From Haliotis asinina (lineage: Eukaryota > Mollusca > Gastropoda > Lepetellida > Haliotidae): a stretch of DNA of 64,000 nt. A model generated the notes under the pieces. The model saw nothing but the letters and a program-made list of their open reading frames with translations, was not told where the DNA came from and did no database searches. The DNA is taken from NCBI RefSeq assembly GCF_037392515.1, contig NC_090280.1, forward strand, positions 23,503,118 through 23,567,117. Reading direction: 5' to 3'. A program made the translations under genes and the position numbers. How positions within the stretch are numbered: position 1 is the stretch's first letter; each line of letters begins with the position of its first letter. This document shows positions 1 to 64,000 of this stretch, piece after piece.

Positions 1-477
1 ACATACATAATTTAAAGCACTGACAAAATATAACATCCGGCCATATGGCCTACGAGACACAAGACACTACAGAACGTATAGTAGTGCTTGAAGTGAATAA
101 TCTATCACAGCATATAAGCACCATTAATGAAAGAAAACGTTATAGTGAATAATGTATCGCCAGTCCCATGTTCACCAGTAAAGGGTTGTATGTGTAGGTA
201 CAGGACTACAATATGCGTTTACGTCTATTAAACATTTCAGTAACCATTGCAGCTATTTATCTTAGCATTGCTAAGTATGAATGCGTCGTGGTCGGTAGGT
301 GACAGGAGAGGGGAAAAGGATTAGTGTTTAGTACATTTTCCCATAAGTCATATCGTAAGTCCGAATATAACGGACATTTGTTCTGAAATGTGCTCACCAG
401 ACATACCTTGAAACAGACTATGTAACTAATACCCCTTTTGTTCTACGGATGACTGCATTTTAATGTTTTAAGAAATT

Positions 478-1110
478 TGGGCATAGTGGGGATACACCGT
501 CAAAAGTATCGGTGTCAGGCATATGCCAGATCATTTCTACCTGATGCAATACAACTGTGGAATTCCCTAAATTCATTTAATAGTATTTATACTTTATCCC
601 AATTAAAAAACTCGATATTAAAACCAAATAACTCCCTATGTTTGACCTAAACTAGGGAGTAAGAAGCCTCAGGTTCCGTTGTAGTGATCTGGATGCTGAT
701 AGGTTTGATAGACACATCGTCGACAGTACCTCGTGCTCATGTTGTCATCCAGTCAAAATGTCGTGCATTATTTCTTCACATACAATAAATACACGGAAAT
801 AAGACGAAAATCGTATTTTCAATTAAAGACGTTTAATATCAACTTGGCACTATGGAGATGTGCATCCCTCACAAGCACCAATGTACATGTGTATGCCATG
901 TGTATGAACCAAGAGAATCAAAATACTTGCCAACTCATTAAAACTATTATATTGTTGTATGGTTTCTCCATGTACTGTATCGTTATAATCATGCGTTGTA
1001 AACTCAACCATCTGTATACAATGCTTTGTATACATGTGTAAATGTATGTACATTTTGTATATGTATGTTATACGGGCCTGTGGCCTATAGACGATAACAA
1101 ACTTGACTTG
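478..1110 (+). mobile_element. LINE 3' remnant, unit 1
   Basis: Encodes the C-terminal end of a non-LTR retrotransposon protein: RSFLPDAIQLWNSL near 528, then, in shifted frames, LRFRCSDLDADRFDRHI, a cysteine cluster and HYFFTYNKYTEIRRKSYF, followed by a 3' UTR. Many frame breaks. Present at the same place in all units, so older than the array. Confidence 0.6.
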
Positions 1111-1319
1111 AAACTAAAATATTTCATCTTTAATTACCTTAATTGTTTGATCTTTGTTAGATATATCAAAGAGCCCGACCTATTCAGTTACTGTATTCAT
1201 AAGAAACAACTCGTATTCAGTAAGGCCTAAACTCAGCCTACTTTTTATGTCATCACGACGCTAACGCTACACTAAACGCCGTCTTTGACGTCAGTACGTA
1301 TACCGGTTGTGACTTCCGT

Positions 1320-1610
1320 TCGCTTGGAGCACTGCTTGGCATCTCCTGGACATAGACAGAATAAGTGTTAAGATCCCAGCCCTGGGTATTCTAGGTCATT
1401 CATTATGCAATGCTTGTCGTAGTTGTTGAAGCGTCTGGGGTCGTGGAAGACGTTGTCGGAGCCGTCGATCGAGCTAATCCCAAAGGTGATCGATTGGGTT
1501 TTAATGCGTGGATTTAATAGGCCATGGAAGCACTGGTTTCTGGTTGGCGAAGAAGTTCATTGTTTTCTGAACTGATTTAGTCGACAATAATAAATGAACT
1601 TCTCTTGACA
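1320..1610 (-). mobile_element. Tc1-like transposase C-terminal remnant, unit 1
   Basis: The minus strand reads LPWPIKSTH, NPIDHLWD, LDRRLRQRLPRPQTLQQLRQ and PRIPRAGI, the C-terminal DDE end of Tc1-like transposases, with several stops. The normal SPDLNPIEHLW motif is degraded. Confidence 0.65.
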
Positions 1611-2237
1611 TAGCAAGGCGTAGTCAGTTAGAACATACATGATGGCGATTCAACATTGGTGCTAACCACACCAATTATTTGACCGGCATTCGAAACGCTG
1701 AGGAATCAATAACGAACCAAATTAGATTGTACCCTTGGTTTGAACGAAGCCTATGCAGGTGATCCCAGAGTTCCTTTGTCAGAAGTCGACCCAGACATCA
1801 CCTAGGTGAGTGGTACAATGGGCCCGGGTCTATCAACCGGTTGGTCATACAAGGTTCTGTGCTATTACGATATGTTACACAAAAATGATAACGAATGACA
1901 ACAGGAATTTTTCAGCATTGACCAAATGATTTGTATCTAGGAATGTCAAAAGCATAATATCAGTTTTAATATTTGCCAAGACGGTGTGGCTCATGGGCAA
2001 TCGTGATAAAAAATAATCTTTCAGTTTTTCTGCTGCAGTATATCATCTGAGTACCCTTGCAATTGGTACCTTTTAGTTTCTAGCATCTTCTTTGTGATAC
2101 TCTGTGGTGGGCGGGCAGCTCGGATGATGAGACGTAAACACTGAAACTGGCTTGAAAAACTAAAACCTAAAGAAGACACACCATTCACATGACAGTGATC
2201 CTGATGATAATAACCATTGTTGCCTGGATGTTCAACG

Positions 2238-2405
2238 TCACACTCAGCAATAGTGCAGCTGTATGGCGGTGGTGTATAAATAATCGAGTCTGGACTAGAT
2301 AAACCAGTGAGCAACAGCATGACCATCGATCTACGCAATTAGGATTCGATGACGTGTCAGCCAAATCAGTGAGCCTGTCCACCCGATCCCATTAGTCGCC
2401 TTGAT
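2238..2405 (-). mobile_element. SINE family A fragment, 5' flank of copy 1
   Basis: Reverse-oriented fragment from cactcagcaatag to the gatcccattagtcgcc core. Present in all four units just upstream of the signal exon. Confidence 0.7.
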
Positions 2406-2677
2406 TGCCAGTATATACAAGGACGCACAAGGGCGTGCAACAACGAGAACGTTTGAGTAATACAACAGATCCTCCTGTGTTTCTCACTGGTTACAACACG
2501 GTGTCTGTATGCAGTTTTCGCTCCCCATTTCCTTCACATATTTAAACGTTTTAATAGCGCCACGATGACCCTTAATAACACGGAAATACTTCATCACAGT
2601 CCTGACTAACATATAGTTATATGAATCATCTGAAGTGTTTTGTGGTAGTCAACACACTGGAAGCAAACACACCTATT

Positions 2678-2741
2678 ATGTTTTTTCATTATTTTTGTCT
2701 GAAAACTGTGATCTTCTTTGGAGGCATACTGGAATTTGCTG
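2678..2741 (+). CDS. Copy 1 signal-peptide exon
   Basis: ATG then 21 codons and one base, ending at a strong GTAAGC donor (phase 1). The product is short and hydrophobic (MFFHYFCLKTVIFFGG start) and ends EFA, followed by A-S-S from the next exon, a fair signal-peptidase site. An upstream ATG at 2621 is in frame, but only type A copies have it, so the inner ATG shared by all four copies is preferred. Confidence 0.75.
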
Positions 2742-5700
2742 GTAAGCGTTTATCTTTACTTTTTATCATTCCAGTTAGGTATAAGGTGTGTTCTAAGTTT
2801 GTCATATTTTGGCAGAAACGTTTGAACTTATTTGGTGTTTTGTTTTTCGAAACATTCGACAGAACTTTAACTGAAGTAATCATCAAAGAGTGATTAATAC
2901 GATGTGCAAGGTCGGTGTTGCTGGGCAACAAGCCACTGTCTGTCCACTTGATCCATATTACTCGCCTCCTTCCACAATGTCAGGTAAAATGTGTTATATC
3001 TTACACGAGGTCAGAAAGAAGGCCCAGGGAAGCTTGGTCAGAATGCGGTCCTTTTGTGAACATAACTGTTATCATAACTATTTTCTAGTAATTCATTCAC
3101 ACATGCTCTTGGCCGAAATCTGAAACCGGGACACCAAGCACCCAACTGAGAACCATCCTTTTATATCATCATTAGTGTTGAGTGAGTTTGGTTTTACGCC
3201 CCTCTAATTGGCAATATTCCAGCAATATCACAGCAAGGGAGACGGAAAATGAACTTCACACAATGAACTCCAAAGAAGATCGAACCCGAGTGTTTGGTGG
3301 GGCCAGTGAAAGTTTTAGCCACTAGGCTGCCCCGCCGCCATTTCTGTATGATAAAGAAGTCTTGTGAGGACATGTAACTAGATAAAGACATATCAGATCA
3401 CAAAATCTTTAAAACGTCCTAAAGGACATGATAGTGGTTGGTTTTATGATGTATATTCGTCTAGAATGGAAGATAATGAGATCGTATTTTATATTTAAGA
3501 CGCGGTTTATACTGTACGAATGGAACATTTCCATCAAAATACGATAGTCAGGCGTTCGTAAATCCAAACGAATGTTTTAAACGTTCGTGGCATGTTTACG
3601 GTACTTCAGAAAACTGCCATTAAAATTAGAAGCGGTGCGACTTGTGGCAACCATGTGCTGCTACAAATATCAATGATAACGAAAGTCAACTTCTGTTATA
3701 CATTTGTCAACTTCATGAAATTGGTGAAAAGACGAAATAGATGCCAATCGCAACATCCCATCACGAAGTGTCCAAGCTGGAACGTACCAGACCGGTTTTG
3801 CAAATCACATCAACGTACACAAGAACACCATATCTCGTTTAATTAACCACCTGAAAGCAATCATGAATGTGGGGTAGCCTTGTGGGTAAGGCCTTCCATG
3901 TGGGTTCGATTCCCAACATGGGTACAGTGTGTGAAGCCAATTTCAAATGTTCTCAGCTATAGCTGGAATATTGCGAAAAGAGGCGCAAAACTAAAACACT
4001 CATTCACTCATTTGTCTCTAGTATTGTGATCAACCTTCAGCTGCTGGTGATCTTTTTTCATTCTTCTGCTGTCTGTAGTGATTGTCTTTATGATATCGTA
4101 CAAGTTTCAAACTAAGAGCAGTGAAAATCTAATATTTTTACTGTCCTGTGATGACAGCTTTACGTTAAAAATCTGTTGATTTTAATATTGATATAAATGA
4201 AATAGTTCTCGTCACGATATTGGTGCAATAGTCGTGACGTGAGGCTAAATATTAATGCAAGCACTCACGCACTCACGCACTCACGCACGCACTTCAACCC
4301 GAGAAGTGGTAGTGAGGAGTCACCAATCTCGCAAAACATCGCAACTTTCGTGTCTTTTATCAACCTCACCGCCATATACCACCAACGATACTGCTGGACA
4401 AGTGTATACCCATGTGCTGTTGATCGACCAAACAACATGAAATTAGAAAGTATTTGTTCCTTTGTTGAGTGGGGAGTGAGTGAGTAAGTGAGTGAGTTGA
4501 GTTTTACGCCGAACTCAGCAATATTCCAGCTATATGGTGGCGGTCTGTAAATAATCGAGTCTGGACCAGACAATCCAGTGACCAACACCATCAGCATCGG
4601 TCTATGCAACTGGGAACCGATGACATGTGTCAACCAAGTCAGCGAGCCTGACCACCCGATCCCGCCTTTGTTGAGAAGTCTGCACCGACAACGCCGACGT
4701 GAGGCATGGAGAAACACCTTGCATGTGTGGAGAAAATGGCGTTGTGTCTGGAGCAATGATGATTCATGAATTCTCCCTCAATGCTGAAATTGTAGGTAGC
4801 CTGTCGTCTGACGTCAAATGAAGGTATTGAGCACTTTACAACAGGTCGACAGGTTTGGTGTCGAAAGTGTGATAGTGTGGGGAATCATGTCCTGCTTGGG
4901 AAGATCTACAGGGTTGCGGTTCAGGGAACTGGTGCAGGGACCATATGTTTCAAACGGCAGACATCGTAGGATCTTAATCCGATACAGTATCATAGTGTTT
5001 GCATCGAGGTCAACATACGACAGAAACACGTTTACAGTGCATTGCGGGAAGAATGGCAGAGAAATCCACATAACATAGTACAGAGAAGTGATGATCGACA
5101 GCTCACTGAGCGGGCATCTTACGACAGGGCAGTTAGCATTGCCATTATGTGATTATCACCATAATGTCATCTTTGTATCAATCAAAATGGATCAAATATG
5201 CAATTACGCGTATTTATTTTTCAAAGTTGGCCTTTATGTTTCTTTTCTGTATCGTGTACTAATTATGCTGACATGTTTCAGCTTCTTCTACCAACACTGT
5301 GGCCCGTGTCGGACAAAATGTCAACATGACCTGGAGTGTCAGTCAGTCAGTTACGGATTTTAAGATAACATCTATCACACATAAACAACGGACACCCAAC
5401 GGAAATCGTCCCATTGTCCTGTTCATTGTGGGTGACAATAACCTTCTTGCTAGTGTCAACACACACACAGAGAACGGGACGAGGATACAGCTGACAGTCA
5501 ATACATCCATGGACGGGAGGAAGCTAGTCAGTCTCAAGTTCCACAGTGTTGACGTACAGGACGCCGGAGTCTACAACTTCGGCACTCATAACAGTGACGA
5601 GTCTCCTGGGATCCAACTTCTTATTGTACTGCGTAAGTGTGAAGACAATCTGAGTACCAAATATAAATATAAATTCCGCATCAAAAGCTAGATTTTGAGA

Positions 5701-8700
5701 CACATTGAGAGAAATATGGCGGCCACATGCAGATAATCTGCGAAATAATACTTAAAATGGAGTTTTATTATCTTAGCATCACAGTTTAATGTCGTTTACA
5801 CAGATGTCATTGCAAGAACTAATTACGATAACGATGAACGCCACCATAAAACTTCATCCAGTAACAGAATCCAGATGAAATATTACTGTTGAATGGTACA
5901 CTATGACACTGACCAATCTGCTTCCATGGCACTTTCATGAAGGTGTTGCTTGTGTTTTATGACACCTGACCTTTCTTTCTCCTTACAGACGTTTTGTAAC
6001 ACCTGACTTTCCCCTCTCACAGCAGACGCTTTATAACACCTGACCTTCTCTCCGTGCAGACGCTTTATAAGACCTGACCATCCTTTCTCCGTGCAGACGC
6101 TTTATAACAACTGACCATCCTTTCTCCGTGCAGACGTTTTATGAACAGTACCACGGATGTGGTCAACCAATTCTGCCTCACTACGTTATTGCTTCCTTGG
6201 GAATGGATAGAACATATGTCGGGAATGACGTTCACTAAGATCGATTCAAATATACTCTCCGTTCAAACGACATTCTGGCAAATGGTGACTGAATGTCACT
6301 GAATCTATAGTACATATTCATATATGTTATTAATAATTAATAAGACTAAAGGCAAGATTACAACCACTTCCATTCATCTTTTCACAGAGAAACCATCAGA
6401 ACCGAACATCATCACGACAGTTCCTGACCCTGTATCCGGTGATCCTGTCAACCTGACCTGCTCCACAACCTTCCGGAGTCTTCCTACAGACCAGTCTCTG
6501 TACCCGTATACTCTGAACACGTCCTACACCTGGAGGAGAAACAACAGCAGTGTAGACAGCAGGGTAGACAACAGAGTGCACGTGGACGGACAATTCCTGG
6601 CCATAGACTACGTCACCAAGGAGGACAAGGGAGTGTACTCGTGTCAATCTGGAGAAGAAGGACTACTGTCAGACTGGAGTCGAGGATACACACTCAATGT
6701 TCTATGTGAGTTCAGGTTGATTAATAGTGAAACAATAACTAGAAACTAGATGTTTCTTCATATACAATCCTCAAAAAATCTCATTCTACACCATGTGTTG
6801 TCACTATCAACGTTTGATGCCTAAATTCAAGTGAACATGAAGCTTGCCCATTATAAACAGAAACTACAAACTTCCTGAAATGGATTTTTTTTTTATGGAA
6901 AGACCAGAGTTATTCTGTCTCGAGATATCGCCACAGAATTCCGATCCGATTCATCATCACGCCGTGTCCTTTGTTGCAATTGCTCAGCCATTCTGCACGT
7001 ATAAGCATTAATAGAGACTATCACCTTCGCGTCTACTGATATCAGTTATATAAACACGAGTTGATAGAGTTACAAAGGCTTTCCCAGGATGTCTTTATTT
7101 TTATCAATGTGTGTGATATCAGTAGACACGAGGCTGGGATTCTAGTTACAATCAAATATCATTCTTCAATCTTGAATCCCTTTGGAAGACAGCCACATTA
7201 GATATATGGTGGCATGGGTATGATAGAAGACAATTTCAAATTTCAATATTTCAATATTTCTGACCATCTCACATTGGTGAGCCTGGACTCGACAAGGCTA
7301 GCAGATGTAGATGTGATCAGCACTAAAAGTAGAATTGGCATGAGTAAAAAATAAAACTTAACCAACTTCAAAAGTCTAAACCGAAAGTTGATGAAAAATT
7401 ATTTCAAGAGAAATTGATATACGGTGGTATTGGTTTGATAGAAGAAAATATCAAGTTATCAAATTATTATTTCTGATTATATCACATGCTTTTTCAGATG
7501 GACCTGACCAGATACAGTTTGACGGCACAAGGGACAAGCTGCAGGTAGAAGAAGGGAAACCTGTAACAGTGAGATGTTCTGCTGACTGTAACCCTGCCTG
7601 CACTGTAACCTGGAGGAACACACCCAGAATGATGGTGATTACAGGACATAGGAAGGCTGTGTTGTCCATACCAGCTGTAGATGTGTCTGTGTCTGGAGGG
7701 TACACGTGTCACGTCAACAACAGCCATGGCAGTGCATCACGCAACCTTACACTGGAGGTCCTCAGTAAGACTTGCACACATTCTTTAGTAACATAATATG
7801 CAACATTTAAAGTTGTATTTGGACAAAACTTGGAATGACACTATTCAAAATCAGTGATCATTTCAACCCGCAGTATTCATTAAGAATTCAATTTTGACCA
7901 TAATGCAATAGAAACATTCCGCCAAGGTTCTCATTTATCAGCTACAATCACAGAGGCGGTGGGGTAGCCTAGTGGTTTAAGCGTTGACTCGTCACGCCGA
8001 AAACCTTGGTTCGAATCTCCACATGGGTACAATATATGAAGTCCATTTTTGATGGACCCCTTTGTGGTGTTCCCAGAATATTGCTGAAAGCGGCGTGAAA
8101 CAGAAAGAAGTCAAGCATTCAGTCCAACAATCTCAAATGTTTCTGTTTGTCCTATAAACTGAAAATATACTCTGAAAAAAAACATGCAACGTGACAAAAT
8201 GAAATATTATTTTAGATGTCGTTTGGAAGTGCCACCGTATACCCTTTGTAATATTACGCATTGTAGAATACTGAGAGACATCCAAAGAAAGAAAGTGCCA
8301 TGCACACGTACAGAAAGTGGATACGGTATTGCCGATATAGTAGATAAGGTATTGCATATTTGCATTTAAAACAGGATTAGACACATACTAAACTGCATGG
8401 TACATATTAAATGTTTCAGCACGTGCGGTTACTGTATCTGGTGTCGTTTCCGTCGTCCCCGTGGCTGCTGTCTGTTTGGTCCTGATCGTGGTCATCGCCG
8501 TTGTCGTCATAGTGCTTGTTTGTAGAAAACACAGACTCGGGGGTAATACGGTGTGATGTGAGAGTGAATGAAAAAGTGTTCCACCGCCGTATTTTAGAAT
8601 CCTGCGTTCGTGTTTGTCTGTACGTGGTATTATTAAATTTATGCTATGCCATGATCCAGCTTGACCTTATAACCATGGAATGCATACGTTCAAAAGCACT

Positions 8701-11700
8701 TCTTTCGCACTTTAAGGGACGGTGGGGTAGCCTAGTGATTACAGTGTTTGCTCATCACGCCAAACACCTGGGTTCGATTTCCAACATAGCGACATAGGAA
8801 AAATATGTGAAACCCATTACTGTTGTCCTGTCCTATTGCTGAAATGTTGCTAAAACTAAACTTACTCAGTTGCAAAATTTAGTACTTTATGGTGTGTTGC
8901 GACTATTCCCTGCAATCTTAATAGCACGGTGTTCAGGCATTGATGTTAACAAGAAAGGAAGAAAGTCGCTTCTTTGTGAAGAAAAGGAGTCCAGCCTTTA
9001 GTGCAGTGTTTATACCCTTTAAGATACACTATTATTGAGTGACATAAACTCATCCGAGAAGTCATGTGAAATAACAGCCACCTGTGTTCTATCTACTTGA
9101 TATTTTGTTCCCTGTCTTCACCTAAAAATTCTGTAAAGAGTCTAGTATTGTTCTGCAAAATTAAATTTTGTATTTATGATTCACCTGTGTGCAACTTTAC
9201 TAATAATTCGTTGATCGTATATTTGTCATCTAACATTTTGCACGTGTGATTGTCTACTCCCTTTCAGGGAGGGGATACATTCTTAATCGGTGAGTATAAT
9301 GGCTTTGAACTTTCTAACACAATCTTAATTGATAGCATACCACAGATCAGGCTGCTGGTGGTTGGGAATAAATACGTACCCTTGTAAGCTAAAATCTTGA
9401 GACTCACCATCACCACCATCACCACTATATCATATCTTTGGAGTTTTCATCTCTCTTGACGTTTATGTATGCACAATTGTATTAATCTAGTACCACCGCT
9501 TTTTTATGACAAGTACGAAACACGACCAATCCGGTCTACACACACAAACGTGAACATCAACATCGACTTGAAGTATGGTTCCCATCAGTGCGTCACCGAC
9601 TGGGTTGTGACGCATTTCTCAAATCATGGTTACTAGACGAATCACCACTAGCGACCACAGGTGACTTGAAACGCTTCACAGTGCATTAAGTCTAGATATA
9701 ATGTACTGTGAAGAGTTTCAAGTCGGGGATCATCTCAAAATTTTCATATTTAAAAAAGTCTTTAATCCTCCCAATGGTAGCGACCACATTAGTACCTAGA
9801 TGTCGGTCTCATGACACATCCCTCAGTCTTCTTATAATGGGAATCAAGCCTCGATTCCTCTGCCATTCATTTTGTAGAACTACGTCAATTCCTCCAGAAG
9901 GATCTCCAGTCCAAATTTGTCATAACAAATAATCGAAAGACTTTCGATTTGGTTCATATCGTCAAATGATGGCTTACAAAATGTGGCACGACAACGGTAT
10001 CTAATACATCCTGTTGTTAAAGTCGATCGGTGGCTGTTCCTCAGAACCGCAGCTACAATCTCATTCTAATGGTACTGGATAGGAACCCGTGAAATCCGGG
10101 TGAGTCAGCCCATGTTTGTTGGAGGCGACTAACGGGATCGGGTGGACAGGCTCGCTTATTTGGTTAACACATGCTATTACATCTCACATGTATAGGTCGA
10201 TGCCTTCGGTGTTCATCACTTGATTGTGTGGTCCAGACTCGATTATTTACATCCCGTCACCATATAACTGAAATATTGATGTGTGCAACATTGAGAAAAA
10301 CAAGCAAACAAACAAAACTAGTGGAGAGTTGGACTCGCCAGTCTTCATTACTGACAGAGTTCTTCTGTCTGTGTCATGGTATTACATGTTTCCAGACGAA
10401 TTAAGACTCGATCATCAAGGCCATTGGTCTTTCTTCGTCTTTACTTTCCCAGTGGCCACTTGCTTCCTCACTAGGCGACTAAAACAGGTTTGGTGACCAT
10501 ACAAGTTAGCATCGAGTCAACAACAGGACATTTCATGCTTGTCAATAGCTTGTCATCGTGGATTTTCTGAAAGTCTGTCTTGCCGGTGTAAAAACATTTC
10601 CAGTTATATCACTTTCGTTAGGAAACTGCAATTATGAAATTCCCAGCACGTGTACATGTATGTAATAGATTTTGTGAAGCAATTACGTTCCAGTGTGTTT
10701 GACTGTCTGTTTGGACAAACTTTAACCATTGTAAAATTCTGTCCTCAGCATTGTCACATATACCCAGGACTCAGGAGCAGACGGGGGCTACCAGCAGATC
10801 GAAGGTTGGTGTCATAAGTCATTTTTCTAACATATTTAAATGAAATATGTAATACATCAGAAGACGTTCCTTTAAAGGTTAAAAGGTACCCATGAATCAT
10901 TAAATACTTAATGCATCACTTTTGGGTAACACTTCCTGCTTTTCTTTTTTTCATTTAAGAAAACTGTCTGAACATTCTGAACATTTGAAAATTCACGACA
11001 AATGGTGGTTACTTATTTCAGCGCAGTTACTTTTACACTTGTAATTTCTTAAACGTGTTTAAAGAGTACCAAAGTCGCATATCGACGTGCAGTAATAAAA
11101 TCATTAAGGGTGGACAAAGAACCATCTCTTTGAGTTCATCATTAACGACAGAATATTGTAACTTTCAGAGGCAGGATACGCTGATTATCGGTGAGTTTCA
11201 AATGAAATGAATAAACAGTTCATCGCCTCGAATAGCTGCCAAATTAATGCGACATGAAGCAATACTCACTCATTTATTCTCCACAAAACGGTGTGACCTT
11301 GAACGACTTCAGAGTGAAACTACACAAAATCCACATCATAATGTAATATTTTGTGTCAGTGACTTTGTGTGGACCTAATTATCATCACGTTTAATATTCA
11401 TTTCCTCACATTTTCCTCGTGTTCAATAATCACTTTCATCAGTCTGGTATCGTATCACAGGGAAGGTGAAAATGACGGCAGCTACCAGGAAATAGAAGGT
11501 TGGTGTCTGAAGGTTAACTACGAGCATGCTGTGAAAGGACTGTGAACTGTGTCAATTCGGAGCCAAGAAATGTTGCCATATGAGTCTTATTAATTATTAC
11601 GATTTTATTTTTATTCATGATTCCTGTTATAAATTAAATCCGATAAAAACATGAAATCCCTTAGTCACATTCTTATGTGTTCTGTTGTCATGACACGTCT

Positions 11701-13532
11701 ATATGACACTTCTTAATTTCCACGAAACGTAACCAGGGTACAGTGATAAAAGATCCACTAGCCTGGATAGATGTAACGGTCATGTTTCCGGTCATGCCTC
11801 ACGGATAATTCTTCCTTCTTCAGTAATTGCTTGCTTCCTTTTCCTTTTATGTGATGCAGACCGCACTGTCTTGGTTTATAAAGAATCGTAGTTTCTTTGA
11901 CAAGTTGGTCATAGAACAAATACAATTTTGCTTAGTTTTAAAAACTCTTAGTTGGCGATTATTGATGTCCGAAATATATTCAGTGTTTAGTAGGAATGAG
12001 GTAATATTTCATACCTCACGAATGATTCTTTTTCCATTGTCCATCTCTCGCTTCAGTTGATGTTTTGTGATGAAGACAGGGATCTGTTACTGTGTTATGA
12101 ATTGCAGTATCTTCGAAAAAAATACAAAAAGTATTTCTTCCAAATGTACTACAATCAGTATCTATGATTTGAAAGTAATAAGGAATATTAACGACGGATC
12201 TCATATGTGTCCAATACTAAATACATGTGTTATGTCAGGAGGTAATGTCAACGTAGGCGACATCGTCCCCATCGTAGCTGTCTACTCCGTTATGCTGACT
12301 GCTGTGGCAGTTGTGGTGGCAGCAGTCACTGTTCTTGTCTGCAAGGACGTGAAAGGTACAAAGAATGCATGAATATTTTTCATCAAATGAATCAAATGCA
12401 TTAAGTCATCAGTTCACTCCCCCTATAAACCAACAAACCTCAAGCAGCACGCCCTTATCCTTTGCCCCAAAGTGAATTGGTCTTCAGCAACCCACTGGTA
12501 TGCTCGTCATAACAGGCGAATAACGCTATCTGATTTCTTCAGCGATTTCAGTATAATTTACCAATCTATGAAGGGGTACCCGGTAGGATGAGATGATAAT
12601 GACTGTAAACCATATACTGTCTTACAATACACCTTGGAGATCCGGGTTAGAATTGATCCTGTGCAACCTATGCTTGTCACAAATGCAAATGTCTCTTTTA
12701 TTCGTTGTTGTTTGGATTCAGTAAAGGTCAGTGCAGTAGCCTAATGGTTAAAGCGATCATTCGCCACGCTGAAGACCCCTCATAATGTGTGAAGCCCATT
12801 TATGGTGTTGTTGCAGTATAGGTAAAGGTGACATGAAACTACAAGCAGTCTGTCACCCTCGCGTTCCAATCCGTGATATTTTATGAATATTGTCACAAGC
12901 AGAGAAAAAACAATACTCACTCACCTACTCGTGTTCAGTAAGTGGTAATGTAGACGATTAATTCATTTTAAGTCTTCCCTTTGTTTCGTTTTCAGATTAC
13001 CAGGGAAGAAGGTACATAAATTTACTTTTGTATCTTAAATGCTGGAGTAGTACGGAGTAGAATCTTTTTTTCTTGCCCAGCTGCTGTCTCATGTCTATGT
13101 AAAGACTATTTGCTCGACTTATATCAGAAGACTAACATCATATTTAAAGAAACAACGACATTTGGTTGACCGATGCTTTTGCTGTTGATAATTGGATTGT
13201 GTGGTCCACACTCGATTATTTACAGACATCTGCCATATAGCTGAAATATTACTGAGTGTGGCGTTAAACAACTAACAACCAAACAACAACCATCAGGATC
13301 ATCTATAGAAATATAAGTGTAATGTTGTAATTACAGATGTGGTGACTACCTTACTGTGATGGCAGAGAGATTATCCCATGACTTCAGTGATGTACCTCGT
13401 GCTTCCAACAACGATATCTTACCTCTACACGATTACGAGCGACTCCTGAGGGAACAATTCCACATCTACACGTCTCTCCACCCTTCATCTTCCTCAACAG
13501 AGGACCACAGTACCTGGCGAAACCCAAACTAA
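2678..13532 (+). CDS. Ig-superfamily type I receptor with ITAM tail, copy 1 (multi-exon)
   Basis: Predicted plasma-membrane recognition receptor. Exons: 2678-2741, 5282-5632, 6388-6705, 7498-7764, 8420-8542, 9268-9289, 10749-10804, 11169-11190, 11443-11498, [12239-12355 TM-B], 12996-13011, 13337-13532. Without TM-B the frame is continuous for 1491 bases (496 residues): signal peptide 1-21, Ig1 22-138, Ig2 139-244, Ig3 245-333, membrane exon 334-374, tyrosine-rich tail 375-496 with an ITAM core at 465-479. TM-B alone in place of TM-A and its cassettes gives 442 residues; both together give 535. All phases match at every junction and the same sites recur in the other copies. Ligand unknown. By family knowledge, ITAM tyrosines are substrates of Src-family kinases and dock Syk-type kinases. 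A database would probably label it CEACAM-, hemicentin- or CD22-like because of the Ig domains; that would not show orthology. Confidence 0.82.
3176..3345 (-). mobile_element. SINE family B, reverse, intron 1 of copy 1
   Basis: GTGAG tail on the left, ccactaggctgccccgcc on the right. In copies 2 and 4 a shared deletion leaves only gttgagtgagtt. Confidence 0.68.
3872..4020 (+). mobile_element. SINE family B in Tc1 remnant, copy 1
   Basis: gtggggtagccttgtgggta start, B box gggttcgattccc. Counterparts lie at 22655-22815, 40730-40890 and 59485-59615. Confidence 0.68.
4470..4680 (-). mobile_element. SINE family A, inside Tc1 remnant, copy 1
   Basis: Reverse orientation, starting at the GTGAG tail. 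Flanked by an 11-base duplication (cctttgttgag). Empty in copies 2 and 4. Confidence 0.75.
5282..5632 (+). CDS. Copy 1 Ig1 exon, V-like without cysteine pair
   Basis: Phase 1-1 exon between a TTTCAG acceptor and a GTAAGT donor, 117 codons. It has the V-set frame: B strand VNMTWSVS, where the cysteine position is W, and F strand DAGVYNF, where it is F. The D-x-G-x-Y motif is kept and an N-glycosylation site NGT is present. Confidence 0.85.
5961..6140 (+). repeat. Intron minisatellite between Ig1 and Ig2, copy 1
   Basis: About 5 copies of a 35-37 base unit with the form acgttttataacacctgacc then ttcctctctccctacag. Each unit carries a pyrimidine tract and CAG. Confidence 0.85.
6388..6705 (+). 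CDS. Copy 1 Ig2 exon
   Basis: Phase 1-1 exon, 106 codons, CACAG acceptor and GTGAGT donor. Canonical Ig: cysteine in VNLTCSTT, tryptophan in SYTWRRNN, cysteine in DKGVYSCQS. N-glycosylation sequons are NLT and NTS. Confidence 0.9.
7498..7764 (+). CDS. Copy 1 Ig3 exon
   Basis: Phase 1-1 exon, 89 codons, donor GTAAGA. Compact Ig domain with VTVRCSADCNPACTVTW and SGGYTCHVNNS. Two extra cysteines follow the B-strand cysteine at +4 and +8, probably a local disulfide. It ends LEVL plus one base, able to join TM-A or TM-B. Confidence 0.9.
7958..8105 (+). mobile_element. SINE family B (tRNA-derived), intron of copy 1
   Basis: Has a tRNA-like Pol III promoter: A-box region gtagcctagtggtt and B box ggttcgaatc. 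The 3' end is shared with family A. Confidence 0.7.
8420..8542 (+). CDS. Copy 1 transmembrane exon TM-A
   Basis: Phase 1-1 exon of 123 bases. It encodes a linker, then about 25 hydrophobic residues (VVPVAAVCLVLIVVIAVVVI...) followed by the basic stop-transfer CRKHR. No charged residue lies inside the membrane, so no paired adaptor is implied. Confidence 0.85.
8718..8870 (+). mobile_element. SINE family B, after TM-A of copy 1
   Basis: ggtggggtagcctagtg start, B box gggttcgattt, 3' end ttgctaaaactaaac. Counterparts lie at 27240-27400 and 45253-45405. Confidence 0.68.
9268..9289 (+). CDS. Copy 1 tail microexon 1 (22 bases)
   Basis: Microexon between CTTTCAG and GTGAGT, entering in phase 1 and leaving in phase 2. 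It encodes GRGYILN and supports the reading frame of the next exon. Conserved in copies 1-3 at the same place. Confidence 0.75.
10083..10290 (+). mobile_element. SINE family A, intron of copy 1
   Basis: Old forward copy with the aggcgactaacgggatcggg core, between microexon 1 and the first 56-base exon. Confidence 0.65.
10749..10804 (+). CDS. Copy 1 tail exon 1 (56 bases)
   Basis: Phase 2 to phase 1. Encodes IVTYTQDSGADGGYQQIE. The YQ(Q/E)I motif resembles Src-family SH2 ligands (pY-x-E-I). The donor is the unusual G|GTTGGT, identical in all copies. Confidence 0.75.
11169..11190 (+). CDS. Copy 1 tail microexon 2 (22 bases)
   Basis: Same length and phases as the first microexon, encoding EAGYADYR across its junctions. 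It forms the second cassette with the following 56-base exon. Confidence 0.75.
11443..11498 (+). CDS. Copy 1 tail exon 2 (56 bases)
   Basis: Homologous to the first 56-base exon: LVSYHREGENDGSYQEIE, phase 2 to 1, again with a GTTGGT donor. Confidence 0.75.
12239..12355 (+). CDS. Copy 1 second transmembrane exon TM-B
   Basis: Phase 1-1 exon of 117 bases, related to TM-A: DIVPIVAVYSVMLTAVAVVV... ending LVCKDVK. It can follow Ig3 directly, or TM-A and its cassettes. Alternative use is more likely, since inclusion of both would send the ITAM tail outside the cell. Confidence 0.75.
12996..13011 (+). CDS. Copy 1 tail microexon 3 (16 bases)
   Basis: TTTTCAG acceptor, GTACAT donor, phase 1 to 2, encoding DYQGR. 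It is the only way to connect the phase-1 TM or cassette exons to the phase-2 last exon. Confidence 0.7.
13168..13290 (+). mobile_element. SINE family A 3' fragment, last intron of copy 1
   Basis: Only the 3' half (ggtccacactcgattattta to gtggcgttaaac). Equivalent fragments lie near 32345-32460 and 50290-50405. Confidence 0.6.
13337..13532 (+). CDS. Copy 1 last coding exon with ITAM
   Basis: Starts after TTACAG and ends at TAA. It encodes GDYLTVM, then the ITAM core YERLLREQFHIYTSL (13434-13478: YxxL, seven residues, YxxL), then a serine-rich end. The second ITAM half lies inside an approximately 80-base tandem repeat that continues into the 3' UTR. Confidence 0.8.
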
Positions 13533-13770
13533 CGGTACAGGTCCACTTCTACAAGTGTCTTCGCCCTTCCTAGCCCTAAACAGTGGACCACAGTAACAGG
13601 TGAAGTCTAAACTGACGGTACAGTTCCATATCTGGACATCTCTCCACTCTTCATCTTCCACAACAGAGGACCACAGTACCAGGTGAAACCTAAACCGACG
13701 GTACAGTTCCACATCTACACGTCTCTCCACCCTTCACTTCTTCAACAGAGGATCAAAGTATCAGGCGAAG
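13453..13770 (+). repeat. 80-base tandem repeat across the last exon and 3' UTR, copy 1
   Basis: Four imperfect copies of an approximately 80-base unit (ttccacatctacacgtctct ... cagaggaccacagtaccagg). The first copy is coding and includes the second ITAM tyrosine; the others follow the stop codon. Confidence 0.85.
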
Positions 13771-14018
13771 CCTATATAGTTCAACATCTGCAAATTCTTC
13801 CAATTTCAGCTGGAAAAATAAGAGTACTCCAATAGGTGTGAACAGGAATGTCCACGATGTCCTCTTTTACAGAGGACGGTACTGATATCGACAGTTATGA
13901 GATATGTTCCTGCTTGCCCTCTACATACCCCTTCGAATGCAGTTACCGAACAGTATGTCCTTTCAGCGAGCGGACGCTTGTAACGAAAAGCTTTGAGCTT
14001 TACTCACAGTACATATAG

Positions 14019-15001
14019 TATATCAACAACACTGATTTGGCAACAGATTATGTTTTTCACCACAATGGCCCATGAGAAATGTCTTGGCAAATATTAAAAC
14101 TGAAATTATAAATCTAGGTATCAGTAAAGCTGTTTCCACAAATGCCATTCTTGGTCAGACAGGCAGACACCCGCTTTGTGTTAAATATTATACTCGCTGT
14201 ATCAAGTACCGGTGTCGACTATTATACATGGAACATACAGGATATCGAAAAGCCTGTTATGAGATGCTCAAGATATACGACAAAAATGGGATAATAAATT
14301 GGGTGTCACAAGTTAGATTATTACTTTGGTACACTGGTTCCTCATATGTATGGGTCGCCCAGGATTGTGGTCACGCTGGCATATTTATTAAGCAGTTTCA
14401 ACAACGTTGTGAAGATATCCAGTTTCAAGACTGACATTCTAAGATTAGTAATTCTCACTTTTTTGGTCATAATATGAACTGAAATCACTATTAACTCCTG
14501 AGAAATACATAGCCGCACCTGCTGACAGACACGATTTGAGAAGAATCCTATGTAAGTTTCGTTGTCTTTTAAATAAGTTAAATATTCAACAGTATAGGTT
14601 TGATAAAACTGTTGAGAAAAGAATGTTATTATGCACTAAGTGCCAATTGCAGCAAATCGAGGATGAGTACCATTTTTTGCTTATTTGTCCTTACTATTCT
14701 GGAAGCCGCAAGAAAATTATTCCATCATATTATCATGCTAATCCATCACGTGCTAAATATTATCAGTTACTGACATCAACTCACTATGAAAACATACTAG
14801 CTTTAAATATCTATTTGAAACGAAACTTACCAATTTGAGTATAATGGCAGTACACAACCCTCCACTCTCCCTCCCTACACCGCTGTGCACTGTTTCTTTT
14901 GAATATTTAATGTACTTTAGGCCATGTGGTCTTCATACTGAAATAAATTGTCATTGTCATTGTCATTGTCATTGTATATCAACAACACTGATTTGGCAAC
15001 A
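14019..15001 (+). mobile_element. 5'-truncated LINE in the 3' flank of copy 1
   Basis: C-terminal part of a non-LTR retrotransposon: 14072-14434 (NAILGQTGRHPLCVKYYTRC, INWVSQVRLLLWYTGSSYVW) and 14536-14838 (LLCTKCQLQQIEDEYHFLLI finger). It ends in a TCATTG hexamer tail. A 27-base target-site duplication flanks it (14019-14045 and 14975-15001). Unit 2 has the empty site near 33073. Confidence 0.8.
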
Positions 15002-15013
15002 TTTTTTTCAGTC

Positions 15014-15019
15014 AATAAA
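15014..15019 (+). terminator. Candidate polyadenylation signal, copy 1
   Basis: AATAAA in tcagtcaataaaactttaac, conserved in units 1-3 right after the LINE site and about 1.5 kb past the stop. Other AATAAA motifs occur, so the choice is tentative. Confidence 0.35.
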
Positions 15020-16221
15020 ACTTTAACCTTTAAAACATATTTTAAATCAATATAGATTTAACCTGTTTTATCAAAAAGATATAACTGTTATGTTGTCTCC
15101 ACACACTGGTCAGTATAAATGTGTTTGAACAAAATTATCTTATATCAAACACTGCACACATAAGATTGCCCATGATAATTATCACACGGGGTAGATAGGA
15201 ATATCGACTAAGGTTCCACAAGTTTTGTTTCCATGACCCAGCAAGTACAGGTCGGTTTCCGATTGTGATATTCTGATTGTCAGCACCTCAAATAAAACTC
15301 CATATGAATAGAACACCCATTTCAAAATAAACACACGCATGCACACACGCGCACACACACTCACACACGATTCAAATACATAGCTAAAGAATTGTTTTCA
15401 CATCTCTCCCACAAATGGTTTAAAAGCATTGCTGTAGTTTTACATGCTGTAAGCTTGATCAAACTGTTTATTTCATACAAATGGCGTGACAGGGGTGTCC
15501 ATTATTGTACAGGAATGCTCAGAATTCACATTACTGCTATCCTACTTCTGTATTGGTATCATCCTGCCTAGAATGTATTCCTCGGGAAATATTTGTCTTA
15601 AGAGTGACGTATCGTGATCTGTAGCTTAACACCAGCTGACATTTGAACAACTGTTAACAACCCGTTTCCTGCAGACATCACTGAACCATTCTTTCTCGTG
15701 CAAAGAAATGCTGAAGCTGTCATAAGGATGGAATGTGAAATATCCCTCTTGAAAATAATACAGTAGAGTATTTCTGTACTGCAGCGCCGCAAACAATTTT
15801 ATCCATGCGTGGCTTCAGATCGGACAAAGTCACAAGACTTGTTTCGATACAGTTGAGTTGAGTTGAGCTGCATTTTATGCTACACTGGTGTTGATGCAGC
15901 CATGTAGGAAGCTCCTGTATGTAATATGTGCAACTGTCCGAGAGGTTTTGTTTGAAAAACAACATTTCTCTCCTAAAAATCAAAGCAACTTTGCTGGAAT
16001 AAATCTAACATCGAAATAATCTTGTCAAAGTTTCAACTACATAGAACTTTTAGTTTAAGAAGCCAAGTCTGAATACATGCATGATCACTAAAAACATTTC
16101 CATGTCGCTGTAGCTCACGTGGACATGTTTTACAAAGTTTAAAGGTCAACGTTGGGGATGAATGGGTGAGTGAGTGAGTTAAGGGACCTTGAAGGAGTTA
16201 AGTACTGACCTTGATTTATAT

Positions 16222-16395
16222 TCCTAATGTGAAGGTGCTGTACCCTGGTGGACAATTTGTTCGTTCGTCGCGCCAAAAATCAGGATTCCGTTTTCCCCAC
16301 ATTCACAACGTGTGAAGCCCATTTCTGGTGCTCCCCGTCGTGATATTGCTGGAATATTGCTAAGGGTGGCGTAAAGCCCAACTAACTCACTCATA
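16222..16395 (+). mobile_element. SINE family B, downstream of copy 1
   Basis: Degenerate forward copy ending in ggtggcgtaaagcccaacta. Counterparts lie at 34435-34605 and 53265-53430. Confidence 0.6.
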
Positions 16396-16472
16396 TTCCT
16401 CAGACAGACTGGATATTTTGGAGTTTACCAGTGAGCAGAATTACCATTTTATACATCTGGGTATTCTGGGTA

Positions 16473-16617
16473 TTCGCGTGTATACGTCACAGACACAAAC
16501 AGCACGTATATATCTCGGTACTCATACATATACGTCACAGATATGATCTGTAAATACACCTCGGTATTCACACATATACATCACAAAACAATCTGTACAT
16601 ACACCTCGGTATTCACA
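16473..16617. repeat. Approximately 46-base minisatellite, downstream of copy 1
   Basis: Units of the type acatatacatcacaaaacaa then tctgtacatacacctcggta. Short here. Confidence 0.7.
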
Positions 16618-17857
16618 TTCGGATCATTATATCAAACCTTATACGCCACGACTTATCAAAAACAGCTACATGCACAATTTCACTCCCAAATCATGGATCA
16701 CCAAAGACAGCGAAAACGTAAATTCGTTTATTAATTTCAGTTAAGGCCATTTATGGCCGACAAGTTGGTACGATTTTGGAAATGATATATATGATGTTGC
16801 AAAATTTTTTAGACCCGTGGAATACTGCTGTCGATCGATTCTAACCCTACACAGGTGAATTAATAAACGACTTTGAAAGGTGAATTTTGGCTGTCTTGGG
16901 AGATCCAAGACCACTATACAATAATTGCTCATATTGTGACCAGTCATCTACCTCCAGTTGCTGGAGATCTATAACCCATCCCTATGTTCTAATGTCCTAC
17001 TTGGTATACAATTTTCAGCTACATGATAGTTTTTAATGCCTTACCATGATATACTAGTGGTGTTCTTGTCGTTTGGTGACAGGTTTTAATGAAATAAATT
17101 TACATAACATTAACTGTTTTAGTCACGAGATGGTTGAAATATTGCCAAAGTGGCTTTAAACTCACTCTATCATCGTTGCACTTTCTTCTGACTTCCAGCA
17201 CATTCTGACTACAGGTACTTCTGACCTGAGATAACCGTCACTTCTGTCATCACAACGTTTACTTTTACCAACGCGTTTCGTAGACGGGTGCTTCGGACAT
17301 AGCATAACCGATGCATAAGTGTACAATTGATCTTCATCTGTAACATCTTTTCTTCACCTGTAACATGATGTACACTTTAAATACATGCCCAATGTGGAAC
17401 ATAAAGACGGCAGTGGGTTCAACATTTTGCAGTCCGATTTATGAAGTCCATAACGAAGTCCACATCCACAGTGTTGATGTAGCAATACCTGGACACCACC
17501 TACCATTCGGGAAATATAAGCAAACTCCTGGAGGTGATTTGGCGATCTAATAGTATGTCAATAGGGTTTACTCCTACTGTGACCACCTTTTTAAATGCGC
17601 CTTGGCAGTGTCATAACAACATATCAATCTATCTGGAAACACCAGTTCACTGACAAAATATAACATCCGGCCATATGGCCTACGAAACACAAGACACTAC
17701 AGAACGTATAGTAGTGCTGGAAGTGAATAATCTATGACAGTATATAAACACCAATGATAAAAAATGTTATAGTGAATAATGTATCGCCAGTTCCATGTTC
17801 ACCAGTAAAGTGTTATATGTGTAGGTACAGGACTACAATATGCGTTTACGTCTATTT

Positions 17858-19548
17858 TGTTTTACATTGATACGTTATTGCTAAGCAAATTACGGGGTAA
17901 ACTAAAAATGTTTGAAATATTTGACAATGTTAGATAGATAGAACTAAGTATATATATAGAGAGAGGTTAATATGTTAAATGTACTCCCGAGCGTAAGCGA
18001 GGATGCACTTTTGGATATCAGCTCATGAATATTCAGACTTCATGCCGTGGAAGAAGGAGAACACACACATCCTGTTGTACCATTCGAAATGGAGGTTGCC
18101 CAGTTCAAATCGAGACTCATTGATAGATCCAAGGAAGAGTGTACCCCCATACCCCCATCTACGACGATGAGGTTTCACTTCTCCGGCGCAACCATGACAG
18201 ATTTCCAGACGGATTGCTGCCAGAGATTCCATCTTTCAACTCTGTGAAGACAATCATGTATAGACAGAGACACAGGACTGTTCCCAGACTGCCTGCTTCC
18301 AGACCCGAGATTCATCTTGAGGACAAGTGGGCTGAGACAGAAGCTGGCGAGAGATTCCTTCATCGAATCAGCAACGACATCCTCCTCTTCACCACAGACA
18401 AGAACATGAAGATCCTGTGTGACGCAGATACAATATATTGTGACGGAACATTCTTTGCTGCACCTCGTCTCTTCCACATATATACAATTCAAGCCCAGTT
18501 CCAAGGACACATATGTTTCCCCTAGTGTATGGACTACTACAGATAGGAAGGAGACAACTTACTCTGCTGTGTTGGAGTACCTTCATCAGTTGGCTGAGAC
18601 CCTGAACTTACATTTCAGTCCTGTTGTTCAGCTGGATTTTGAGTTGGCAGCCCATAATACAGATCGGCTTTTCCCCCCAACAACCCATCTTCGGGGGTGC
18701 TTTTTTCATTATTGTCAGTGTCTTTGGAGGAGAGTCCAGAAAGAGAACCTCGTCAACGACTACAAGGAGGACGATGATGTGCGGAGGATAGTACGTCGGG
18801 CTGCTGCTCTTCCCCAGTGCCCCCTTGACAAAGTAGATGATATTTGGTTAGAATGTATTGCTGACAGCCCCGATGACCTCAAAAGTGCGATCGTTCATGG
18901 ATTATGTGACTGCTTCGTGGGTGGAGGGTAACCAGTTTTCCCTATTGGTGTGGAATCATTTCGGAAACGAAGGACCAAGGACAAATAACCACCTAGAAGG
19001 GTTCCATAACAAACTTAATCAGCAAGCCAGAAAGAGTCACCCCAATATTTTTGAAGTCGTTGGACTTTTCCAAAGGGAGCAGTCAGTGAGCGAAGTGTCC
19101 TGTGCCCGACTAACAGCCTAGCCTAGTGCTCCACAGAGGAAACGCCACTACCGGCAGATAGACAGTCGTCTTAGATCCCTGAGTCAAGATCTACGGAACC
19201 AGGACATAGATGATATGGAATATGTTGACTGTGTATCTGAACTGTTAAACTGGAGTGATGTGAGGATTACAATAATGAAATGGCAGTAACTGCTTACAGG
19301 AATATTTTTTGTGTAAACTTACATTTTACACGTATATACATTTATTTCATTTACATTGTTTGTAATATATGGCAAGCAAAACCGAACAAATTAAATATGG
19401 TGAATACGGTAACTTAGTTTTTCATTGCCTTCATTCCCGGCAAAGCTATATCTCCGTAATCACATACCGTGACGCACCCCATCCTCTATGACCGGTAAAG
19501 CTACCCCTACTTTCCTCATAATTAAGAAAGTAGCTTTCCCGGCCCACA
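17858..19548 (+). mobile_element. Broken MULE (Mutator-like) DNA transposon, unit 2 only
   Basis: Replaces the first part of the unit relative to units 1, 3 and 4. Reading pieces at 18139-18525, 18530-18931 and 18858-19121 give the MULE transposase core: CDGTFFAAPRLFHIYTIQAQ, VVQLDFELAAHN and NNHLEGFHNKLN, which hold the D, D and E positions in order. At least three frame changes (near 18520, 18535 and 18925) break it. Terminal repeats not identified. Confidence 0.7.
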
Positions 19549-19549
19549 A

Positions 19550-20185
19550 CCAGTGGGGGTACACCGTCAAAAGTATCGGTGTCAAGCATATGCCAGATCA
19601 TTTCTACCTGATGCAATAAAACTGTGGAATTACCTAAGTTCTGAAATTCAGTTACTAGTATTTATACTTTTAAAAGTTAAAAAACTCGATATTAAAACCA
19701 AATAACAACACTGTTATGTTTGACCTAAACTGGGGAGTAAGAAGTCTCAGGTTCCGTTGTAGTGATTTGGATGCTGATAGGTTTGATAGACACATCGTCG
19801 ACAGTCCCTCGTGTTTATGTTGTCATCCAGTCAAAATTTTGTGCATTATTTCTTCACATGCAATAAATACACGGAAAAAAGCAAAAATCGTAATTTTAAT
19901 TAAAGACGTTTAATATCAACTTGCCACTATGGAGATGTGCATCCCTCACAAGCACCAATGTACATGTGTATGCCATGTGTATGAACCAAGAGAATCAAAA
20001 TATTTACCAACTCATTAAAAATATTATATTGTTGTATGGTTTCTCCATGTACTGTATCGTTATTACCACCTGTTGTAAACTCAACCATCTGTATACCATG
20101 CTTTATATACATGTGTAAATGCATGTACATTTTGTATATGTATGTTATACGGGCCTGTGGCCTATAGACGATTAAAAAAAACTTG
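19550..20185 (+). mobile_element. LINE 3' remnant, unit 2
   Basis: Counterpart of the unit 1 remnant. The piece LNWGVRSLRFRCSDLDADRF followed by SPSCLCCHPV is open here. It abuts the MULE insertion on its left. Confidence 0.6.
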
Positions 20186-20394
20186 ACTTGAAACTAAAAT
20201 ATTTAATTTTTAATTACCTTAATTGTTTGATCTTTGTTAGATATATCAAAGAGCCCGACCTATTCAGCTACTGTATTCCTAAGAAACAACTCCTATTCAG
20301 GTAGGCCTAAACTCAGCTTACTGTTTATGTCATCACAACGCTAACGCTACACTAAACGCCGTCTTTAACGTCAGTACGTATACCGGTTGTGACT

Positions 20395-20690
20395 TCCGTT
20401 CGCTTGGAGCACTGTTTGGCATCTCCTGGACATAGACAGAATAAGTGTTCAGATCCCAGCCCTGGGTATTCTAGGTCATTCATTATGCAATGCTTGCCGT
20501 AGTTGTTGAAGCGTCTGGGCTCGTGGAAGACGTTGTCGGAGCCGTCGATCGAGATAATCTCATAGGTGATCGATTGGGTTTAAATGCGTGGCTTTAAAAG
20601 GCCATGGAAGCATTGGTTTCTGGTTGGTGAAGAAGTTCATTGTTTTCTGAACTGATTTAGTCGACAGTAATAAATGAACTTCTCTTGATA
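20395..20690 (-). mobile_element. Tc1-like transposase C-terminal remnant, unit 2
   Basis: Same remnant; the minus strand reads KPMLPWPFKATHLNPIDHL. Confidence 0.65.
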
Positions 20691-21313
20691 TAGCAAAGCG
20701 TAGTCGGTTAGAACAATCATGATGGCGATTCAACATTGGTGCTAACTTTAACCACACAAATTATTTGAGCGACATTCTAAACGCTGAGGAATCAATAACG
20801 AATCGAGCTAGAAGACTGTACCCTTGGTTTCAACAGACGCTATGCAGGTGATTAAGGGCACCGGTCCAGAGTTCCTTTGTCCGAAGTCGACCCAGACATC
20901 TCCTAGGTGAGTGGTACAATGGGCGAGGGTCCATCAACCGGTTGGTCATGCAAGGTTCTGTGCTACTATGCTATGTTACAAGTGATAACGAATGAGAACA
21001 GGAATATTTCAGCCTTGGACAAATGATTTGTATCTAGGAATGTCAAAAGCATAATTTCAGTTTTATTATTTGAATGGCTCATGGGCCATCGTGGTGAAAA
21101 AAATAATCTTTTAGTTTTTCTGCTGGAGTATATCATCTGAGTACCTTTGTAGTTGGTAACTTTTAGTTTCTAGCATCTTCTTTGTGATACTCCGTGGTGG
21201 GCGGGCAGCTCGGATGAACAAACGTAAACACTGAAACTGGCTTGAAAAACAATGAAGACACACCATTCACGTGACACTGATCCTGATGATAATAAACATG
21301 GTTGCCTGGATGT

Positions 21314-21490
21314 TTAACGTCGCGCTCAGCAATAGTGCAGCTGTATGGCGGTGGTGTGTGAATCATCGAGTCTGGACCAGATAAACCAGTGATCAACATC
21401 ATGACCATCAATCTACGCAATTAGGATTCGATGACGTGTCAGCCAAATCAGTGAGCCTGCCCACCCAAACCCGTTAGTCGCCTTGATTGC
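21314..21490 (-). mobile_element. SINE family A fragment, 5' flank of copy 2
   Basis: Counterpart of the 2238 fragment. Confidence 0.7.
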
Positions 21491-21759
21491 CAGTATATAC
21501 AAGGACGCACACGGGCGTGCAACAACGAGAACGTATGAGTAATGCAACAGATCCTCCTGTGTTTCTCACTTGTTACAACACGGTGTCTATATGCAGTTTT
21601 CGCTCCCCATTTCCTCCACAAATTAAAACGCTTTAATAACGCCACGATGACCCGTAATAACACGGAAATACTTCATCACAGTCCTGACTAACAAATAGTT
21701 ATCTGAATCATCTGAAGTGTTTTGTGGTAGTCAACACACTGAAAGCAAACACACCTATT

Positions 21760-21823
21760 ATGTTTTTTCATATTTTTTGTCTGAAAACTGTGATCTTCTT
21801 TGGAGACATACTGGAATTTGCTG
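21760..21823 (+). CDS. Copy 2 signal-peptide exon
   Basis: ATG, 21 codons plus one base, GTAAGC donor. Product MFFHIFCLKTVIFFGD...EFA. The upstream in-frame ATG of type A copies is CTG here. Confidence 0.75.
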
Positions 21824-24800
21824 GTAAGCGTTTATCTTTACGTTTTATCATTCCAGTTAGGTATAAGGTGTGTTCTAAGTTTGTCATATTTTAGCAGAAA
21901 CGTTTGAACATGTTTGGTGTTTTGTTTTTCGAAACATTCGACAGAACTTCAACTGAAGTAATCATCAACCAGTGATTAATATGATGTGCAAGATCCGGTG
22001 TTGCTAGGCAACAAGCCATTGTCAACTAGCCACTTGACCCATTTTACTCGCCTCCCTCCAAGTCCACAATATGTGGTAAAATTTGTTATGTCATACGCAA
22101 GCACAGAAAAAAGGCCCAGGGAGGCATGACGGGAGCGACAGCTAGGTCAGAATGCTGTCCTTTCGAAAACACTATTTCGCGAACTATTTTCTGGTAATTC
22201 ATTCACACATGCTCTTGGTCGAAATCTGAAACCGGGACACCACGCGCCCAACTGAGAACCATACTTGTATATCATGATGAGTGTTGAGTGAGTTGAAGAA
22301 ACGGTTTATACTGTACGAATAGAATAATTTCTATCAACCTACGATAGTCAGACGTTCGTAAATCCAAACGAATACTTCTTAAACGTTCGTGGCATGTACT
22401 TCAGAAAACTGTCATTAAAATAACACAAGCGGGGCGGCTTGTGGCAGTCATGTGCTGCTACAAACGTCAGTGATAACGAAAGTCAGCTTCTGTTATACAT
22501 TTGTTGACTTAATGAAATTGGGGAAAAGACGAAAAAGACGCCAGTCGCAACATCGCCTAACGACTTCTCCAAACTGGAACGTACCTGACTGCATTTGCAA
22601 ATCACGTCGACGTACACACCATATCGCGTTATATTAACCACCTGAAACCAACCATGGCTGTGAGGTAGCCTTGTGGGTAAAGCCTTCCATGCGGAATCAA
22701 TTCCCAACATGGGTACAATGTGTAAAGCCCATTTTAGGTGTTCCCCACTATTGCTGGGATATTGCGAAACGCGGCGCAAAACTAAAACACTGACTCACAG
22801 CCTCACTCACTCACTCACTCGTCCCTAGTGATCAACGTTCAGATGCTGGTGATTTATTGCCTTTTTTTTATAATACTGTTGTCTCCAGTTTATTTCCATG
22901 ACAGCGTACCAGTTTACGAGTTGTGATATTTGTACTGTCCTTTGATGGCAGCTCTTACATTCTAAATGTATTGATTTTAATATAGATATAAATTAGATTG
23001 TTCTCGTCACGATATTGATGGAATATTGCCGGCCGCGACGAGACGCTAAGTATGAAAGCAAGCACTCACGCACTCACTCATTCACTTAAGCGATAACCCG
23101 AGAAATGGTAGAGAAGAGTCCCCAATCTTGCAAAATATCGCAACACTCGTGTCATTTCATCTACCTCACCGCCATCTACCACCGCCGATACTGCTCGACA
23201 TGTGTATAGTATGTGCTGTTGACCGACGAAACAGCACCAAAGTATTTGTTCCTATGTTGAGAAGTCTGCACCGACGACGACGTGTAGCATGGAGCAACAC
23301 CTTGCAGGTATGGAGAAAATGGCGGTGAGTCTGGAGCAATGATGATTCGTGAATTCTCCCTCAATGCTGAAATTGATGGTAGGCTGTCGTCTGACGTCCA
23401 ATCAAGGTATTGAGCACTTTTCGACAGGTCGACAGGTTTGGTGTCGCAAGTGTGATAGTGTGGGGAATCATATCCTGCTTGGGAAGATGTACATGATGGC
23501 GGACCACATTTTTCAACGTCAGCTTCTTCAACTGAAGCAGAGACTTCAACATGACATGGCATGACATGGCATGACATGACGATGCCGCATACACAGCCCG
23601 TGTCATTTTTGTCTCGCTTAAAACGTCAGTGCCTTGCCCTGACCCTCCAGATCTTCGGATCTGAATCAGATACAACATCTTAATGTTTGCATCGAGGTCA
23701 ACATACGGCACGTTTAGAAGAATGGCAGAAAAATCCACATGACATAGTACAGAGAAATGATGATCGACAGCTCACTGAGTGGGCGTCTTACGACAGGGCA
23801 ATTAGCATTATGTGACTATCACCATGATATCATCTTTGTATCAGTTAAATTAGATCAAATATGCAATTACGTGTATTTGTTTTTTAAAGTTGGCCTTTAT
23901 GTTTCTTTCCTGTATCGTGTACTAATGATGCTGATATGTTTCAGCTTCTTATACCAACACTGTGGCCCGTGTCGGACAAAATGTCAACATGACCTGGAGT
24001 GTCAGTCAGTCAGTTACGGATTTTAAGATAAAATCTATCATATACAAACAACAGAAACTCAACAGATCTTGTCCCACTGTCCTGTTCCTTGTGGATGACA
24101 ATAAGCTTCTGTCTACAAGTGTCAACACACACACACAGAACGGAACGAGGATTCAGCTGACTGTCAATACATCCCTGGAGCGGAGGAAGCTAGTCAGTCT
24201 CAAGTTCCACAGTGTTGACGTACAGGACGCCGGAGTCTACAACTTAGCCATTCATAACAGTGACGTGTCTCCTGAGACTCAACTTCTTATTGTACTGCGT
24301 AAGTGTGAGGATAGTGTAAGCACCAAATAGAAACTTCGCACCAAAAGCTAGTTTTTGAGGCACATTGATAGGAAAATGGCAGTCACAGGCAGATAATCTG
24401 CAAAATAATCATCCATACTTACAAAGGAAGTTGTATCATTTTAGCATTATAGCCTAATGTCGTTTACACAGATGTCATTGCAAGAACTAATTACGATAGC
24501 GATGAACACCGCCAAAGAGACTGTAACAGAATCCAGATGAAATACATCTTATTACTGTTGAAGGGTAAACTATGACACTGGCCAATCTTCTTCCATGGCA
24601 CTTTCATGAAGGTGTTGCTTGTGTTTTATGACACCTGACCTTCCTTTCTCCTTACAGACGTTTTGCAACACCTGACTTTCCCCTCTCACTACAGACGTTT
24701 TATATCACCTGACCTTCCTCTCTCCGTGCAGACACTTTATAACACCTGACCATCCTCCCTCCGTGCAGACGTTTTATAACACCTGACCTTCCTCCCTCCC

Positions 24801-27800
24801 TACAGACGTTTTATAACACCTGACCCTCCTCTCTCCCTACAGACGCTTTATAACACATGACCATCATTTCTCCGTGTGGACGTTTTATGGACAGTATCAC
24901 GATTGTGGTCAGCGATTTTGTCTCACTACATTCATTATCCATCCACAGACACGTTATTGCTTCCTTGGGCATGAATAGAACATATGTCGGGAATGACGTT
25001 CACTAAGATCAATTCAAATAAACTTTCCGTTCAAACGACATTCTGGCATATGGTGACCGAATGTCACTGAATCTATCGTACATATTCATATAATTTATTA
25101 ATAATTAATAAGAATAAGGGCAAGATTACAACCATTTCCATTCATCTTTTTACAGAGAAACCATCAAAACCAAACATCATCACGACTGTCGCTGACCCTG
25201 TATCCGGTGATCCTGTCAACCTGACATGCTCCACAACCTTCCGGAGTCTTCCTACAGACCAGTCTCTGTACCCGTATACTCTGAACACGTCCTACACCTG
25301 GAGGAGAAACAACAGGAGTGTAGACAGCAGGGTAGACAACAGAGTGCACGTGGACGGACAATTCCTGACCATAGACAACGTCACCAAGGAGGACAAGGGA
25401 GTGTACTCTTGTCAATCTGGAGAAGAAGGACTACTGTCAGACTGGAGTCAGGGATACACTCTCAATGTTTTATGTGAGTTCAGGTTGATTAATATTGAAA
25501 CAATAACAGAAGCTACATGTTTCTTCATATACAATCCTCAGAAAATCTGATTCTACTCTATATGTTGTCACTATCAACGTTTGATGCCTAAACTTCAAGG
25601 GAACATGAAGCTTGCCCATCCGCTTATAACTCAGAAACTACAAACTTCCTAAAACGGATTTTCTCATGGCAAGACCCGAGCTGTGGTGTCTCATCCGATT
25701 CATCACCACGCCATCTCCTCTGTTGCAATTAGTCTTCACGTATACGCATAAATAAAGACCTTCGTGTCTACTGATATCAATTATATAAACACGTGCTGAT
25801 AAGGTTACAAAGGCTTTCCGAGGATATTTTTATCTTAATCAACGAGTGTGATATCAGTAGACACGAGGCTAAAATTCTAGTTATAATAATAAAAACATTC
25901 TTCATTAGTTTCATTATCATCTTGAATCTAGATACTAGTATACTCTGGCAGGGGTGTGATAGAAGAAAATTTCAAATTATTATTTCTGACCATCTCACAT
26001 GCATTGCAGATGGACCTGGCCAGATACAGTTTGACGGCACAAGGGACAAGCTAGAGGTAGACGAAGGGAAACCTGTAACAGTGAGATGTTCTGCTGACTG
26101 TAACCCTGCCTGTACTGTAACCTGGTGGAACACACCCAGAGTGATGGTGATTACAGGACATAGGGAGGCTGTGTTGTCCATACCAGCTGTAGATGTGTCT
26201 GTGTCTGGAGAGTACACGTGTCACGTCCACAATAGCCATGGCAGTGCATCACGGAACCTTACACTGGAGGTCCTCAGTACGACTTGCACACATTCTTTAG
26301 TAACAGAATATGTCACATTTAAAGTTGTATTTGGACAAAACCTGTAATGACACTATTCAAAATCAGTAATCATTTCCACTCGTAGTATTCATTAAGAATT
26401 CAATTTTGACCATAATGCAATAGAAATAATACGCCAAGGTTCAATTATCAGCTACAATCATAGGGGCGGTGGGGTAGCCTAGTGGTTAAAGCGTTGACTC
26501 GTCACGCCGAAAACCTTGGTTCGAATCTCCAGATAGATACAATATAGGAAGCCCATTTCTGGTGGACCCCTCTGTGATGTTGCTGGAATATTGTTTAAAG
26601 CGGCGTAAAACATAAAGAAGTCAGACAGCCAGTCCTACAATCTCAAATGTTTCTGCTTGCCCTATAAACTGAAAATATGCCATGAAGGAAAACCTGATAT
26701 GCAAAGTGACAAAATGAAATATTATTTTAGATGTCGTTTGGAAGTGCCACCGTATACCCTTTGTAATATTACGTATTGTGGAATACTGAGAGACATCCAA
26801 AGAAAGAACGTGCCATGCACGCGTACAGAAAGTGGATACGGTATTGCCGATATAGTAGATAAGGTATTGCATATTTGCATTCAAAACAGGATTAGACACA
26901 TATTAAACTGCATGGTACATGTTAAATGTTTCAGCACGTGAGCTTAATGAATCTGGTGTCGTTTCCATCGTCCCCGTGGCTGCTGTCTGTTTGGTCCTGA
27001 TCGTGGTCATCGCCGTTGTCGTCATAGTGGTTGCTTGTAGAAAACACAGACTCGGGGGTAATACGGTGTGATGTGAGAGTGAATGAAAAAGTGTTCCACC
27101 ACGGTATTTTAGAATCCTGCGTTCATGTTTGTGTGGACGTTGTATTATTAAATGTATACTATGCCATGATCCAGCTTGATCTTATAACCATAGAATGCAT
27201 ACGTTCAAAAGCACTTCTTTCACACTTCCAAGTGCAAGTACGGGCGGTGGGGTAGCCCAGTCGTTACAGTGTTCTCTCATCACGCCAAACACCCGGGTTC
27301 AATTTCCGACATAGCGACATAGGAAAAATATGTGAAACCCATTACTGTTGTCCTGTTCTATTGCTGAAATGTTGCTAAAACTAAACTCACTCACTCAGTT
27401 GCAAATACTTTAAGTTGTGTTGCGATTATTTCCTGCATATGTTATTTCCTGGAATCTCAAAAGCACGGTGTTCAGGCATAACCGGGAAATAGCTGGATAA
27501 AATATTTTAGTAACAAATCCAACCGGAATAGCTACAAAAATGAAGGAAGAAGAAAGTACAACTGAAAACTAGTGTTCTTTTATATAGTACATACATTATA
27601 CCACTTTTAGTCAGGAGGTGAATATAGTTTTATCCTCATAACTGATATATTCACCCATACGAAAGTTTATTTTTTTACTTTGACTATAGCATAATAAACT
27701 CAGCACTACATAAATGTCTACATTTACAAGTTTCACATCATACCCACATACTATCATCTTCTTCTTTGATTTAAATCAATGGATTTATGTCACAGCAGAT

Positions 27801-30800
27801 TAGTCTATTTTTTTATGTTCGATTTTGATTGAGTTTAAAGACGCCATTGGTGTTAACAAGAAAGGAAGAAAGTCGCCTCTTTGTGGCGAAAAGGAACCTG
27901 AGTCAAACCTTTAATGCGGTGTTTTTTATACCCTTTAAGAGACACTATTATTGAATGACATAAACTAATCCGAGAAGTCATGTGAAATAACAGCCACCTG
28001 TGTTGTACTTGACATTTTGTTCCCTTTCTTCACCTAAAAATTCTGTAAAGAGTCTAGTATTTTTCTGCAAAATTAAATTTTGTATTTATGATTCACATGT
28101 GTGCAGCTACACCAATAATTCGTTGATCGTATATTTGTCGTCTAACATTTTGCACGTGTAATTGTCTACTCCCTTTCAGGGAGGGGATGCATTTTTAATC
28201 GGTGAGTATAATGGCTTTGAAGTTTCTGACACAGTCCTAATTGATAGTATACCACAGATCGGGCTGCTGGTGGCTGGGAATAAATACGTACCCTTGTAAG
28301 CTAAAATTCTCATTTCTCAAATCACGGTTGTGGTTACTAGACGAAACTTCACACTACATTATGTCTAGATATAGTGTACTGTGAAGAGTTGGGGGTCATC
28401 TCAAAATTTTCACATTTAAAAAAATCCTGAGCTAGCGACCACATTAGTACCTAGATGCCTGTCTCGTGGCTCGCATCCCTCAGTCGCCTTATAATGGCAA
28501 TCAAGCCTCGAATCATCTGCCATTCATTTAGTAGAACTACATCAATTCCTGCAGAAGGATCTCCAGTTCAAATTTGCCATCACAAATAATCGAAAGACTT
28601 TCGATTTGGTTCATATCGTCAAATGATGGCTTCCAAAATGAGGCACGACAACGGTATACTTTCTGTTTATAACGTCGATCGGTGACTGTTCCTCAGAACC
28701 GCAGCTACAATCTCATTCTAATGGTTCTGGATAGCAACCTGTGAAATCCGGGTGAGTCAACTCATGCTTGTTGGAGGCGACTAACGGGATCGGGTGGACA
28801 GGCTCGCTTATTTAGCGATACATGCCATTGTATCTCAGTTGCAAAGATCGATCCTCATACTGTTCATCACTTCATTGTCTGGTCCAGACTCGATAATATA
28901 CATCCCAGCAAATTTAGTTGAAATATTGCTGTGTGCAACATTAAAAAACAAGTAAACAAACAAAACTAGTGGAGAGTCGGACTCGCCAGTCTTTATTACT
29001 GAGTTCTTCTGTCTGTGTCACGGTATTACATGTTTCCAGACGAATCAGGACTCGATCATCAAGGTCATTGGTCTTTCTTGGTCTATACTTCCTCAGTAAT
29101 CACTTGCTTCCTCACTAGGCGACTAAAACAGGTTTGGTGACTATACAAGTTAGCACCGAGTCAACAACAGGACATTTCATCCTTGTCAATAACTTGCCAT
29201 CGTGTATTTTCTGAAAGTCTGTCTTGCCGGTGTAAAAACATTTCCAGTTATATCACTTTCGTTAGGAAAACTGCAATTATGAATTTCCCAGCACGTGTAC
29301 ATGTATGTAATAGATTTTGTGAGGCAATTACATTCCAGTGTGTTTGACTGTCTGTTTGGACAAACTTTAACCATTGTAAAATTCTGTCCTCAGCATTGTC
29401 ACATACACCCGGGACTCAGGAGAAGACGGGGGCTACCAGGAGATAGAAGGTTGGTGTCATAAGTCGTTTCTAACATATTAAATGAAGTATGTAACACATC
29501 AGAAGACGTTTCTTTAAAGGTTAAAAGGGTACCCATGAATCATTAAATACTTAATGTATCACTTATGAGTAACAGTTCCTGCTCTTCTTTATCCATTTAA
29601 GAAAACTGTCTGAACATTCTGAACATTCACGACAAATGGTGGTTACTTACTTCAGGACCCGTGAAGGTCCCGGGGTAGAATAGGCCTTCAGCAACCCATG
29701 CTTGCCATAAAAGGTGACTGTGCTTGTCGTAAGAGGCGACTAACGGGATCGGATGGTCAGGCTCGCTGACTTGGTTGACATATGTCATCGGTTTCCAATT
29801 ACGCAGATCGATGCTCATGTTGTTGAACACTGGATTGTCTGGTCCAGGCTCGATTATTTACAGACCGCCGCCATATAGCTGGAATATTGCTGAGTGGGGC
29901 GTGAAACTAAACTCTCTCACTCACTCACTCACTCACTACTTATTTCAGCGCAGTTTCTTTTACACTTGTAATTTCTGAAACGTGTTTAAAGAGTACCAAA
30001 GTCGCATATCGGCGTGCAGTAATAAAGTCCTTAAGGGTTGACAAAGAACCATCTCTTTGAGTTCATCATTAACGACCGAATATTGTAACTTTCAGAGACT
30101 GGATACGCTGATTATCGGTGAGTTTCAAATGATATGAATAAACAGTTCATCGCCTCGAATAGCTGCCAAAGTAATATGGCATGTAGCAATACTCACTAAT
30201 TTATTCTCCCCAAGACGATGTGACCTTGAACGACTTCAGAGTGAAACTATACAAAATCCACAGCATAATGTAATATTTTGTGTCAGTGACTTTGTGTGGA
30301 CCTAATTATCTTTATAATGTCCTCATCACGTTTAAAATTCATTTCCTCACATTTTCCTCGTGTTCAATAATCACTTTCATCAGTCTGGTGTCGTATCACA
30401 GGGAAGGTGAAAATGACGGCAGCTATCAGCAAATAGAAGGTTGGTGTCTCAAGGTTAACTACGAGCATGCTTAAGGACTGTGTGAACTGTGTCAATTCGT
30501 AGCCAAGAAATGTTGCCATATGAGTCTTATTATTTATTACAATTTTATTATTTTTAATTCCTGTTATAAATTAAGTCACGAAACATAACCAGAGTTCAGT
30601 GATAACAGATCCACTAGCCTGGACAGATGTAACGGTTATGCTTCCCGTCGTGCCTCACGCATAATTCTTCCTTCTTCATTAATTGCTTGCTTCCTTTTCC
30701 CGTTATGCGATGTAGACAGGACTCTCCTACCTTATAAAGAATCGTAGTTTCTTTGACAAGTTTAACAAATACCATTTTCTTATGTTTAAAAAATCTTAGC

Positions 30801-32694
30801 TGGCCATTATTGATGTCCGAAATATATTCAGTGTTTAGTACGAACAAGGTAATATTTCATACCTCACGGATGAATCTTTTTCCATTGTCAATCTCTCGCT
30901 GCAGTTGATGTTTTGTGATGAAGACAGGGCTCTGTTAGTTTGTTATGAATTGTAGTATCTTTGAAAAAATAGCTACAAAAAGCATTTCTTCCAAATATAC
31001 TGCAATCAGTATCTGTGATTTGAAAGTAAACAGAGGATACTAAACGACCTTCCGTGTAATACCATTTTTATTAAACGAATTAATGGTTTGGTATCAGACG
31101 AGTGAAAGTGAGTTTGATACTAAATCTTTAACGAGTTTAATGTTTATTACTCGCCAGCATAAATTGACAGAAACTGCGGCGAAATTGCCTACAGTGTGAG
31201 GACTCTCAGCCTTCAAGTCAAACAAGGTCTAGTAAAATCGCGACATCAACATTAGCATTGTGACGTCACAACTGTGAACCACTTTGACGTCATACGTGAA
31301 GCGATATTACACCAGTGTATTACTGCAACCGTCGGTTCCAAATGTATTCCCGTGCTTCAAATACTCAATAACACCCGGAAATTGGCCAACACATGATGTT
31401 TATCTCCTAAATATTAACGACAGATCTCATATGTGTCCAATACTAAACACATGTGTTATATCAGGAGGTGATGTCAATGTAGACGACATCGTCCCCATCG
31501 TAGCTGTCTACTCCGTTATGCTGACTGCTGTGGCAGTTGTGGTGGCAGCAGTCACTGTTCTTGTCTACAAGGACGTAAAAGGTACAGTGAATGTATGAAT
31601 CCTTTCCATCAAATGAATCAAACGCTTTGAGTCATCAGTTCACTCCCCTCCACAAACCAACACACCTCAAGCAGCACGCCCTTACCCCAAAGTGAATTGG
31701 TCTTCAACAACCCACTGGTATGCTCGTCATAACAGGCTAGTAACGCTAGCTGATTTCTTCAGCGATTTCAGTATAATTTACCAATCAGTGAAGGGGTACC
31801 CGGTAGGATGAGATGATAATGACTGTAAACCATATACTGTCTTACAATACACCTTGGAGATCCGTTTTAGAATTGATCCTGTGCAACCTATGCTTGTCAC
31901 AAATGCAAATGTCTCTTTTATTCGTTGTTGTTTGGATTCAGTAAAGATCAGTACAGTAGCCTAATGGTTTAACAATCGTTCGCCACGCTGAAGACCCTTC
32001 ATAATGTGTGAAGCCCATTTCAGTCTCTCACCCTGGCGTTCCTATCCGTTATATTTTATGAATATTGTCATAAACAGAGAAAAACAATACTCACTCACTC
32101 ACTCACTCGTCTTCAGTAAGTGGTAATGTAGACGATTAATTCATTTTCAGTCTTCCCTTCGTTTTCAGAGGACCAGGGAAGAAGGTACATATATTTACGT
32201 TTGTATCTTTAATGCTGGAGTAGTATGGAGTAGAATCTTTATATATTTGCCCAGTTGCTGTCTCATGTCTATGTAAAGACTATTTATTCGACTTATATCA
32301 GAAGCCTAAGGTCATATTTAAACAAACAAATCAATTGCGTAGACCGATGCTTATGCTGTTGATCATTGGATTGTCTGGTCCACACTCGATTAATTACAGA
32401 CAGCTGCCATACACCTGAAATATTGCTGAGTGTGGTGTTAAATAACGAACAACCGAACAGCAACCATCAGGATCATCTATAGAAATATAAGTGTACTGTT
32501 GTAATTACAGTTGTGGTGACTACCTTACTGTGATGGCAGAGAGATTATCCCATGACTTCAGTGATGTACCTCGTGCTTCCAACAACGATGTCTTACCTCT
32601 ACATGATTACGAGAGAGTCCTGGGGAAACAGTTCCACATCTACACGTCTCTCCGCCCCTCATGTTCCTCAACAGAGGACCACAGTACCAAATGA
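21760..32694 (+). CDS. Ig-superfamily type I receptor, copy 2, weakened tail (multi-exon)
   Basis: Exons: 21760-21823, 23945-24298, 25156-25473, 26010-26276, 26935-27057, 28180-28201, 29394-29449, 30096-30117, 30384-30439, [31465-31581 TM-B], 32169-32184, 32511-32694. Without TM-B this is 1482 bases, 493 residues, all in frame. Architecture as copy 1. Differences lie in the tail: microexon 1 has tyrosine to cysteine (GRGCIFN), microexon 3 has DYQ to EDQ, and the ITAM reads YERVLGKQFHIYTSL, so the first YxxL is YxxV. The Ig3 donor is GTACGA in place of GTAAGA. The reading frame is open throughout, so this looks like a diverged functional gene rather than a pseudogene, perhaps with altered signalling. 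Its intron before microexon 2 holds a full-length SINE. Confidence 0.8.
22475..23745 (+). mobile_element. Tc1-like transposase remnant in intron 1, copy 2
   Basis: Same element, lacking the internal SINE found in type A copies. The VWG region is rearranged after 23490, where a short ATGGC-type repeat lies. Confidence 0.6.
22655..22815 (+). mobile_element. SINE family B in Tc1 remnant, copy 2
   Basis: Counterpart of the 3872 copy with a short CACT tail. Confidence 0.66.
23945..24298 (+). CDS. Copy 2 Ig1 exon
   Basis: 118 codons, phase 1-1. VNMTWSVS and DAGVYNL again replace the cysteine pair. The C to C' region differs strongly from the other copies and holds a lone cysteine (NRSCPTVLF). Confidence 0.85.
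24629..24895 (+). repeat. Intron minisatellite between Ig1 and Ig2, copy 2
   Basis: About 7 copies of the same unit. Confidence 0.85.
25156..25473 (+). CDS. Copy 2 Ig2 exon
   Basis: 106 codons with VNLTCSTT, SYTWRRNN and GVYSCQS. Nearly identical to copy 1, phase 1-1. Confidence 0.9.
26010..26276 (+). CDS. Copy 2 Ig3 exon
   Basis: 89 codons, with the four-cysteine pattern RCSADCNPAC and YTCHV. The donor GTACGA is weaker than the GTAAGA of the other copies. Confidence 0.88.
26464..26610 (+). mobile_element. SINE family B, intron of copy 2
   Basis: Counterpart of the 7958 copy. Confidence 0.7.
26935..27057 (+). CDS. Copy 2 TM-A exon
   Basis: Phase 1-1, 123 bases. The linker RELNESGVVS leads into the same hydrophobic segment and CRKHR stop-transfer as copy 1. 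Confidence 0.85.
27240..27400 (+). mobile_element. SINE family B, after TM-A of copy 2
   Basis: Counterpart of the 8718 copy with a CACT tail. Confidence 0.68.
27478..27850. other. Unit 2-specific intron insertion, unidentified
   Basis: About 370 AT-rich bases starting aaccgggaaatagctgg, not found at this site in copies 1 and 3. No coding capacity, promoter boxes or inverted ends seen. Confidence 0.6.
28180..28201 (+). CDS. Copy 2 tail microexon 1
   Basis: 22 bases with intact splice sites. TAC has become TGC, so the tyrosine is lost (GRGCIFN). Confidence 0.7.
28738..28950 (+). mobile_element. SINE family A, intron of copy 2
   Basis: Counterpart of the 10083 copy. Confidence 0.65.
29394..29449 (+). 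CDS. Copy 2 tail exon 1
   Basis: 56 bases, IVTYTRDSGEDGGYQEIE, donor GTTGGT. Confidence 0.75.
29657..29938 (+). mobile_element. Full-length SINE (family A), copy 2 intron
   Basis: Starts gacccgtgaaggtcccgggg and ends with a (CACT)n tail, about 280 bases. Flanked by an imperfect 11-base duplication (acttacttcag and acttatttcag). The empty site is seen in copies 1 (near 11012) and 3 (near 48172). Confidence 0.8.
30096..30117 (+). CDS. Copy 2 tail microexon 2
   Basis: 22 bases encoding ETGYADYR across its junctions, donor GTGAGT. Confidence 0.75.
30384..30439 (+). CDS. Copy 2 tail exon 2
   Basis: 56 bases, LVSYHREGENDGSYQQIE, donor GTTGGT. Confidence 0.75.
31030..31410. other. Unit 2-specific insertion just before TM-B
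   Basis: About 380 bases absent from copies 1 and 3. It contains gtgacgtcac and tgacgtcata, CRE-like palindromic sites, within 30 bases of each other. No transposon hallmarks identified. Confidence 0.55.
31465..31581 (+). CDS. Copy 2 TM-B exon
   Basis: 117 bases, phase 1-1, DIVPIVAVYSVMLTAV... ending LVYKDVK. The juxtamembrane cysteine of copies 1 and 3 is tyrosine here. Confidence 0.75.
32169..32184 (+). CDS. Copy 2 tail microexon 3
   Basis: 16 bases, TTTTCAG acceptor and GTACAT donor. It encodes EDQGR, having lost the tyrosine of DYQGR. Confidence 0.65.
32511..32694 (+). CDS. Copy 2 last coding exon, altered ITAM
   Basis: Encodes GDYLTVM and, at 32608-32652, YERVLGKQFHIYTSL, where valine replaces the first ITAM leucine. 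It ends HSTK and TGA, four residues shorter than the other copies. Confidence 0.78.
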
Positions 32695-32770
32695 AGCCTA
32701 AACTGAGGGAAGAGTTCCACATCTACACGTCTCTCCACCCTTCACTTCTTCAACAGAGGATCAAAGCCTA
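32625..32770 (+). repeat. 80-base repeat, copy 2
   Basis: Only two copies of the unit remain here, the first coding. Confidence 0.8.
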
Positions 32771-33098
32771 TATAGTTCAACATCTACAAATTCTTCCAAT
32801 TTCAGCTGGAAAAATAAGAGTACTCCAGTGAAAGTGAACAGAAAATGTTTTCCACGATGCCCTATTTTACAGAGAACTGTAGTGATATATCGACAGTTAT
32901 GAGATATGTTCCTGCTTGTCCTCTACATACCCGGTGAACGTTGATGTTTGTACAACGCCATGATGTATGCAGTTACCGAACAGTATGTTCTTTCAGGAAG
33001 AGGACGCATGAAAGGAAAAGCTTTGAGCTTTACTCAAAGTATATATGGTATATCAACAACCCTTTACTCACCGTATATATAGTATATCAACAATATTT

Positions 33099-33104
33099 TT
33101 TTTC
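33099..33104 (+). terminator. Candidate polyadenylation signal, copy 2
   Basis: AATAAA in the same conserved context, about 0.4 kb past the stop because the LINE is absent. Confidence 0.38.
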
Positions 33105-34659
33105 AGTCAATAAAGCTTTAACCTTTAAAACATGTTTTAAATCAATATAGCTTTCCTGTTTTATCAAAAACATTTAACTGTTATGTTGTCTCCACACACT
33201 CATCAGTATAAATGTTTTTGTAACAAATTTCACTTATATCAAACGCTACACACAAAAGATTGCTCATGAGGTAGATAGGATTATGGACTAAGGTTCCACA
33301 AGTTTTGTTTCCATGACCCAGCAGGTACGGGTCGGTTTCCGATTGTGATATTCTGATTGTCAGCACCTCAAATAAAACTCCAGATGAATAGAACACCCAT
33401 TTCAAAATAAACACATGGGCGCTAACACACATGTACTCACACACACACACGCTCAAACACGATTCAAATACATAGTTAAAGAATTGTTTTACATATCTCC
33501 CACAAATGCTTTAATAGCTTTACTTCAGTTTTACATACTGTAAACTTGATGAAACAGTGTATTTCATACAGAAGGCATGACACACATATCCCTTATTGTA
33601 CAGGAATGCACGGAATTCACATTACTGCTATCCTACTTCTGTATTGGTATCACCCTGCCTAGAATGTATTCCTCAGGTAGTATTTGTCTTAGGACTGACG
33701 TACTGATCTGTAGCTGAACACCAGCTGACATTTGAACAACTGTAAACAACCCGTTTCCTGCAGACATCACTGAACCATACTTTCTCGTGTAAAGAAATGC
33801 TGAAGGTGTCATACGGATGGAATGTGAAATATTCCTCTTGAAAATAATACAGCAGAGTATTTCTGTACTGTAGCGCCGTAAACAATCTTAACTATGCATG
33901 GCTTCAGATCGGACAAAGTCACGAGACTTGTTTCGATATAGTTGAGTTGAGTTGAGCTGCAATTTACGCTACTTCGGCGTTATTGCAGCCATATAGGAAC
34001 CTCGTGTATGTAATATGTGCAACTGGGCGACAGTTTTGTAAAAAATGTTTCTGGTTTTGTTTGGAAAACAACATTTCTCTCCTAAAAATCAAGGCCTTTT
34101 TGTTGGAATAAATCTAAAATCTAAATAATCTTGTCAAAGTTTCAACTACATAGAACGTTTAGTCTTAGAAGCTAAGTCTGAATACATGCATTATCACTAG
34201 TCACTAAAAACAGTTCCATGTCGCTGTAGCTCACGTGGACATGTTTTACAAAGTTTAAAGATCAACGCTGGGGATGAATGAGTGAGTGAGTTAAGGGCGC
34301 TTTTAGCGGTGTTCCATATCAGTTGCCATTATAACATTTTTAGCAATAAATACGAAGGATCAAAATCTCACACTAATTATAACGGTATATGACGTCATAA
34401 TAACAAGTACGTACCTACATTTATATTCTTCTGGTGAAGGTGCTGTAGCCTGGTGGATAAAGCGTTCGCTCGTGGCGCCAAAGATCTGGGTTCCGTTTTT
34501 CACACAGTCACAACGTGTGAAGCCCCTTTCTTGTGCTCCCCGTCGTGATATTGATGGAAGATTGCTAAGGGTGGCGTAAAACCCAACTAACTCACCCATA
34601 TTCCTCAGACAGACTGGATATTTTGGAGATTACCAGTGAGCAGAATTACGTTTCTATCT

Positions 34660-34895
34660 TACTGTCACTTTGCTCTGGGTCACGTTCTCTCCCTCACTGT
34701 CCCATTGGCACCCGTGGCGCGAGCCACCTCCTCGTGGTGGGTGCTGGATAACGCTGAGAGCTCGCCAACATCCCCGTGTGGACCCGGGGGCATATTTGGT
34801 CCACCAACCTGTTTGCCGGGGATTGAGGGGATTTTGTCGATAGAGGACGTTAGTCTGGGGGTTGACGCGTTTCCTTTGTTCAACACACCAGTGAA
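34660..34895. mobile_element. GC-rich insertion of unknown class, downstream of copy 2
   Basis: About 230 bases, much more GC-rich than its surroundings (ggcacccgtggcgcgagcca). Flanked by a 17-18 base direct repeat (accagtgagcagaattac). Shared with unit 3, absent from unit 1. Confidence 0.6.
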
Positions 34896-34913
34896 CAGAA
34901 TTACCATTTTGTA

Positions 34914-35060
34914 CATCTGGGTATTCGCGCATGTACGTCACAGAAACAAACTGCAGATATATATCTCGGTACTCATACATATACGTCACTGATGTGATCT
35001 GTACATACACCGCGGTATTCACACATTTACATCCCTAAACAATCTGTACATACACCTCGG
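34914..35060. repeat. Approximately 46-base minisatellite, downstream of copy 2
   Basis: Same unit as at 16473, about three copies. Confidence 0.7.
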
Positions 35061-36269
35061 TATTCACAGTCAGTATTCACGGGATCTTTATATCAAACGT
35101 TAGACGCCACGACTTATCAAAAACAGCTACATGCACAATTTCACGCCAAATAATGGATCTGTCGATCGATTCTAACCCTACGCAGGTGCTGTCAACGTGG
35201 CTTGTATTAATAAACGACTTTGAAAGGTGAATTTTCGCTGTCTTGGGAGATCCAAGACCACTATAGAATAATTGCTCATATTGTGACCAGTCATCTACCT
35301 CCAGTTGCTGGAGATCTATAGCCCATTCCTATGTTCTAATGTCCTACTTGGTTTACAATTTTAAGCTACTATGATATACTAGTTGTGTTCTTGCCGTTTG
35401 GTGACAGGTTTTAATGAAATAAATTTACATAACATTAACTGTTTTAGACACGAGATGGTTGAAATATTGCCAAAGTGGCTTTAAATATTAACTCACTCTA
35501 TCACTATAATCACTCTATCACTTTCTTCTGACTTCCAGCACATTCTAAATACAGGTACTTTTGACCTGAGATAACAGTTACTTCTGTCATCACAACGTTT
35601 ACTTTTACCAACGCGTTTAGTAGACGGGTGCTTCGGACAAAACATAACTGATACACAAATGTATTGATCTTCACCTGTAACATGATGTACATTTTAAAAA
35701 CATGCCCAATGTGGACCATAAAGACGGCAGTGGGTTCAACATTTTGCAAACCGATTAATGAAGTCCACACTCAGTTTTAGGTTCTTGTATCTCTACAGTC
35801 CATGTGTCTGTAATAGTGTCTCCCGTCCTTCTGTGCTGTGGCAACATTCATCCTAATCCTGGGCAGAATTATTCAGACCCTTTGAAATAATACATATTGG
35901 AAGACAAACTTTATTTCCCTGTCACAGAATTTTGACTTCTGACTTTAAATGTCTTACAGAAACAAGGTTGCACGCAGACATCCGCAGTGTTGATGTAGCA
36001 ATACCTGGACACCACCTACCATTCGGGAAATATAAGCAAACTCGCGGTGGTGATTTGGCGATCTAATAGTATGTCAGCAGGGTTTACTCCTTCTGTGACC
36101 ACCTTTTTTATATACGCTGTGGCAGTGTTATAACAACATATCAACATATCTGGAAACACCAGTTCATGAGAGACACAATCAAGGTATTGCGGAACAGAAT
36201 TTCTTCCATGGTGGAGAAAATCCTTCAGGGTTAGGAAATTTACTGTTTACGTCTCAATACCTCCTCTTT

Positions 36270-36750
36270 GATGAACACAGCTTGCCGTAGTTCTACTGAT
36301 GAAGGATGGTTCTTATTTAAGTCATTCATCCATAGTCGCTCGGCAGTCTTTGACACAGCATCTCCAGTAGTCTATTATTCTTTCTATTCTTAATCCTAAA
36401 CTTACAGCTGCCATATATCAGATTTTGTCCACCACGTGCGTAGCTACAATAATATAGAAGCTCACTGATATGCTGTATTTTTTTAAAATGTGCCAAAAGA
36501 GGTGAGACTCTAACAAATAATTGTCTGTCCAGAATAAAAATCCCCGGGCTTACAATTGATTGTTACTAAAAAGGCTGTACAAGCCTTCAATACTATCTAA
36601 AAATGAAGTTTTGTAACCTATCGGGCTAACACCAAAAAGAAATGGCTTACAACACGTCTGTCCACCTTGTGGATTTATGACGTACTGGACGCCTAGTTGG
36701 GCATTAGCCATGATGGTGAATGATGAACTGGGGGATCGTTTTATCATTCA
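36270..36750 (-). mobile_element. FLYWCH zinc-finger remnant, end of unit 2
   Basis: The minus strand reads ARGGQNLIYGSCKFRIKN, then in the next frame DYWRCCVKDCRATMDE and a downstream CVHQ, the FLYWCH finger pattern. Upstream lies an open piece MANAQLGVQYVINPQGGQTC (to 36550). FLYWCH fingers commonly accompany MULE transposases in animals. Frameshifted and stopped; likely a transposon relic, though an old host gene piece cannot be excluded. Confidence 0.5.
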
Positions 36751-37365
36751 TATTCATGGCTGTGACATTTGTTAGTGTTCACAGAGAGAAAAGAGAGAAA
36801 ATTTGTATTTATGTGTCACGTGTTATGAATACATAAAATATACATACATAATTTAAAACACTGACAAAATATAACATCCGGCCATATGGCCTACGAGACA
36901 CAAGACACTACAGAACGTAGTGCTTGAAGTGAATAATCTATCACAGTATATAAGCACCATTAATAAAAGAAAACGTTATAGTGAATAATGTATCGCCAGT
37001 CCCATAGTCACCAATAAAGGGTTGTATGTGTAGTTACAGGATTACAATATGCGTTTACGTCTATTAAACATTTCAGTAACCATTGCAGCTAGAGGTTTAA
37101 TTATCTTAGCATTACTAAGTATGAATGCAGCGTGGTCGGTAGGTGACAGGAGAGGGGAAAAAGATTAGTGTTTAGTACATATTCCTATAAGTCATATCGT
37201 AAGTCCGAATATAACGGACATTTGTTCTGAAATGTGCTTACCAATTTAGTGAGACTTGTGGTCACGGTGTCACCAGACATACCTTGAAACAGACTATGTA
37301 ACTAATCCCCCTGTTGTTCTATGGGTGACTGCATTTTGCTGTTTTAAGAAATTTGGGCATAGTGG

Positions 37366-37995
37366 GGATACACCGTCAAAAGTATCGGTGTCAGGCATAT
37401 GCCAGATCATATCTACCTGATGCAATACAACTGTGGAATTCCCTAAGTTCTGAAATTCAATTACTAGTATTTATACTTTATCCCGATTAAAAAACTCGAT
37501 ATTAAAACCAAATAACTCCCCATGTTTGACCTAAACTGGGGAGTAAGAAGCTTCCATTGTAGTGATTTGAATGCTGATAGGTTTGATAGACACATCGTCG
37601 ACAGTACCTCGTGCTCATGTTGTCATCCAGTCAAAATGTTGTGCATTATTTCTTCACATGCAATAAATACACGGAGATAAGACGAAAATCGTATTATTAA
37701 TTAAAGACGTTTAATATCAACTTGGCACTATGGAGATGTGCATCCCTCACAAGCACCAATGTACATGTGTATGCCATGTGTATGAACCAAGAGAATCAAA
37801 ATACTTGCCAACTCATTAAGATATTACATTGTTGTATGGTTTCTTCATGTACTGTATCGTTATAACCATGCGTTGGAAACTCAACCATCTGTATACAATG
37901 CTTTGTATACATGTGTAAATGTACGTACATTTTGTATATGTATGTGATAAGGGCTTGTGGCCTATAGACGATAACAAACTTGACTTGAAACTAAA
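37366..37995 (+). mobile_element. LINE 3' remnant, unit 3
   Basis: Counterpart of the unit 1 remnant, with the same 3' UTR leading into the Tc1 remnant. Confidence 0.6.
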
Positions 37996-38164
37996 ATATT
38001 TCATCTTTAATTACCTTAATTGTTTGATCTTTGTTAGATATATCAAAGAGCCCGACCTATTCAGTTACTGTATTCATAAGAAACAACTCCTATTCACTTA
38101 GGCCTAAACTCAGCCTACTGTTTATGTCATCACGACGCTAACGCTACACTAGACGCTGTCTTTA

Positions 38165-38460
38165 ACGTCAGTACCGGTTGCGACCTTCGCTCGCTTGGAG
38201 CACTGTTTGGCATCTCCTGGACATAGAATAACTGTTAAGATCCCAGCCCTGGGTATTCTAGGTCATTCATTATGCAATGCTTGCCGTAGTTGTTGAAGCG
38301 TCTGGGCTCGTGGAAGACGTTGTCGGAGCCGTCGATCGAGATAATCCCAAAGGTGATTGATTGGGTTTTAATGTGTGGCTTTAAAAGGCCATGGAAGCAC
38401 TGGTTTCTGGTTGGCGAAGAAGTTCATTGTTTTCTGAACTGATTTAGTCGACAGTAATAA
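38165..38460 (-). mobile_element. Tc1-like transposase C-terminal remnant, unit 3
   Basis: Same remnant as in unit 1, slightly shortened on its left. Confidence 0.6.
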
Positions 38461-39099
38461 ATGAACTTCTCTTGACATAGCAAAGCGTAGTCGGTTAGAA
38501 CATACATGATGGCGATTCAACATTGGTGCTAACTTTAACCACACCAATTATTTGACCGGCATTCGAAACGCTGAGGAATCAATAACGAACAAAGTTAGAT
38601 TGTACCCTTGGTTTGAACGAAGCCTATGCAGGTGGTCCCAGAGTTCCTTTGTCAGAAGTCGACCCAGACATCACCTAGGTGAGTGGTACAATGGGCCCGG
38701 GTCTATCAACCGGCTGGTCATACAAGGTTCTGTGCTATTACGATATGTTACACAAAAGTGATAACGAATGAGAACAGGAATTTTTCAGCATTGACCAAAT
38801 GATTTGTATCTAGGAATGTCAAAAGCATACTGTCAGTTTTAATATTTGCCAAGACGGTGTGGCTCAAGGGCAATCATGATAAAAAAATAATCTTTCAGTT
38901 TTTCTGCTGGAGTATATAATCTGAGTACCTTTCCAATTGGTACCTTTCAGTTTCTAGCATCTTCTTTGTGATACTCTGTGGTGGGCGGGCAGCTCGGATG
39001 ATGAAACGTAAACACTGAAACTGGCTTTAAAAACTAAAACCTAAAGAAGACACACCATTCACATGACAATGATCCTGATGATAATAAACATGGTGGTCT

Positions 39100-39282
39100 G
39101 GATGTTCAACGTCACACTCAGCAATAGTGCAGCTATATGGCGGTGGTGTATAAATAATCGAGTCTGGACCAGATAAACCTGTGAGCAACAGCATGACCAT
39201 CGATCTACACAATTAGGATTCGATGACGTGTCAGCCAAATCAGCGAGCCTGCCCACCCGATCCCATTAGTCGCCTTGATTGC
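39100..39282 (-). mobile_element. SINE family A fragment, 5' flank of copy 3
   Basis: Counterpart of the 2238 fragment. Confidence 0.7.
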
Positions 39283-39551
39283 CAGTATATCCAAGGACAC
39301 ACAAGGGCGTGCAACAACGAGAACGTATGAGTAATGCAACAGGTCCTCCTGTGTTTCTCACTGGTTACAACACGGTGTCTATATGCAGTTTTCGCTCCCC
39401 ATTTCCTCCACATATTAAAACGTTTTAATAGCGCCACGATGACCCTTAATAACACGGAAATACTTCATCACAGTCCTGGCTAACAAATAGTTATATGAAT
39501 CATCTGAAGTGTTTTGTGGTAGTCAACACACTGGAAGAAAACACACCTATT

Positions 39552-39615
39552 ATGATTTTTCATTTTTTTTGTCTGAAAACTGTGATCTTCTTTGGATGCA
39601 CACTGGAATTTGCTG
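39552..39615 (+). CDS. Copy 3 signal-peptide exon
   Basis: ATG, 21 codons plus one base, GTAAGC donor. Product MIFHFFCLKTVIFFGC...EFA. An in-frame upstream ATG lies at 39495, as in copy 1. Confidence 0.75.
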
Positions 39616-42600
39616 GTAAGCGTTTATCTTTACTTTTTATCATTCCAGTTAGGTATAAGGTGTGTTCTAAGTTTGTCATATTTTGGCAGAAACGTTTGAA
39701 CTTATTTGGTGTTTTGTTTTTCGTAACATTCGACAGAACTCTAACTGAAGTAATCATCAACGATTAATACGATGTGCAAGGTCGGTGTTGCTGGGCAACA
39801 AGCCATTGTCTGTCCACTCCATATTACTCGCCTCCTTCCACAATATGAGGTAAAATGTGTTATATCTTACACGAGGTCAGAAAGAAGGCCCAGGAAGCTG
39901 GGTCAGAACGCGGTCCTTTGTGAACATAACTGTTATCATAACTATTTTCTAGTAATTCATTCACACATGCTCTTGGCCGAAATCTGAAACCGGGACACCA
40001 AGCTCCCAACTGAGAACCATACTTTTATATCGTGGTCAGTGTTGATTGAGTTTGGTTTTACGCCCCTCTAATTGGCAATATTCCAGCAATATCACAGCAA
40101 GGGAGACGGAAAATGAACTTCACACAATGAACCCATGTAGAAAATCGAACCCGAGTGTTCGGTGGGGCCAGTGAAAGTTTTAGCCACTAGGCTGCCCCGC
40201 CGCCATTTCTGTATGATAAAGAAGTCTTGTGAGGACATGTAACTAGATAAAGACATATCAGATCACAAAATCTTTAAAACGTCCTAAAGGACATGGTAGC
40301 GGTTGGTTTTATGATGTACATTCGTCTAGAATGGAAGATAATGAGATCGTATTTTATATTAAAGAAACTGTTTATACTGTACGAATGGAACATTTCCATC
40401 AAAATACGATAGTCAGGCGTTCGTAAATCCAAACGACTGTTTTAAACGTTCGTGGCATGTTTACGGTACTTCAGAAAACTGCCATTAAAATTAGAAGCGG
40501 CTTGTGGCAATCATGTGCTGCTACAAATATCAGTGATAACGAAAGTCAACGTCTGTTATACATTTGTTGACTTCATGAAATTGGTGAAAAGACGAAATAG
40601 ATGCCAATCGCAACATCCCATCACGAAGTCTCGAAGCTGGCACGTACCAGACCGGATTTGCAAATCACATCAACGTACACAAGAACACCATATCTCGTTA
40701 AATTAACCACCTCAATGCAATCATGAATGTGGGGTAGCCTTGTGGGTAAGGCCTTCCATGTGGGTTCGATTCCCAACATGGGTACAATGTGTGAAGCCAA
40801 TTTCAAATGTTCTCAGCTATTGCTGGAATATTGCGAAAAGAGGCGCAAAACTAAACTACTTACTCACTCACTCACTCACTCACTCACTCGTCTCTAGTAT
40901 TGTGATCAACCTTCAGCTGTCGGTGTATAGCCCATCTATAGCCCATTCTTCTGTCTCTAGTGATAGTCTGTATGATAGCGTACTAGTTTCAAATTAAGAG
41001 ACGTGATAATCTAATATTTTTACTGTCCAGTGATGACAATTATATTGATTTTAATATTGATATAAATGAAATAGTTCTCGTCACGATATTGCTGCGATAT
41101 AACTTGCAAAACATCGCAACAATCGTGTCTTTTATCAACCTCACTGCCATATACCACCACCGATACAGCTGGACATGTGTATTCTATGTGCTGTTGATCG
41201 ACCAAACAACATGAAATTAGACACCAAAGTATTTGTTCCTTTGTTGAGTAGGGAGTGAGTAAGGTGAGTGAGTTAAGTTTTACGCCGCACTCTACAATAT
41301 TCCAGCTCTATGTGGCGGTCTGTAAATAATCGAGTCTGGACCAGACAATCCAGTGACCAACACCATGAGCATCGGTCTATGCAACTGGGAACCGATGACA
41401 TGTGTCAACCAAGTCAGCGAGCCTGACCACACGATCCCGCCTTTGTTGAGAAGTCTGCACCGACGACGCCGACGTGCAGCATGGAGCAACACCTTGCATG
41501 TGTGGAGAAAATGGCGTTGTGTCAGGAGCAATGATGATTCGTGAATTCTCCCTCAATGCTGAAATTGTTGGTAGCCTGTCGTCTGACGTCAAATGAAGGA
41601 TTGAGCACTTTAAGACAGGTCGACAGGTTTGGTGTCGAAAGTGTGAAAGCGTGGGGAATCATATCCTTGGGAAGATCTACAGGGTGGCGGTTCAGAGAAC
41701 TGGTGCAGGGACCACATTTTTCAAACGGCAGACATCGTAGGATCTTAATCCGATACAGCATCTTAGTGTTTGCATCGAGGTCAACATACGACAGAAACAC
41801 GTTTACAATGCATTGCGGGAAGAATGGCAGAGAAATCCACATAACATAGTACAGAGAAGTGATGATCGACAGCTCACTGAGCGGGCATCTTACGACAGGG
41901 CAATTAGCATTGCCATGATGTGACTATCACCATAATGTCATCTTTGTATCAATCAAAATGGATCAAATATGCAATTACGCGTATTTATTTTTCAAAGTTG
42001 GCCTTTATGTTTCTTTTCTGTATCGTGTACTAATTATGCTGACATGTTTCAGCTTCTTATACCAACACTGTGGCCCGTGTCGGACAAAATGTCAACGTGA
42101 CCTGGAGTGTCAGTCAGTCAGTTAAGGATTTTAAGATAAGATCTATCACATACAAACAACAGACACCCAACAGAAATGGTTCCACTGTCCTGTTCATTGT
42201 GGATGCACATAAGCTTCAGTCTACAAGTGTCAACACACACACAGAGAACGGGACGAGGATTCAGTTGAATGTCAGTACATCTATGGAGGGGAGGAAGCAA
42301 GTCATTCTCACATTCCACAGTGTTGACGTACAAGACGCCGGAGTCTACTACTTAACCACCCATAACAGTGAAGTGTCTCCTGGGACTCAACTTCTTATTG
42401 TATTGCGTAAGTGTGAAGACAATCTGAGTACCAAATATAAATATAAATTCCGCATCAAAAGCGTGTGTTTTTGAGACACATTGATAGAAATTTGACGGTC
42501 ACAGGCAGAAAATCTGCGAAATAATAATCCATACTTACACAGGAACTTTTATCATTATAGCATTATAGTTTAATGTCGTTTACACAGACGTCATTGCAAG

Positions 42601-45600
42601 AACTAATTACGTTAGCGATGAAGCTATAAAGCTTCATCCTGTAAAAGAATCCAGATGAAATATATCTTATTATTGTTGAAGGGTAAACTATGACACTGGC
42701 CAATCTTCTTCCATGGCACTTTCATGAAGGTGTTGCTTGTGTTTTATGACACCTGACCTTCCTTTCTCCTTACAGATGTTTTGTAACACCTGACTTTCCC
42801 CTCTCACTACAGACGCTTTATAACACCTGACCTTCTCTCCGTGCAGACGCTTTATAACACCTGACCTTCCTCTCTCCCTACAGACGTTTTATGGACAGTA
42901 CCACGGATGTGGTCAGCGATTCTGCCTCACTACATTCATTATCCATCTGTTATTGCTTCCTTGGGAATGGATAGAAGTTGATGTCGGGAATGACGTTCAC
43001 TAAGATCAATTCATATATACTCTCCGTTCAAACGACATTCTGGCATATGATGACTTAATGTCACTGAATCTATCGTACAAATTCATATATCATTCATAAT
43101 TAATAAGAAAAAGGACAAGATTACAACCATTTCCATTCATCTTTTCACAGAGAAACCATCAAAACCAAACATCATCACGACTGTCGCTGACCCTGTATCC
43201 GGTGATCCTGTCAACCTGACCTGTTCCACAACCTTCCGGAGTCTTCCTGCAGACCAGTCTCTGTACCCGTATACTCTGACTACTTCCTACACCTGGAGGA
43301 GAAACAACATCAGTGTAGACAGCAGGGTAGACAACAGAGTGCACGTGGACGGACAATTCCTGACCATAGACTACGTCACCAAGGAGGACAAGGGAGTGTA
43401 CTCTTGTCAATCTGGAGAAGAAGGACTACTGTCAGACTGGAGTCGGGGATACACACTCAGTGTTTTATGTGAGTTCAGTTTGAGTAATGTTGAAACAATA
43501 ACTAGAAGCTAGATGTTTCTTCATATATAATCCTCAAAAAATCTTATTCTACTTCATGTGTTGTCACTATCAACGTTTGATGCCTAACTTCAAGTGAACA
43601 TGAAGCTTGCCCATTCGATTATACACAGAAAGTACAAACTTCCTGAAACGGATTATTTATGGAAAGACCCGAGCTATTGTGTCTCGAGACATCGCCAGAG
43701 AAATTCCGATCCGATTCATCATCACACCTTATCATATTGCAATTGCTCAGCCATTCTGCACATATACACATAAATAGAGATTATCACCTTCGCCTCTACT
43801 GATATCAATTATATAAACAGAGTCTATATATTGATAGAGTTACAAAGGCGTTCCCAGGACATCTTTATTTTTATCCACGTGTGTGATATCAGTAGACTCG
43901 AGGTTGGGATTGTAGTTATAATCAAATATCATTCTTCAATCTTGAATCCCTTTGGAAGACAGCCACACTAGATATATGGTGGCATGGTTATGACAGAAGA
44001 AAATTTCAAATTATTATTTCTGACCATCTCACATGCATTCCAGATGGACCTGACCAGATACAGTTTGACGGCACAAGGGACAAGCTGCAGATAGAGGAAG
44101 GGAAACATGTAACAGTGAGATGTTCTGCTGACTGTAACCCTGCCTGTTCTGTAACCTGGATGGAGATATCCAGACAGGTGGTGATTACAGGACACCGGGA
44201 GGCTGTGTTGTCTATAGCAGCTGTAGATGTGTCTGTGTCTGGACAGTACACGTGTCATGTCAACAACACCCAAGGGAGTGCATCACGGAACCTGATACTG
44301 GAGGTCATCAGTAAGACTTGCACACATTCTTTAGTAACAGAATATGCAACATTTAAAGTTGTATTTGGACAAAACCTGTAATGACACTATTCACAATTAG
44401 TAAGCATTTCAACTCGTAGTACTCATTAAGAATTCAATTTTGACCATTATGCAATAGAAACATTACGCCAAGGTTCTCAGTTATCAGCTACAATCCCAGG
44501 AGCGTTGACTCGTCACGCCTATAACCTAGGTTCGAATCTCCACATGGGTACAACATATGAGGCCCATTTCTGGTGGACCCCGCTGTGATGTTGCCGGAAT
44601 ATTGCTGAAAGCGGCGTAAAACCAAAAGAAGTCAGACAGTCAGTCCTACAATCTCAAATGTTTCTGTTTGTCCTATAAACTGAAAATATACTATGAAAGA
44701 AAACATGATATGCAAAGTGACAAAAGGAAATATTATTTTAAATGTCGTTTAGAAGTGCCACCGTATACCCTTTGTAATATTACGTATTGTGGAATACTGA
44801 GAGACATCCAAAGAAAGAACGTGCCATGCACACGTACAGAAAGTGGATACGGTATTGCCGATATAGTAGATAAGGTATTGCATATTTGGATTCAAAACAG
44901 GATTAAACACATATTAAACTGCATGGTACATGTTAAATGTTTCAGCACGTGAGCTTAATGAATTTGGTGTCGTTTCCATGGTCCCCGTGGCTGCCGTCTG
45001 TTTGGTCCTGATCGTGGTCATCGCCGTTGTCGTCATAGTTGTTGTTTGTAGAAAAGACAGACTCGGGGGTAATACGGTGTGATGTGAGAGTCAATGAAAA
45101 AGTGTTCCACCACGGTATTTTAGAATCCTGCGTTCATGTTTGTCTGTACGTGGTATTATTAAATTTATGCTATGCCATGATCCAGCTTGATCTTATAACC
45201 ATGGAATGTATACGTTCAGAAGCACTTCTTTCGCACTTCCAATTCCAAGTAGGGGCGGTGGGGTAGCCTAGTGGTTACAGCATTTGCCCATCACGCCAAA
45301 CACCCGGGTTCGATTTCCGACATAGCGACATAGGAAAAATATGTGAAACCCATTACTGTTGTCCTGTCCTATTGCTGAAATGTTGCTAAAACTAAACTCA
45401 CTCACTCATTTGCAAAATTTAGTACTTTAAGGTGTGTTGCGATTATTCCCTGCATGTGTTATTCTCTGCAATCTTAATAGCACGGTATTCAGGCACTGAT
45501 GTTAACAAGAAAGGAAGAAAGTCGCCTCTTTGTGGCGAAAAGGAACCTGAGTAAAGCCTTTAATGCAGTGTTTATACCCTTTAAGAGACACGATTATTGA

Positions 45601-48600
45601 GTGACATAAACTCATCCGAGAAGTCATGTGAAATAACCGCCACCTGTGTTCTATCTACTTGATATTTTGCTCCCTTTCTTGACCTAACAATTGTGTAAAG
45701 AGTCTAGAATTGTTCTGCAAAATTAAATTTGGTATTTATGATTCCTCTGTGTGCAACTACACCAATAATTCGTTGATCTTATATTTGTCGTGTAACATTT
45801 TGCACGTGTAATTGTCTACTCCCTTTCAGGGAGGGGATACAATCTTAATCGGTGAGTATAATGGCTTTGACATTTTCTGACACAGTCTTAATTGATAGTA
45901 TACCACAGATCAGGCTGCTGGTGGCTGGGAATAAATACGTACTGAGTTTTCATCTCTATTGACGTTTATGTATGCACAAGTCTATTAATCCAGTACAACC
46001 ACCTTTTTACTTGATAAGTACGAAGCACGACCAGTCTTGTCTACACACACAAACGTGAACGTCAACATCGACTGGAAGTATGGTTCCTATCAGTGCGTCA
46101 CCGACTGGGTTGTGACGCATTTCTCAAATCATGGTTGTGGTTACAACTGCTAGACACATATTAGATGATCCTGCGCACTAAACGCATTTGTGACAAGAGA
46201 GGCGGTACAACGAATTGGGCGAGTACACTTGACTGCTACAGGTAGCTTGACGATTATGCACGTGCAATACATGCTAACCGTGACATGAAATCAACACCGC
46301 TGCTGATTAACACCTGTCTCGCTACTGTTTTACACCTGTCTCAATACTGTTAAACAGATATAAACATATCAAAAAGTTAAATGAAACACAATTAACTATA
46401 TGTAGTTATTATCTATTTAACATTTAGCAGACGAAAAGTCAACTTTACCCATTAAAACAACACCGCATATTCCTTCGAATGACAAGACTGCAATTTCAGG
46501 CATAAGATACTGATATTCCACGCTAACCTTTACTTAAGACGAAGACATATAGATGATTGGGGCATTGACAAGCATTTTAGATATTCAACAATTTTGTTTA
46601 AAAAAAACCCCAGCAAAATGTCATTTGCTTCGTTAATGGATCGGTGGTCCTAAACATATTTGCTCAGTATATTTTGTTGATTCAATTCGTTGGAATTGTA
46701 CCTGTTCCCAAATCGAGTGTGCTATAACAATTCATGCGTGACACGCACGGGGAAAATGAACTTCTCGATATTTACCAGACAACCTGTCTCCCTCTTGTTT
46801 CAAGTGGATCGTTCTGTGGGGCGTTCCCAAGTATGCAAATTGGGGTCATTTGTCAGGTCGTGAATCATCTTATATGTGTTTAGCAGTAGACGAATCACCA
46901 CTAGCGACCACAGGTGACTTCAAACGCTTCACAGTACATTATGTCTAGATATAATGTACTGTGAAGAGTTTCAAGTCGTGGGTCATCTCAAAATGTTCAT
47001 ATTTAAAACAATCTTTAATCCTCGCAATGACACAAGTGCCTGTGCTAGAGACCACATTAGTACCTAGATGCCTGTCTCATGGCTAACATCCCTCAGTCTC
47101 CTAATAAATGGGAATCAAGTCTCGAATCATCTACCATTCATTTTATAGAACTAATCGAAAGACTTTCGATTTGATTGATATCGTCAAATCATGGCTTCCA
47201 AAATGTGGCACGACAGCGGTATACTTCCTGTTGATAACGTCGATCGGTGACTGTTCTTCAGAACCGCAGCTACAATCTCATTCTAATGGTACTGGATAGA
47301 AACCCGTGAAATCCGGGTGAGTCAACCTATGTCTGTTAGAGGCGACTAACGGGATAGGGTGGACAGGCTCGTTTATTTGGTTAACACATGCCATTGTATC
47401 TCAGTTGCAAAGATCGATACTCATACTGTTCATCACTTCATTGTCTGGTCCATAATATAGATGAAATAGTGTCGTGTGCAACATTAAGAAAAACAAGTAA
47501 GCAAACAAAACTAGTGGAGAGTCGGACTCGCCAGTCTTTATTACTGACAGAGTTCTTCTGTCTGTGTCATGGTATTACATGTTTCCAGACGAATCAGGAC
47601 TCGATCATCAAGGTCATTGGTCTTTCTTGGTCTTTACTTCCCCAGTGGTCACTTACGTCCTCACTAGTGGACTAAAACAATTTTGGTGAATGTACATGTT
47701 AGCACCGAATCAACATGTTTTTCATGTTTTCTGAAAGTCTGTCTTGCCGGTGTAAAAACATTTCCCGTTATATCACTGTCGTTAGGAAACTACAATTATG
47801 AAATTCCCAGCACGTGTACATGTATGTAATAGATTTTGTGAAGCAATTACATTCCAGTGTGTTTGACTGTCTGTTTGGACAAACTTTAACCTTTGTAAAA
47901 TTCTGTCCTCAGCATTGTCACATACACCCGGGACTCAGGAGCAGACGGGGGCTACCAGGAGATAGAAGGTTGGTGTCATAAGTCATTTCTAACATATTAA
48001 ATGAAATATGTAATACATCAGAAGACGTTTCTTCAAAGGTTAAAAGGGTACCCATGAATCATTAAATACTTAATGTATCACTTATGAGTAACAGTTCCTG
48101 GTTTTCTTTATTCATTTAAGAAAACTGTCTGAACATTCTGAACATCTGAACATTCACGACAAATGGTGGTTACTTATTTCAGCGCAGTTTCTTTTACACT
48201 TGTAATTTCTGAAACGTGTTTAAAGAGTACCAAAGTCGCATATCGGCGTGCAGTAATAAAATCATTAAGGGTGGACAATGAACCATCTCTTTGAGTTCAT
48301 CATTAACCACAGAATATTGTAACTTTCAGAGACAGGATACGCTGATTATCGGTGAGTTTCAAATGAAATGAATAAACAGTTCATCGCCTCGAATAGCTGC
48401 CAAATTAATGCGACATGTAGCAATACTCACTCATTTATTCTCCACAAAACGGTGTGACCTTGAATGACTTCAGAGTGAAACTACACAAAATCCACATCAT
48501 AATGTAATATTTTGTGTCAGTGACTTTGTGTGGACCTAATTATCATCACGTTTAATATTCATTTCCTCACATTTTCCTCGTGTTCAATAATCACTTTCAT

Positions 48601-50655
48601 CAGTCTGGTATTGTATCACAGGGAAGATGAAAATGACGGCAGCTACCAGGAAATAGAAGGTTGGTGTCTCAAGGTTAACTACGAGCATGCTGTGAAAGGA
48701 CTGTGAACTGTGTCAATTCGGAGCCAAGAAATGTTGCCATATAAGTCTTATTAATTATTACGATTTTATTATTCATGATTCCTGTTATAAATTAAATCCG
48801 ATAAAAACATGAAATCCCTTAGTCACATTCTTATGTGTTCTGGTGTCATGATGCGTCTATATGACACTTCTTAATTTCCACGAAACGTAACCAGGGTACA
48901 GTGATAAAAGATCCACTAGCCTGGATAGATGTAACGGTCATGTTTCCGGTCATGCCTCACGGATAATTCTTCCTCCTTCAGTAATTGCTTTCTTCCTTTT
49001 CCTTTTATGTGATGCAGACACATGGTTTATAAAGAATCGTAGTTTCTTTGACAAGTTGGTCATAGAACAAATACAATTTTGCTTAGTTTTAAAAACTCTT
49101 AGTTGGCGATTATTGATGTCAGGAATATATTCAGTGTTTAGTAGGAATGAGGTAATATTTCATACCTCACGAATGATTCTTTTTCCATTGTCCATCTCTC
49201 GCTTCAGTTGATGTTTTGTGATGAAGACAGGGATCTGTTACTTTGTTATGAATTGCAGTATCTTCGAAAAAAATACAAAAAGTATTTCTTCCAAATGTAC
49301 TACAATCAGTATCTTTGATTTGAAAGTAATAAGGAATATTAACGACGGATCTCATATGTTTCCATTGCTAAATACATGTGTTATATCAGGAGGTGATGTC
49401 AACGTAGACGAAATCGTCCCCATCGTAGCTGTCTACTCCGTTATGCTGACTGCTGTGGCAGTTGTGGTGGCAGCAGTCACTGTTCTTGTCTGCAAGGACG
49501 TGAAAGGTACAAAGAATGCATGAATATTTTTCATCAAATGAATCAAATGCATTAAGTCATCAGTTCACTCTCCCCCATAAACCAACAAACCTCAAGCAGC
49601 ACGCCTTTATCCTTTGCCCCAAAGTGAATTGGTCTTCAGCAACCCACTGGTATGCTCGTCATAACAGGTCAATAACGCTAGCTGATTTCTTCAGCGATTT
49701 CAGTATAATTTACCAATCAATGAAGGGGTACCCGGTAGGATGAGATGAAAATGACTAAACCATACACTGTCTTACAATACACCTTGGAGATCCGGGTCAG
49801 AATTGATCCTGTGCAACATATGCTTGTCACAAATGCAAATGTCTCTTTTATTCGTTGTTGTTTGGATTCAGTAAAGGTCAGTGCAGTAGCCTAAAGTTAA
49901 AGCGATCATTCGCCACGCTGAAGACACCTAATAATGTGTGAAGCAGTATAGGTAAAGGTGACATGAAACTACACGCAGTCTGTCTGTCCAATCGGTGATA
50001 TTTTATGAATATTGTCATAAGCAGAGAAAAAACAATACTCACTCACCTACTCGTGTTCAGTAAGTGGCAATGTAGACGATTAATTCATTTTAAGTGTTCC
50101 CTTTGTTTCGTTTTCAGATTACCAGGGAAGAAGGTACATATATTTACTTTTGTATCTTTAATGTTGGAGTAGTATGGAGTAGAATCTTTTTTTCTTGCCC
50201 AGCTGCTGTCTCATGTCTATGTAAAGACTATTTGCTCGACTTATATCAGAAGACTAACATCATATTTAAAGAAACAACGAAAATTTGGTAGACCGATGCT
50301 TATGCTGTTGATCATTGGATTGTCTGGTCCACACTCGATTATTTACAGACAGCTGCCATATAGCTGAAGTATTACTGAGTGTGGCGTTAAACAACAAACA
50401 ACCAAACAACAACCATCAGGATCATCTATAGAAATATAAGTGTACTGTTGTAATTACAGATGTGGTGACTACCTTACTGTGATGGCAGAGAGATTATCCT
50501 ATGACTTCAGTGATGTACCTCGTGCTTCCAACAACGATGTCTTACCTCTACACGATTACGAGCGACTCCTGAGGGAACAATTCCACATCTACACGTCTCT
50601 CCACCCTTCATCTTCCTCAACAGAGGACCACAGTACCTGGCGAAACCCAAACTGA
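39552..50655 (+). CDS. Ig-superfamily type I receptor with ITAM tail, copy 3 (multi-exon)
   Basis: Exons: 39552-39615, 42053-42406, 43151-43468, 44044-44310, 44946-45068, 45830-45851, 47913-47968, 48330-48351, 48604-48659, [49390-49506 TM-B], 50118-50133, 50460-50655. Without TM-B this is 1494 bases, 497 residues, in frame throughout. It is the type A sister of copy 1 and keeps every tail tyrosine and a perfect ITAM core (YERLLREQFHIYTSL, 50557-50601). Its Ig1 is the most diverged in the E-F region (VILTFHSVD, VYYLTTHNS). The intron after microexon 1 holds an approximately 740-base inverted-repeat element absent from copies 1 and 2. Confidence 0.82.
40035..40205 (-). mobile_element. SINE family B, reverse, intron 1 of copy 3
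   Basis: Counterpart of the 3176 copy. Confidence 0.68.
40730..40890 (+). mobile_element. SINE family B in Tc1 remnant, copy 3
   Basis: Counterpart of the 3872 copy with a short CACT tail. Confidence 0.68.
41245..41448 (-). mobile_element. SINE family A, inside Tc1 remnant, copy 3
   Basis: Same insertion and same target duplication as in copy 1. Confidence 0.75.
42053..42406 (+). CDS. Copy 3 Ig1 exon
   Basis: 118 codons, phase 1-1, VNVTWSVS and DAGVYYL. It lacks the cysteine pair and has extra sequons (NVT, NGT, NVS). Confidence 0.85.
42747..42895 (+). repeat. Intron minisatellite between Ig1 and Ig2, copy 3
   Basis: About 4 copies of the same unit. Confidence 0.85.
43151..43468 (+). CDS. 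Copy 3 Ig2 exon
   Basis: 106 codons with both canonical cysteines and SYTWRRNN, phase 1-1, donor GTGAGT. Confidence 0.9.
44044..44310 (+). CDS. Copy 3 Ig3 exon
   Basis: 89 codons, RCSADCNPACSVTW and YTCHVNNT, donor GTAAGA. Shares VVITGHRE and LILEVIS with copy 4. Confidence 0.9.
44498..44630 (+). mobile_element. SINE family B, intron of copy 3 (5' truncated)
   Basis: Counterpart of the 7958 copy, missing the A-box region. Confidence 0.65.
44946..45068 (+). CDS. Copy 3 TM-A exon
   Basis: Phase 1-1, 123 bases, MVPVAAVCLVLIVVIAVVVI... with the stop-transfer CRKDR. Confidence 0.85.
45253..45405 (+). mobile_element. SINE family B, after TM-A of copy 3
   Basis: Counterpart of the 8718 copy with a CACT tail. 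Confidence 0.68.
45830..45851 (+). CDS. Copy 3 tail microexon 1
   Basis: 22 bases encoding GRGYNLN, CTTTCAG acceptor and GTGAGT donor. Confidence 0.75.
46145..46887 (+). mobile_element. Inverted-repeat (MITE-like) element in copy 3
   Basis: Termini of about 24 bases are inverted: 'ctgctagacacatattagat' at the left and its near reverse complement (two mismatches) at the right. No coding capacity seen. Absent at this site in copies 1 and 2; a target duplication is not clear. Confidence 0.65.
47300..47490 (+). mobile_element. SINE family A, intron of copy 3
   Basis: Counterpart of the 10083 copy, shortened near its 3' end. Confidence 0.6.
47913..47968 (+). CDS. Copy 3 tail exon 1
   Basis: 56 bases, IVTYTRDSGADGGYQEIE, donor GTTGGT. 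Confidence 0.75.
48330..48351 (+). CDS. Copy 3 tail microexon 2
   Basis: 22 bases encoding ETGYADYR across its junctions. Confidence 0.75.
48604..48659 (+). CDS. Copy 3 tail exon 2
   Basis: 56 bases, LVLYHREDENDGSYQEIE, donor GTTGGT. Confidence 0.75.
49390..49506 (+). CDS. Copy 3 TM-B exon
   Basis: 117 bases, phase 1-1, EIVPIVAVYSVMLTAV... ending LVCKDVK. Confidence 0.75.
50118..50133 (+). CDS. Copy 3 tail microexon 3
   Basis: 16 bases, DYQGR, identical to copy 1. Confidence 0.7.
50460..50655 (+). CDS. Copy 3 last coding exon with ITAM
   Basis: 196 bases including the stop. GDYLTVM and the perfect ITAM core YERLLREQFHIYTSL; ends WRNPN. Followed by the same 80-base tandem repeats as copy 1. 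Confidence 0.8.
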
Positions 50656-50890
50656 CGGTACAGGTCCACTTCTACAGGTGTCTTCGCCCTTCCTAGCCCT
50701 AAACAGTGGACCACAGTAACAGGTGAAGTCTAAACTGACGGTACAGTTCCATATCTGGACATCTCTTCACTCTTCATCTTCCACAACAGAGGACCACAGT
50801 ACCAGGTGAAACCTAAACCGACGGTACAGTTCCACATGTACACGTCTCTCCACCCTTCACTTCTTCAACAGAGGATCAAAGTATCAGGCG
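50576..50890 (+). repeat. 80-base tandem repeat across the last exon and 3' UTR, copy 3
   Basis: Four copies, as in copy 1. Confidence 0.85.
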
Positions 50891-51144
50891 AAGCCTATAT
50901 AGTTCAACATCTGCAAATTCTTCCAATTTCAGATGGAAAAATAAGAGTACTGCAATAGGTGTGAACAGGAAATATTTTCCACGATGTCCTCTTTTACAGG
51001 GGACTGTACTGATATCGACAGTTATGAGATATGTTCCTGCTTGCCCTCTACATACCCGGCGAATGCAGTTACCGAACAGTATGTCCTTTCCGCGAGCGGA
51101 CGCTGGTAACGAAAAGCTTTGAGTTTTACTCACAGTACATATAG

Positions 51145-52121
51145 TATACCAACAACACTGATTTGGCAACAGATTATGTTTTTCACCACAATGGCCCATG
51201 AGAAATGTCTTGGCAAATATTAAAACTGAAATTATAAATCTAGGTATCAGTAAAGCTGTTTCCACAAATGCCATTCTTGGTGAGACAGGCAGACACCCGC
51301 TTTGTGTTAAATATTATACCCGCTGTATCAAGTACCGGTGTCGACTATTATACATGGAACATACAGGATATCGAATAGCCTGTTATGAGATGCTCAAGAT
51401 ATACGACAAACATGGGATAATAAATTGGGTGTCACAAGTTAGATTATTACTTTGGTACACTGGTTTCTCATATGTATGGGTCGCCCAGGATTGTGGTCAC
51501 GCTGGCATATTTATTAAGCAGTTTCAACAACGTTGTGAAGTTATCCAGTTTCAAGATTGACATTCTAAGATTAGTAATTCTCACTTTTTGGGTCCTGAGA
51601 AATACATAGCCGCACCTGCTGACAGACACGATTTGAGAAGAATCCTATGTAAGTTTCGTTTTCTTTTAAATAAGTTAAATATTCAACAGTATAGGTTTGA
51701 TAAAACTGTTGAGAAAAGAATGTTACTATGCACTAAGTACCAATTGCAGCAAATCGAGGATGAGTACCATTTTTCCTTATTTGTCCTTATTATTCTGGAA
51801 GCCGCAAGAAAATTATTCCATCATATTATCATGCTAATCCATCACGTGCTAAATATTATCAGTTACTGGCATTAACTCATTATGAAAACATACTGGCTTT
51901 AAGTATCTATTTGAAACGAAACTTACCAATTTGAGTATACTGGCAGTACACAACCCTCCACTCTCCCTCCCTACACTGCTATGCACTATTTCTTTTGAAT
52001 ATTTAATGTACTTTTGGCCATGTGGCCTTCATACTGAAATAAATTGTCATTGTCATTGTCATTGTCATTGTCATTGTCATTGTCATTGTCATTGTCTATC
52101 AACAACACTTATATGGCAACA
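51145..52121 (+). mobile_element. 5'-truncated LINE in the 3' flank of copy 3
   Basis: Same insertion as in copy 1, with the duplicated target at 51145-51171 and 52095-52121 (now diverged) and a longer TCATTG tail. Therefore older than the split of copies 1 and 3. Confidence 0.8.
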
Positions 52122-52133
52122 TTTTTTTCAGTC

Positions 52134-52139
52134 AATAAA
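52134..52139 (+). terminator. Candidate polyadenylation signal, copy 3
   Basis: AATAAA in the same conserved context. Confidence 0.35.
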
Positions 52140-53481
52140 ACTTTAACCTTTAAAACATATTTTAAATCAATATAGATTTAACCTGTTTTATCAAAAAGAT
52201 ATAACTGTTATGTTGTCTCCACACACTGATCAGTATAAATGTTTTTGAACAAAACTCTCTTATATCAAACACTACACACATAAGATTGCCCTTGATAGTT
52301 TTCACACGGGGTAGATAGGAATATCGACTAAGGTTCCAAATAGAAATCCATATGAATAGAACACCCATTTCAAAATAAACACACGCGCACACACACTCAC
52401 ACACGATTCAAATACATAGCTAAAGAATTGTTTTTACATCTCTCCCACAAACGCTTTAAAAGCTTTACTGTAGTTTTACATGCTGTAAGCTTGATCAAAC
52501 TGTTTATTTCATACAAATGGCGTGACAGGGGTGTCCATTATTGTACAGGAATGCTCAGAATTCACATTACTGCTATCCTACTTCTGTATTGGTATCATCC
52601 AGCCTGAAATGTATTCCTCGGGAAATATTTGTCTTAAGAGTGACGTATCGTGATCTGTATCTTAACACCAGCTGACATTTGAACAACTGTAAACAACCCG
52701 CTTCCTGCACATATCACTGAACCATTCTTTCTCGTGTAAAGAAATGCTGAAGCTGTCATAAGGATGGAATATGAAATATCCCTCTTGAAAATAATACAGT
52801 AGAGTATTTCTGTACTGCAGCGCCGCAAACAATTTTATCCATGCATGGCTTCAGATCGGACAAAGTCACGAGACTTGTTTCGATACAGTTGAGTTGAGTT
52901 GAGCTGCATTTTATGCTACACTGGTGTTGATGCAGCCATATAGGAACCTCCTGTATGTATTATGTGCAACTGTGCGAGAGGTTTTGTTTGAAAAACAACA
53001 TTTCTCTCCAAAAAATCAAAGCAATTTTGCTGGAATAAATCTAACATCGAAATAATCTTGTCAAACTTTCAACTACACAGAACTTTTAGTTTAAGAAGCC
53101 AAGTCTGAATACATGCATGATCACTAAAAACATTTCCGTGTCGCTGTAGCTCACTCGGACATGTTTTACAAAGTTTAAAGGTCAACGCTGGGGATGAATG
53201 GGTGAGTGAGTGAGTTAAGGGACCTTGAAGGAGTTAAGTACTGACCTTGGTTTATATTCCTCGGGTGAAGGTGGTGTACCCTGGTGGACAATTTGTTCGT
53301 TCGTCGCGCCAAAATCAGGATTCCGTTTTCCCCACATTCACAACGTGTGAAGCCCATTTCTGGTGCTCCCCGTGGTGATATTGCTGGAATATTGCTAAGG
53401 GTGACGTAAAACCAAACTAACTCACTCATATTCCTCAGACAGACTGGATATTTTGGAGATTACCAGTGAGCAGAATTACGT

Positions 53482-53725
53482 TTCTATCTTACTGTCCCAT
53501 TGGTCTGGATCACATTCTCTCTCACTGTCACTTTGCTCTGGGTCACGTTCTCTCCCTCACTGTCCCATTGGCACCCGTGGCGCGAGCCACCTCCTCGTGG
53601 TGGGTGCTGGGTAACGCTGAGAGCTCGCCAACACTCCCGTGTGGACCCGGGGGCATATTTGGTCCACCAACCTGTTTGCCGGGGGTTGCGGCCCTGACGC
53701 GTTTCCTTTGTTCAACACACCAGTG
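53482..53725. mobile_element. GC-rich insertion of unknown class, downstream of copy 3
   Basis: Counterpart of the 34660 insertion, with a local duplication at its left (cactgtcactttgctctggg). Confidence 0.6.
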
Positions 53726-53748
53726 AACAGAATTACCATTTTGTACAT

Positions 53749-53992
53749 CTGGGTATTCGCGCATGTACGTCACAGAAACAAACTGCAGATATATATCTCG
53801 GTACTCATACATATACGTCACTGATATGATCTGTAAATACACCTCGGTATTCACACATATACATCACAAAACAATCTGTACATACATCTTCATATACTCA
53901 CATATATGTCACAAAACAATCTGTAAATACACCGCGATATTCACACATATACATCACAAAACAATCTGTACATACACCTCGGTATTCACATT
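53749..53992. repeat. Approximately 46-base minisatellite, downstream of copy 3
   Basis: Same unit, about five copies. It creates a long spurious open frame rich in I, H and T. Confidence 0.75.
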
Positions 53993-55329
53993 CGGATCAT
54001 TATATCAAACCTTATACGCCACGACTTATCAAAAACAGCTACTTGCACAATTTCACGCCAAAATCATGGGTCACCAAAGACAGCGAAAACGTAAATGCGT
54101 TAATTACTTTCAGTCAAGGCCATCTATGGCCGACAAGTCGATACGATTTTGGAAATGATATATATGATGTTGCAAAAGGTTTTTTTAGACCCGTGGAATG
54201 CTGCTGTCGATCGATTCTAACCCTACACAGGTGCTGTCAACGTGGCTTGTATTAATAAACGACTTTGAAAGGTGAATTTTCGCTGTCTTGGGAGATCCAA
54301 GACCACTGTAGAATAATTGTTCATATTGTGACCAGTCATCTACCTCCAGTTGCTGGAGATCTATAGCTCTTTCCTATGTTCTAATGTCCTACTTGGTATA
54401 CAATTTTCAGCTACATGATAGTTTTTAATGCCTTACTATGATATACTAGTTGTGTTATTGCCGTTTGGTGACAGGTTTTAATGAATAAATTTACATAACA
54501 TTAACTGTTTTAGTCACGAGATGGTTGAAATATTACCAGAGTGGCTTTAAACTCACTCTATCATCGTTACACTTTCTTCTGACTTCCAGCACATTCTGAC
54601 TACAGGTACTTCTGACCTGAGATAACCGTCACTTCTGTCATCACAACGTTTACTTTTACCACCGCGTTTAGTAGACGGGTGCTTCGGACATGACATAACC
54701 ATTACACAAATATGGGATTCCAGCCTGTCCCATTTGATCTTCACTTGTAACATATTTTCTTCACCTGTAACATGATGTCCGCTTTAAATACATGCCCAAT
54801 GTGGAACATAAAGACGGCAGTGGGTTCAACATTTTGCAGTCCGATTAATGAGATCCAAACTCAGTTTTAGGTTCTTGTATCTCTACTGTCATGTATCTGA
54901 AATAGCCTCTCCCATCCCTCTGTGCTGCGGCGATATTCATCCTAATCCCGGGTAGAATTATTTCAGATCCTCTGAAATAATACACATTGGACGTACGCAG
55001 CTTGAAAGACAAAATTTATTTCCCTTACACAGAATTTCGACCTTTTGACTTTAAATGTCTTACAAAATCCTGGCAGCACGCAGACATCCGCAGCGTTGAT
55101 GTAGCAATACCTGGACACCACCTACCATTCGGGAAATACTTGGTGATTTGGCGATCTAATAGTATGTCAGTAGAGTTTACTCCTACTGTTACCTCCTTTT
55201 TTAAATGCGCAGTGACAGTGTATCAACATATCTGGAAACAACAGTTAATGAGAGATACAATCAAGGTATGGCAGAACAGATTTTCTTCCTTAAGGGTTAC
55301 GTCTCAATACTTCTTCCTTGATGGACACA

Positions 55330-55775
55330 GCTTGCTGTAGTTCTGCAGTTGAAGGATGGTTGCCGTTCTATTTGATAGGTCCTTCATTTATATTCAGTGT
55401 CGCTCAGCAGTCTTTGACAAGGACTCCAGTAGTCTATTATTCTTTCGGTTCTTAATCCTAAACTTATAGCTGCCGTATATCACATTTTGTCCACAACGGG
55501 CTTAGCTACAAAAATATATACGCTCACTGATATGCTGTATGTTTTTGAAATGTACCAAATGAGGTGAGACTCTAATAAATAATTATCTGTCCATAGCAAA
55601 AATGGCGTGGGCTTACAGATGAATTGCTAAAAAGGCTGGACAAGCCTTCAATACCATCTAAAAATGAAGTTTTGTAACCTATCGGGCTAACACCAAAAGG
55701 AAATGGCTTGCAACACGTCTGTCCACCTTGAGAATATATAACGTACTGGACGCCTACTTGAGCATTAGCCATGAT
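55330..55775 (-). mobile_element. FLYWCH zinc-finger remnant, end of unit 3
   Basis: Counterpart of the unit 2 remnant: IYGSYKFRIKNRK and the open piece MANAQVGVQYVIYSQGGQTC (55772 to 55572). Missing at the end of unit 1. Confidence 0.5.
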
Positions 55776-56404
55776 GATGAATGATGAAGTGGGCGGATCG
55801 TTTTATCATTCACGTTCATGGCTGTGACATGTGTTAGTGTTCACAGATAGAAAAGGGAGAAAATTTGTATTTATGTGTCACATACTATGCATACATAATT
55901 TGAAACACTGATAAAATATAACATCCGGCCATATGGCCTACGAGACACAAGACACTACAGAACGTATAGTAGTGCTTGAAGTGAATAATCTATCACAGTA
56001 TATAAGCACCAACGATGAAAAAAATAGTTATAGTGAATAATGTATCGACAGTTCCATATTCACCAATAAAGTGTTATATGTGTAGTTACAGGACTACAAT
56101 ATGCGTTTACGTTTATTAAACATTTTAGTAACCGTTCCAGCTAGAGGTTTAATTACCTTAGCATTACTAAGTATGAATGCAGCGTGGTCGGTAGGTGAAA
56201 GGAGAGGGGAAAAGGATAAGTACTTAGTACATTTTCCCATAAGTCATGTCGTAAGTCCGAATATAACGGACATTTGTTCTGAAATGTACTCACCAATTTA
56301 GTGAGACTTGTGGTCACGGTGTCACCAGACATACCTTGAAACAAACTATATAACTAATACCCCTTTTGTTCTACGGGTGACTGCATTTTGATGTTTTAAG
56401 ATAT

Positions 56405-57355
56405 TGGGCATAGTGGGGATACACCGTCAAAGTATCGGCATCAGGCATCTGCCAGATCATTTCTACCTGATGCAATAAAACTGTGGAATCCTGTAAGTTC
56501 TGAAATTCAATTACTAGCATTCATACTTTATCCAGATTCAAAAAACTCGATATTAAAAACAAATACATGTAACAAAACTTTTATGTTTGACCTAACCTAT
56601 ATACTAAGAAGTCTCAGGTTCCGTTGTAGTGATTTAAATGATGACAGGTTTGAGAGACACATCATCGACAGCCCCTCGTGCTCGTGTGGTCATCCAGTTA
56701 AAAATTGTTGTGCATTATTTCTTCACATACAATAAATACACGGAATTAAGACAAAAATCGTATTTTTCATTAAAGACGTTTAGTTTCAGTCCGGCACTAA
56801 TGGATGTGCATCCCTCACAAGCAATGGTCTACACAAATTCAAAAGAATCGATTCCCCCGCCGTGTCCCACGCCGTGATATTGCTGGAATATTGCTAAAAG
56901 TGGCGAAAAACTAAACTCACTCACTCACTTCAAAAGAAGTTCATGTACATGTGTATGCCATGTATATGAACCAAGAGAATCCAAATACTTACCAATTCAT
57001 TAAGATATTATATTGTTGTATGTTTTCTCAATTCAGAATCTCCTTGTGTGATTTCAGTGAACACTCTGATCGTAAATGTGAAAATTTAAATCCAAGTGAA
57101 TTTTTATGTGTAAAATGTAATAGCAATGAGGTCGAGGATAAATATCATGTGTTATTTGTGTGCAAGAACTACCGAGACCTGCAACAATAAATGTCTTTCA
57201 AACTTATGTACAGTGTATAAAGATCAACATTCCATGATAAATCTTTTAAATTCTAAGAATGGAGATGGTATTATCTCCGTCGCATGTTTTCTGAAAAAAA
57301 GTACTAGTTTTGAAACAAAAACATATAACTGTACTATGGGTCGTTTGGCCTGAAT
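56405..57355 (+). mobile_element. LINE 3' remnants, unit 4 (two elements)
   Basis: The shared remnant is joined near 57035 by a different LINE C terminus reading LCVKCNSNEVEDKYHVLFVC (CxxC...HxxxxC finger) and MINLLNSKNGDGIISVACFL. This piece is absent from units 1-3 and resembles the LINE in the 3' flank of copies 1 and 3. Confidence 0.6.
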
Positions 57356-57509
57356 TACTGTATGTCTGTCTTTGTTAGACATATCAAAGAGCCCGACCTA
57401 TTCAGTTATTGTATTCATAACAAACAGCTACTTTTCAGTTAAGCCTAAACTCAACTTACTGTTTATGTCATCGCAACGTTAACGCTACACTCGACTCCGG
57501 TTTTAACGT

Positions 57510-57740
57510 CAGTACCGGTTGTGACGTCCGTTCACTTTCAGCATTGTTTTGCATCTCCTGGGCATAGACAGAAGAAGTGTTCGGATCCGAGCCCGAGATA
57601 ATCTCATAACTGATCGATTCGTTTTGAATGTGTGGATTAAAAAGGCCATGGAAGCACTGGTTTCTGGTTGGTGAAGAAGTTCATTGTTTTCTGAACTGGT
57701 TTAGACGACGGTAATAAATGAACTTCTCTTGACATAGTAA
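57510..57740 (-). mobile_element. Tc1-like transposase C-terminal remnant, unit 4 (partial)
   Basis: Only parts remain around the 'aaaaggccatggaagcactgg' core; the middle is deleted. Confidence 0.5.
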
Positions 57741-58144
57741 GGCGTAGACTTTTAGAAAATACACGATGGCAATTCAGTATTGGTGCTCACTTTAACCACA
57801 CCAATTATTTGACCGGCATTCTAAACGCTGAGGAATCAATAACGAACGAAGTCTACGCAGGAGGTTGAGGGCATAATTTCAGTTTTATTATTTGCCAAGA
57901 CGGCATGGCTCATGGACCATCGTGGTGAAAAATAATCTTTTAGTTTTTCTGCTGGAGTATATCATCTGAGTACCCTTGCAATTGGTACCTTTTAGTTTCT
58001 AGCATCTTCTTTGTAATACTCTGTGGTGGGCGGGCAGCTCGGATGAAGAAACGTAAACACTGACACTGGCTTGAAAAACTAAACCCTAAAGAAGACACAC
58101 CATTCACATGACACTGATCCTGATGATAATCAACATGGTTGCCA

Positions 58145-58323
58145 GGATGTTTAACGCCACACTTAGCAATAGTGCAGCTGTATGGCGGTGGTGTATAAAT
58201 AATCGAGTCTGGACCAGATAAACCAGTGATCAACAGCATGACCATCGATCTACGCAATTAGGATTCGATGACGTGTCAGCCAAATCAGTGAGCCTGCCCA
58301 CCCGATCCTAGTAGTCGCCTTGA
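58145..58323 (-). mobile_element. SINE family A fragment, 5' flank of copy 4
   Basis: Counterpart of the 2238 fragment. Confidence 0.7.
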
Positions 58324-58594
58324 TTGCCAGTATATCCAAAGACACACAAGGGCGTGCAACAACGTATGAGTAATGCAACAGGTCCTCCTGTGTTTCTCAC
58401 TGGTTACAACACGGTGTCTATATGCAGTTTGTTTTCGCTCCCCATTTCCTCCACAAATTTAAACGTTTTTACAGTGCCACGATGACTCGTAATAACACGG
58501 AAATACTTCATCACAGTCCTGATTAACAAATAGTTATCTGAATCATCTGAAGTATTGTGTAGTAGTCAACACACTGAAAGCAAACACACCTATT

Positions 58595-58658
58595 ATGTTT
58601 TTTCATTTGTTTTGTCTGAAAACTGTGATCTTCTTTGGAGGCATACTGGAATTTGCTG
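58595..58658 (+). CDS. Copy 4 signal-peptide exon
   Basis: ATG, 21 codons plus one base, donor GTAAGG. Product MFFHLFCLKTVIFFGG...EFA. The upstream frame contains stops, which confirms the inner ATG as the real start. Confidence 0.75.
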
Positions 58659-61600
58659 GTAAGGGTTTATCTTTACTTTTTTATCATTCCAGTTAGGTAT
58701 AAGGTGTGTTCTAAGTTTGTCATATTTTGGCAGAAACGTTTGAACATGTTTGGTGTTTTGTTTTTCGAAACATTCGACAGAACTTCAACTGAAGTAATCA
58801 TCAACCAGTGATTAATATGATGTGCAAGGTCCGGTGTTGCTAGGCAACAAGCCATTGTCAACAAGCCACTTGACCCATTTTACTCGCCTCCCTCCAAGAC
58901 CACAATATGAGGTAAAATTTGTTATGTCATACACAAGCACAGAAAAAAGGCCCAGGGAGGCATGACGGGAGCGGCCGCTAGGTCAGAATGCGGTCCTTTC
59001 GCAAACACTATTTCGCGAACTATTTTCTGGTAATTCATTCACACGTGCTCTTGGTCGAAATCTGAAACCGGGACACCGCGCGCCCAACTGAGAACCATAC
59101 TTGTATATCATGATGAGTGTTGAGTGAGTTGAAGAAACGGTTTATACTGTACGAATAGAATAATTTCTATCAACCTACGGTAGTCAGAAGTTCGTAAATC
59201 CAAACGAATACTTCCTAAACGTTCGTGGCATGTACTTCAGAAAACTGTCATTAAAATAAAACAAGCGGGGCGGCTTGTGGCAGTCATGTGCTGCTACAAA
59301 CATCATTGATAACGAAAGTCAGCTTTTGTTATACATTTGTTGACTTAATGAAATTGGGGAAGACGAAAAAGACGCCAGTCGCAACATCGCCTAACGACGC
59401 CTCCAAACTGGAACGTACCAGACTGCATTTGTCACGTCGACGTACACCATATCGCGTTATATTAACCACCTGAAAGCAACCATGGCTGTGGGGTAGCCTT
59501 GTGGGTAAAGCCTTCCATGCGGAATCAATTCCCAACATGGGTACAATGTGTGAAGCCCATTTCAGGTGTTCCCCACTATTGCTGGGATATTGCGAAACTC
59601 GGCGCAAAACTAAAACACTGACTGACTGACTGACTGACTGACTGACTGACTGACTGACTGACTGACTGACTCACTCACTCACTCACTCACTCACTCACTC
59701 ACTCACTCACTCACTCACTCACTCACTCACTCACTCACTCACTCACTCACTCACTCACTCACTCACTCACTCACTCACTCACTCACTCACTCACTCACTC
59801 ACTCACTCACTCACTCACTCACTCACTCACTCACTCACTCACTCACTCACTCACTCACTCACTCACTCACTCACTCACTCACTCACTCGTCCCTGGCATG
59901 GTGATCAACGTTCAGATGCTGGTGATACCTAGTGATTATTTCCATGATAGCGTACCAGTAACTTACGAGTTGTGATATTTGTACTGTACTTTGATGGCAG
60001 CGCTTACGTTCTAAATGTATTGATTTTAATATAGATATAAATTAAATTGTTCTCGTCACGATATTGATGGAATATTGCCGATTGCGACGTGACGCTTAGT
60101 TTCAAAGCAAGCACTCACGCACTCACGCACTCGCGCACCCGATGACCCGAGAAGTGGTAGAGAAGAGTAGACAGTCTTACAAAATATCGCAACATTCATG
60201 TCTTTCATCTACCTCACCGCCATCTACCACCGCCGATACTGCTCGACATGTGCATAGTATGTGCTGTTGACCGACGAAACAGCATGAAATTAGACACCAA
60301 AGTATTTGTTCCTCTGTTGAGAAGTCTGCACCGACGACGATGACGACGTGTAGCATGGAGCAACACCGTGCAGGTATGGAGAAAATGGCGGTGAGTCTGG
60401 AGCAATGATGGTTCGTGAATTCTCCCTCAATGCTGAAACTGATGATAGGCTGTCGTCTGACGTCAAGTGAAGGTATTCAGCACTTTCCGACAGGTCGACA
60501 GGTTTGGTGTCGAAAGTGTGATAGTGTGGGGAATCATATCCTACTTGGGAAGATCTACAGGGTTGCGGTTCAGGGAACTGGTGCAGGGACCATATTTTTC
60601 AAACGAAAGAGATCGTAGGATCTTAATCCGATACAACATCTTAGTGTTTGCATCGAGGTCAACATCAGACTGAAACACGTTTACAATGCATTGCGGGAAG
60701 AATGGCAGAGAAATCCACATAACATAGTACAGAGAAGTGATGATCGACAGCTCACTGAGTGGGCATCTTACGACAGGGCAATTAGCATTGCCATGATGTG
60801 ACTATCACCATGATGTCATCTTTGTATCAGTTAAATTAGATCAAATATGCAATTACGTGTATTTGTATTTCAAAGTTGGCCTTTATGTTTCTGTTCTGTA
60901 TCGTGTACTAATTATGCTGATGTGTTTCAGCTTCTTATACCACCACTGTGGCCCGTGTCGGACAAAGTGTCAACATGACCTGGAGTATCAGTCAGTCAGT
61001 TACGGATTTTAAGATAAAATCTAATACACAACAGAAATCCAACAGAACTGGTTCCATTATCCTGTTCATTGTGAATGGAAATACGACTCTGCTTGCTACT
61101 GTCGACACACACACAGACAACGGGACGAGGATTCGGCTGACTGTCAATACATCCCTAGAGGAGAGGAAGCTAGTCAGTCTCAAGTTCCACAGTGTTGACG
61201 TACAGGACGCCGGAGTCTACAACTTAAACACTCATAACAGTGACGTGTCTCCCGGGACTCAACTTCTTATTGTATTGCGTAAGTGTGAAGATAATGTGAG
61301 CACCAAATAGAAACTCCGCGCCAAAAGCTAGTTTTTGAGACACATTGATAGAAATATGGCGATCACAGGCAGATAATCTGCGAAATAATTATCAATACCT
61401 ATCATAGCTTTATCATTATAGCATTATAGTTTAATGTCGTTTACACAAATGTCATTGCAAGAACTAATTACGATAGCGATGAACATCACCATAAAGCTTC
61501 ATCCTGTAACAGAATCCAGATGAAATATATTGTATATATTATATTCTTATATTTTGTTATCGTTCAAGGGTACACTATGACACTGACCAATCTTCTTCGA

Positions 61601-63530
61601 TGGCACTTTCATAATGTTATATAACACCTGACCTTCCTCTCTCCTTACAGATGTTTTGTAACACCTGACTTTCCTCTCTCACTACAGACGTTTTATAACA
61701 CCTGACCTTCCTCTCTAACTACAGACGTTTTATAACACCTGACCTTTCTTTCTCCCAACAGACGTTTCATAACACCTGACTTTCCTCTCTCCCTACAGAC
61801 GTTTTATAACATCTGACCCTCCTTTCTCCCAAAAGACGTTTTATAACACCTCACTTTCCTCTCTCCCTACAGACGTTATATAACACCTGACTTTCCTCTC
61901 TCCCTACAGACGTTTTATAACATCTGACCTTCCTTTCCCCCTACAGACGTTTTATAACATCTGACCTTCCTTTCCCCCTACAGACGTTTTATAACACCTG
62001 ACCCTCCTTTTTCCCAAAAGACGTTTCATAACACCTGACCTTCCTCTCTCCCTACAGACGTTTTGTAACACCTGACCTTCCTTTCTCCCTACAGACGTTT
62101 TATAACACCTGACCTTCCTCTCTCCCTACAGACGTTTTATGAACAGTATCACGGACGTGGTCAGGGATTCTGCCTCACTGCATTCACTATCCATCTGTTA
62201 TTGCTTCCTTGGGAATGGATAGAACATTTGACGTTCACTAAGATCAATTCAAATAAACTTTCTGTTCAAACGACATTTTGGCGTATGACGGTGACTTAAT
62301 GTCACTGAATACATACTACATATTCATATATGTTATTAATAATTAATAAGAATAAGGACAAGATTACAACCATTTCCATTCAACTTTTCACAGGGAAACC
62401 ATCAAAACCGAACATCACCACGACTGTCGCTGACCCTGTATCCGGTGATCCTGTCAACCTGACCTGCTCCACAACCTCCCGGAGTCTTCCTACAGACCAG
62501 TCTCTGAACACGTCCTACACCTGGAGGAGAAACAACAGGAGTGTAGACAGCAGGGTAGACAACAGAGTGCAGGTGGACGGACAATTCCTGACCGTAGACC
62601 ACGTCACCAAGGAGGACAAGGGAGTGTACTCTTGTCAATCTGGAGAAGAAGGACTACTGTCAGACTGGAGTCAGGGATACACTCTCAATGTTTTATGTAG
62701 GTTCAGGTTGATTAATATTGAAACAATAACAGAAGCCAGATGTTTCTTCATATACAATCCTCAGAAAATCTGATTCTGCTCCATGCGTTGTCACTATCAA
62801 CGTTTAATGCCTAAATTCAAGTGAACATGAAGCTTGCCCATTCAATAATAACTCAGAAACAATAACATCTGAAACGGATGTTTTATGGAAAGACCCGAGC
62901 TATGATGTCTCGAGATATCGCCACAGAATTCCGATCCGATTCATCATCACGCCGTGTCCTCTGTTGCAACTGCTCAGCCATTCTGCACGTATACGTATAA
63001 ATAGAGATTATCACCCTCGCCACTACTGATATCAACTATATAAACACGGGTTGATAGAGTTACAATGGCTTTCCGAGGATATCTTTATTTTTATCAACGT
63101 GTGTGATATCAGTAGACACGAGGTTGGGATTGTAGTTATAATCAAATATCATTCTTCAATCTTGAATCCCTTTGGAAGACAGCCACACTAGATATATGGT
63201 GGCATGGGTATGGTAGAAGAAAGTTTCAAATTATTATTTCTGACCATTTCACATGCATTCCAGATGGACCTGACCAGATACAGTTTGACGGCACAAGGGA
63301 CAAGCTGCAGGTAGAAGAAGGGAAACCTGTAACAGTGAGATGTTCTGCTGACTGTAACCCTGCCTGTTCTGTAACCTGGTGGGACACATCCAGACAGGTG
63401 GTGATTACAGGACACAGGGAGGCTGTGTTGTCTATACCAGTTGTAGATGTGTCTGTGTCTGGACAGTACACGTGTCATGTCAACAACTCCCATGGGAGTG
63501 CATCACGCAACCTGATACTGGAGGTCATCA
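58595..63530 (+). CDS. Ig-superfamily receptor, copy 4 (5' part only)
   Basis: Exons visible: 58595-58658 (signal), 60931-61278 (Ig1), 62394-62696 (Ig2), 63264-63530 (Ig3). All are in frame and phase compatible, giving about 327 residues before the window ends. Ig1 is 116 codons, two fewer than copies 2 and 3. Ig2 lacks five residues (YPYTL in the other copies) before SYTW. The remaining exons must lie beyond the window; the intron sequence homologous to that just before TM-A is already present at the end. Confidence 0.8.
59485..59615 (+). mobile_element. SINE family B in Tc1 remnant, copy 4
   Basis: Counterpart of the 3872 copy; its tail has grown into the long microsatellite that follows. 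Confidence 0.68.
59616..59888. repeat. (ACTG)n-(ACTC)n microsatellite, copy 4 intron 1
   Basis: About 270 bases of perfect tetranucleotide repeat, ACTG first and then ACTC. Units 1-3 have only a few CACT units here. Confidence 0.95.
60931..61278 (+). CDS. Copy 4 Ig1 exon
   Basis: 116 codons, VNMTWSIS and DAGVYNL without the cysteine pair. The middle region (NTQQKSNRTGSIILF, NGNTTLLATVD) is unlike the other copies. Confidence 0.85.
61617..62140 (+). repeat. Expanded intron minisatellite between Ig1 and Ig2, copy 4
   Basis: About 14 copies of the same unit, the longest array in the window. Confidence 0.9.
62394..62696 (+). CDS. Copy 4 Ig2 exon
   Basis: 101 codons with both cysteines. A 15-base in-frame deletion precedes SYTWRRNN. 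The donor is GTAGGT, versus GTGAGT elsewhere. Confidence 0.88.
63264..63530 (+). CDS. Copy 4 Ig3 exon
   Basis: 89 codons, RCSADCNPACSVTWWD and YTCHVNNS, donor GTAAGA. Confidence 0.9.
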
Positions 63531-63716
63531 GTAAGACCTGCACACATTCTTTAGTAACAGAATATGCAATATTTAAAGTTGTATTTGGACAAAACTTGGA
63601 ATGACACTATCAAAATCAGTAATCATTTCAACTCGTAGTATTCATTAAGAATTCAATTTTGACCATAATACAATAGAAAGATTACACCAAGTTTCTCAGT
63701 TATCAGCTACAATCAC

Positions 63717-63860
63717 AGGGACGGTGGGGTAGCCTAGTGGTTAAAGCGTTGACTCATGACGCCAAAAACCTTGGTTCGAATCTCCACATGTGTAGCCCAT
63801 TGCTGGTGGACCCCTCTGTGATGTTGCCAGAATATTGCTGAAAGCGGCCTAAAACAAAAC
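63717..63860 (+). mobile_element. SINE family B, intron of copy 4
   Basis: Counterpart of the 7958 copy, with a small internal deletion after the B box. Confidence 0.68.
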
Positions 63861-64000
63861 GACAGTCAGTCCAACAATCTCAAATGTTTCTGCTTGCCCT
63901 ATAAACTGAAAATATACCATGAAAGAAAACATGATATGCAAAGTGACAAAAGGAAATGTTATTTTAAATGTCGTTTGGAAGTGCCACCGTATACCCTTTG

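Follow-up and report, generated by a model that had tools for sequence, protein, structure and literature searches.

Do abalones carry an array of self-contained Ig receptors whose own tails signal through a paired-tyrosine motif of the vertebrate ITAM kind? The question is raised by a stretch of 64,000 nucleotides of Haliotis asinina (C1:23503118-23567117 of a 1.14-Gb genome; hereafter the window), where an 18-19 kb unit recurs four times in tandem and where a sequence-only reading had placed a canonical ITAM core at the end of a three-Ig receptor. We hold with moderate confidence that the exon concerned encodes the signalling tail of type-I Ig receptors belonging to a large tandem family in abalone, and that its motif works as an ITAM.

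Copy 1 resolves into twelve coding exons, bounded by GT-AG splice sites and phase-consistent, from signal peptide through tail exon, in the order signal peptide, Ig1, Ig2, Ig3, TM1, m1, c1, m2, c2, TM2, m3 and tail. Those upstream of the tail exon are:

2678 to 2741, forward strand: signal-peptide exon, MFFHYFCLKTVIFFGGILEFA, a hydrophobic leader with the phase-1 donor CTG/GTAAGC
5282 to 5632, forward strand: Ig1, V-set type (Pfam V-set match 26-128)
6388 to 6705, forward strand: Ig2, from the gene model and Pfam
7498 to 7764, forward strand: Ig3 (Pfam I-set, best stretch 251-332)
8420 to 8542, forward strand: TM1 exon, phase 1-1
9268 to 9289, forward strand: m1, a 22-base microexon whose residues are found in public models, e.g. 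P0002
10749 to 10804, forward strand: c1 cassette, with YQQI in copy 1 and YEEI or YQEI in relatives
11169 to 11190, forward strand: m2, a 22-base microexon
11443 to 11498, forward strand: c2 cassette, with YQEI
12239 to 12355, forward strand: TM2 exon, a homologue of TM1, likewise phase 1-1
12996 to 13011, forward strand: m3, 16 bases, the microexon that determines the tail's reading frame

The signal-peptide exon was seen in all four copies, its equivalents starting at 21760, 39552 and 58595, and the donor in copy 4 reads CTG/GTAAGG. Pfam assigned V-set to Ig1, which has no usual Cys pair in the window's subfamily, and I-set/Ig to Ig2 and Ig3. For the relative P0016, AlphaFold gave a model of low confidence (mean pLDDT 58) in which three stretches are rich in strands and two long helices are hydrophobic; its first PDB matches were the ectodomains of Necl-4, IgLON5/NEGR1, nectin-1, MAG and CD22 at ~20% identity, and they name a fold class only. 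A complete in-phase gene model with three Ig domains thus bears out the three-Ig receptor of a mollusc that had been proposed, and the proposed reading frame finds support too, with the 16-base microexon joining the tail exon in frame in a GT-AG, phase-consistent model. The microexon m3, with AG before and GT after it, is present in 56 of the 57 tail-exon copies listed in the genome and missing in L048.

The last exons of the four copies are:

13337 to 13532, forward strand: tail exon of copy 1, encoding YLTV and then YERLLREQFHIYTSL at 13434-13478, with the stop at 13530-13532
32512 to 32688, forward strand: tail exon of copy 2, YERVLGKQFHIYTSL
50461 to 50652, forward strand: tail exon of copy 3, with YERLLREQFHIYTSL at 50557-50601
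beyond the window (L016): tail exon of copy 4, YKRVLREQFHIYTSL

Translation of 13434-13478 and of 50557-50601 gave YERLLREQFHIYTSL in both cases, confirming YxxL, seven residues and YxxL, identical in copies 1 and 3. As for the word canonical, the YxxLx7YxxL spacing stands, but the label is slightly too strong. A classical ITAM carries an acidic residue at -3, a position occupied by Leu in all 57 listed tails; the acidic residue lies at -1 in 55 of the 57, as Asp in copy 1. When the residues of the 64-residue tail were shuffled, YxxLx7YxxL arose in 0.0009 of trials and the looser YxxL/Ix6-8YxxL/I in 0.004; for the 122-residue combined tail the fractions were 0.004 and 0.034. The tail motif peptide DYERLLREQFHIYTSL occurs among the copies in the natural variant forms YERV, YELP and YTSF.

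The claim of a tandem array is supported. A search with the tail exon, in which the best 150 of 332 candidates were scored, gave at least 57 full-length copies, 55 of which lie within 1.2 Mb, on both strands, at C1:22.35-23.57 Mb, and two near 28.06-28.09 Mb. Over their first 47 codons the 57 listed copies amount to 45 distinct DNA sequences, and they encode 43 distinct proteins, and the tails of 11 public H. asinina models are identical to tails found in the genome. With Ig3 as the query (best 150 of 233 candidates scored), 97 of the 121 matches listed fell at C1:22.35-28.07 Mb, two of the 97 being pieces of one place. Some near-identical copies or blocks are spaced ~333 kb apart and may reflect segmental duplication or an assembly effect. 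We read 23 loci at length (20 fetched and three in the window) and the other 34 copies around the tail only. Within the 10 kb read, Ig exons were absent from L009, L013, L023 and part of L019, and Ig1 was absent from L021, L027 and L028; because L028 also has a stop in Ig2, and some loci lack Ig exons in the stretch read, some copies may not be working genes.

Both tyrosines and the distance between them are unchanged in all 57 listed copies. The strict motif YxxLx7YxxL is found in 41 of them, the L/I form in 42 and an LIVM form in 51; the L/I ITAM pattern (YxxL/I, 6-8 residues, YxxL/I) is accordingly absent from 15. Variation is concentrated at the first +3 residue (L in 42, V in nine, P in four, F and I in one each), with L in 56 and F in one at the second, and the first site is probably lost in the four YELP copies. 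The tyrosine of the upstream YLTV is present in 55 of 57. In public protein models of four Haliotis species the strict motif is kept in 28 of the 31 that bear the tail (asinina 11/13, cracherodii 8/9, rubra 6/6, rufescens 3/3; the exceptions are P0002, P0027 and P0038), and the inter-tyrosine distance is unchanged in 29 of 30 pattern-matched models, with indels elsewhere in the tail between species. The ITAM-like core is thus kept across paralogues, and the same tail occurs in models of H. rubra, H. rufescens and H. cracherodii. A protein search of other molluscs, proposed along with the original claim, was in this way positive within the genus for three further species, but outside Haliotis the searches gave one weak match, P0064. 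These searches required shared 5-residue words, and one of them scored the best 8000 candidates, so that distant kin may still exist.

The tolerance at +3 would also be permitted if the two YxxL were separate YxxPhi sorting signals for clathrin adaptors, the protein being an endocytic receptor and the ITAM-like spacing incidental: the first +3 residue is L, V, I or F, as YxxPhi allows, in 53 of the 57 copies (P in four), and the second is L or F in all. We know of no requirement of clathrin adaptors for a fixed spacing between such signals, and the tyrosine distance is nevertheless constant in all listed copies and in all but one of the pattern-matched models despite the tail indels between species, which makes sorting as the explanation quite unlikely. 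Sorting and ITAM function are compatible with each other.

The second YxxL lies inside a tandem repeat:

13446 to 13774, forward strand: 83-bp minisatellite of four units, the first encoding the second YxxL and the later ones lying past the stop

The motif could thus be a functionless by-product of the minisatellite and of recent duplication, a history also hinted at by the reduction of the 57 listed copies to 43 proteins and by the near-identical blocks ~333 kb apart. Because the second YxxL is inside the repeat, the untranslated units of the same repeat can serve as a control. Of these 88 units, 68 have the Tyr codon and 69 the Leu codon, compared with 57/57 and 56/57 in the translated unit (Fisher p = 3e-5 and 4e-4, values that ignore kinship and overstate certainty, since repeat units share ancestry). 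This more frequent loss from untranslated units, the recurrence of the motif in models of the three other Haliotis species and a tail amino-acid change lower than synonymous change all argue against the by-product explanation, which we regard as very unlikely. A chance origin of the motif was likewise set aside on the residue shuffles and the untranslated-repeat control.

Selection was estimated on 12 family-A genes, those of the window's subfamily, out of the 23 loci read at length; exons with a stop or with less than 85% query coverage were dropped, the tail (47 codons) being exempt from the coverage rule. As pairwise estimates made without recombination control, dN/dS values were 1.56 for Ig1 (bootstrap 1.03-2.56), 0.43 for Ig2, 0.86 for Ig3, 1.21 for TM1 (0.48-5.53), 0.53 for TM2 (0.16-1.98) and 0.37 for the tail (0.13-1.28, an interval that reaches beyond 1). 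For 6 to 9 genes of the second subfamily the values were 0.73 for Ig1 and 0.26 for the tail, so the Ig1 excess was seen in one subfamily only. For the window's subfamily, these sequence comparisons show apparent excess of amino-acid change in Ig1 and apparent constraint on the tail. Two points run contrary to the ITAM reading: in 15 of 57 copies another residue (V, P, F or I) stands in place of the first +3 Leu, and the four Y/L codons, considered jointly, show no reduction in amino-acid change (ratio 1.43), because the first +3 position varies.

Taken as a whole, the abalone Ig receptor array has a real, conserved ITAM-like tail, and this tail is probably functional if it is cytosolic. That it lies on the cytoplasmic side had been claimed for receptors that use one TM exon, and here the evidence is divided. 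In two genes, alignments of TM1 with TM2 scored 64 and 63, higher than any of 1000 shuffles in either case, by which TM2 is judged a homologue of TM1; both end in cysteine followed by charged residues, and neither hydrophobic core contains a charged residue. Per 12 residues, there are 5.8 acidic and 0.1 basic before TM2 and 3.5 basic and 2.5 acidic after it (32 models), and 4.9 basic and 0.8 acidic after TM1 (53 models), so that TM1 alone or TM2 alone favours a cytosolic C-terminus. N-glycosylation sequons number 252 in 9585 residues of the ectodomain, 0 in 2010 of the c1/c2 loop and 6 in 2288 of the tail. YEEI and YQEI are good ligands of Src-family SH2 domains. Since the loop YEEI/YQEI and the tail ITAM would make sense in the cytosol only, these features suggest that TM1 and TM2 are alternative exons.

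The opposite arrangement is one in which transcripts normally include both TM exons and the protein crosses the membrane twice, with only the YxxI cassettes in the cytosol and the YxxL pair extracellular and non-signalling. Inclusion of both TM exons, which the sequence-only reading had itself named as speaking against it, is what was seen in 30 of the 31 tail-bearing public models from the four species (predicted-type proteins; all 31 rechecked). P0021 and P0029 join TM1 to TM2 without the cassettes, the two long helices of the P0016 AlphaFold model lie at TM1/TM2, and most of the 23 loci examined at length have the two TM exons open. The two-TM models are weak but real counter-evidence, because all exons concerned are in-frame and phase 1-1 and are easily chained by gene predictors. 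Against a double span there are also the origin of TM2 as a copy of TM1 with the flanks of an N-out, C-in segment, the fixed tyrosines and distance, and a tail almost without sequons. Finally, a TM2-less gene exists: in the P0027 gene (L042, L069) TM1 is ~0.8 kb from the tail exon, with m3 inside (GGAACCAGGACAACAG between AG and GT), and TM2 or cassette sequence was undetectable in the 5.7 kb read. P0027 is modelled as TM1-m3-tail, a natural single-pass version; its motif is YERL...YTSF, not YTSL, and its YLTV tyrosine is lost. Overall, we consider a normally double-spanning protein unlikely, and a cytosolic tail in at least some transcripts is likely.

A Syk-type partner is predicted in the same genome. 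Matches to SH2 domains were found at C7:18131660, 18125595 and 18112183 and kinase exons at C7:18040471 and 18025725, all on the minus strand, and the exon pieces read translate in order to SYK-like N-SH2, C-SH2 and catalytic pieces. The first PDB matches of the joined SH2 piece were SYK and ZAP-70. For the kinase piece ZAP-70 scored 159 bits; an EGFR entry heads that list only because its chain counts twice, with 105 bits for each of the two copies. Syk differs from Shark in having no ankyrin repeats between the SH2 domains; on this point, the linker residues beside both SH2 pieces, where the flanking residues alone were read, resemble SYK. By these matches the H. asinina genome encodes a putative Syk-type kinase, with two SH2 domains followed by a kinase domain most like SYK/ZAP-70.

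The ITAM reading stands on gene structure, copy number, motif conservation and the presence of a Syk-type kinase, all of which were observed. In the mechanism that we infer, which takes in TM choice, phosphorylation, Syk binding and an immune role, the homologous TM exons would be alternatives, a signalling transcript using TM1, cassettes and tail, or TM2 and tail; with one TM exon used, the motif would face the cytosol. Clustering of the receptor by ligand would be followed by phosphorylation of both tyrosines by a Src-family kinase, which the YEEI/YQEI cassettes perhaps hold in place; the abalone Syk homologue would then bind the phosphorylated pair with its two SH2 domains together and start signalling.

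The YxxL-x7-YxxL spacing is that of CD3 epsilon. Vertebrate CD3, FcR, KIR/LILR and Siglec share with the abalone family this spacing and the presence of neighbouring same-family genes with different tyrosine tails; unlike vertebrate ITAM receptors, the abalone protein carries the ITAM on the Ig-bearing chain itself and its hydrophobic cores are uncharged. If the tail is cytosolic, abalones would possess a great many germline-encoded ITAM receptors, each self-contained and with a fast-changing tip; these animals, which lack antibodies, would then have a molluscan counterpart to the activating-receptor clusters of vertebrates, and the array makes it testable how often Syk/ITAM recognition systems arose independently. 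The striking parallel to vertebrate activating receptors that had been drawn survives as an array with ITAM-like tails, but is less striking than it seemed, since ITAM-type IgSF receptors of invertebrates, a mollusc included, are not new, ITAM or hemITAM tails having been reported in oyster, Botryllus and Hydractinia. Oyster (Crassostrea gigas) CgIgIT2 has five Ig domains, a TM, an ITAM and ERK signalling according to a review (PMC11999971), which also cites a paper whose title calls it an inhibitory receptor. Oyster IgSF receptors (CgIgIT2 and the receptor of 'An ancient BCR-like signaling') resemble those of abalone in being molluscan, with a multi-Ig ectodomain, TM and ITAM; compared by description, CgIgIT2 differs in its five Ig domains, and the review passages on it mention no large array. 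The Botryllus fester co-receptors (FcoR), with 53 IgSF loci in one locus, ITIM or hemITAM and motif-swapping splicing as described in PMC12065747, are likewise a large clustered IgSF family with tyrosine-motif tails and splicing; unlike the abalone receptors they are from a tunicate, combine V-Ig, sushi and two C2-Ig domains, and have a hemITAM, not two YxxL in one ITAM. Hydractinia Alr comprises 41 clustered IgSF genes with ITAM/ITIM-type motifs according to PMC11999971 and PMC12065747; its likeness is one of description, and it differs in being cnidarian and in serving allorecognition.

The same receptor family has a second tyrosine-rich C-terminus, YATV...YADP...YEQI (from P0008). Last exons of the P0008 type gave 25 matches (one partial) at C1:24.24-27.15 Mb, plus one at 2.96 Mb, and the positions of the last exons place the two tail classes in separate, adjoining blocks. 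The accessible parts of PMC11999971 and PMC12065747 mention no array of this size with a two-YxxL tail exon of its own, duplicated TM exons and an adjoining block of other tails, and a literature search covering largely open-access papers found no paper on the Haliotis array. A larger proposal, which we put forward as tentative and doubtful, is that the ITAM block and the adjoining other-tail block form a ~6-Mb molluscan paired-receptor complex of ~100 germline Ig receptors whose V-set tips diversify; in the ITAM block, splicing of the duplicated TM exons would act as a topology switch, deciding whether the ITAM is exposed to Syk, and which Src-docking cassettes accompany it, or is placed outside the cell. 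Among four models with the second tail, P0046 and P0058 match the strict ITIM pattern and P0008 and P0044 do not.

Part of the tail exon, the last coding exon of the receptors, also occurs as a long repeat run on C1, the contig that holds the window. This run and the repeats and transposase-like sequence of the window are listed below.

Sequence features (window positions unless C1 is named)
C1:22386197-22397325: run of many units from the tail exon's FHIYTSL part
5956-6147, 24623-24888, 42741-42892 and 61616-62145: 37-bp minisatellite, Ig1-Ig2 interval
18127-19121: MULE-type transposase-like open frames (PF10551)
59616-59888: near-perfect CACT repeat, 68 copies

The FHIYTSL-derived units are spaced ~83 bp apart and contain open frames of 78 aa; in P0021, a predicted protein bearing the receptor tail, two additional QFHIYTSF units are translated as part of the tail. 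Related receptors with another tyrosine-rich tail occupy C1:24.24-27.15 Mb, where their last exon was matched 25 times.

Between the first two Ig-domain exons, every receptor copy of the window carries the 37-bp minisatellite. Its unit resembles a 3′ splice site, pyrimidines then CAG, and the repeats form a series of possible decoy acceptors.

The transposase-like frames matched PF10551 with an E value of 0.0034, too weakly to reach the curated cut-off, and P0002, another tail-bearing model, is a fusion with a DDE transposase stretch (PF13358). On contig C7, several SH2 and tyrosine-kinase exon matches cluster at 54.50-54.61 Mb, possibly representing an expanded family of non-receptor kinases.
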